Below the pieces are notes generated by a model. That model ran no database searches. It was not told the DNA's origin and saw only the letters and a program-made list of their open reading frames with translations. A stretch of 37,905 bases of DNA from Candidatus Daviesbacteria bacterium (GTDB lineage: Bacteria; Patescibacteriota; Microgenomatia; Daviesbacterales; UBA10151): assembly GCA_028687915.1 (NCBI GenBank), contig JAQTZF010000001.1, forward strand, positions 1,058,634 to 1,096,538, in the 5' to 3' direction. Numbering within the stretch: the first letter of the stretch is position 1; each line of letters starts with the position of its first letter. A program made the translations under genes and the position numbers. Below are positions 1 to 37,905 of the stretch, piece after piece.

Positions 1-561
1 AGCTACAGATTCTAAGGTATCACCAGATTTAACTGTATGTGCTACCCCTGTAACAGGTAATATCCGAATTTTTTGACCAGGTTTAATAGTAACACTATCT
101 AAATTATTCTCCCATTTAATAGTGTCATTGGAAATCCCAAAATGTTCAGCTATTGTTGATAAGGTATCACCAGACTTTACTTCATATTCAATCACCTCTG
201 AACGTGGTTTTTGTGAAATTGTAGTGCGGGTATCATATAAAGAGTTTAAAACTGGATCATCAATTGAACTTTGATCATAAATATTTACAAAACGAGGATC
301 TTCAGGACTAACACCAGGAAAAGAAGCAGATAAAATTGTTTGTCCGCCAAATGCACCAGAAGTAATAATACCAAAAGCTGACAAGCCTACCATGCTACCA
401 TGCCAGATTTTTTTCTGTAATATTCCCCTTTTGAACATCAGCATATCTACACTAAGATTTTTAAAGGCTTCAAAGAGTGAGGCAAGATAAACCACTTTTT
501 GGTTTAAATAAACGAGTAAAAAACTGATAAAAAGACGTAGGTCTTTAAAGAGAGAATTCAC
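1..561 (-). CDS. LysM-domain secreted/anchored protein (partial, runs off the left edge)
   Basis: Reverse-strand translation gives ...VIEYEVKSGDTLSTIAEHFGISNDTIKWENNLDSVTIKPGQKIRILPVTGVAHTVKSGDTLESVA, i.e. one full LysM and the start of a second. Start ambiguous: GTG at 561 (VNSLFKDLRLFISFLLVYLNQ...) or ATG at 444 (MLMFKRGILQ...). Confidence 0.8.
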   Translation of the reverse strand, partial: MNSLFKDLRLFISFLLVYLNQKVVYLASLFEAFKNLSVDMLMFKRGILQKKIWHGSMVGLSAFGIITSGAFGGQTILSASFPGVSPEDPRFVNIYDQSSIDDPVLNSLYDTRTTISQKPRSEVIEYEVKSGDTLSTIAEHFGISNDTIKWENNLDSVTIKPGQKIRILPVTGVAHTVKSGDTLESVA

Positions 562-617
562 CTGTGAGAGTTATTCTAGCAGATCAGATCAAATAATAAA
601 AGCTTAAAAGCACAAAG

Positions 618-971
618 TTAACATGGGCTATACACTTCAATATCATTTCCTTCTGGATCTTTAAATTCTATAACTAAATTTGCACCAATTTTTGTGAGCG
701 AATATACAATTTCTACTTTTAAATCGTCTAACTTTTTCTGCAAATCATCAATATTATCAACTTTAAAGCTTAATAAACAATTATCTCCATAGGTCACCTT
801 CTCTTTAACTTTTTCGGGATTAAATAAGCAGAAGTTGAAACCATCTAGATTGAATATACTAAAAAGGTCATCCTTAACATTCACTTGTTGTTCTAAAAAT
901 TGCTCATAGAATTTAATAGCACGATTCATATCTTTGACACAAATATAAGCAGAGTTAAGAATCGGCTTCAT
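618..971 (-). CDS. VOC (glyoxalase/bleomycin-resistance) superfamily protein
   Basis: 117 aa; AYICVKDMNRAIKFYEQFL ... NLVIEFKDPEGNDIEVYSP is the typical VOC start and end pattern. Confidence 0.85.
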   Translation of the reverse strand: MKPILNSAYICVKDMNRAIKFYEQFLEQQVNVKDDLFSIFNLDGFNFCLFNPEKVKEKVTYGDNCLLSFKVDNIDDLQKKLDDLKVEIVYSLTKIGANLVIEFKDPEGNDIEVYSPC

Positions 972-1081
972 AAAGAAAGTATACCAAACTCATCTTTACT
1001 TTAAACGAAGAATTATGGATCAGTTTGATATTTATTCAATTATTGAAAAGAACAAACCGATCAGTATATACTCTATAAACA

Positions 1082-1369
1082 ATGGATGATACTCAAAAAA
1101 TGCTTCAAATTATTATCAATGGGCAAAGTTCTCTCAAACAAGAGTTGTCAACTAAAATTGATAAACTTGATGCTAAATTTGAAGGAAAAATTGATAAACT
1201 TGGTACTGAATTAAATGCTAAAATAGACAAATTAGATAAAAGGTTAGACAAAATTGGCAAACAAGTGGCATTTCTTGAGGATGATGCCCCAACCAGAGAA
1301 GAATTTGATGGATTAACAAAAAGAGTGGACAAAATCGAAAAGAAAGTTGTTGTAACTCCCCTTACCTAA
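1082..1369 (+). CDS. small coiled-coil protein
   Basis: 95 aa with repeated IDKLDAKFEGKIDKLGTELNAKIDKLDKRLDKIGK heptads; overlaps the 3' end of rho convergently by 8 nt. Confidence 0.6.
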   Translation: MDDTQKMLQIIINGQSSLKQELSTKIDKLDAKFEGKIDKLGTELNAKIDKLDKRLDKIGKQVAFLEDDAPTREEFDGLTKRVDKIEKKVVVTPLT

Positions 1370-2726
1370 CGTCTTTGAGGGAATCTAAGAATTCTTTGTT
1401 ACTGTCTGTTTTGGATAATCTTTCCAGGAATGCTTCTGTTACTTGATCATCAGGGAGCAAACCCAACATTCTTCTGGTAACCACGATTTTCTTATAATCA
1501 TCTTCATTAAATAATAATTGTTCTTGTCTGGTTCCAGAGCTTTTAATATTAATAGAAGGGAAGATTCGTCTTTCAGCTAAGTTACGATCCAAATGTAACT
1601 CCATGTTACCGGTACCTTTGAATTCTTCATAAATCAAATCATCCATTCTGGATCCTGTATCAACTAAAGCTGTACCAATAATGGTTAAAGAACCGCCTTC
1701 TTCACAATTTCTGGCAGCACCAAAAAATCTCTTTGGAGGATATAAAGCAGCTGGATCAAAACCACCTGTTAGAGTACGTCCGGAAGGAGGTACAGACAGA
1801 TTGTATGCCCGTCCTAATCTGGTTATTGAATCAAGGAGGATAACAACATCTTTACCCTCTTCTACCAGCCTTTTAGCCCGTTCTAAGGCAATCTCTGCAG
1901 CAGTAGTTTGATTTTCAGCTGCTTCATCAAAGTTAGATGAAATAACATCACCTTTAATAGATCTTGAAAGATCAGTAACCTCTTCAGGTCTCTCTCCTAC
2001 TAATACCGCCATCAAAATAACTTCAGGATGATTTTTGGTAATTCCGGCAGCAATATCTTTTAGAATAGTGGTTTTTCCAGCTTTAGGAGGTGAAACAATT
2101 AATCCTCTTTGACCAAATCCAATTGGAGCTACTACATCAATTACTCTTTGAGATAAAGGAAATTTACCTGTTTCTAATTTTAATAATTTATTTGGATAAA
2201 TAGCAGTTAAATCTTCAAATTTTGTTCTTTTTGGGGCATTTCTTCCACCATCTACATTAACAAACTTTTCTGCATCTACCCCATTAATAGTAGTAACTTG
2301 TAATAATCCAAAATAACGTTCATTTTCTTTTGGCTGTCTGGCTGCTCCGGTTACTAAATCTCCCATTCTAAGATTAAATCTTCTGATTTGTGAAGCAGAA
2401 ATATAAACATCCCTGTCTGAGGGAGTATATTTTGGTCTAAGAAAACCATGACCTTCTGACATGATATCCAAAATTCCGGAAACATCTTCTGTAGGAACAT
2501 CACGGTTATCACGTTCTGAGTATCCGTTATTATATCTTGGTCTGTATCCGTTTGATTGATATCCTTGTCCACTATTATTCTGCTCTTCTGGTTTCCGATC
2601 TTCCGATACTCCGATACTCTGGTCTTCCAATTTCGGCTCTCCCACCATTTGATCCACGTCAACATTTGCCTCTGTAACAGGCCTGTCGTTTAAATCTTTT
2701 GGTTTAAAAGAACGGGTATTTGCCAT
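1362..2726 (-). CDS. rho: transcription termination factor Rho
   Basis: 454 aa; GFGQRGLIVSPPKAGKTTILKDIA, VILLDSITRLGRAYN, GGFDPAALYPPKRFFGAARN, GTGNMELHLDR are Rho signatures. N-terminal low-complexity extension. Confidence 0.97.
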   Translation of the reverse strand: MANTRSFKPKDLNDRPVTEANVDVDQMVGEPKLEDQSIGVSEDRKPEEQNNSGQGYQSNGYRPRYNNGYSERDNRDVPTEDVSGILDIMSEGHGFLRPKYTPSDRDVYISASQIRRFNLRMGDLVTGAARQPKENERYFGLLQVTTINGVDAEKFVNVDGGRNAPKRTKFEDLTAIYPNKLLKLETGKFPLSQRVIDVVAPIGFGQRGLIVSPPKAGKTTILKDIAAGITKNHPEVILMAVLVGERPEEVTDLSRSIKGDVISSNFDEAAENQTTAAEIALERAKRLVEEGKDVVILLDSITRLGRAYNLSVPPSGRTLTGGFDPAALYPPKRFFGAARNCEEGGSLTIIGTALVDTGSRMDDLIYEEFKGTGNMELHLDRNLAERRIFPSINIKSSGTRQEQLLFNEDDYKKIVVTRRMLGLLPDDQVTEAFLERLSKTDSNKEFLDSLKDVR

Positions 2727-2809
2727 ATCTAATAGAAATTAAAATTCTTTTTGGGAATCACCAGCTAGGAGCCTAGCTTTGTATATTATCCCATATACAT
2801 TTATGGCTG

Positions 2810-4345
2810 TCAATTATTACTTTGTTTGCCATTTTTACAAACAAACCATTGATTAATTTTCTCACAAGCCACTACTCTTGCTTTTTGATCATGATAGTTT
2901 TCTCCAGCAAACTCTTTAATCAAAGACCAAATTTGTTGTTCTTCTGGAGTTCCTGCACCTGTACGCCCCCTACCACACAATCTTCGAATAATATTATATA
3001 TTGATACCTGTGCTTGATGACCAGTTAATCTTCTCCCTGATTTTGTTAATGGCAATGCATCAATCAAACCATCAATTGTTATTTCTGGATGTTCAATAAT
3101 AAGTTTGATGGCTGTCAATTTTTCTGGCTCTATCTCAACTGACCCAACTTTTGGAGCAGCAGATGGTGGCTTATTTTCTTCAAACCATTTATTTATTTTA
3201 GCTTTAATTTTTTCCCCCACTTTTGAATACATTGTCTCTTGTGTTTCAATATTAAAATCCTGCCATAATTTTGCTTCTTCAGGGGTTGCTTTTCTGGTGG
3301 AGATGTTCACCCGAAGCGTATCAACAGCACGGATGAGTGCATACTTAGCATTCCCTGAGTGAAGTTTTCTATGATTTTTATCTGGACCCAGTAACTCAAT
3401 CAGTTGGGTGAAGCTTATTCTTGGATTATTGATTAGTGCCGTTAAAGCCTTTAAGCGTGATTCAGGCACAGATTTGTTTATCTGATCCTTTTTTACCCCC
3501 AAAGCTGGACTTTGAATCTCTTGATCATCAATAAAGCTAATTGAGCCTTGTAAATGATATTGCATTTTTGCCTTGCTACCAGTACTGATAATTATTGACG
3601 GATTTCTAGGATCAATTTCTAAAGCGCTTCTAAGACGTTGAATAGTATTATAGCCAAGACTGGCGCCTAATAAACCAAATTCGCGGATTTTTTTTGTAAA
3701 AGTTAGAGCAGATATGGTCTGGTTAGGTTCTGAAGCAAATAAACCTAATGCTGCAACCTGTTCACTAGTGATTCTGCAGCGCTTGCTAGGCATTTCTAGA
3801 ACATCAACCAAAACCTCACCTGATGATCTCTTTACAGTAATGTTTGGAACCCTCGCTTGTTGTGCTTTAGCTAAAAGCGCTTCTTCCTCTTGCTTTCTTC
3901 TCTCTTCCAGCAATTGTAATCCTCTTTTTAAGCCTTCATCTGTATTTTGCCGATTTTCAAAAAGACGATATGCATCTTCCTGTTTTTTCACAATTTCCGG
4001 AGATAAGTGCCGACTTAAACCTCTTAATTTATCTAGCTCATCTTTTTTTCTATCTCGAATTTTTAAATAGTCTTCTGCATCAACAAGTAATTTCGCTTCT
4101 CCAACTTTTTCTCTCAACTCAAGAATATATCCTACTATCCGTAATTGTGATTTATATACAGCCTCCCTGGCTAAACCTACCTTAAGCGGGTTATCTTCTT
4201 CTTTAATTCTGGGTTCTATACCTTTTGGGCTAATTTGATTGGTTCCAATACGCTTATATAAATCACCACGGGAGTCAAATATGGCATTTGCAGTATCAAG
4301 ATGTGCTTGAAATACTGCTAATTCATTTTTTAATTCTAGGGACAT
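2810..4345 (-). CDS. uncharacterised protein with a duplicated helical/winged-helix-like C-terminal module
   Basis: 511 aa ORF; two related ~95 aa modules (LTALINNPRISFTQLIELL...TPEEAKLW...KINKWF and LTAIKLIIEHPEITIDGLIDAL...TPEEQQIW...KINQWF). Confidence 0.75.
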   Translation of the reverse strand: MSLELKNELAVFQAHLDTANAIFDSRGDLYKRIGTNQISPKGIEPRIKEEDNPLKVGLAREAVYKSQLRIVGYILELREKVGEAKLLVDAEDYLKIRDRKKDELDKLRGLSRHLSPEIVKKQEDAYRLFENRQNTDEGLKRGLQLLEERRKQEEEALLAKAQQARVPNITVKRSSGEVLVDVLEMPSKRCRITSEQVAALGLFASEPNQTISALTFTKKIREFGLLGASLGYNTIQRLRSALEIDPRNPSIIISTGSKAKMQYHLQGSISFIDDQEIQSPALGVKKDQINKSVPESRLKALTALINNPRISFTQLIELLGPDKNHRKLHSGNAKYALIRAVDTLRVNISTRKATPEEAKLWQDFNIETQETMYSKVGEKIKAKINKWFEENKPPSAAPKVGSVEIEPEKLTAIKLIIEHPEITIDGLIDALPLTKSGRRLTGHQAQVSIYNIIRRLCGRGRTGAGTPEEQQIWSLIKEFAGENYHDQKARVVACEKINQWFVCKNGKQSNN

Positions 4346-4395
4346 AAGACCGATAGTATAGCTTTCTGCCTTGCTCTTGTCAAACCTAATTTGCT

Positions 4396-5511
4396 TTAAC
4401 TATTTAACTCGGTCTTTATTAACTGCTGAAATTGTTGAGCAATTTTTTTCCAATCAAAGTCTTGTCTAATTTTAACTTGCAGAGCTTTAGCTAGCTTTGA
4501 TTTTAAAGTTTGATCTAAAATTAGTTTCTCAATTGCTATTAATAAGCTATCTACTGTAGGTTCAACTAATAAGCCTGTTTTATTGTTTATAATTATTTCT
4601 TTTGTTCCACCTTGATCTGTAGCAATAACAGCACAACCACAACTTCCAGCTTCTAAAATCACATTTGGAAAACCTTCAGGATGAATTGAAGGATGCACAA
4701 AAATATCAGTTTGAGATAAAAGCTTAGCTACTTCTTTTGAACTTAAAGGACCTGTGAACTGAATATGCTTATCAGCATCAGCACTTAGCTTATTAAATAA
4801 TTCTCCTCCACCAGCAAATACAAAGTGTGCCTGAGGATATTTAGTAGTTATCTTTTTAGCTACTTCCAGTAATACCTGTGGGCCCTTGGATTTAATCATT
4901 CTACCCACAAATGTGATGGTAAGGGGTTTTTTAATACCTGGTTTAAAGTAGTTGCTGTCTACTCCACCATATATAAGCTGAGGAGATTTAAAGCTATATT
5001 TTCTTAAAAACTTCTGAGTGGCTTTATTTGTAGCTATCACCATGTCATAACTTTGAGAACAAATTGCTAAGCTAAAACGATCGAACACGCCTGAAATAGC
5101 GGTAACCAGCTTTAATTTAGCAAGAGGATGATTAGCACAATGGTCAGTTAAAACACTTTTTGCTCCTAAAGCCTTTGCTACCAATGGTGCGTACCATGAA
5201 TGATCGAAAAAACGGGTATTTGAGTGAACAATATCATATTTATATTGAGATGATAAACGTTTTATTAAAAGTATCAGAGCAACAGGATTTGGTAAAGCAA
5301 ATTGTCCAGGTAAGATTACCCAACAAGGCACGCGATATATATTTAAACCTCTATATTTTTCTTTATCAACAGCTTGATCAGTATTATAACAAACTACATC
5401 AGTAGCTATTGTAGAATTAGCCTTAATTAGGCTCACATATAATTCCTCCATATAGCGTTCTGACCCACCATAATGAGGATAAAAAAAGCTACTAAGCAGT
5501 AAAACTCTCAT
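4396..5511 (-). CDS. GT4-family glycosyltransferase
   Basis: 371 aa; MRVLLLSSFFYPHYGGSERYMEEL, ITFVGRMIKSKGPQVLLEVA, FVHPSIHPEGFPNVILEAGSCGCAVIAT are GT4 signatures. Confidence 0.93.
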   Translation of the reverse strand: MRVLLLSSFFYPHYGGSERYMEELYVSLIKANSTIATDVVCYNTDQAVDKEKYRGLNIYRVPCWVILPGQFALPNPVALILLIKRLSSQYKYDIVHSNTRFFDHSWYAPLVAKALGAKSVLTDHCANHPLAKLKLVTAISGVFDRFSLAICSQSYDMVIATNKATQKFLRKYSFKSPQLIYGGVDSNYFKPGIKKPLTITFVGRMIKSKGPQVLLEVAKKITTKYPQAHFVFAGGGELFNKLSADADKHIQFTGPLSSKEVAKLLSQTDIFVHPSIHPEGFPNVILEAGSCGCAVIATDQGGTKEIIINNKTGLLVEPTVDSLLIAIEKLILDQTLKSKLAKALQVKIRQDFDWKKIAQQFQQLIKTELNS

Positions 5512-6242
5512 TAGGCAGTAACTGCCTCTCCAACTACTACAATTGATTCTTTTGAAACCAGATTAAAACGGTATCTAAAAATAAATAGCACATGTTTAAA
5601 GCCAGTTCTCCAGATATTCAATTTACTCTCACCTTTACGCATAAAATAAGGTACATGCATTTCACTAAATTTAAGATTTTTATTAGTTAAAGCAGCTAAC
5701 TTAATCTCTGGTGATAAATCCCAATCCCCGCTTACAAGATTAAGTTGTGAAGCAGATTTCTTATTCATTACCCACATTCCGGTTAAAATATCCTTAAAAT
5801 AAAATCCATAGAGCAAAAATATCATTAAGTTAAGGATTTTAATCCCCATTCTTCGGGTAGGAGTTATGGCTGATTGATCTTTTAAAGGTTGCCTGCTACA
5901 GGAAACAAAATCAAGATTTTTCTTTTCCATGACGCTAATTACTTTCTTGATTGAGTGGACCGGATAAGTATCATCCCCATCCATAGCCACAATATAGTCA
6001 CCTGTAGCCTTTTTTAAACCTGTTTGATGAGCAAAACCATAACCAATTCCGCCATTCGTACGATTTTCAATAAAAACACGGGCACCGTGTGATTTAGCCA
6101 CTTTATAAGTCTGATCAGTAGATTTATTGTCAACAACAATCACTTCATCAATATAGGAAGGTATTTTCTGTAAAAGTGAAGCTAAAGCCACTTCTTCGTT
6201 TCGACAAGGAATGACGATAGAGACTTTCTTGTGGAATAACAT
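5511..6242 (-). CDS. GT2-family glycosyltransferase
   Basis: 243 aa; VSIVIPCRNEEVALASLL...EVIVVDNKSTDQT...VAMDGDDTYP motifs; overlaps the preceding GT4 gene. Confidence 0.92.
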   Translation of the reverse strand: MLFHKKVSIVIPCRNEEVALASLLQKIPSYIDEVIVVDNKSTDQTYKVAKSHGARVFIENRTNGGIGYGFAHQTGLKKATGDYIVAMDGDDTYPVHSIKKVISVMEKKNLDFVSCSRQPLKDQSAITPTRRMGIKILNLMIFLLYGFYFKDILTGMWVMNKKSASQLNLVSGDWDLSPEIKLAALTNKNLKFSEMHVPYFMRKGESKLNIWRTGFKHVLFIFRYRFNLVSKESIVVVGEAVTA

Positions 6243-6271
6243 ATTAGTATTATATCACAAACTATAAGCCT

Positions 6272-6398
6272 TTTCAAACCTTAAGGAAAAGGCTTGAAGC
6301 CTTCGGCTATAATCCATTTCAAACCTTAAGGAAAAGACTTGAAGCCTTCGGCTATAATCCATTTCAAACCTTAAGGAAAAGGCTTGAAGCCTTCGGTT
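6272..6398. repeat. 45-bp tandem repeat, about 2.8 copies
   Basis: TTTCAAACCTTAAGGAAAAGGCTTGAAGCCTTCGGCTATAATCCA repeats at 6272, 6317 and 6362 (exact 45-nt period); each unit contains AAGGCT-TGA-AGCCTT. Confidence 0.95.
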
Positions 6399-6408
6399 TT
6401 AGATCAAA

Positions 6409-8253
6409 TCAAGGTAAAACTTCTACGATTGCAAGCGTATTGTTTTGATAAACCAGTTTAAAATGCTGGGAATCTGAGAGTAAAAACTGAATATATTTCT
6501 GACTATTAAAATCCAAATCTGATGGTGCCCACACATTAAAATATAAAGCTTCACGGTTATCCTTACTAGCTTTTTGCCAGTTAAAATACCTTCCACTCAA
6601 GATCCATAGCCTTTTGCCTGAATCTGAGGCTATACTATCTTTTATTTGAAAGATCTTATCTTTGATCTCCGTGGTGTTAGAAGATTCTGCTACTTCAATT
6701 AATTTTTGCCTGGTATTTAAAATCATATATGCCCCACCCTGACTATTTATCTTAGAAAAAGTCTCAAGAATGTTTTGAGTTGCTGGATCAGAAATCATTA
6801 AAATATTAGTATTTTGATAGTTTTTCTGTAAAAAGTTAGCTGCTACAAGCTCATTTGGAGCAATTTGAGTTTGTAAATTATGGTAATAAAGATTACCTTT
6901 CCAATAAATAGAATTAATTATAAAAATACCTATAAAAACAGCAGCTATATAAATATATGTCATTCTGTTTAAAAAACGATTAGAGACTTTACTTATCAGA
7001 AAGTACAGACCAAGCGCCATAATAAAATTAATGAAATATCGGCCTAAAACTAAAAACTTTAGGACATAAGAAACCTGTAAGAAGATAATTACTACCAACA
7101 TTAGACAAATAATTAGCATTATAATCTCTGGTAACTTCTTTCTTTTTAGAGTATAAAAAGTACCCAAAGGCAGCAAAATATATAGGCTATAACCATAAGC
7201 CTCCTGAATAAAAGATAATTTGTCTGTTAGGGTAAAGTTAAAATACTGTCCCTCACCCTGATTTAAGAATCCAGAAGAAATAAGTGATGAAAATAATATT
7301 AAGAATATTGATCCTAAAATACTAATTTCAATTAAGGCTGTAAAATCAACCTTTGACTTTAACCACTCACCATACCGAATAAACATATACATACCAAAAT
7401 AAATAACAGCAGCCACAAATCCCACTATGTAATGACTTAAAATTAAGAAAATAAGGCTAATTAAAACCAGCCAGAAAGGTAATACCTTATCATGCTTAAT
7501 TTCCATTAACAGTTGAGAAAATAAAATTATAAAGATCACTGCAACAAATGTTTGAGGAATAAAAAAGACAGCAGTAAAAGCTACTGTTTCAAAAATAGAA
7601 GCACTGATTATGGCAGATAAGGCTGCAATGCCTTTATTATCAGAAATAGTAAAAGCCAAGATATATGAGGCAAAAACCACCATTATGAGGTGAAGAAATG
7701 AAATACTTTGCCAAAACCCAATAATATCAGCTGAAATAAACATTTGAGATGAAGCTAAAAGAGTATGGAATAGTGATGAATAACCATCAAAAATAAAGGT
7801 ATCTGTGATTTGTGAAGTAAAATAGCTAAATCTTCCAGCTAAAATATTATTTACTAATGTTTGATGCTCCAGGAAATCCCAATTTAAAGGATAAGGACTG
7901 TGTTGAACCCAAATTATAAAAGTAATACCTGATAAAAGAATACAAAGAAGTAAAGGCCAAAAATGTTTTGAAATATTAAGATCCGGGGCTTTCCAAAAAA
8001 GAAGAATGTTAATAACAACTGCCAAAGCTAATAAAATTGTTAAAGTAGGCTTAAATAACTCTAAAAAGGACATACCAGGCACAACTGATAATAAAAAATA
8101 TCGTTCTATGAGGGCAATTAAAAAGATAAATAAAGATCCTGCTACAAAATAAGAGACTGCCGGACAAAATAATCTGTGTCTTTTATGTATTATCCTTATT
8201 ATGCTTCTGCCTAACAAATATGGAATTAGATAAAACAACAAAGCTGAAATCAC
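6409..8253 (-). CDS. multi-TM membrane protein, possible GT-C-like glycosyltransferase
   Basis: 614 aa, many hydrophobic segments, soluble C-terminal part; adjacent to GT4 and GT2 genes. Confidence 0.65.
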   Translation of the reverse strand: MISALLFYLIPYLLGRSIIRIIHKRHRLFCPAVSYFVAGSLFIFLIALIERYFLLSVVPGMSFLELFKPTLTILLALAVVINILLFWKAPDLNISKHFWPLLLCILLSGITFIIWVQHSPYPLNWDFLEHQTLVNNILAGRFSYFTSQITDTFIFDGYSSLFHTLLASSQMFISADIIGFWQSISFLHLIMVVFASYILAFTISDNKGIAALSAIISASIFETVAFTAVFFIPQTFVAVIFIILFSQLLMEIKHDKVLPFWLVLISLIFLILSHYIVGFVAAVIYFGMYMFIRYGEWLKSKVDFTALIEISILGSIFLILFSSLISSGFLNQGEGQYFNFTLTDKLSFIQEAYGYSLYILLPLGTFYTLKRKKLPEIIMLIICLMLVVIIFLQVSYVLKFLVLGRYFINFIMALGLYFLISKVSNRFLNRMTYIYIAAVFIGIFIINSIYWKGNLYYHNLQTQIAPNELVAANFLQKNYQNTNILMISDPATQNILETFSKINSQGGAYMILNTRQKLIEVAESSNTTEIKDKIFQIKDSIASDSGKRLWILSGRYFNWQKASKDNREALYFNVWAPSDLDFNSQKYIQFLLSDSQHFKLVYQNNTLAIVEVLP

Positions 8254-9053
8254 AATACCTCCTTTGGATTATCATATACACTTACTGTAATTGAGCTATT
8301 ATTTTCACTTCCCTGCCAGCTGGCAGTATCCTGGATTTCTACCATCTGATTACTTAGATCAATATAGAGAGATTGAGTTGCATCTGCTTTAACTTCTAAA
8401 ACAGATGCTAAAAAAGGATTCATAATAAAAATGGTTTTATCTTCTATCAAAACCCGTGGGTCACCTGATTTATATTGCAAATGAATTCCATAAAACTTTT
8501 CAAAAGAAGCAATATCCTGCTCTGTTTGGTAACTATATAAATTTCCTGATTTATCATAGATAAAATCTGCTCCGGAAAATGTTAATGTTGTGCCTAGAAT
8601 TGGTAAAATACCACCATTTTTCAGGGTTATGTGGCGGTTTATACTAACAGAATTGTTAATAAACTTTGAATCATATCGAACCTGAAAATCTTTTGTCTCA
8701 TACATAATATTAGGCTGAACCAAACCAAAAAACCCTTTTAAATTATCTTTGACTGCTTCAAGATGAGATAGTTTAAAGCTGGATTTAAAATTATTTTGAT
8801 CTATATCCTGTTTCGTAATTAAACTAGACCTAATTCCCTCTTTAGAAAAAAAGTAATCATTAAAAGGAGAAATTGTATAAAAATATGGCTTATTTTGCTG
8901 ATAAAGGGCTAAACCATTCTTATAAGCAGCTATCTGCATACTCCCCACAGATTTAGCCTGGTTATCTCGAGGAACCAATACACCATATAAAAAAGACACA
9001 CCTAAAAGTACTAGCAAAAAACAAAAAAACAAACTGGTAGATAACTTTTTCAT
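8250..9053 (-). CDS. secreted or membrane-anchored hypothetical protein
   Basis: 267 aa; N-terminal hydrophobic segment KLSTSLFFCFLLVLLGVSFLYGVLV; 4-nt overlap with the next gene. Confidence 0.7.
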   Translation of the reverse strand: MKKLSTSLFFCFLLVLLGVSFLYGVLVPRDNQAKSVGSMQIAAYKNGLALYQQNKPYFYTISPFNDYFFSKEGIRSSLITKQDIDQNNFKSSFKLSHLEAVKDNLKGFFGLVQPNIMYETKDFQVRYDSKFINNSVSINRHITLKNGGILPILGTTLTFSGADFIYDKSGNLYSYQTEQDIASFEKFYGIHLQYKSGDPRVLIEDKTIFIMNPFLASVLEVKADATQSLYIDLSNQMVEIQDTASWQGSENNSSITVSVYDNPKEVL

Positions 9054-9102
9054 CCAATTTTATTGTAGCAGTTATTTAATATTCAGGCTATTTTAAACCA
9101 AA

Positions 9103-9128
9103 AAGAATCCCGCTTTCGCGGGATTCTT
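9103..9128 (-). terminator. intrinsic terminator-like hairpin
   Basis: AAGAATCCCGC-TTTC-GCGGGATTCTT perfect 11-bp stem; on the minus strand it reads AAGAATCCCGCGAAAGCGGGATTCTTTTTGG, just after the 9158..10261 gene. Confidence 0.85.
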
Positions 9129-9157
9129 AAACTGATAGAATTTCTCTATCCCAAATC

Positions 9158-10261
9158 TTATCTTACCTGCTTAGCGACATCTTCAACTCTACTTCTATTC
9201 AAATTAGGGTTGAAAAATTTTCCATTCCAAGTATCAGATCCAAGTTCAAGCATACCTTCTCTTTGATTACCAGTTTGATCAACTACTGCGAAATCAATCA
9301 TTGTGATAGCATCACGGTTCAAACGAACCATAATATTATCGGTATCTGTTTTTGGAAGTCCAATATAACCATCATTTCTAGCAAATACTCTGCCATCCTT
9401 ATAAATATCCCAAACTCGGACAGTAACTGATTGCCCAGGATTATTTGTGCATTTCACAGTTACATTAGGAGCCTTATTAGGATCTCCTTCTGTTTTGTCT
9501 GCCTCGAAATTTTGGTTAACACCATAAGCTACCGTCATGTGTCCTTGTGTTTCTCCTTGTGGCAAACGGAACCAAACTTGTCCGGTTACGTTAGGTTTCA
9601 TATAAACACTAAGCTTATCTGTCTTAATAATATTTTCAGCATATGCCCAAGTATCTGAGGTTGTTTCTCCCTTACCATTAATTGGAAGTGGATAATGCCA
9701 TTCACCTGGTTTAGCTGTAATATCACCCCAACCTTTAGAATTAGAATAAGCGTTTACTTTATTCCTCATTTCATTCAAAGGATTATCTGTATCTCCTGCA
9801 GCAAACCACATTGGTACTCTATTAGGTACAAATTTAGTTTCAGGATCATCTTTAACTAATTCAGGAAATCTTGGTATCATGCGCAACATGTCTGCTTCAC
9901 TTGCAGCATCAGATGTTTTAGGTGCTTCAGTTTTAGCAGGAACTGGTGTTACATCTACTTTTTTAGGAGTAGGTGTAGCTTCAACAGGTCTTGGTGTAAC
10001 AGTAAATCTCTCCTTACCTATAACTGCTGTAAATGTAGGTGTAGGTGTTTTGAATGTTTCAGTAATAGCTGCTGCTCCTGGTTTTGATTCTTTCGTAGGA
10101 GTTGCTTCCATTCTAACAACGTTCACAGCAACATTTCTTTCGTTTCTTTCAAGATATTCTTTACCAACCATATAGACTGCTGCTGAAGTTCCAATTATTC
10201 CGCATCCACCAATTACTGCTGCTGCTGAACAACCATATAAAGCTTTTTCTTTATTATTCAT
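9158..10261 (-). CDS. membrane-anchored surface protein with Thr/Pro-rich linker
   Basis: 367 aa; N-terminal hydrophobic segment, TPTPTFTAVIG...VTPRPVEATPTPKK linker; strong AAGGAGGTGA Shine-Dalgarno upstream of ATG. Confidence 0.8.
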   Translation of the reverse strand: MNNKEKALYGCSAAAVIGGCGIIGTSAAVYMVGKEYLERNERNVAVNVVRMEATPTKESKPGAAAITETFKTPTPTFTAVIGKERFTVTPRPVEATPTPKKVDVTPVPAKTEAPKTSDAASEADMLRMIPRFPELVKDDPETKFVPNRVPMWFAAGDTDNPLNEMRNKVNAYSNSKGWGDITAKPGEWHYPLPINGKGETTSDTWAYAENIIKTDKLSVYMKPNVTGQVWFRLPQGETQGHMTVAYGVNQNFEADKTEGDPNKAPNVTVKCTNNPGQSVTVRVWDIYKDGRVFARNDGYIGLPKTDTDNIMVRLNRDAITMIDFAVVDQTGNQREGMLELGSDTWNGKFFNPNLNRSRVEDVAKQVR

Positions 10262-10284
10262 AAATTCACCTCCTTAAATTATAT

Positions 10285-11013
10285 TTAAGATTCTTTCTCA
10301 AATTCACGTCTTTGCCAAATATGTAAAGGTTTACCTTCATTTTCTTTATTAGTTTTAGAAAATCTTTTTAAACCAAATCCTGCAGGAAGAAAACCTACTA
10401 AAGACCAGGCTGCCAAAGGCAAACCTGTTTTTGGTAATTCTTCTACTGGAGCAACTTTTTTATTAATGTTTCGATTTATACAAAAAGTACTAGTATCCTG
10501 GTCCATCAGGGCACCTGTTTGGGCTTTTGCTAAGTTAACTGGACATATTACACTACTTGCACTTGCATCCACCCTAATCTTGGTCTTTAACAAAAAACTT
10601 TGGGTCTGGCTTGGTGCTAATTTATCAATTGAAAAATGAGGTTGTCCGCCTTTATCTAAGGTTCCCCCGCTAACAAAATCAAGCTGAGATGGTAATTGAT
10701 CTGTAACATCAATTGAATTTAAATCTACGTCCCCTGTATTTTTAACTTCTATTCTAAAATCAACTGTTTGATCAGGAATAAATGAAAATTGGTTCTGAGT
10801 TAAATTATCAACAAATTGTTGAGTTTGAGGATTAAATATTGTTTTATTAATAGAAATATTAAAGGTTGGTGTTGGAGTTGGTGGTAAATATTGAGCGAAA
10901 ACAGGTGAAACAGCCAAGAAGCTAATCAAGGTTAAAGATGTTCCGATAACGGCAAAAGAGGTGTTTTTCATAAGTTGCAAGTGAATAATACTATAAGATA
11001 ATGAATTTGTCAA
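10285..11013 (-). CDS. secreted DUF11-like surface protein with LPKTG-type C-terminal sorting-like signal
   Basis: 242 aa; signal-like N-terminus, VEVKNTGDVDLNSIDVTDQLPSQLDFV (DUF11/conserved repeat-like), C-terminal ELPKTGLPLAAWSLVGFLPAGFGLKRFSK. Confidence 0.8.
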   Translation of the reverse strand: MTNSLSYSIIHLQLMKNTSFAVIGTSLTLISFLAVSPVFAQYLPPTPTPTFNISINKTIFNPQTQQFVDNLTQNQFSFIPDQTVDFRIEVKNTGDVDLNSIDVTDQLPSQLDFVSGGTLDKGGQPHFSIDKLAPSQTQSFLLKTKIRVDASASSVICPVNLAKAQTGALMDQDTSTFCINRNINKKVAPVEELPKTGLPLAAWSLVGFLPAGFGLKRFSKTNKENEGKPLHIWQRREFEKES

Positions 11014-11059
11014 GTTCCAAAATATAAATTGATCTTATTTTGCCCAGAATTCCAAACTA

Positions 11060-11098
11060 TATTGGAAACTTGTCCCTGCCCAAGACAAGTTCCCAATA
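11060..11098. other. strong non-coding stem-loop
   Basis: TATTGGAAACTTGTC (11060-11074) pairs with GACAAGTTCCCAATA (11084-11098), one mismatch. Confidence 0.75.
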
Positions 11099-11210
11099 CA
11101 ATCAAGAATCCTCCCAAGACAGAACACAATAAGTACCCAAAACCCTTATCTGTGCCACAAAATGGCCTCTTGACAAGACCGGACTTTTATGAAAATGTAG
11201 TAGATGAAAT

Positions 11211-11235
11211 ATAATTTCTACTGCTTAGAAATTAT
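11211..11235. other. perfect 10-bp stem-loop
   Basis: ATAATTTCTA-CTGCT-TAGAAATTAT. Confidence 0.75.
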
Positions 11236-11247
11236 GTTCTCGAAATT

Positions 11248-11300
11248 AATAAAGGGCATTGCTATTCGAGTCCGTCTGCGGTAGTAATGCTCTTTTTATT
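11248..11300 (+). terminator. long stem-loop, terminator-like or part of a structured RNA
   Basis: AATAAAGGGCATTGCTA ... TAGTAATGCTCTTTTTATT long imperfect stem with an internal CCG-TCTG-CGG mini-hairpin in the loop and a T-run. Confidence 0.6.
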
Positions 11301-11702
11301 GTTGCAAAACATCAAGCTTTGCTTATTGGTTAAAAATCTCTTTTCAACCCTACCTCTCTACATTTTCAGTTATTAAAGTTCTTAACCTCTAACCATTAAT
11401 ATAAGACCCTGATTACCCATTAATTGCTTTACCTGATCCGTTAAAGGATTAATCTTCATGCGATTTATTTTTCTCAAACCTAATTTTTTTGATTTAAAAG
11501 TTATCATTGGGGCTATCATAGTACAGCAAAAATTATTTGTCAAGATAACTGAATCCTATAGCTTTATTTAGTTAAAATAATGATAGGCTTGTAGTAATAT
11601 TAAGAGGATACGATGATACGATTAGGTTAATACAACAATCTAATCTGGAGGATACTTTTTTGATTTCCACCGAAATTTCAGGGTGTGGATAAGTCCTTAT
11701 AT

Positions 11703-12027
11703 GCGTCTTTGGTGGCAAAGACGCCCAAAGCCACTTTGACGGGAAGTGTTACTTCTGAAATGACGGGTCCTGTCGCTACGGTATCTCAGGTGCGTCCTCG
11801 TTCGCTTCGCTCACTTGCGGTCGACTCCCGAGACCTCTCCTCCGCGCCACCCGTCATTTTTATTTTTTTTGCCCGCTTGGAATAAGGGCGTCAAACGAGG
11901 AAGTTTTTGACTGCAGGGGGAGGTCCGAACGCTTTCGGAGGGGGTAAACTTTCCCCCGCAAAGCAAAAACTGACGAGTAGTCCGACTTCCGCGGGCAGAG
12001 TTTTGGTACTTTTGCGGCCAAAAGTAC
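11703..12027 (+). repeat. GC-rich repeat element, copy 1 (bounded by hairpins)
   Basis: Left hairpin GCGTCTTTG-GTGG-CAAAGACGC (11703-11724), 102-bp core with 11-bp TIR AAATGACGGGT/ACCCGTCATTT (11758-11859), right hairpin GTACTTTTG-CGGC-CAAAAGTAC (12006-12027). Inverted second copy at 27890-28234. Confidence 0.85.
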
Positions 12028-12104
12028 ATAATAAAAAAGATTCTTTCCTTAAAATGACAATAAATGACAAAATGCTAGCCTGGGGTTACAATTAAATAGA
12101 TCAA

Positions 12105-13055
12105 ATGAAAAAATCACATCTTTGGGCTGCTGCAGTTTTTGCAACAATTTTTGCCATCATAGGTATCTATCTGGCTGGAATATTTGACCTTCCCTATCCT
12201 TTCACCTTAAACACAACTCGTTTAGTTTATGCTGTATTAGGGGTTCTACTCTCAATTTTATTCTTCTCTAGATTCACTTCCTGGGTAGTAAAAACTACTG
12301 CCAGACTTGCCATGTTAGCTGTAGAGACTCTGGCTTTAGAAATAAGCAAACAGTTTACTACCCATAACCCATTTACCTCTTCAGATATGAATAGTGAATC
12401 AATATCACCAGAAGGATTAGCTAAATTAAAACAGCAGCTTTCAGGTGGGACTATATTAGATACTTCAAGTCTAATCGACGGAAGATTGGTTGATGTTGCC
12501 AAAAGCGGGTTTTTATCTGGTTTACTCTTAATTCCTGATTTTGTATTACGAGAACTACAACAGGTGGCTGATTCCGGAGACAGTATAAAAAGAGCCAGAG
12601 GAAGAAGAGGGTTTGAGATTATCAATGATCTAAAAAAGATTAAGCACATTAAGCTCGAGGTATGGGACAAGAAGCCTTTAGATAAATTTAGCAAAACTAA
12701 GCAAGATATCGCTGTTGACGATCGCCTGGTTAACCTGGCAAAAACTCTTAATAGTAAGTTATTAACTTGTGATTACAATTTAAATCAGGTAGCTAAATTG
12801 CGTGGTGTCACAGTTTTAAATATTAATGACCTCATAAATGCTCTTAAGGTACTGCCTATTCCAGGAGAAACATTACAAGTCAAAGTAGCTCATCCAGGCA
12901 AGGAAAAAGATCAAATGGTAGGTTATTTGGCAGATGGCACCATGGTAATAGCAAAAGGAATGGTCAAAAAGCCGGATAGTGAAATTGAAGTAAAAATAAA
13001 TAAAGTAATTCAGGGCTCTGCCGGAAGAATCTTATTTGGCAGAGTTGCAGACTAG
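12105..13055 (+). CDS. PIN-TRAM domain membrane protein (YacL-like)
   Basis: 316 aa; N-terminal TM helices, PIN motif ILDTSSLIDGRLVDVAKSGFLSGLLLIPDFVLRELQ, C-terminal TRAM-like GYLADGTMVIAKG...GRILFGRV. Confidence 0.9.
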   Translation: MKKSHLWAAAVFATIFAIIGIYLAGIFDLPYPFTLNTTRLVYAVLGVLLSILFFSRFTSWVVKTTARLAMLAVETLALEISKQFTTHNPFTSSDMNSESISPEGLAKLKQQLSGGTILDTSSLIDGRLVDVAKSGFLSGLLLIPDFVLRELQQVADSGDSIKRARGRRGFEIINDLKKIKHIKLEVWDKKPLDKFSKTKQDIAVDDRLVNLAKTLNSKLLTCDYNLNQVAKLRGVTVLNINDLINALKVLPIPGETLQVKVAHPGKEKDQMVGYLADGTMVIAKGMVKKPDSEIEVKINKVIQGSAGRILFGRVAD

Positions 13056-13058
13056 AAA

Positions 13059-14729
13059 CTACTTTAATGGCAGTGTAAAAGCAAAAGTTGATCCAAGACC
13101 AAGACCTTTAGAACTACCCCAAATTTTGCCATTGTGGGCCTCTATAATCCCCTTAGCAACCACCAAACCAAGTCCTGTGCCAGTACGTGCTCCACTCTTT
13201 CCTTTACCAAATTGTTCAAACTTAGAAAAGAGTTTAGAAATATCCTCAGTTTGCATCCCATCGCCAGTATCAGTCACAGAAATCTGCAATTTATCATCTG
13301 TTAACTCAACCTTTATAGTAACTTTTCCCTTATCTGTATATTTAATAGCATTGGATAACAGATTATCTAAAGCCTGCCCAATCCTCTTTCTGTCAAAATC
13401 AAATTTAGGTAAGCTGGGGGATATTTCAGAAATAAGCTGTATACCTTTTTGATCAGTTAAATTTTTAAACATAGTCATTTTTTCTGTAATTAGAGAAGCT
13501 AAATCATCCTCTTTTTTAACTATTTCAAATTTACCTGCTTCTATTTTAGCCACATCAAGTAAGTCATTTACCAAATCCAACATATTGCCTGCTGTGCTTT
13601 TAATTACACCAATTGTGGCTACAATATCTTTAATAGGTAAGGTTTTAATATCCGTCATAATTTCTGACACACCATAAGAAATTGTGGTTAAAGGTGTTCG
13701 CAGTTCATGCACCATCATGGCAGTAAAATCATCCCTCATTTTTGTTAACTTTCTGGCTTCTGTGACATCTCTAAATACAACCGCAGCACCTAATAAATAG
13801 CTATACTGATCTATTACAGGCTCCACAGTAATCTGAATATATTTTTGATTAAATTGCACCTCCGGCAAAACTACAACATTTTTATGAAGCAATGCTTGCT
13901 TGATTGAATATTCCAGGTCTACTTTCAACCCTACTCCGGCAATGATCTCCATTAAGCTATCCACTTTTTTAACCCCCAAAATACCCCCTAAAGCAGGATT
14001 AGCCACAGTCATCCTGAATGATGGATCAATCATGGCAATACCATCAGTTAAAGACATAATCATGGCTGATAACCTTCGCTTTTCATTTTCTACTACTGAA
14101 GAAAGCTTACTGGCTGAAGCAGATACCTGACTTAAAATGGTATATAAGATCTTTGTATCTTCATCTTTATATAAATCCGGAGCCACAGCAGAAATATTTA
14201 TTAAAGCAGAAAGCTCATTTCCAATCGTCATTGGTAAATTAAAAGATGATCCAATCTTATCTGCCCCATTTAGATCTAAACCTCCGGAAATTGTTTCATC
14301 AATTAAACCAGCAGTTATTTTCTTGCCTGACATAGTGGAAAATGATGTAGTAAGATCTTGTTTCACGTTATCTATAAATTTTTGGGAAACACCTTCTACA
14401 GCATGAATTTTTAAAAGAGTCCTGCCTTCTGAACCCATCATAATATAGCTAACTGTGGCATAGCTAACCAGTCCAGATAAAGAATCAGTTATTATCTCTA
14501 AAATTTGTCTCAAATCCAAAGAATAACCAGCACGTTCTGATAAAGATCGCAGTACCGCCAGCTCAAAGACCTGATGTTTTAATCGCTTCTCTCTATCCTC
14601 CATCTCAAACTCATGCAATTTGGTGTGTTTTTTGAATCTAGCAAGATAAACAAAAAAAAGGGAAATAAAAATAGAATTTCCAAAAAGAAATAATCCTAGG
14701 GCAATTGGATCCATATTATTAGTGTACAC
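13059..14729 (-). CDS. membrane-anchored sensor histidine kinase (GAF/PAS-like)
   Basis: 556 aa; H-box MMVHELRTPLTTISYGV, N-box LDNLLSNAIKYTDKG, DTGDGM, GTGLGLVVAKGI. Confidence 0.95.
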   Translation of the reverse strand: MYTNNMDPIALGLFLFGNSIFISLFFVYLARFKKHTKLHEFEMEDREKRLKHQVFELAVLRSLSERAGYSLDLRQILEIITDSLSGLVSYATVSYIMMGSEGRTLLKIHAVEGVSQKFIDNVKQDLTTSFSTMSGKKITAGLIDETISGGLDLNGADKIGSSFNLPMTIGNELSALINISAVAPDLYKDEDTKILYTILSQVSASASKLSSVVENEKRRLSAMIMSLTDGIAMIDPSFRMTVANPALGGILGVKKVDSLMEIIAGVGLKVDLEYSIKQALLHKNVVVLPEVQFNQKYIQITVEPVIDQYSYLLGAAVVFRDVTEARKLTKMRDDFTAMMVHELRTPLTTISYGVSEIMTDIKTLPIKDIVATIGVIKSTAGNMLDLVNDLLDVAKIEAGKFEIVKKEDDLASLITEKMTMFKNLTDQKGIQLISEISPSLPKFDFDRKRIGQALDNLLSNAIKYTDKGKVTIKVELTDDKLQISVTDTGDGMQTEDISKLFSKFEQFGKGKSGARTGTGLGLVVAKGIIEAHNGKIWGSSKGLGLGSTFAFTLPLK

Positions 14730-14735
14730 TACAGA

Positions 14736-15110
14736 TTAAGGAGTACCAAGTATTTGTTTAATCCTGGCTACCATTTGAGCTGGAACTACTTGGTATTTAA
14801 TTAAAATATCCAAAACACCTAAGGATTTCAGCTTGTCATTGTTCAAATCTTCAACATAATTAGTCATCAACACTACTGGTAAATCTTTTAAGGTTGGGTC
14901 AGTCCTCATTTGAGTTAAAAAGTCTACTAAATCACCATCAGGAAGCAGATAATCAGTCAAAACAATATCAAAATTTGATCCTGACATTAATTTTTGTTTA
15001 GCTTCAGTTAGGGTAAAAGCCTGATCAACTTCAAAACCTTCCACTTTAAATCTTATGGCAACAAGATCAGACATCGCCTTCTCGTCTTCAATTATAAGTA
15101 TCTTTGCCAT
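14736..15110 (-). CDS. response regulator receiver-only protein
   Basis: 124 aa; ILIIEDEKAMSDLVA...DIVLTDYLLPDGD...VVLMTNY; no output domain. Confidence 0.93.
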   Translation of the reverse strand: MAKILIIEDEKAMSDLVAIRFKVEGFEVDQAFTLTEAKQKLMSGSNFDIVLTDYLLPDGDLVDFLTQMRTDPTLKDLPVVLMTNYVEDLNNDKLKSLGVLDILIKYQVVPAQMVARIKQILGTP

Positions 15111-16573
15111 TATTTTTTACCAATTACAAATTCCAGATCTGCTTTATCAGTAGAGCTTAGTATAACAGCAGAAGGAGTAGTTTCATATCCACTAACATCT
15201 TTTATCAAAGTCTGAATTATTTCATCTATTCCTACTTTACCCCTAACATAGCTTTGAGCAACAGCAGATGAGGTAGCATTACCTGTTCGATCAATAAGCC
15301 AGCCTTTTTCTTTTAATTGATCAGCCAATAAACCTGCTGCCCCACTTTTAGGAGTTCCATTTAGAACTCTGACTGTATATTTTGATCTGTCTATTGCCAC
15401 AGTTGGGGTTGGAGTGGGAGTTTCTGTTGGTGTTATGGCAACTTCTTGTTTTTGTGGTGGATTTATAATTGATAATATATTTTCTCTGTAAAAGAATATC
15501 AAACCAATCATAATAATTAAAATTAGAACAGGTATAGCTACAGCCATTTTCGAGCCACCTTTTTGAGTTGAAGCTGGCTGTGAATCAGGAGACATAAGCG
15601 GTTGATTATAGGAAGAAGCATTTCGAACTGGTTCCTCTGCCAAAAGTGTATCAGGATTTTCTCTTTCACCTCCGGCGTCTTCCAACTCATCCAGCCTTTT
15701 TTCTACTTCAGTTGATACATTACTTGTGCTAATAAAATGTTCCACGCTTAATCCAAAATTCATCTTTGCTGAATCTATTAAGGAGGTAATATTTGCTTCC
15801 AGATTATCTAAGTTTGATTCTATTTTAGCTAAGGCATGCCCGTGTTGAGATAATATTAATTCAAGGCAACAACCTGGATTTAAGTGATCCTGAATTTGAT
15901 CAATAATAATCACCGGGTTGCTTGACTTATTTTTAGATGCAACAAGTTCAGCATTTGGAATATCATCGGCAGTTTTTCTTAATTCCTTAGGATAGGCAAA
16001 ATATTGCATTAATCCTCCCCCAATGGGCTGGCTAAAAACATCTAATTCTTCTTTATCAACCTGCCATTCAGGCTGTTCTCCTGCCTTAACTGTTTGGAGA
16101 TAATATGTTTTAGGTTCAATATCAGAAGAATTTATATGTTCTGTGGTTCTGATATTTCTATAAAGAGTTCCTATTGGTTTTTCCTGACTGTCAGTATCTT
16201 CAGCCTTATCTTCAGCATAATCTGTGCTTGTACGCTCTTGTTCATTTTTTGGCAATTCTTCTTTGGGTTCTTCTATGATATCTTCTTCCGGAGGTTGTGG
16301 CTCTACTAATATTTCTTCCTCCTCTTCCTCAGATTCTTCATCAGATTCCTCTTCATCTAATAAATCCTCATCATCTAAGGGATCTTCCTCATCCTCTTTT
16401 GATTCCTCTACTTTATGAATCTTTTTTTCATCCTCTTCATCATCTGATCTATCCTGACCAGGGGCAACATGATAGGAAACTTTTACAGGGCCATCATCTT
16501 TGGTGTCCTCTGAATCATCGGGCAGATTATTACTCATACCATTACTATACCATAGTGTTTTTTGTTTTTTCAA
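15110..16573 (-). CDS. single-pass membrane protein with acidic cytoplasmic N-terminus and LytR_C-like domain
   Basis: 487 aa; very acidic DDEDLLDEEESDEESEEEEEE tract, TM MAVAIPVLILIIMIGLIFFY, C-terminal YTVRVLNGTPKSGAAGLLADQLKEKGW (LytR_C-like). Start may be the internal MSNNLPDD. Confidence 0.8.
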   Translation of the reverse strand: MKKQKTLWYSNGMSNNLPDDSEDTKDDGPVKVSYHVAPGQDRSDDEEDEKKIHKVEESKEDEEDPLDDEDLLDEEESDEESEEEEEEILVEPQPPEEDIIEEPKEELPKNEQERTSTDYAEDKAEDTDSQEKPIGTLYRNIRTTEHINSSDIEPKTYYLQTVKAGEQPEWQVDKEELDVFSQPIGGGLMQYFAYPKELRKTADDIPNAELVASKNKSSNPVIIIDQIQDHLNPGCCLELILSQHGHALAKIESNLDNLEANITSLIDSAKMNFGLSVEHFISTSNVSTEVEKRLDELEDAGGERENPDTLLAEEPVRNASSYNQPLMSPDSQPASTQKGGSKMAVAIPVLILIIMIGLIFFYRENILSIINPPQKQEVAITPTETPTPTPTVAIDRSKYTVRVLNGTPKSGAAGLLADQLKEKGWLIDRTGNATSSAVAQSYVRGKVGIDEIIQTLIKDVSGYETTPSAVILSSTDKADLEFVIGKK

Positions 16574-16654
16574 TAATTTTTACCACATCAATAATCTTAT
16601 TATTAATCCCGAAGTAAAACCCGAATGTTTAGCACAATCGCGCAATTTAGGTAG

Positions 16655-16674
16655 TTATACACGAGTTATCCACA
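16655..16674 (+). promoter_or_regulatory. pair of DnaA-box-like motifs
   Basis: TTATACACG-AG-TTATCCACA; the second is a perfect consensus DnaA box. Followed by an AT-rich tract to ~16770. Confidence 0.4.
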
Positions 16675-16844
16675 GAAAAATTAATCTAATTAACCTAATT
16701 TTTAATTGACCTAAATTGGATAATTGGATTTTATTTAGAAATTAGAGTAATTAGAAATTTAGTAGGAGGCTTCTTGAGCTGCAGCTTTGGTTTCATGAAT
16801 GGTGTCTGCTGGATGATGTGGAGGTGAATACATAGTAATAATCT

Positions 16845-17129
16845 TCAGTGGTCTTCCCCTACTGTAATAAAGTTGTGTTCTGTACCTGCATGAACTAAAA
16901 CTATATCTCCTGCTTTAAAAGGGGCTTCTTCTCCATTAAGCACAACTTTACCTTCTCCGGAAACTAAATACAAAACTTGATCTGTGTCTGCATGAACCTC
17001 TGAACCAATATCTTCCCCTGGATTAATGCTCATAATTACTACTTGGGTATATTCACCTGTATCTAAAACTTTTCTGAAAAATGAATTTTGTTTAGCTTGA
17101 GAGTTAACGTCTGGAAGATGACCTATCAT
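16845..17129 (-). CDS. cupin-domain protein
   Basis: 94 aa; SINPGEDIGSEVHADTDQVLYLVSGEGKVVLNGEEAPFKAGDIVLVHAGTEHNF. Confidence 0.92.
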   Translation of the reverse strand: MIGHLPDVNSQAKQNSFFRKVLDTGEYTQVVIMSINPGEDIGSEVHADTDQVLYLVSGEGKVVLNGEEAPFKAGDIVLVHAGTEHNFITVGEDH

Positions 17130-17156
17130 TATGTTTATAGTCTACCAAAAATGAGC

Positions 17157-18497
17157 CTACTTTTCAACCTTTGTAACAAGAGCTGCTTTAACTGCTTCTG
17201 ATAAAGATTTAACATTTTCAGGTGAAATAACAGTAGTAAAACCTAATTTTTTACTTTCAGTCTTCCTTTTCTCCACCAGCCTCACAGACCTTAGCTCTCC
17301 CAATAAACCTACTTCCCCAACTAAAGCAACTTTAGGATCAATTAACTGATCTTTATAGGAAGAAATGATGCTCATACAAATAGCTAAGTCTGCCGCTGGC
17401 TCAATCACTTTCAATCCACCGGTTACATTCACAAAAATATCCTGATCATAAAGAGGTAAACCTAACCTTTTTGATAAGACTGCTACTAAAAGTTGTAACC
17501 TGTTATTATCAATTCCTGAACCAGTTCTTCTGGGTGAAGGCAAGAAACTTTTGGTAACAAGAGCCTGAATTTCTACCAATAAGGGGCGTAATCCTCCCAT
17601 GGTAGCCACAACTGCAGATCCTGGAGCTAAAATACGTTGTTCTAAAAAGATTTTAGAAGGATTTGTTACTTCAATCATTCCCTGCTCACTCATTTCAAAA
17701 ATTCCTACTTCATCAACAGAACCAAATCTATTCTTAGAGGCTCTGATTATTCTAAAACTGGAAGTAGGATCACCTTCAAGAGATAAAACTACATCAACTA
17801 AATGTTCCAAGGTTTTTGGACCTGCAATATTACCCTCTTTGGTCACATGACCAACTAAAATTATGGGGATATGCAGCTCTTTGGCTATCTTTTGTAATCT
17901 GTGAGCACACTCACGCACTTGTCCAACTGATCCTGCAGCAGAAGTTAAATCTAAAGTCTCCAAAGTTTGAATAGAATCAATAATAGCCAAACTGGGCTTA
18001 TGCTCTTTTATGGCATCAATAATTGAATCCACATCAGTTTCATTTAAAATTGCTAAATTAGCATTGGGTTTGATGCGATCTGTGCGTAATTTGATCTGGT
18101 GAGCTGATTCTTCTCCGGCAATATAAAGCACATTATTAGCAGAAGACGGATTTATTTGCCAGATATTTAAGGCTAGCTGTGTTAAAAGCGTACTTTTGCC
18201 AATTCCGGGGTCACCAGAGACTAAAATTACAGATCCCTGAACAATTCCATCCCCTAATACCCTATCAAATTCTATCAGTCCAGTGGAAATTCGTGCGTAT
18301 TTTTGTTTTTCAACATCTTTTAAATTAACAACTTTTGCTGCTAAAATTTGCCGGCTTGCTGATTTTCCAACTTGCCGACTCTCTGAAATAGTCTCCACCA
18401 ATGAATTCCAGGTACCACATTCTGGGCATCTTCCCAGAAAAGAAGGAGAATGATAACCACATTGTTGACAGACAAAAGAGGTTTGTTGCTTAGCCAT
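17157..18497 (-). CDS. radA: DNA repair protein RadA
   Basis: 446 aa; CQQCGYHSPSFLGRCPECGTWNSL zinc finger, SGDPGIGKSTLL Walker A, KNRFGSVDEVG RadA motif, Lon-like C-terminal domain. Confidence 0.97.
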   Translation of the reverse strand: MAKQQTSFVCQQCGYHSPSFLGRCPECGTWNSLVETISESRQVGKSASRQILAAKVVNLKDVEKQKYARISTGLIEFDRVLGDGIVQGSVILVSGDPGIGKSTLLTQLALNIWQINPSSANNVLYIAGEESAHQIKLRTDRIKPNANLAILNETDVDSIIDAIKEHKPSLAIIDSIQTLETLDLTSAAGSVGQVRECAHRLQKIAKELHIPIILVGHVTKEGNIAGPKTLEHLVDVVLSLEGDPTSSFRIIRASKNRFGSVDEVGIFEMSEQGMIEVTNPSKIFLEQRILAPGSAVVATMGGLRPLLVEIQALVTKSFLPSPRRTGSGIDNNRLQLLVAVLSKRLGLPLYDQDIFVNVTGGLKVIEPAADLAICMSIISSYKDQLIDPKVALVGEVGLLGELRSVRLVEKRKTESKKLGFTTVISPENVKSLSEAVKAALVTKVEK

Positions 18498-18612
18498 AAG
18501 TTGACAATATCATACACTATCAGTTGCTATATTGACTACTATTATAATAAGCCGTAATGTTAATGTATACACCTATGCAAGTATATACTTTGCCTACATA
18601 AACCTTATCAAT

Positions 18613-21600
18613 ATGTCTCTGCCCAAAAGTCAAAATCAACAATTAATCCCCATTAGTGCCGCTTCTAAACTTTTAGGCGTGTCTGTAGATACTATTCGCC
18701 GTTGGGAAAAAAAAGGCCTGCTTCAATCCACTAGGCCAAATGGCAAAGACCGTTATTTTTCTGTAGATGATTTAAAAGAATTTCAAGCTACTAAAACGCT
18801 TTCCACCTCTGAAGCTGCAAAACACTTAGGTGTTTGTCCCACTACGCTAAGAAGACTAGACAAAAAAGGCCTTATTAAGGCCAATAGAAATACAAATGGC
18901 GCCAGAATCTTTAGCGCGGAATCTTTAAAAAATATTAATGAACAAATTACTATCCCTAAGCTAAGGCTAAAACACATTTCAGATGAATATTTATCTATTC
19001 CCCAGATCAAGCCTAAGTTAACCACTGTGGAAGAATTACTGGATATGAGCAGAAAAGAAGCTGAAAAACAATATACTGCTCCTTTAACAGAAGGTAAATT
19101 ACAAGAATATGCGAGTGTTGCCTCTGTCATTACAAGTGGAGCAAAGCAATCCAGCCATAAGATTACCACAGCTATTTTAGAAGTTCACAATAATAAACTA
19201 ACTCTTAGTCTTCTTTCTGGAACATTAGCTTCACTTTTCTTAGCTATTTTGATATTAGCCAGAGTTTCAAACTTTCAATTACCATGGCAACAAAAAGAAA
19301 TAGTCAGAAACCAAGTGCCTTCTGCTATAGACCAAAATGTTTTAGCTGCTACTACCAGTAATTATTACATTGATTTGAATTCAGATTTAATATTAGAAAA
19401 AGATTTAGCAGTAGGAGGATCAATTAATAGAATAAATATTATTCCTGGAGGAGATTCTTCTGTTAAAAACTTAACAGTTTCAGTTCCTGCAGTTACTTTA
19501 GATCAGGATTTATCTACTACTTCTTCCCCTACCTTTCAGGGATTAACAGTACTTTCTCCAATAAATGCTCCCTCTGCTTCTACCTCAACTTTAAACTTAA
19601 CAGGTACAAAGGATCAGATTACTTTTAATGTATCTGGTGTTAAGAGTACATTAAGCTGGACCCCTACTTCTGCTGTTACTTTAACCTTACCTAATATCAC
19701 AGATACTTTGGTTTCTAAAACCAGCACTGATACTTTAACTAATAAAACAATTACTGCAGGAGATAATACTTTAACAGGAAGTTTTACAGGTATTACAGGA
19801 TTGGGCACAATAGGAACAGGTACCTGGAATGGAACTAAGATAGGAGCTACTTATGGAGGTACAGGTATCACAACATATACAACAGGTGATTTACTATATA
19901 GCAGTGCATCAAATACCTTAGCTAATTTAGCTGTAGGAACCAATGGACAGGTATTAACAATTAGTAGTGGTTTACCTACCTGGGGAGCTGCTGCTGCTTG
20001 TGCTGATTGTATTGTGACTGATCCTTCCACAGCCCAGTCTATTACCCCAACTGTAGCAGATATCACCACATTAACTCTTCAGGCTGCCCCATCAGGGACT
20101 GCCAATATCTTTGATGTTAAAAGCAATGATGGACTAACTTCATATTTTTCTGTTGATTCCTCAGGTAAGATGTCCTCTTCTGCTTTTCAGTTAACTGATA
20201 TTAACAATGCTGTGGTAGGAACAGCTGTACCAAATGGATGGACTTTGGGAGCAGGAGCATATACTTACAGAAGAATATTAACTGTTACTAATAATGACGG
20301 CTCAAATACTCTACCAATTAATCACCAGGTGACCCTATCCTTAACTGGAGCAACAGCCACAGATGTTTGTTCTAATTCTTTATCTAATGCTAATGATATA
20401 CGAGTAGCCTACTCTACCAATGGATCTACCTTTACTGAGATAGCCAGAAATATTACCAGGACTTGTGGTACTCCCACAGTTGATGTTTCCTTCCAACTCC
20501 AGGGAACCATAGCTCCATCTACCTCAAATACTAACTATTACCTCTACTATGGTAACTCAAGCATAGCCACCACCCCTTCAACTTACACCTATGATACTGT
20601 GACTTTAGATGATGGGGATACTGTAGGAAACTGGACCAGTAATGATGGCACTAATTTTACCCTTTCTCAGGAAACTACCATCAGAAATAATGGAACTGGT
20701 TCTGTTAAAGCAGTTGCAGCTACCCCAACCTGGGGAAATGCTGGAACATTTTCTACCACTGGCCAAGGACAATTACTTGATACGACAAATGGCGGATATG
20801 CCACAACTGCTACTGTCGGTGGCACAACTTATCTTTATTCCCTAGGCGGAGGTTGGAACACTAATGTCAGCAAATCTCAACTCAATTCCTCTGGTGATGT
20901 TGGTGCTTTTACAAACTCTGGTCAGGGACCATTACCACTGGATATGGGTAGTTTTTATGCAACGACTGCAACAATAGGTAGCACCACCTATATGTATATT
21001 ATTGGAGGAGTTTCTCAAGCATATGTGGATCAATCAACTGTATATAGAGCTACTATTGATTCTTCAGGCAATGTTAGTGCTTTTTCTACTACTGGTCAGA
21101 CTCAGTTATCATCAGCCAACCAAATCATCACCGGTATTACCCATACAACTGGAGGCACAACTTATGTTTATGTTCCTTTTGCTGCCAACAGCACTTTATA
21201 CAGAGCTCAAATTGATACTTCTGGTAATGTTGGAGCTTTTGATACCACAGGACAGGGTCAGGAACCCATTAATGATGCCTTTTATTACACCAAAGCCACT
21301 TTTGGAGGCACAACTTATGTTTATGCTTTGAGATTTTTTGGTAATGGAGTATACCGGGCTGAAATTGATGAGTTGGGTAATATGGGAGCTTTTTCTGCTA
21401 CGGGACAGTCCCAAACAATGCCCCAACTCAATAATATTTACCCCCAAATAGCCACAGCTGGAGGAGTTAACTATATTTATTTGATTGGCGGACAAAATGG
21501 AGGCAGCGTCAGGCAATCTACTGTTTACCGGGCTGCTTTAGATTCATCTGGGAATGTGGGAGCCTTTTCTACTACCAATCAATCCCAGTTGCCACAACTT

Positions 21601-24600
21601 ATATCAAATGGGCAGGCTGCCACAGCCACTATTGGAGGAACTTCATATCTATATTTCTTAGGCGGAGTTCTAGATGGTTTTGGTAATATTTCTACTGTCT
21701 ATAAATCAACTATCTCTAATCCCCCTACTTATACAGCTACCAAAACTCTATCCTCTACTGATTTATCTGGTAAAGGATCTATATCTTTTTATGTATATTC
21801 ATCCCGTACTGGCAGCTATTCTAACTTAGAATTCTCTGAGGATGGAAATACCTGGCAAACAACTGCCTACACTATCTCTCAGGCTAATACCTGGGAGGGA
21901 AAAAGTTGGGATATTTCAGGTTTGAGTAGTTCTGTCAAAGATGCTGTAACCAGTTTAAGATTCAATATTACTGATTCTACAACTGGCTTTACCATGTACA
22001 TGGATAATATTACTGCAGTACCATCAGCTTATGCTGGTACTGCTCCTATAGTATCTGCTGCTAGTAAAGTACTTGGATCTTCCAATCTAGCCCTCAATGC
22101 TCAGGGAACAGGGTTGGTAGCTATTAACTATGATGCCAACTCTCTAGCAGGAACAGGAGGGTTAAATGTTTACAACGGTGGTACCACTTCTCTCTTCTCT
22201 GTAGGTAGCTCTGGAGCAATTACAGCCACCGGAGCTATGTCAGGAGTATTAGGTATTACTACTACAGGAGATATCCTGCCTTCAACTAACAATACATATA
22301 ATTTAGGTTCTAATACTGCCAGATGGCAGGATATATACCTTGGCCCAGCTTCTATCCATCTTGGTACTTCTACTACTGATGAGTATAAAATCTCCTATGA
22401 TACAACCAATAACAGATTAGGTTTTAATGTTAATGGTTCAGGAAATGATGAGATTGTTTTTGATTCTTCCGGGTTTGTTGGTATTGGGACAACCTCTCCA
22501 ACTGTAGCTTTGGATGTAGTAGGAAGTGCTTTAATTACTCCTGCCACTGGTTCTACTACTGCTTTAACACTCCGGGCTGCTCCAACTGGAGCTAATAATA
22601 TTTTTGATGTGTTATCCAATGATGGGACTACCTCATACTTTAGTATTGATTCCTCGGGACAAATGTCTGCCTCTGCTTTTAAATTAACTGATTCTGCCAA
22701 AGCTATTATTGGGACTGCCATTCCAGGGGCCTGGGAAAATATAGCTACAGTTCCTGAGAATGATTTTACCTACAGAAGAGCTGTTTCTGTTACAGCTACA
22801 GGTAATTTAGCTGCTAATTATGAGGTGACTATGGATATTAGTACCCCTGCTACAGCTTCCCAAATTTATTCCAATACCTACAACCAGGCAGATCCATATA
22901 GAGACTTTAGATTGTTTTACACAACAAACGGAGGATCAAGTTATACAGAAGTACCAAAAAATGTGAGTGCCTTTACTAACTCCCGGGTAACTTTTACCTT
23001 CCAATTACAAGCCCAAATTGATGATGCCCAAACATCAAGTACTAATTACTACCTTTTTTACTCAAACTCTGCTTATGCAGGTATGTCTACCCCTCCTACC
23101 TACACAGGAGATCTAAACTGGGACTCACATACAGAATCAACTACTGGTTGGACTAGTGCTGATTCTGCTTACCAGTTATCTACAACCACTTCCCCTACTT
23201 CCCAAGCAGGTACTTATTCATTAAAGGAAATAGCTACTGTAGATAGGATGGGAACTTTTGCTATTACTAACCAAGGTCAATTAGGTGCTACTTTAAATGA
23301 CCTTGCTGCTATAACTACCACCATTGGTTCTTCTACCTATGTTTATGTAGTTGGAGGAAATACAGGAGCTGCTGATGTAGCTACTATTTACAAATCAACA
23401 ATTAGCTCAAATAATCTTTCTGCTTTTGCCACCACTGCCTATCCTTTACCTCAAGAATTATCTGGAGCAAGCGGTGTTATTTCTTCTTCTGCCGATATAG
23501 GCACTGGAGCTCTGGGACCTTTGAATCTAACAGATGGGACTGGCTGCCCTACTGGAGCAGACTTTGATTGGAACGGCACCACTTGCACAATTAAAACCAC
23601 TAGAGTATACAACTATACAACTATCACAATCCCTCCGGGGAAAATTTTAACAGCCAATCAAGGAATCATTCCTACTCTTAAAGCTACTACCAGCGTTTCC
23701 ATTACTGGCACAGGATCTATTAATTTAGATGGTAAGGGCAGTGCTGCAGGAGCAGGAGATAATCCAGGATCAAATGGTGGTGGCACAGGATGTGCTCGTG
23801 GAGGGGGTGGAGGCGGTGGTCATGGAGCTGCAGGAGGTGCGGGTGCATCAGTTAGCACGAACACTGAGGATGGTTGTAGCGGAGCGGGTGGTGCTGGTCC
23901 AAGAGGAGAAGCAAATGCTAATCAACTAGCCTTGGGTAGTGGCGGCGGAAATAGTGCCGGAGCTGGAGGCGCAGGTGGTGGAGCTATTAAAATAATTAGT
24001 GCTGGTAATATCACCATTGAGGCCAGTAGTGTCATCAGTGCTAATGGAGCCAATGCAGCTGGAACTGGGGGTGGAGGTGGAAGTGGTGGAAGTATTGTGC
24101 TTCAATCCTATGGATCCATTGGCAACAGTGGCACTATCCGAGCTAATGGCGGTCATGGTAGCGACAATTCTGCAACTTATAATGATGCTACAGGTGGCGG
24201 TGGTGGCGGTGGTGGCGGATTAATTACGCTACAGGATGCTGACGGTTCAATTGCTGGCACTATCACGGCTACTGGTGGTAATGGCAGTGCAGGCTATGAA
24301 TACCATGTTTCGACTGAAGATACTAGTATTTCTGCTAGCGCGGCTGGGAGCACCTTTACCGTCTCTCCTTCTATCCTGAGCACAGATTATTACCTTTATG
24401 TCTTGGGTGGTAAAAATGGATTAAACTACCGGTCAACAGTATATAAAGCAACTTTAAATAGCACCACTGGAGATACTTCAACTGAACTTGCTACAACTTC
24501 ACAAGATCAACTTGATGCACCATTAACAGGGCATACCACCCTTACCCAAACAGTAAATGGGTCCAACTTTATTTATGTATTAGGAGGGTATACAGGTTCT

Positions 24601-26985
24601 GCTTATGTATCCAGTGTCTACAAATCTACTATTAATGGTACTGGTGATATTGTTGCCTTTGCCACTACTTCCCAAGGCCAACTTCCTTTACTACTTTCTA
24701 ATCATGCCCAAGCTACAGTTACCATAGGAAGTACAACTTACCTCTATGTAGTAGGTGGTAAGAGCGGTGATTCTACTTACATGAGTACTGTATATAAATC
24801 TAATATTGATCCTACTAGTGGAGATATCCAGGCTTTTACCACAACTTCCCAAGGACAATTACCTGTAGCTTTGTATGATCTATCAGCTACCACAGCTACA
24901 GTTGGATCTGTTAATTATATTTATGTGTTTGGTGGTAATAATGGATCAGCTAATGTTTCAACAGTTTACAGAGCAACTATTGATGGTTCAGGAAATATAG
25001 GAGCATTTAGTACTACTGGACATACTCAACTTAATGCCATTTTGTCAGGACATCAAACTGTAACTAATACCTCTTCAGGTACCACCTATTTCTACACCAT
25101 AGGAGGAACTTCTGCCTCTGCTGTATCTACTGTATATAGATCTACTACCACCTCTGATATGACTAACTTCTATATAGAAAAGAAGATTTCTGATACAGGA
25201 ATTGATTTAAGTAATAAAAATGATATTACTTTCTCCTTTTATTCTACAGATAATGTGGCAGATCTCATGGAAGTAGCTTTTTCAGAAGATGATACTTCCC
25301 CCACCTACTCACACACCTACACCTTTAGGGGTAATCCTGCTGATGGTTGGAGAAGTATTGATTGGGATATTTCCAGTCCTGGTATAGCTGCTGCTGATAA
25401 AAACTCAGTGAAATGGATTAGGTTTAAAGTAAATACTGCCAGGACTACAGAATTTACCACATATATTGATAATATCCAGGTTCAAACAGAGGCAACAGGA
25501 AACGATACTACCTCTGCCTTAACCTCAGCCTTAGGAGCTGCTAATTTAACCTTAAATGCTCAGGGTACTGGTTTAGTAAGGGTTAATTACTCTGATCCTG
25601 CTGATCCTACCAACTTCCCTAACCTAGCAGGTTCAGGTGGGCTGGTTGTATATGATGGATCTAATACAGCAATCTTTTCTGTAGGATCAACTGGAGCTAT
25701 TACTGCTACAGGAGGATTAACTTTCTCTGGAGTAACTACTGATATAACTACAGTAAGTAATCAGGATTTGATAATTTCTCCTAATGGTACAGGTAAAGTT
25801 GGTATTGGAACTACTGCTCCTGGGTACTTGCTACAGGTAGGTAATGCTGGAGATGGTAGTGAGGCAAGAGCTAATGCCTGGAATTCTTTGTCTGATTCAA
25901 GGCTAAAGGAAAATGTAGCTAGTATCTCTGGAGCTTTGGATAAAGTACTGGCTTTAAATGGAGTAAGTTTTGATTGGATATCAAATGGACAAAAGAGCTT
26001 AGGATTTGTAGCTCAAGAAGTAGAAGGAATATTACCTGAGGTAGTATCAACAGGAATAGATGGATATAAATCAATTAATTATTCTGCTATTACCCCAATA
26101 ATAATAGAAGCCTTAAAAGAATTAAATACTAATATAGACTTAAGATTTAAGAATAATGATTTAAAAATAAGCGGAGCTTTTCTACGAATTAAAGATCTGG
26201 AAGATAAGTTAGCTTCAATCTCTGCTCAAATTCAATCATCAAATTCAGCTGATTTAGCTTCTGTATCAACCCAATCAAACATAAGTGAGTTAAATTTAAC
26301 CCCACCAGAGCAGCTTTTGGCAACAAACAGTGCAAAATTAGTTGATTTATCTGTTACCTCTGATGCTACTTTTTCAGGACAATTAGCAGCCTACTCTGCT
26401 ACTATCTCTGATACTTTTAAATCACTTGGTAATACATATTTGGGGAATACCAGTATTGCAGGAGACTTTAATATAGATGGAACAATGAATATCAGTAGAA
26501 ATTCCATAAGCACCTTAGATGCCTTATATATCCAAAACGGACCTTTGGCAGGAGATATAGATTTCTTTAATGGACAAGTTATTATTGATAATCAAGGCAA
26601 CATTAAAGTTGGAGGCAACCTGGAAATAGAAGGAGCCATAACCATTAGCGCATTTGCCGGAGAAAACTTAAAAACCGGAGATGCTGTCTATATTTCTGCA
26701 GATAAAACTGTAAGCAAGGCTGATTCCATAATTGCAGGTAAAACTGGTGTAGTTGGCTTAGTTCTATCAGGAGTTAATAAAAACCAACCAGTTATAGTTG
26801 CTATTAATGGCAAAATAAACGGATTAACTAATCTTAAAGCAGGCAGTAAATATTATCTTGGTCAAAACGGGCAGTTAACCACAACCCTACCTTCCAGCTC
26901 TGTAAAAAATATACAGGTAGGAGTTGGTTTCAGCTCCACTCAATTATTAATTCAAATCTTTGACTTTAATGGTTTGATAAATTAA
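18613..26985 (+). CDS. giant surface fibre protein 1: two MerR-type HTH motifs, one TM, beta-propeller-like repeats, glycine-rich insert, peptidase S74/intramolecular-chaperone-like domain
   Basis: ORF track starts at 18532; ATG at 18613 (MSLPKSQNQQLIPISAASKLLGVSVDTIRRWEKKGLL) is in frame and gives a more plausible N-terminus. TM LTLSLLSGTLASLFLAILILA; kelch-like blades (TTATIGSTTYLYVVGG..STVYKATID..G.I.AF.TT.QGQLP); S74-like SDSRLKENVASISGALDKVLALNGVSFDWI...GFVAQEVEGILPEVV. Confidence 0.92.
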   Translation: MSLPKSQNQQLIPISAASKLLGVSVDTIRRWEKKGLLQSTRPNGKDRYFSVDDLKEFQATKTLSTSEAAKHLGVCPTTLRRLDKKGLIKANRNTNGARIFSAESLKNINEQITIPKLRLKHISDEYLSIPQIKPKLTTVEELLDMSRKEAEKQYTAPLTEGKLQEYASVASVITSGAKQSSHKITTAILEVHNNKLTLSLLSGTLASLFLAILILARVSNFQLPWQQKEIVRNQVPSAIDQNVLAATTSNYYIDLNSDLILEKDLAVGGSINRINIIPGGDSSVKNLTVSVPAVTLDQDLSTTSSPTFQGLTVLSPINAPSASTSTLNLTGTKDQITFNVSGVKSTLSWTPTSAVTLTLPNITDTLVSKTSTDTLTNKTITAGDNTLTGSFTGITGLGTIGTGTWNGTKIGATYGGTGITTYTTGDLLYSSASNTLANLAVGTNGQVLTISSGLPTWGAAAACADCIVTDPSTAQSITPTVADITTLTLQAAPSGTANIFDVKSNDGLTSYFSVDSSGKMSSSAFQLTDINNAVVGTAVPNGWTLGAGAYTYRRILTVTNNDGSNTLPINHQVTLSLTGATATDVCSNSLSNANDIRVAYSTNGSTFTEIARNITRTCGTPTVDVSFQLQGTIAPSTSNTNYYLYYGNSSIATTPSTYTYDTVTLDDGDTVGNWTSNDGTNFTLSQETTIRNNGTGSVKAVAATPTWGNAGTFSTTGQGQLLDTTNGGYATTATVGGTTYLYSLGGGWNTNVSKSQLNSSGDVGAFTNSGQGPLPLDMGSFYATTATIGSTTYMYIIGGVSQAYVDQSTVYRATIDSSGNVSAFSTTGQTQLSSANQIITGITHTTGGTTYVYVPFAANSTLYRAQIDTSGNVGAFDTTGQGQEPINDAFYYTKATFGGTTYVYALRFFGNGVYRAEIDELGNMGAFSATGQSQTMPQLNNIYPQIATAGGVNYIYLIGGQNGGSVRQSTVYRAALDSSGNVGAFSTTNQSQLPQLISNGQAATATIGGTSYLYFLGGVLDGFGNISTVYKSTISNPPTYTATKTLSSTDLSGKGSISFYVYSSRTGSYSNLEFSEDGNTWQTTAYTISQANTWEGKSWDISGLSSSVKDAVTSLRFNITDSTTGFTMYMDNITAVPSAYAGTAPIVSAASKVLGSSNLALNAQGTGLVAINYDANSLAGTGGLNVYNGGTTSLFSVGSSGAITATGAMSGVLGITTTGDILPSTNNTYNLGSNTARWQDIYLGPASIHLGTSTTDEYKISYDTTNNRLGFNVNGSGNDEIVFDSSGFVGIGTTSPTVALDVVGSALITPATGSTTALTLRAAPTGANNIFDVLSNDGTTSYFSIDSSGQMSASAFKLTDSAKAIIGTAIPGAWENIATVPENDFTYRRAVSVTATGNLAANYEVTMDISTPATASQIYSNTYNQADPYRDFRLFYTTNGGSSYTEVPKNVSAFTNSRVTFTFQLQAQIDDAQTSSTNYYLFYSNSAYAGMSTPPTYTGDLNWDSHTESTTGWTSADSAYQLSTTTSPTSQAGTYSLKEIATVDRMGTFAITNQGQLGATLNDLAAITTTIGSSTYVYVVGGNTGAADVATIYKSTISSNNLSAFATTAYPLPQELSGASGVISSSADIGTGALGPLNLTDGTGCPTGADFDWNGTTCTIKTTRVYNYTTITIPPGKILTANQGIIPTLKATTSVSITGTGSINLDGKGSAAGAGDNPGSNGGGTGCARGGGGGGGHGAAGGAGASVSTNTEDGCSGAGGAGPRGEANANQLALGSGGGNSAGAGGAGGGAIKIISAGNITIEASSVISANGANAAGTGGGGGSGGSIVLQSYGSIGNSGTIRANGGHGSDNSATYNDATGGGGGGGGGLITLQDADGSIAGTITATGGNGSAGYEYHVSTEDTSISASAAGSTFTVSPSILSTDYYLYVLGGKNGLNYRSTVYKATLNSTTGDTSTELATTSQDQLDAPLTGHTTLTQTVNGSNFIYVLGGYTGSAYVSSVYKSTINGTGDIVAFATTSQGQLPLLLSNHAQATVTIGSTTYLYVVGGKSGDSTYMSTVYKSNIDPTSGDIQAFTTTSQGQLPVALYDLSATTATVGSVNYIYVFGGNNGSANVSTVYRATIDGSGNIGAFSTTGHTQLNAILSGHQTVTNTSSGTTYFYTIGGTSASAVSTVYRSTTTSDMTNFYIEKKISDTGIDLSNKNDITFSFYSTDNVADLMEVAFSEDDTSPTYSHTYTFRGNPADGWRSIDWDISSPGIAAADKNSVKWIRFKVNTARTTEFTTYIDNIQVQTEATGNDTTSALTSALGAANLTLNAQGTGLVRVNYSDPADPTNFPNLAGSGGLVVYDGSNTAIFSVGSTGAITATGGLTFSGVTTDITTVSNQDLIISPNGTGKVGIGTTAPGYLLQVGNAGDGSEARANAWNSLSDSRLKENVASISGALDKVLALNGVSFDWISNGQKSLGFVAQEVEGILPEVVSTGIDGYKSINYSAITPIIIEALKELNTNIDLRFKNNDLKISGAFLRIKDLEDKLASISAQIQSSNSADLASVSTQSNISELNLTPPEQLLATNSAKLVDLSVTSDATFSGQLAAYSATISDTFKSLGNTYLGNTSIAGDFNIDGTMNISRNSISTLDALYIQNGPLAGDIDFFNGQVIIDNQGNIKVGGNLEIEGAITISAFAGENLKTGDAVYISADKTVSKADSIIAGKTGVVGLVLSGVNKNQPVIVAINGKINGLTNLKAGSKYYLGQNGQLTTTLPSSSVKNIQVGVGFSSTQLLIQIFDFNGLIN

Positions 26986-26995
26986 TGTAAAGATA

Positions 26996-27847
26996 ATGCC
27001 TAAATTATTAATAAAATCTGTTCTTATTTTTCTATCATTACTTGTTGTTGTAACAGCTAATATTCCTTTGTGCTTTGCTCAACTAGGTTCTGTTGATTTT
27101 ACCTACACATATAATGTTCCTGATAAAGAAATTACTGATGGAGACATTATTTCTTCTTCTGCTGAAAAAGGCTTTTTCAGATCTGATTTTGCCTATGATT
27201 CTCATGCTTTTGGAGTAGTCCAATTATCACCTTTAATAGTCTATAAAGGTGTTGATAGTACCGGCACACCTATTGCCAGAACAGGCACAGCTACAGTCAA
27301 TGTAACCACCTTAAATGGCCCAATTATCCCTGGTGATTTTGTTACTACTTCAGAGATTGCTGGTAAAGGTCAAAAAGCCGTGGTTTCCGGAAATGTGATT
27401 GGAGTAGCTTTAACTGGTTTAGGATTAGCTGATGGAACAGAATTTGATTATCAGAGAAAATCTACCACTAATCAACAAAACCCATCACAAAAATTCAGAA
27501 CTGGTAAAGTAACTGTTGCTTTAAGAATGGAATATGCAGAAATCACCTCAGCCAGAACTGCATTAAGGTTATTAGATTCATTTAATGCAGCATTATTTAC
27601 CAATGTGCAAAATCCTGATCAATTTGTAAAAATATTCCGCTATATTACAGCCATAATCATAGTGCTTATTTCATTTGCTATTGGCTTTTTTACTTTTTCC
27701 AGAGCCATACCAAAAGGAATTGAGGCTATTGGTAGAAATCCCTTAGCACAAAAAACCATTATCTTCTCCATAGTCCTAAATATAGCATTTACTGTTATAA
27801 CAGCCGTAGCAGGCATAGCTGCCGCCATCATGATCCTTAAATTCTAA
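26996..27847 (+). CDS. F-ATPase subunit c-like membrane protein with N-terminal extracytoplasmic domain; no TM2 carboxylate
   Basis: 283 aa; signal peptide MPKLLIKSVLIFLSLLVVVTANIPLCFA, ~180 aa ectodomain, then FRYITAIIIVLISFAIGFFTFSRAIPKGIEAIGRNPLAQKTIIFSIVLNIAFTVITAVAGIAAAIMILKF: two TM helices joined by an EAIGRNP polar loop typical of subunit c. First gene of the F1-like cluster. Confidence 0.8.
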   Translation: MPKLLIKSVLIFLSLLVVVTANIPLCFAQLGSVDFTYTYNVPDKEITDGDIISSSAEKGFFRSDFAYDSHAFGVVQLSPLIVYKGVDSTGTPIARTGTATVNVTTLNGPIIPGDFVTTSEIAGKGQKAVVSGNVIGVALTGLGLADGTEFDYQRKSTTNQQNPSQKFRTGKVTVALRMEYAEITSARTALRLLDSFNAALFTNVQNPDQFVKIFRYITAIIIVLISFAIGFFTFSRAIPKGIEAIGRNPLAQKTIIFSIVLNIAFTVITAVAGIAAAIMILKF

Positions 27848-27889
27848 TAAATAGAGCCTACTGAAATGCCCACAATAATTTTTTTTAAA

Positions 27890-28234
27890 GCAACTTTGAC
27901 CGCAAAGTTGCGCAAACTCGCCTGACGGAAAGTCGACCTAAAGCTCGTCGTCTGCTAATCGGGGAATGGCACCCCTTCTGCCTTTCGCTTCGCTTCAGCA
28001 GGCTTCCCCTGATATCAGCCTCCTCGCTTCTTAACGGTCTTTGTTTCAAGTCAGGCACAAAATAAACAACAACTATAAATGACGGGTGGCGCGGAGGAGA
28101 GGTCTCGGGAGTCGACCGCAAGTGAGTGAAACGAACGAGGACGCACCTGAGATACCGCAGCGACAGGACCCGTCATTTTAAGAAAAAATCTTCTCTCGAA
28201 TTGGCTTTTGCGACACTTTTGCCACCAAAGACGC
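27890..28234 (-). repeat. GC-rich repeat element, copy 2 (inverted relative to copy 1)
   Basis: 102-bp core at 28077-28178 is the reverse complement of 11758-11859 with 3 mismatches; boundary hairpins GCAACTTTG-ACCG-CAAAGTTGC (27890-27911) and an imperfect one at 28210-28234. Confidence 0.85.
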
Positions 28235-28292
28235 AAAATAAAAATGTATTTGGGAATTGAATTTTTAGGAAAATTCTACTATTCTTTAGTTA

Positions 28293-29003
28293 ATGCCCAA
28301 AACTCTACTTTTTGAAATTATTGCTTTAATAGCCAGCCTCGCAGTTGCCATAATCTCACTTGCACTTTATTTAGGAGAATACTACAAAAGAACTAAGGAA
28401 AAAAATGCAAAATCAGGCTTTCAAACAATTGATGCAACAGAAGCAAAAAGCCTCAATGTTCTATACAGAGCTATTAAAAAAGCCCAGGCAATTATAGGAA
28501 ATGCTGAGCTGGCAGGAATTAAAATAGGTGCAGAAAATCGTTTAGCAGAAAAAAAGCTTGAAGGAACTTTTGAGTCACAACTCAATGTTGCCAGAACTGA
28601 TCTGGAAAAAGAAATGTCTTCCCAGATGAATAAAACCTATTCTGAGTATATAAAATTTCTGGAAACATTAAAAGAACAAAATAATCAGATTCAGGCCATT
28701 AATCAGGAGGCAATAAAACAAAGAGCAAATTCTATTTTTGATAAATTTGAACAAAATTTAGGCACTTTTTTAACTTCAACTGAACAAAAAAGTGTGGCTT
28801 CTATTGAATTGGAACTTAGATCTGCCAGACAGTTGATTGAAACTTATAAAACAGAGCAGATAGCCATCATTGATGAAAATATTATCTCAATTTTAGAGAG
28901 AACACTTGCTTTGGTTTTAGCTAAAAAAATCCCCTTAAAAGATCAGGTTGACCTAGTCTATGAAGCTTTAAGTAAAGCCAAGGTGGAAAAATTTATTGCA
29001 TAA
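28293..29003 (+). CDS. atpF: F-type ATPase subunit b-like protein
   Basis: 236 aa; single N-terminal TM, long coiled coil, position between c-like and delta genes. Confidence 0.8.
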   Translation: MPKTLLFEIIALIASLAVAIISLALYLGEYYKRTKEKNAKSGFQTIDATEAKSLNVLYRAIKKAQAIIGNAELAGIKIGAENRLAEKKLEGTFESQLNVARTDLEKEMSSQMNKTYSEYIKFLETLKEQNNQIQAINQEAIKQRANSIFDKFEQNLGTFLTSTEQKSVASIELELRSARQLIETYKTEQIAIIDENIISILERTLALVLAKKIPLKDQVDLVYEALSKAKVEKFIA

Positions 29004-29012
29004 TACTCAGCT

Positions 29013-29513
29013 ATGGATACCAATTTATTTGAACTAATTTTATCTGACAGTTATATTAAAAATCAGGCTGAAAAAAGGATTTTAGCCTTAAAAAATTATA
29101 TACTGGGGGGGATTTTTATTGATAGTAAAGAAAAAAAACTTAAAGAAGCAGCTACCGATAATCCTAAATTAGATTTATGGATTAACTCAATAGATAAAAA
29201 GGTGCTTTCTAAAATTACTCCTCAAAATATCTATTCAACTTTTGAAGTTTTAGAAAAAGAGATTAAAGCAATTGAACCTTTAATATTATATCTCCCCTAT
29301 GAATTACCAGATGAAGAAGTTGCCCAGATTGGTACAAAATTACGAGCTGACTATGGTAAAAAATTTCTAATGGAGATTACCATTGACCCCAGTTTAATTG
29401 CCGGTTGTGCCTTATCCTTTCGTGGAATTTATAAAGACTACTCTGTTAAACAAAAGATTACTGATAATAAACAAGAGATTCTAGCAGCATTTAGACAATA
29501 TGTTAAACACTAA
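29013..29513 (+). CDS. atpH: F-type ATPase subunit delta (OSCP-like)
   Basis: 166 aa; C-terminal FLMEITIDPSLIAGCALSFRGIYKDYSVKQKI matches the conserved delta C-terminus pattern. Confidence 0.85.
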   Translation: MDTNLFELILSDSYIKNQAEKRILALKNYILGGIFIDSKEKKLKEAATDNPKLDLWINSIDKKVLSKITPQNIYSTFEVLEKEIKAIEPLILYLPYELPDEEVAQIGTKLRADYGKKFLMEITIDPSLIAGCALSFRGIYKDYSVKQKITDNKQEILAAFRQYVKH

Positions 29514-30987
29514 ACCTCAGGAAATCGGCTTCGTTAAACAAACCAGGGAATTTATTGCTTCGGTGGATGGCTTACCAAGCGCAAGAATTAACGATTTAGT
29601 GGAAAATGAACAAGGAGTCAGAGGGTTAGTCAGCGCTTTATCCAAAAATAGTGTTGAAATCTGGCTGCTTGATGAAGGAAATGTTCAACCAGGTCAAAGC
29701 TTTAAAAGTACTAATACCCGTTTAACTGTTCCTTTGGGAAACTTTTTATTAGGCAGAGCTGTTAATCCTTTGGGTGTAGCTATTGATGGTCGCCCACCGT
29801 TTGCCAAAACAGAACAAACTCAAATTGCAGAACTGGATGGACCTGCACCAGGCATTAATGCCCGAAGATTTATTGACAGACAGCTGGAAACAGGGATAAC
29901 CATTGTTGACTCTCTTATCCCCATAGGCAAGGGCCAGAGGGAATTAGTTTTGGGAGATGCCCGTTCCGGTAAACAGGATTTCTTGATTGATATTATCATC
30001 AACCAAAGAGAGAAAGATGTTATTTGTATCTTTGCTGCGATTGGTAAGCCCTTGGCAGAAGTTAGAAACATCATTGATACCCTCAAATTTAACAAAGCCT
30101 TAGAGTATACCGTGATTGTTGCCACAGCTTCTTCAGACCCTGCTCCTTTAATTTTTATTACACCACAAACAGCTTTTACAATTGCTGAGTATTTTCAAAA
30201 ACAAGGTAAAGATGTGTTGATTATCTTGGATGATTTAGCTAATCATGCCAAAATTTATCGAGAAATAGCATTACTAGGTTCACGCTCCCCTGGAAAAGAA
30301 TCTTATCCTGGAGATATCTTTTACCAACATTCTCATTTATTAGAAAGAGCAGGAAACTTTAAACCAGAAGCTGGTGGAGGTTCGATTACAGCCTTGCCTG
30401 CTATTGAATTTAATCTTAATGATTTTACAACCTTTATCCCTACTAACGTCATGTCTATGACAGACGGACATTTACTTTTTAAATCTGAATATTATCGTCA
30501 GGGTCAAAGGCCGGCAATTGATTTATCATTATCTGTCTCCCGTGTGGGACAACAAACCAAGAGTAATTTAGCCAATCTGATGGCAACAAGGGTTAAGCAG
30601 GTACTAGCCAGGTCTGCCCAGCTTGAATCTGTCAGCCGTTTTGCTTTTGAGCTACCTTTTGCCACCCAGTTAATCCTAAAACAAAAAGACATGTTCACAG
30701 AATTAAAAAATCAGGCTCCCCTAACATTAATTTCTACCCAAGTCCAATTAATTTTGATGGCTCTCCCCTTCACCAATATGATGCAGGATAAAGATAAACT
30801 GTATATTAGAAGATACAAAGATTTAATTGTCAAAGCTTTTACTGAAGATGTTGAATTATCAGCTTTTGCTACAAGTATTTTAAACCTTGCAACTGATGAT
30901 GAATTAATAAACCAATTGAATATTAACCCTGTAATGAAAAAGTTGGATCAAATTATGGCTGGTAAACCAATAACCAAAAAAGTATGA
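29500..30987 (+). CDS. atpA: F-type ATPase subunit alpha (divergent P-loop)
   Basis: 495 aa; LETGITIVDSLIPIGKGQRELVLGDARSGKQ, SSDPAPLIF, SPGKESYPGDIFYQHSHLLERAG, IPTNVMSMTDGHLL, RPAIDLSLSVSRVG. Confidence 0.96.
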   Translation: MLNTKPQEIGFVKQTREFIASVDGLPSARINDLVENEQGVRGLVSALSKNSVEIWLLDEGNVQPGQSFKSTNTRLTVPLGNFLLGRAVNPLGVAIDGRPPFAKTEQTQIAELDGPAPGINARRFIDRQLETGITIVDSLIPIGKGQRELVLGDARSGKQDFLIDIIINQREKDVICIFAAIGKPLAEVRNIIDTLKFNKALEYTVIVATASSDPAPLIFITPQTAFTIAEYFQKQGKDVLIILDDLANHAKIYREIALLGSRSPGKESYPGDIFYQHSHLLERAGNFKPEAGGGSITALPAIEFNLNDFTTFIPTNVMSMTDGHLLFKSEYYRQGQRPAIDLSLSVSRVGQQTKSNLANLMATRVKQVLARSAQLESVSRFAFELPFATQLILKQKDMFTELKNQAPLTLISTQVQLILMALPFTNMMQDKDKLYIRRYKDLIVKAFTEDVELSAFATSILNLATDDELINQLNINPVMKKLDQIMAGKPITKKV

Positions 30988-31820
30988 GTACAGTTAAACA
31001 AATACGAGAACAACTTGATGCCAGTGAGTCATTAAAATTAGTGGCACAAGCTTATACAGAAATTTCAGCTTTAAAGTTGGAAAAAATTAGGTCTGGAATA
31101 GAAAAAAACAGAGACTTCTTTCAAGAGATTACAGAGGTTTATCATGTTGTAAATACAGAAGCCTCAAAGCTGAAGTTACAATTACGTCCTAAAAAAGGCA
31201 CAGTAAGTGTATTAATCACCTCTAACCAACATTTTTATGGAGCATTAGAAAAAGAACTGGTTAAATTCTTTGTTTTAAATACCACTAAGTTTGCAACAGA
31301 CAGAGTTGTTATTGGATCAACTGCCAAAGAGTTTTTACAATCATTTAATTATTTCCATCCTTATCAACAGGTTATTTTAAAAACAGACATTCCAACATCA
31401 GAAGAAATGAAATCTATTGTTGATAAGGTAAGTGGTTATGAACAAATCTTAATTTACTATTCCAGAATGCACTCTATCTTAACTCAGGAACCACATGTAG
31501 TAGATGTTGTACAAAAACCGCCAACCTTCTTTTTAAAATCCCAAGCTTCTACGATTAGTTATATCTTTGAACCAGAATTAGTAGAGATGTTATCATTTTT
31601 TGAAGACCAGATTACTATGTTATTAATTGAACAAACATTCCTGGAATCAGAACTGGCCAGAGCAGCTGCCAGACTTACTTCTATGGATCAGGCCCAATTT
31701 GCAGCAGATGACATAATCCTTAAAATTAAACAAGAATTAGCCAGAGCAAAGAAATCAATTGAAAATGTTAATTTACTGGAAAATATAGCAACTATGAAAG
31801 CTTTTCATGATAGGGCATAA
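30984..31820 (+). CDS. atpG: F-type ATPase subunit gamma
   Basis: 278 aa; N-terminal VKQIREQLDASESLKLVAQAYTEISALKLEK and C-terminal ARAAARLTSMDQAQFAADDIILKIKQELARAKKSIENVNLLENIA helices of the gamma coiled coil. Confidence 0.9.
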   Translation: MSTVKQIREQLDASESLKLVAQAYTEISALKLEKIRSGIEKNRDFFQEITEVYHVVNTEASKLKLQLRPKKGTVSVLITSNQHFYGALEKELVKFFVLNTTKFATDRVVIGSTAKEFLQSFNYFHPYQQVILKTDIPTSEEMKSIVDKVSGYEQILIYYSRMHSILTQEPHVVDVVQKPPTFFLKSQASTISYIFEPELVEMLSFFEDQITMLLIEQTFLESELARAAARLTSMDQAQFAADDIILKIKQELARAKKSIENVNLLENIATMKAFHDRA

Positions 31821-31830
31821 TTAATTTATA

Positions 31831-31917
31831 AGCAAAGCTTGCGACTAACGTCTAAAGCAAAGCTTGCGACTAACGTCTAAAGCAAAGCTTGCGACTAACG
31901 TCTAAAGCAAAGCTTGA
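31831..31917. repeat. 25-bp tandem repeat, about 3.5 copies
   Basis: AGCAAAGCTTGCGACTAACGTCTAA units start at 31831, 31856, 31881 and 31906 (exact 25-nt period). Confidence 0.95.
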
Positions 31918-33315
<1,398 letters not shown>

Positions 33316-33317
33316 AT

Positions 33318-33650
33318 ATGGCCACCACTCCTTTTGCAAATAATAACCAGCCAACTCCAAAACCTGCTGCTAATTCAAAGCAGGAAGTCTTAAATGTGAG
33401 AGTCTTCTCACCTAAACGAGAATACTACCACGGACCCGCTGTTTCTATTTCCTCTGTTAACTCAGCAGGACCATTTGATATTCTTGCAGAACACGGAAAC
33501 TTTATTACCCTAGTCAAAAATGACCCAATTATTATCCGTTTGCCAAATAAGCAAAACCTTACATTTACCTTTCCCCTAGCAGTATTTTATATTAGAAAAA
33601 ACTCAGTCTCTATTTTTACTGATATCGAATTAGAAAGCCTTCCTGTTTAA
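33318..33650 (+). CDS. atpC: F-type ATPase subunit epsilon, beta-barrel domain only
   Basis: 110 aa; LNVRVFSPKREYYHGPAVSISSVNSAGPFDILAEHGNFITLVKNDPIIIRLPNKQNLTFTFPLAVFYIRKNSVSIF; no C-terminal helical hairpin. Confidence 0.88.
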   Translation: MATTPFANNNQPTPKPAANSKQEVLNVRVFSPKREYYHGPAVSISSVNSAGPFDILAEHGNFITLVKNDPIIIRLPNKQNLTFTFPLAVFYIRKNSVSIFTDIELESLPV

Positions 33651-33821
33651 GTTAAATATTATTCCTAGGAAATTACTTTTTGTATATTAGCAGTCGAATA
33701 TACTACTTGCGGCAGATAAAAAAATCTTCTTAATAGTCTTTTTTATTTAAGCATTTTATTCTCGTGCATAACCTATGATATGAAACTAATGTATTTTCCA
33801 TTATGTTTAGGCATAAATAAG

Positions 33822-33898
33822 CATAGATTTTCATAGATTAAATATACTGTTTGAAATCTACTTATATCTTGACAAATCTATGCAAATTAGACACTATA
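33822..33898 (+). promoter_or_regulatory. candidate promoter/operator of giant fibre gene 2
   Basis: TTGACA at 33869-33874, CACTAT at 33892-33897 (17-nt spacer). CATAGATT direct repeats at 33822 and 33832 and inverted AATCTATG at 33875 directly abutting the -35. Confidence 0.5.
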
Positions 33899-33944
33899 GA
33901 TATAGACCTTCTTTATATTATATATAGAGTAAATTTCTAGATTT

Positions 33945-36900
33945 ATGAAAAGCTTGCCCAATAATACATCAAAAAAATTCGTTAAAATTGGTGAAGCTGC
34001 AGCAAAATTAGGCGTCTCCATTGATACCCTTCGAAGATGGGAAAAAGCAGGCAAGATTGAAACAATTAGAACCCCAGGCGGCACCAGGTTTTACTCCATT
34101 TCCACTATCTCAGATATAACTAAAACCCCTAAAAAATACCAAAGAAATGATACAGTAAATGCTATTAAGCCAAAAGCAACCTCAATCGAAGACTTGTTGA
34201 GCATTGTTCGAAATGAAGAAGCACCTAAGTCTCAAACCCCTGGCACGGATCAAAAATGGCAGGAATATGTTGACACAAGAGTTATCCAACCTAAAGAAGT
34301 AACAGTAATTTCTCAGACAGAGATAGAGAATGAAATAGTAAATAATAAAGCAGGAATTGGTTTAAAATATAAACCCTTAGCCATAACTATTTTTTCTGGA
34401 AGTGTAGTTGTAATTTTCTTAGCCTTCTTAGTTATAGCCAAAGCTTCTAACTTTAATCAACCTATCAATTTATGGAACATTGCTACTGGTCAAAAACAAG
34501 CAAAAGACACTGCTAGCCAGTCAGTTACAGATTCCAATGTTCTTGCTGCTACCTCCAATAATTATTACCTTGATTTAAATTCAGACTTAATTATTGAGGG
34601 TGATTTAGCAGTTGGCAAAACTATCAACAGACTGCTTCTAACCCCCAACGAGGATGGATTCTCTATTTCCGGTGGTACCACCAGCAGAAAGATGACAGTT
34701 GTGGGCGGAGATGTTACCTTAGATCAAGACGTTTCAACTAATGGTTCTCCAACATTCCTAGGTTTAGCTCTACCTGCTAAACAAATTTCTATAGGCAATC
34801 AAACCATCACCTTACCTGAGGCAACCGGCACAGTATTACTTGATTCAACTACTCAAACTATAACAAACAAAACCATTTCCGGATCATCTAATACTTTCTC
34901 TAATATCCCCACTTCTGCTCTAGCTAATACTAAGATAACTATTAATCCTGGTACTAACTTATCTGGTGGTGGTGATATTACTTTAGGTAGTTCAGGTACA
35001 TTATCACTTAAAGATGATGTCTCCCTCTCTACAGTAACAGCATCATCCTATCTATCACTATCTCAAACTACGGCACCAACAACCACAACAGGCAAACTTT
35101 ATAATGTTTCAGGCTCTCTTTATTGGAACGGAACAGACCTTACTGGTGGTGGTGCAATCCCAGAGGGAACTTCCGGCCAGACACTCTACTTTAATGATAC
35201 TACCCTTACTGCTACTTCTAATCTTTTTAACAATGGTACTAATGTAGGTATTGGAACCCAAGTCCCTGGTGCAATTTTAGATGTCCGATCGAGTTTTGCT
35301 GATTCAAGTACTGCTCAAAATTATAACTTATTTGCCCAAGCCAGCGTAACAGCTGGTGAAACCACCAACTCCCCTTTTGTTGATGGAGGTTATCTTGAAT
35401 CAAACTTTAGTGGTACAGATACTCAATATGGAATCAGAGGATTAGATGCCCGAGCATATAACTCTTCTACAGGAACAGTCTCCCGGGCTTTTGGGGCTTT
35501 TGACTTTGCCCAAAATACCAGTACCGGAATAATCACCTCTGCTGCAGGAACATTGAGCCGGGTAGTAAATTATGGAGCTGGAACAATTAATTCTGGCACA
35601 CTATTTTATGGCACTACTTCCAATGGCAATGCATCCGGCACTATCGGAACTCTTTATGGTTTAAGACTTGATTCATGGGAAAACCTGGGAACAGTGGATA
35701 CTTCTTATGGTATCTATATGAATGACTCAATTGATGTGGGAACTACCAGATATGCCCTCTACTCTGCCTCTACCTCTGATTCCTATTTTGCTGGTGATGT
35801 GGGAATCGGAACAACCAGTCCAGGATTTAAGTTAGATGTTAACGGCATAGTTAATGCAACTGCCCTTTATGTTAATGGTACTCCTTATATTGGTTCACAG
35901 TGGACTACTGCTGGTTCTGATATTTATTACAATGATGGTAATGTTGGAATTGGAACCACCACTCCAACATCTTTTACTTTAGAAGTTGGTGGACCCATTG
36001 GACCAGACGCTAATAACACCAGAGATATTGGATCACCTACTAAATATTTTGCAAATGCTTACATCACCAATTTAGTCAGTGGTAGTTCCGGAACAGTTGG
36101 TTATTGGGACAGAACCGGAACTGTCCTTTCTCCTGCAAATACCAGTGACAGTATAAGTTTAACCTTAGGAGCTGTTAATACCTCCGTTACAGCCAATTCA
36201 GTTACCCTTAATCCTGTCACTAATACTTCTGGTGATGTTACCCTGAAAGGTTTATCAGTAGGTTTTGGAGCTGGAACCGGTATTAATCAAAATGGGGCTG
36301 GCTCTTCCACTACTTTTAGCGGCGCTGATATTACCATCCCAGCTTTAACTCAAACTGATGGAACCTTAACTGCCAACGGAGTCCAGGTCACTACCCCATC
36401 CTCTATTACCACTGGAGGCACAGCCAATGGTTTAAAAGTTGTAGCTGCCGGTATTGGGGCAGGAGCATTAAATGGAGTCAGTATTGGTACTATCACTGCT
36501 GGCGATGGTACTGAAACAGCCTTAAATATTGGTACTGGTTGGGACAGCGCATTAACTGTAAATGGAGTAAATGTTGTAAATGGTTTGGGAGTTACTCAGG
36601 TAGCAGGAGGTGGTACAGGAATAGCTTCTTACACAGCTGGCGATTTAATTTATGCTACAGATACCACAACCTTAAATAAATTAGCCGCAGGTATTCTAAA
36701 TAACGGCAAGGTCTTAGTCGTTTCTGATGGTTCACCAACCTGGGGAACCATTGATGGATCAGTTTGTTCTAATTGTTTAGTTAATAATCCAACAGGCACT
36801 CAAACTATAGCTCCAACCGGACAAGGCACCACTGGATTAACTATTAGACAAACTTCAACTGCCTTACCAACTCAAGATATTTTTTCTATTACCAATGCTG

Positions 36901-37905
36901 CTGGTGATGTTAAATACTTATCTGTTTCCAATAGCGGTGTAGTCAATTTAACAGGAACCAGCTCTGAAACCTTAACCCTAACCCCTTCAACAGATACAAC
37001 AGCCCTGACTTTAGTTGGTACAAATGTTTTAACTCAAAAATTATCCTACTTTAATGCTAATAATAACCAGGGCACTGTTTTTGATTTATCCTATGGAGCT
37101 GCCCAAAGCTTAGCTGGAGATTTAACAGGACAAAGTATTAATTTAGCAACCAACCTAACTCCAACCAATTACTCTGTAGTTGGAGAAGCTATCACCCTAC
37201 CACCAGTTACCAACACCCATACCACAGGAACTGTATATAACCGTGGCTTAGTAGTAACTACTGGTACAGGTTCTGGTGTAAACCAAAATGGATCAGGTGG
37301 AACAACAATTTATTCCGGAGTTGATTTAACTATGCCTGCTTTAACTCAAACCGCAGGTACTTTAACTGCAAATGGAATGTTAGTTACCACCCCCTCTTCT
37401 ATAACTACCGGAGGAACAGCCAATGCAATTAATGTTTCTGCTTCGGGAGTAGGAGCAGGAAGCTTAAATGGTATTAATATAGGAGCTATTTCTTCTGCGG
37501 GAGCTGGTACAGAAACAGCCCTAAATATTGGTACTGGCTGGGATATGGGGATTAAATTAGGAGATGATTCAAAAGTAGGACTTGGTACCACTTCAGGTTA
37601 TATTGAATTTGATAACCAGGCCACCAATGAAATTAATTTTATTAGTGCAAATGTTGGTATTGGTTCTACTGCCCCTACAGGTAAGCTGGATATTGTTGAT
37701 ACTTCAAATACTGCTGCTTCTTTGGTTTTAACCAATAATACTGCTACTACTATTGGGGCTGGAACAAATACTTTAGGGGTAATAGATCTACAATCCACTT
37801 CCTTAACTACTGGTAATTTTATGAATATGGAGTTAAATGCTCTTTCTTCAGGTAAAGGATTTAATCTAACTTCTACTTCTACTGCTCTCTCTTCTGGATC
37901 TTTGG
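33945..37905 (+). CDS. giant surface fibre protein 2 (partial, open at right edge), paralogue of fibre protein 1
   Basis: Frame traced from ATG at 33945 at many points to the window end with no stop seen. MerR-type HTH KFVKIGEAAAKLGVSIDTLRRWEKAGKIETIRTPGGTRFYS, TM PLAITIFSGSVVVIFLAFLVIA, NVLAATSNNYYLDLNSDLIIEGDLAVGKTINR closely matches fibre 1 (NVLAATTSNYYIDLNSDLILEKDLAVGGSINR). Absent from the ORF track, probably because it has no stop in the window. Confidence 0.92.
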   Translation, partial: MKSLPNNTSKKFVKIGEAAAKLGVSIDTLRRWEKAGKIETIRTPGGTRFYSISTISDITKTPKKYQRNDTVNAIKPKATSIEDLLSIVRNEEAPKSQTPGTDQKWQEYVDTRVIQPKEVTVISQTEIENEIVNNKAGIGLKYKPLAITIFSGSVVVIFLAFLVIAKASNFNQPINLWNIATGQKQAKDTASQSVTDSNVLAATSNNYYLDLNSDLIIEGDLAVGKTINRLLLTPNEDGFSISGGTTSRKMTVVGGDVTLDQDVSTNGSPTFLGLALPAKQISIGNQTITLPEATGTVLLDSTTQTITNKTISGSSNTFSNIPTSALANTKITINPGTNLSGGGDITLGSSGTLSLKDDVSLSTVTASSYLSLSQTTAPTTTTGKLYNVSGSLYWNGTDLTGGGAIPEGTSGQTLYFNDTTLTATSNLFNNGTNVGIGTQVPGAILDVRSSFADSSTAQNYNLFAQASVTAGETTNSPFVDGGYLESNFSGTDTQYGIRGLDARAYNSSTGTVSRAFGAFDFAQNTSTGIITSAAGTLSRVVNYGAGTINSGTLFYGTTSNGNASGTIGTLYGLRLDSWENLGTVDTSYGIYMNDSIDVGTTRYALYSASTSDSYFAGDVGIGTTSPGFKLDVNGIVNATALYVNGTPYIGSQWTTAGSDIYYNDGNVGIGTTTPTSFTLEVGGPIGPDANNTRDIGSPTKYFANAYITNLVSGSSGTVGYWDRTGTVLSPANTSDSISLTLGAVNTSVTANSVTLNPVTNTSGDVTLKGLSVGFGAGTGINQNGAGSSTTFSGADITIPALTQTDGTLTANGVQVTTPSSITTGGTANGLKVVAAGIGAGALNGVSIGTITAGDGTETALNIGTGWDSALTVNGVNVVNGLGVTQVAGGGTGIASYTAGDLIYATDTTTLNKLAAGILNNGKVLVVSDGSPTWGTIDGSVCSNCLVNNPTGTQTIAPTGQGTTGLTIRQTSTALPTQDIFSITNAAGDVKYLSVSNSGVVNLTGTSSETLTLTPSTDTTALTLVGTNVLTQKLSYFNANNNQGTVFDLSYGAAQSLAGDLTGQSINLATNLTPTNYSVVGEAITLPPVTNTHTTGTVYNRGLVVTTGTGSGVNQNGSGGTTIYSGVDLTMPALTQTAGTLTANGMLVTTPSSITTGGTANAINVSASGVGAGSLNGINIGAISSAGAGTETALNIGTGWDMGIKLGDDSKVGLGTTSGYIEFDNQATNEINFISANVGIGSTAPTGKLDIVDTSNTAASLVLTNNTATTIGAGTNTLGVIDLQSTSLTTGNFMNMELNALSSGKGFNLTSTSTALSSGSL

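Follow-up and report, generated by a model that had tools for sequence, protein, structure and literature searches.

A subunit c-like hairpin with a secreted ectodomain heads a second F1-type operon in Patescibacteria: a candidate rotary machine of the cell surface

Why should a small bacterial genome that encodes an ordinary ATP synthase carry a second set of F1 genes, headed by a gene in which a subunit c-like hairpin is joined to a large domain outside the cell? This question is raised by the end of the 1.097-Mb single-contig genome of a Candidatus Daviesbacteria bacterium (GCA_028687915.1). The whole stretch of DNA that was analysed, called the window here, comprises 37,905 nucleotides, and the gene under study, named c*, lies in it next to F1-like genes and to genes for giant surface proteins. 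The architecture and ancestry of c*, its operon and the work that the encoded complex may perform are considered in turn.

Architecture and ancestry of c*

The features of the gene, all on the + strand, are the following:
26996..27847, +, c* subunit of 283 aa, in which a secreted ectodomain is joined to a two-helix hairpin of the ATP synthase c type
26996..27079, +, signal peptide with predicted cleavage between A28 and Q29 (Q29 conserved in 90% or more of the members)
27101..27538, +, extracytoplasmic beta domain, residues 36-181, about 150 aa, with a predicted phage fibre/decoration fold (AlphaFold2 model, structure matches, weak Pfam matches)
27560..27607, +, helix 189-204 linking ectodomain and membrane (AlphaFold2 model)
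27614..27841, +, c-like hairpin, residues 207-247 and 249-282, ion site without carboxylate (profile comparison, model, Foldseek)
27722..27748, +, predicted gamma/epsilon docking site, the cytoplasmic loop EAIGRNPLA, residues 243-251, all but I245 invariant (n = 77)

The AlphaFold2 monomer, obtained from a 77-sequence alignment with a mean pLDDT of 92.3, is composed of a beta ectodomain, a helix and a helical hairpin that turns at GRNP 246-249, which confirms the fusion of a hairpin to a secreted ectodomain proposed in the preliminary description. The two TM segments of the hairpin are joined by the loop PKGIEAIGRNPLAQK. The topology put forward at the same time, with the GRNP loop in the cytoplasm, holds in prediction as well: the signal peptide cleavage site, between A and Q at about residue 28, is conserved (pattern in 75 of 77 homologues) and the loop is rich in K/R (on average 3.9 K/R vs 1.1 D/E over 24 residues), so that the positive-inside rule predicts a cytoplasmic location. 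That this architecture is kept in 77 sequences argues for more than chance. The hydrophobic moment of helix 189-204 is above average, not significantly so; judged from its sequence, a role as an amphipathic spacer on the membrane surface is a possibility.

A relation of the hairpin to ATP synthase subunit c had also been suggested, and several comparisons uphold it. Aligned by HHalign with the canonical c subunits of the same genomes, the c* hairpin scored a probability of 97% (E 9.6e-11), the negative controls giving E 0.62 with reversed columns and 1e-3 for the best of 30 column shuffles. Subunits c were the top matches of the c* family profile in the PDB, and with Foldseek the modelled hairpin superposed on the solved subunit c 9itt at 1.4 A (TM 0.86, the best match) and on several others at 1.6-2.4 A. 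Over 77 c* members subunit-c models were the top four NCBIfam families, the best one matching 43 of them. Individual sequences score lower: the window protein alone matched the NCBIfam subunit-c model with E 0.0028 and 17.6 bits vs a cut-off of 122, its best PDB sequence match was the c2 subunit of Acetobacterium woodii (E 0.0014), no Pfam family was assigned to it, and PF00137 (ATP-synt_C) matched 11 of 77 homologues (best E 0.0015), single c* sequences falling below the curated Pfam cut-off. The trait of PF00137 that c* does carry is a two-helix hairpin with a polar R-N/Q-P cytoplasmic loop. A chance likeness of the GRNP loop was ruled out by the HMM-HMM controls, the structure superposition and the operon context. 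By sequence and model, the c* hairpin is homologous to subunit c and derived from it.

The residue that binds the ion has been lost. All 16 canonical c subunits taken from the same genomes have this carboxylate in the second helix, and it occurs in 0 of 78 c* sequences; a non-acidic, mostly hydrophobic residue fills this column in the 77 homologues, and an acid is absent from the whole TM2 body in 78/78. A TM2 acid was found in two of 23 distant homologues, placed six residues before the ion site, and a conserved Asn lies five residues before the site in 71 of 78 c* sequences. By sequence, the hairpin is ion-dead. The GxGxG packing motif of TM1 is likewise rare (3/78 in c* vs 11/16 in canonical c), and with this motif lost a ring packed like the canonical c-ring cannot be assumed. 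The loop shows the opposite behaviour: E243, A244, G246, R247, N248, P249, L250, A251 and I255 are invariant in 77 c* sequences, as expected if docking on gamma/epsilon were still selected. Since the loci had been fetched with this very motif, a fairer figure for its conservation is given by the 35 c* sequences found by whole-protein search, all of which keep G-R-N-P.

A fibre-like nature of the ectodomain had been raised as a question for domain searches, and the answer was favourable at the level of fold. Structure matches in BFVD pointed to phage fibre and decoration proteins, including preneck appendage proteins (best E 1e-8, with TMq reaching 0.39 across some 150 residues), weaker matches to capsid proteins were obtained in the PDB, and the Pfam matches among homologues, Phage_cement_2 and XM1_gp53, were weak. 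The same domain family recurs inside giant surface proteins of these genomes, often encoded next door.

A second F1 operon, its distribution and its neighbours

c* is the first of seven genes in the order c*-b-delta-alpha-gamma-beta-epsilon. The remaining genes of the operon and the two giant genes that flank it in the window are the following:
18532..26985, +, upstream giant surface protein of 2817 aa with two MerR-type HTH, one TM, Kelch motifs and an S74 chaperone domain
28293..29003, +, b-like peripheral stalk (best PDB profile match ATP synthase b, E 1.9e-7)
29013..29513, +, delta (OSCP)-like subunit (PF00213, E 1.2e-8)
29500..30987, +, alpha subunit paralogue (all 75 sequences retain the arginine finger)
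30984..31820, +, gamma subunit paralogue, full length (PF00231, E 7.5e-27)
31936..33315, +, beta subunit paralogue (all 65 sequences retain P-loop, catalytic Glu and Walker B)
33318..33650, +, epsilon paralogue reduced to the N-terminal beta sandwich
33945..37905, +, downstream giant surface protein with MerR HTH and TM, truncated at the end of the window

All 65 beta sequences agree in their catalytic residues (P-loop Lys/Thr, catalytic Glu/Arg, Walker B Asp), and on such residues the F1 part of the operon looks active. The b-like protein is modelled with one N-terminal TM and a 165-residue helix, a single TM being found in 70 of 75 members. Epsilon is short in the c* operons (110 aa in the window, median 91), the canonical epsilon of the genome lying in a 152-aa frame. 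In many bacteria the C-terminal helices of epsilon are inhibitors of hydrolysis; their loss fits a dedicated hydrolase.

Relatives were collected by scanning one conserved peptide pattern over 85,462 genomes, which gave 148, 80 of them kept. Gene order is maintained in all 80 loci, the seven genes are all present in 60 and the median intergenic gap is 6 bp; distant members of the phylum show the same arrangement in most cases. This context makes docking of the c* hairpin on F1 likely. Neither subunit a nor a canonical c was found in the c* loci examined (L080, among the loci checked for subunit a, is a canonical locus and not a c* one). The beta subunits of the c* operons form a clade apart from canonical beta, distant members included (support 0.98); support for the corresponding alpha clade is weak (0.63).

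The genome also contains an ordinary a-c-b-delta-alpha-gamma-beta operon at 793-799 kb (G000:C1), which holds its only subunit a gene. Subunits a, c and b were present in all the canonical operons checked in 15 related genomes, and alpha, gamma and beta were also seen in 14 of the 15, one being cut by the end of the stretch. In one canonical operon, alpha and gamma are separated by an additional ORF of 210 aa (L002:5774-6406); this operon has a short delta of 131 aa and an epsilon gene about 13 kb away. With neither subunit a nor an ion site, the c* operon was ruled out as an ordinary second ATP synthase. These two losses, which the preliminary description does not mention, decide the function: an ion-dead c* in an operon devoid of subunit a does not make a variant ATP synthase.

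c* matches were obtained in 46 of 57 related genomes, and most of those from the same family have c* at full length; in the source family of the window 36 of 45 genomes matched at E 1e-20. The named genomes with c* operons belong mostly to Candidatus Daviesbacteria and to other Patescibacteria of the Microgenomates group. In a phylum-wide sample 160 of 384 genomes matched c* at E <=1e-10; about 60 of these matches are full-length, and the remainder correspond to the ectodomain only, inside larger proteins. A 16S primer that is presumably specific for Saccharibacteria matches exactly in seven distant c* genomes, which serves as a lead only. By gene content, many ultrasmall CPR/Patescibacteria carry a second, ion-channel-less operon of the ATP synthase type beside the normal one.

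Some loci depart from the common arrangement. In L134, L192, L195, L200 and L202 the c* gene was found without F1 genes in the stretch read; these genes may be either free-standing membrane hairpins or parts of operons split elsewhere. Two different c*-like genes surround one F1-like operon in L193, L194, L196 and L207, which suggests a mixed ring or two partner surfaces. In the window, the intergenic stretch 27848-28292 between the c* and b-like genes is GC-richer (0.45) than the genes on either side (0.33-0.35), a segment of it recurs in inverted orientation at 11702-11868 with 86% identity, and the gap is absent from most relatives; it is possibly a small mobile or repeat element. No Rfam match to a non-coding RNA was found in the window. 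Type IV pilus genes, which ORF lengths had suggested upstream of many loci, were rejected at the locus tested (L053), where the upstream genes encode leucyl- and arginyl-tRNA synthetase, a competence-type protein, an SLBB/HHH protein, a phosphoesterase and NDK.

The upstream giant gene stops 10 bp 5' of c*, and both giants of the window start with one or two MerR-type HTH domains, to which a single TM segment and then a giant ectodomain are joined. Giants of this HTH-TM type adjoin 38 of 80 c* loci vs 0 in 262 kb around canonical operons; 61 such ORFs were counted near F1-like operons in 59 sources (window and loci, some overlapping). For the 20 distant c* loci, giants were detected in the stretch read only for L210 and L211. 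It is unusual for a DNA-binding domain to be attached to an adhesin-like fibre, and from their domain composition these proteins may be contact-sensing membrane transcription regulators.

A proposed rotating crown and its alternatives

The components described above are those of a motor, and the reading favoured here, with a probability of roughly 0.6, is an F1 motor that hydrolyses ATP, is no longer coupled to ions and drives a ring of extracellular domains round. The operon would encode a rotary ATPase of the F1 type that has given up both ion pumping and ATP synthesis. About 8-15 c* hairpins would assemble into a ring, rings of subunit c being 8- to 17-mers; ATP hydrolysis would turn gamma/epsilon and hence the ring, b and delta holding alpha3beta3 still, and torque would emerge outside the cell as the rotation of a crown of beta domains. 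In the most speculative step, the crown would act on the adjoining giant fibres, resulting in surface movement, host contact or fibre remodelling. The identities of the operon parts are well supported by sequences and models; ring formation and rotation are what we infer, the rotating crown being the most economical reading of the operon. Even odds may be given to the wider proposal of a new class of rotary machine, in which a former ion rotor would have become a mechanical shaft through the membrane that spins a crown of domains resembling phage fibres at the surface of Patescibacteria and possibly moves or engages giant adhesin fibres.

Several observations count against a rotor, as far as gene content and sequence comparison can tell: the TM1 GxGxG motif is lost in c*, there would be no subunit a to keep the b stalk beside the ring, a few c* homologues lack F1 genes nearby and single c* sequences stay under the Pfam ATP-synt_C cut-off. 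In addition, some ten beta domains, attached to helices of the inner ring, would be crowded above a narrow ring, unless splayed outwards. The first two of these also favour the strongest competing explanation, in which a static or small c* oligomer would act as a docking platform that recruits F1, and an ATP-driven conformational change, instead of continuous rotation, would be passed to surface proteins via the ectodomain or the b stalk: GxGxG packing is gone, subunit a is absent, and b and delta are kept. The analogy comes from Mycoplasma mobile, where an F1-like motor with no recognised c-ring is proposed to power the surface legs (PMC11864180); a mechanism of this kind has been put forward for the linear output of Mycoplasma gliding motors. 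However, the interface of gamma/epsilon with c appears to be kept in the c* operons (gamma is full length, epsilon is present and the loop is invariant), and a non-rotary anchor needs an extra reason for retaining a hairpin derived from subunit c. A platform of this kind is considered unlikely, though it deserves to be taken seriously.

The neighbouring giants lead to a third and distinctly improbable explanation, by analogy with the ATPases found beside secretion systems: the F1 motor and the c* ring would assist in folding, extruding or shedding the giant fibres. The HTH-TM fibres adjoin nearly half of the loci (38/80), the ectodomain family is shared with some of the giants and the upstream giant of the window contains an S74 chaperone domain; however, the operon includes no channel-forming component, the giants have ordinary TM segments, and most distant members were without detected giants in the stretch read (L210 and L211 being the only cases among 20). 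Last, a modified ion pump that borrows the canonical subunit a, encoded in every canonical operon examined, with the ectodomain as a decoration, is very hard to sustain, as the carboxylate is missing in 78/78 sequences without a replacement nearby in TM2 and a second subunit a gene never occurs in the c* operon.

Significance and relation to known systems

As judged from the sequences compared, the c* operon is real, conserved and surprising. To our knowledge, the rotary motors known to rotate on the cell exterior, the flagellum and T9SS, are ion-driven (cf. PMC9127263). If the rotating crown is true, an outward shaft powered by F1 and independent of ions would be a new way of performing mechanical work on the cell surface, and it would offer a concrete answer to the open question in Mycoplasma gliding of how F1-like rotation reaches surface proteins (PMC11864180). 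It would also provide the poorly understood Patescibacteria with a candidate energy-consuming surface machine that has been kept across much of the phylum, cultivable Saccharibacteria being possible carriers of the operon. The comparison suggests a route from an energy converter to a mechanical device by the loss of one gene, the loss of one residue and the gain of one domain. No published description of the Patescibacteria c* operon was found in the literature covered, outside of which lie most subscription journals and preprints.

The c* operon resembles canonical F1Fo in its homologous alpha, beta, gamma, epsilon, delta and b subunits and c hairpin, and in the conserved order c-b-delta-alpha-gamma-beta. 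It differs from it by the absence of subunit a, by a c hairpin devoid of the carboxylate for the ion and of the glycine motif in TM1, and by an epsilon without its C-terminal domain, as well as by the signal peptide and the ectodomain of about 150 aa on c*. With the N-ATPase and alternate F1Fo it shares the condition of a second F-type operon within one genome. The N-ATPase is an ion pump with subunits a and c, whereas the c* operon lacks a and its c appears ion-dead; the alt_F1F0 models stayed below cut-off (alpha/beta vs TIGR03324/TIGR03305, 383 vs 750.5 and 422 vs 752 bits).

Among described systems, the type 2 and 3 F1-like ATPases of Mycoplasma, the M. mobile gliding motor included, come nearest to the c* operon. 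They likewise exist in addition to a normal F1 set, are by sequence not ion pumps and are linked to surface proteins. The path from F1-like rotation to the surface proteins is unknown in the Mycoplasma gliding motor (PMC11864180). The type 2/3 clusters (F1-X0) have no recognisable c, b or delta (PMC3369863), whereas b, delta and c-like genes are present in the c* operon, and membership in the Mycoplasma families was rejected, the alpha/beta scores against the NCBIfam models MSC_0618/0619 and MMOB1660/1670 (263 vs 520, 377 vs 570, 349 vs 600 and 362 vs 850 bits) being below the cut-offs. By description, Mycoplasma Protein 5 is similar to c* in outline: it has a signal peptide and a large domain, and it ends in an uncharged hairpin of two TM segments. 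Its large domain was found to be protease-protected and taken as cytoplasmic (PMC3369863, PMC11864180), in contrast to the ectodomain predicted for c*. The ectodomain itself resembles in fold the domains of phage fibres, preneck appendages and capsid decorations, and differs from phage fibre domains in being fused, in a bacterium, to the hairpin of a membrane rotor.

Follow-up and report, generated by a model that had tools for sequence, protein, structure and literature searches.

What does an F1-type catalytic head drive when the c-type protein encoded beside it lacks the carboxylate on which ion translocation depends? The question is raised by an operon in a stretch of 37,905 nucleotides from a Candidatus Daviesbacteria bacterium (the window; GenBank assembly GCA_028687915.1, contig JAQTZF010000001.1, positions 1,058,634 to 1,096,538); the machine that it encodes probably spends ATP on moving something at the cell surface and does not make ATP. 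The features of the locus are collected in Table 1.

Table 1. Features of the c-like operon and its neighbours (window coordinates; residue numbers refer to the c-like protein).
Feature	Position	Strand	Basis
Giant surface protein 1, ORF of 2817 aa, likely start near 18613	18532..26985	+	ORF, Pfam, PHROG
c-like (putative rotor) protein, 283 aa	26996..27847	+	ORF, AlphaFold2, PDB and profile matches
Signal peptide, residues ~1-28; exported beta domain, 35-181; linker helix, 188-201			
TM1, in helix 207-247; GRNP loop, 246-249; TM2, 249-282			
Exported beta domain of c-like, ~150 residues	27098..27538	+	Sequence matches, Foldseek
GRNP cytoplasmic loop, residues 246-249	27731..27742	+	GRNPLA invariant in orthologue sets
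TM2 without Asp or Glu	27740..27841	+	DNA translation, orthologue alignments, canonical-c control, HHalign
b-like stator: N-terminal TM; helix of ~230 residues, nearly continuous	28293..29003	+	ORF, HHalign, AlphaFold2 (pLDDT 86)
delta/OSCP subunit, family match in C-terminal half	29013..29513	+	Pfam PF00213, E 1.2e-8
alpha-like subunit	29500..30987	+	ORF, Pfam, motif check
gamma subunit	30984..31820	+	Pfam PF00231, E 7.5e-27
beta-like catalytic subunit	31936..33315	+	Pfam, motifs, NCBIfam
epsilon, beta-sandwich domain only	33318..33650	+	PF02823
Giant surface protein 2 (MerR HTH, TM, beta-rich)	33945..37905	+	Cut by window/contig end

A c-type hairpin with a vacant ion site

Modelled with the family alignment, the c-like protein is predicted by AlphaFold2 (pLDDT 89.8) to consist of a signal helix, a beta domain, a short helix and two long helices. 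Profile, fold and model agree that the last two helices, with the polar cytoplasmic loop between them, are a c-type hairpin: HHalign matches it to the source genome's own c subunit with E 2.9e-9, the best E of the c-like profile against c subunits in the PDB is 0.0012, and superposition on c subunits gives TM-scores (to target) of up to 0.86 (rmsd 1.4 Å, 67 columns). For a hairpin this short and helical, the Foldseek E-values of the c-subunit matches are only modest (0.03 and above); its homology to the c subunit is supported by profile and fold together. TM1 does not have the usual GxGxGxG packing motif, which we count against our best reading, the ring geometry being unknown. Since the N terminus is exported, the hairpin would have the topology found in an ordinary c ring, that is, loop inside and both ends outside; in ordinary c rings, a loop of the GRNP type touches gamma and epsilon.

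After GRNP, TM2 of the c-like protein reads LAQKTIIFSIVLNIAFTVITAVAGIAAAIMILKF (translated from the DNA). Counted from P249, N262 is P+13, T266 is P+17, V267 is P+18 and T269 is P+20; the ion-site position, P+18, is therefore V267 (codon GTT, nucleotides 27794-27796), and this Val stands opposite the canonical Glu in a gapless profile alignment with the source genome's own c subunit. The first-pass annotation had reported a TM2 with no Asp or Glu, with Asn at +13, Thr at +17 and +20, and Val at +18, and a recheck from the DNA reproduces both translation and positions. It had also described TM1 as free of acidic residues; the sole acid nearby is E243, which lies in the cytoplasmic turn KGIEAIGRNP, where an equivalent acid is common to ordinary c subunits.

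The essential TM2 carboxylate of the ion-translocating F1Fo c subunit is likewise absent from the orthologue sets. A sequence search found relatives in 37/45 genomes of the same family (some of these matches are to the exported domain only, inside giant ORFs), and all 30 of the orthologues extracted from this family are without Asp or Glu in the membrane core of TM2, three of them having Glu at P+3, on the cytoplasmic side. A wider set of 90 proteins, composed of species-level relatives and class-level loci and drawn partly from the same genomes as the family set, has no Asp or Glu within P+8 to P+32 (0/90); Glu is found at P+7 in four, Asn is retained at P+13 in 79/90, and GRNPLA and the Ile at P+6 are invariant. 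The missing carboxylate is seen again in 16 further loci, most of them belonging to different families and classes. As a control, P+18 is Glu in every canonical c subunit examined from 21 genomes of this family (21/21). The first-pass claim of a c-like hairpin that lacks its essential carboxylate is thus upheld; an isolated variant, which would have refuted it, is ruled out by the conserved absence, as are a frameshift, chance and sequencing error.

Judged from their sequences, these ~90 putative orthologues with GRNPLA but no acid in the TM2 core span Microgenomates and further CPR groups. A species-level scan yielded 133 relatives, the best 80 of which mainly bear the names Candidatus Daviesbacteria, Gottesmanbacteria, Levybacteria, Roizmanbacteria, Woesebacteria, Amesbacteria, Shapirobacteria, Curtissbacteria and WWE3; Saccharibacteria and Parcubacteria are each the name of a single record. 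Class-wide, 139/281 genomes were matched at E 1e-12, some via the exported domain alone; phylum-wide, 39/380 were matched at E 1e-30. At one locus (L242, G342:C93:186000-204000) a c-like gene has no recognized F1-like genes adjoining it; at another (L243, G539:C31:47000-66000) two c-like genes flank a single F1-like operon, and the beta encoded there branches deepest in the F1-like clade.

The exported beta domain is preceded, in nearly all members of the family alignment, by an Ala-Gln pair typical of a signal-peptidase site. Its fold resembles those of phage pre-neck appendage and tail proteins (Foldseek E down to 2e-9), and relatives of the domain are also found inside giant surface-protein ORFs, of up to ~4500 aa, in the same genomes.

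An F1-type operon without an a subunit

The seven genes of the window operon lie on one strand in the order c-like, b-like, delta, alpha, gamma, beta, epsilon; this order recurs in the loci of relatives, with occasional inserted, split or unrecognized genes, and is kept, together with the catalytic motifs, across many families and several classes. The F1 catalytic head is present, that is, alpha and beta with Walker A, GER and Arg-finger motifs and, with them, gamma, delta and epsilon. In the source genome, beta has an intact Walker A (GGAGVGKT) and GER motif, and alpha retains its Arg finger (SVSRVG) and has a degenerate Walker A (GDARSGKQ; most relatives have GKT or GKS); among the relatives compared, the beta Walker A is intact in 91/91 proteins and the alpha Arg finger was found in 98/98. 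The C-terminal ~50 residues of the b-like protein are related to canonical b (HHalign 86%, E 5e-6), and epsilon, judged by PF02823 and by its length relative to canonical epsilon, has no inhibitory C-terminal hairpin. The alpha-like protein begins near the first strand and is without the long N-terminal extension to which delta binds in ordinary enzymes, which may mean an altered stator.

In a tree, the beta-like proteins are separate from the canonical beta of these bacteria, forming one deep clade (SH-aLRT 100, stem 0.85), and they evolve faster than canonical beta. Beta passes NCBI's atpD cut-off (NCBIfam); alpha and beta also score to T3SS/FliI models, as do all F1 relatives.

A non-coding insert separates c-like from b-like (window 27870-28245), and ~170 of its bases occur a second time (86% identity, minus strand) at G000:C1:1070335-1070501 (window ~11702-11868). 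In several Woesebacteria-type loci a phosphoglycerate mutase (iPGM) gene adjoins c-like, mostly between c-like and b-like (L134:8721-10457 and L164:1059-2765, both confirmed by Pfam; also L124, L132 and L147). The twin motor of Mycoplasma mobile contains phosphoglycerate kinase (PMC11864180); by analogy, both motors may be associated with a glycolytic enzyme. Many Daviesbacteria have, upstream of the operon, a block of LeuRS- and ArgRS-like and, by eye, ComEA- and ComEC-like genes; it does not adjoin the operon in the window and was set aside as background.

The a subunit, with its half-channels and essential Arg, is not among the parts of the c-like operon, and none was found in any c-like operon locus that was read (window and relatives). 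Elsewhere in the source genome is an ordinary F1Fo (locus L037) that includes a and c, and the genome's single a subunit belongs to it. (In L037 a further gene, of 210 aa, stands between alpha and gamma, at 7774-8406, and the canonical epsilon gene lies ~13 kb away from it, at G000:C1:780333-780569.) A genome-wide profile search of 24 genomes with the c-like operon found one ATP-synt_A match and a canonical ATP-synt_C match above cut-off in 11, the source included, and no match to either PF00119 or PF00137 in the other 13, three of which are single-contig assemblies; the six of these 13 that were searched for alpha and beta have one pair only, the c-like operon thus being their sole F-type operon. 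As far as gene content can tell, borrowing of the missing parts from an ion-translocating F1Fo is excluded in these 13 genomes; sharing of a canonical a subunit as a general explanation is ruled out by the genomes without any a.

Giant surface proteins and the proposed rotary machine

In the window the operon is flanked by genes for giant surface proteins, and most loci of relatives likewise have a large, fibre-like one-TM protein beside it. Giant protein 1 has two MerR-like HTH domains, one TM and a beta-rich ectodomain with Kelch-like and Peptidase_S74 regions (Pfam), and it matches PHROG tail-fibre and S74 profiles. When the contig end was joined to the contig start, the reading frame of giant protein 2 met a stop within 71 bases, with no convincing continuation; the assembly end inside this gene may lie in a repeat. 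A third giant ORF with a MerR HTH (2193 aa, G000:C1:1036540-1037130) lies in the source genome away from the operon.

A MerR-HTH protein with one TM is encoded within 3 kb of the operon at 23/31 loci from the family, 38/68 named loci and 10/14 wider ones; the family and named sets overlap. A separate count by composition identifies fibre-like one-TM neighbours at 20/31, 34/50 and 9/15. Because MerR-HTH one-TM genes are few in each ~1 Mb genome, their linkage to the operon is unlikely to be chance, although this is not a formal test. A surface-protein neighbour is unrecognized in roughly a third of the loci, and its type differs in some. Several loci without a MerR-HTH neighbour have a different N-terminal part, e.g., a pair of integrase SAM-like domains, ahead of the collagen-like or beta repeats, and the cytoplasmic part of some neighbours in other lineages has no Pfam match; on this comparison of sequences, the cytoplasmic head seems to have been swapped between lineages. 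In Gottesmanbacteria and a relative, for example, the neighbour starts with two integrase SAM-like domains (L112:14696-16729; L111, L118, L113), and collagen-like repeats then follow in three of these neighbours.

We lean, with moderate confidence, toward a dedicated F1-type rotary machine that hydrolyses ATP, moves no ions and delivers torque via a crowned c-ring to the cell surface. The absence of ion transport is strongly inferred: a ring without carboxylates and without an a subunit offers no ion path. The alpha3-beta3 head would hydrolyse ATP and drive gamma and epsilon, which would grip the cytoplasmic GRNP loops on a ring of c-like proteins, with b-like and delta holding the head still. 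With an exported beta domain on each c-like protein, the ring would bear an extracellular crown; this crown would pass torque across the membrane to surface fibres, and the load would most likely be the giant one-TM fibre proteins encoded next to the operon. The sequences themselves establish the anatomy of the proteins, their conservation, the missing a subunit and carboxylate, the intact ATPase motifs and the linkage of the genes. Formation of a ring, its rotation and the giant proteins as its load are inferences, that is, hypotheses for which there are no experimental data, and the same is true of the ATPase activity of the complex and its contact with the giant proteins. Still more tentatively, and stopping short of belief, we suggest that this is an unrecognized class of rotary ATPase, old within the CPR, in which the c ring would be the ATP-driven rotor of a surface organelle, the c-like appendage domains would stand outside, and the ring would turn or reel giant fibres that contact host cells.

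Ions might still be moved via the Asn at P+13 or a Thr of TM2, perhaps with help from the canonical F1Fo's a subunit; that Asn is retained in 79/90 orthologues, and one a subunit is indeed encoded in the other F1Fo of the source genome. However, P+13 is more than one turn from P+18, Asn and Thr cannot be protonated and released like Glu, and an a subunit is missing from the operons that were read and from 13/24 genomes altogether, including the three single-contig assemblies; we regard this possibility as highly unlikely. A better case can be made for c-like as a static membrane anchor, with F1 hydrolysis powering the export of the giant proteins, their assembly or their release, on the model of FliI/FliJ or the MIB-MIP ATPase of Mycoplasma. 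The operon is linked to giant surface proteins, its alpha and beta score to T3SS/FliI models (though all F1 relatives do), and in Mycoplasma a surface protease system depends on the Type 3 F1-like ATPase (PMC12994834); yet the operon keeps all parts of its rotor (gamma, epsilon and the c loop) and of its stator (b-like and delta), neither of which an export ATPase needs, and the exported c-like domain points to work beyond the membrane. We consider this account unlikely as a whole, but a head that powers export or assembly of fibres is not excluded.

The N-terminal MerR HTH of the neighbours suggests a third possibility, ATP-fuelled signalling, in which F1 motion would be sensed by the neighbour as a membrane-tethered regulator; because the cytoplasmic part varies by lineage, being an integrase SAM-like pair or without a Pfam match elsewhere, DNA binding is not a shared feature, and we find this reading very improbable indeed. 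Finally, the lost ion site and a subunit, the faster evolution of beta-like and the degenerate alpha Walker A of the source genome might be taken for a functionless, decaying duplicate of an ATP synthase, but a decaying operon would not be expected to conserve gene order and catalytic motifs across such a range of families and classes, nor to be retained in genomes without an ordinary ATP synthase; we give decay next to no credence.

The preferred reading, a machine that hydrolyses ATP and moves no ions, would describe a rotary ATPase that keeps a c-type rotor without ion transport, whose torque must then go elsewhere; it would offer a clean natural test of what F1 torque does once the ion motor is gone. 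For the membrane part of the gliding and MIB-MIP machines of Mycoplasma, which is unresolved, it would also provide a recognizable counterpart derived from c, and it hints that host-dependent CPR bacteria may possess a powered surface structure. A full-text search of open-access PMC, without preprints, found no description of a carboxylate-less F1-like system in the CPR. For annotation, an atpD-level beta match in a c-like operon need not mean an ATP synthase; because beta passes that cut-off, genomes with only the c-like operon could be miscredited with an ATP synthase that they may lack.

Comparison with known systems

The canonical bacterial F1Fo (L037) and the c-like operon share alpha, beta, gamma, delta, epsilon, a b-like protein, a c hairpin and intact catalytic motifs. 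They differ in that the c-like operon has no a subunit and no c carboxylate, its c-like protein carries a signal peptide and an exported domain, its epsilon is without the C-terminal domain and its alpha is without the N-terminal extension. Two defining features of an ion-translocating F1Fo, the carboxylate and the a subunit, have failed, so the name 'ATP synthase' is unfit. The N-type ATPase (alt_F1F0) is similar in being a second F-type operon beside the usual one; N-ATPases are ion-translocating, with c subunits that have carboxylates. Assignment to this type was rejected on the NCBIfam alt_F1F0 models, to which alpha scores 382.7 bits (cut-off 750.5) and beta 422.4 (cut-off 752). Phage pre-neck appendage and tail-fibre proteins with S74-type chaperone regions resemble the exported fold of c-like and domains of the giant neighbours; unlike these proteins, the c-like domain is fused to a c-type hairpin within a bacterial operon.

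The nearest known systems are the F1-like machines of Mycoplasma. The Type 2 (G1/gliding) and Type 3 (MIB-MIP) F1-like X0 ATPases drive surface functions and, like the CPR operon, have a signal-peptide protein with two C-terminal TMs (PMC3369863, PMC11864180, PMC12994834). Alpha and beta fall below the curated cut-offs of all four corresponding NCBIfam models (MSC_0619/0618 and MMOB1660/1670; no joint tree with mycoplasma sequences was made), and beta-like scores higher to the atpD model (476 bits) than to MSC_0618 (377) or MMOB1670 (362); it also scores higher to canonical F1 beta than to G1 beta. A Mycoplasma-type 12-TM X0 protein is absent from the window operon, and no conserved multi-TM gene was seen within the operons of relatives. 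An F1-like alpha/beta/gamma/epsilon operon linked to surface proteins, a trait of Types 2 and 3 (PMC12994834, PMC11864180), is present; as in both types, the F1-like head occurs beside an ordinary F1Fo, is tied to surface proteins and has no recognizable a subunit, and, as in Type 3, alpha is without the N-terminal delta-binding helix. Unlike Types 2 and 3, the CPR operon keeps a recognizable c hairpin with its GRNP loop, a b-like stator and delta.
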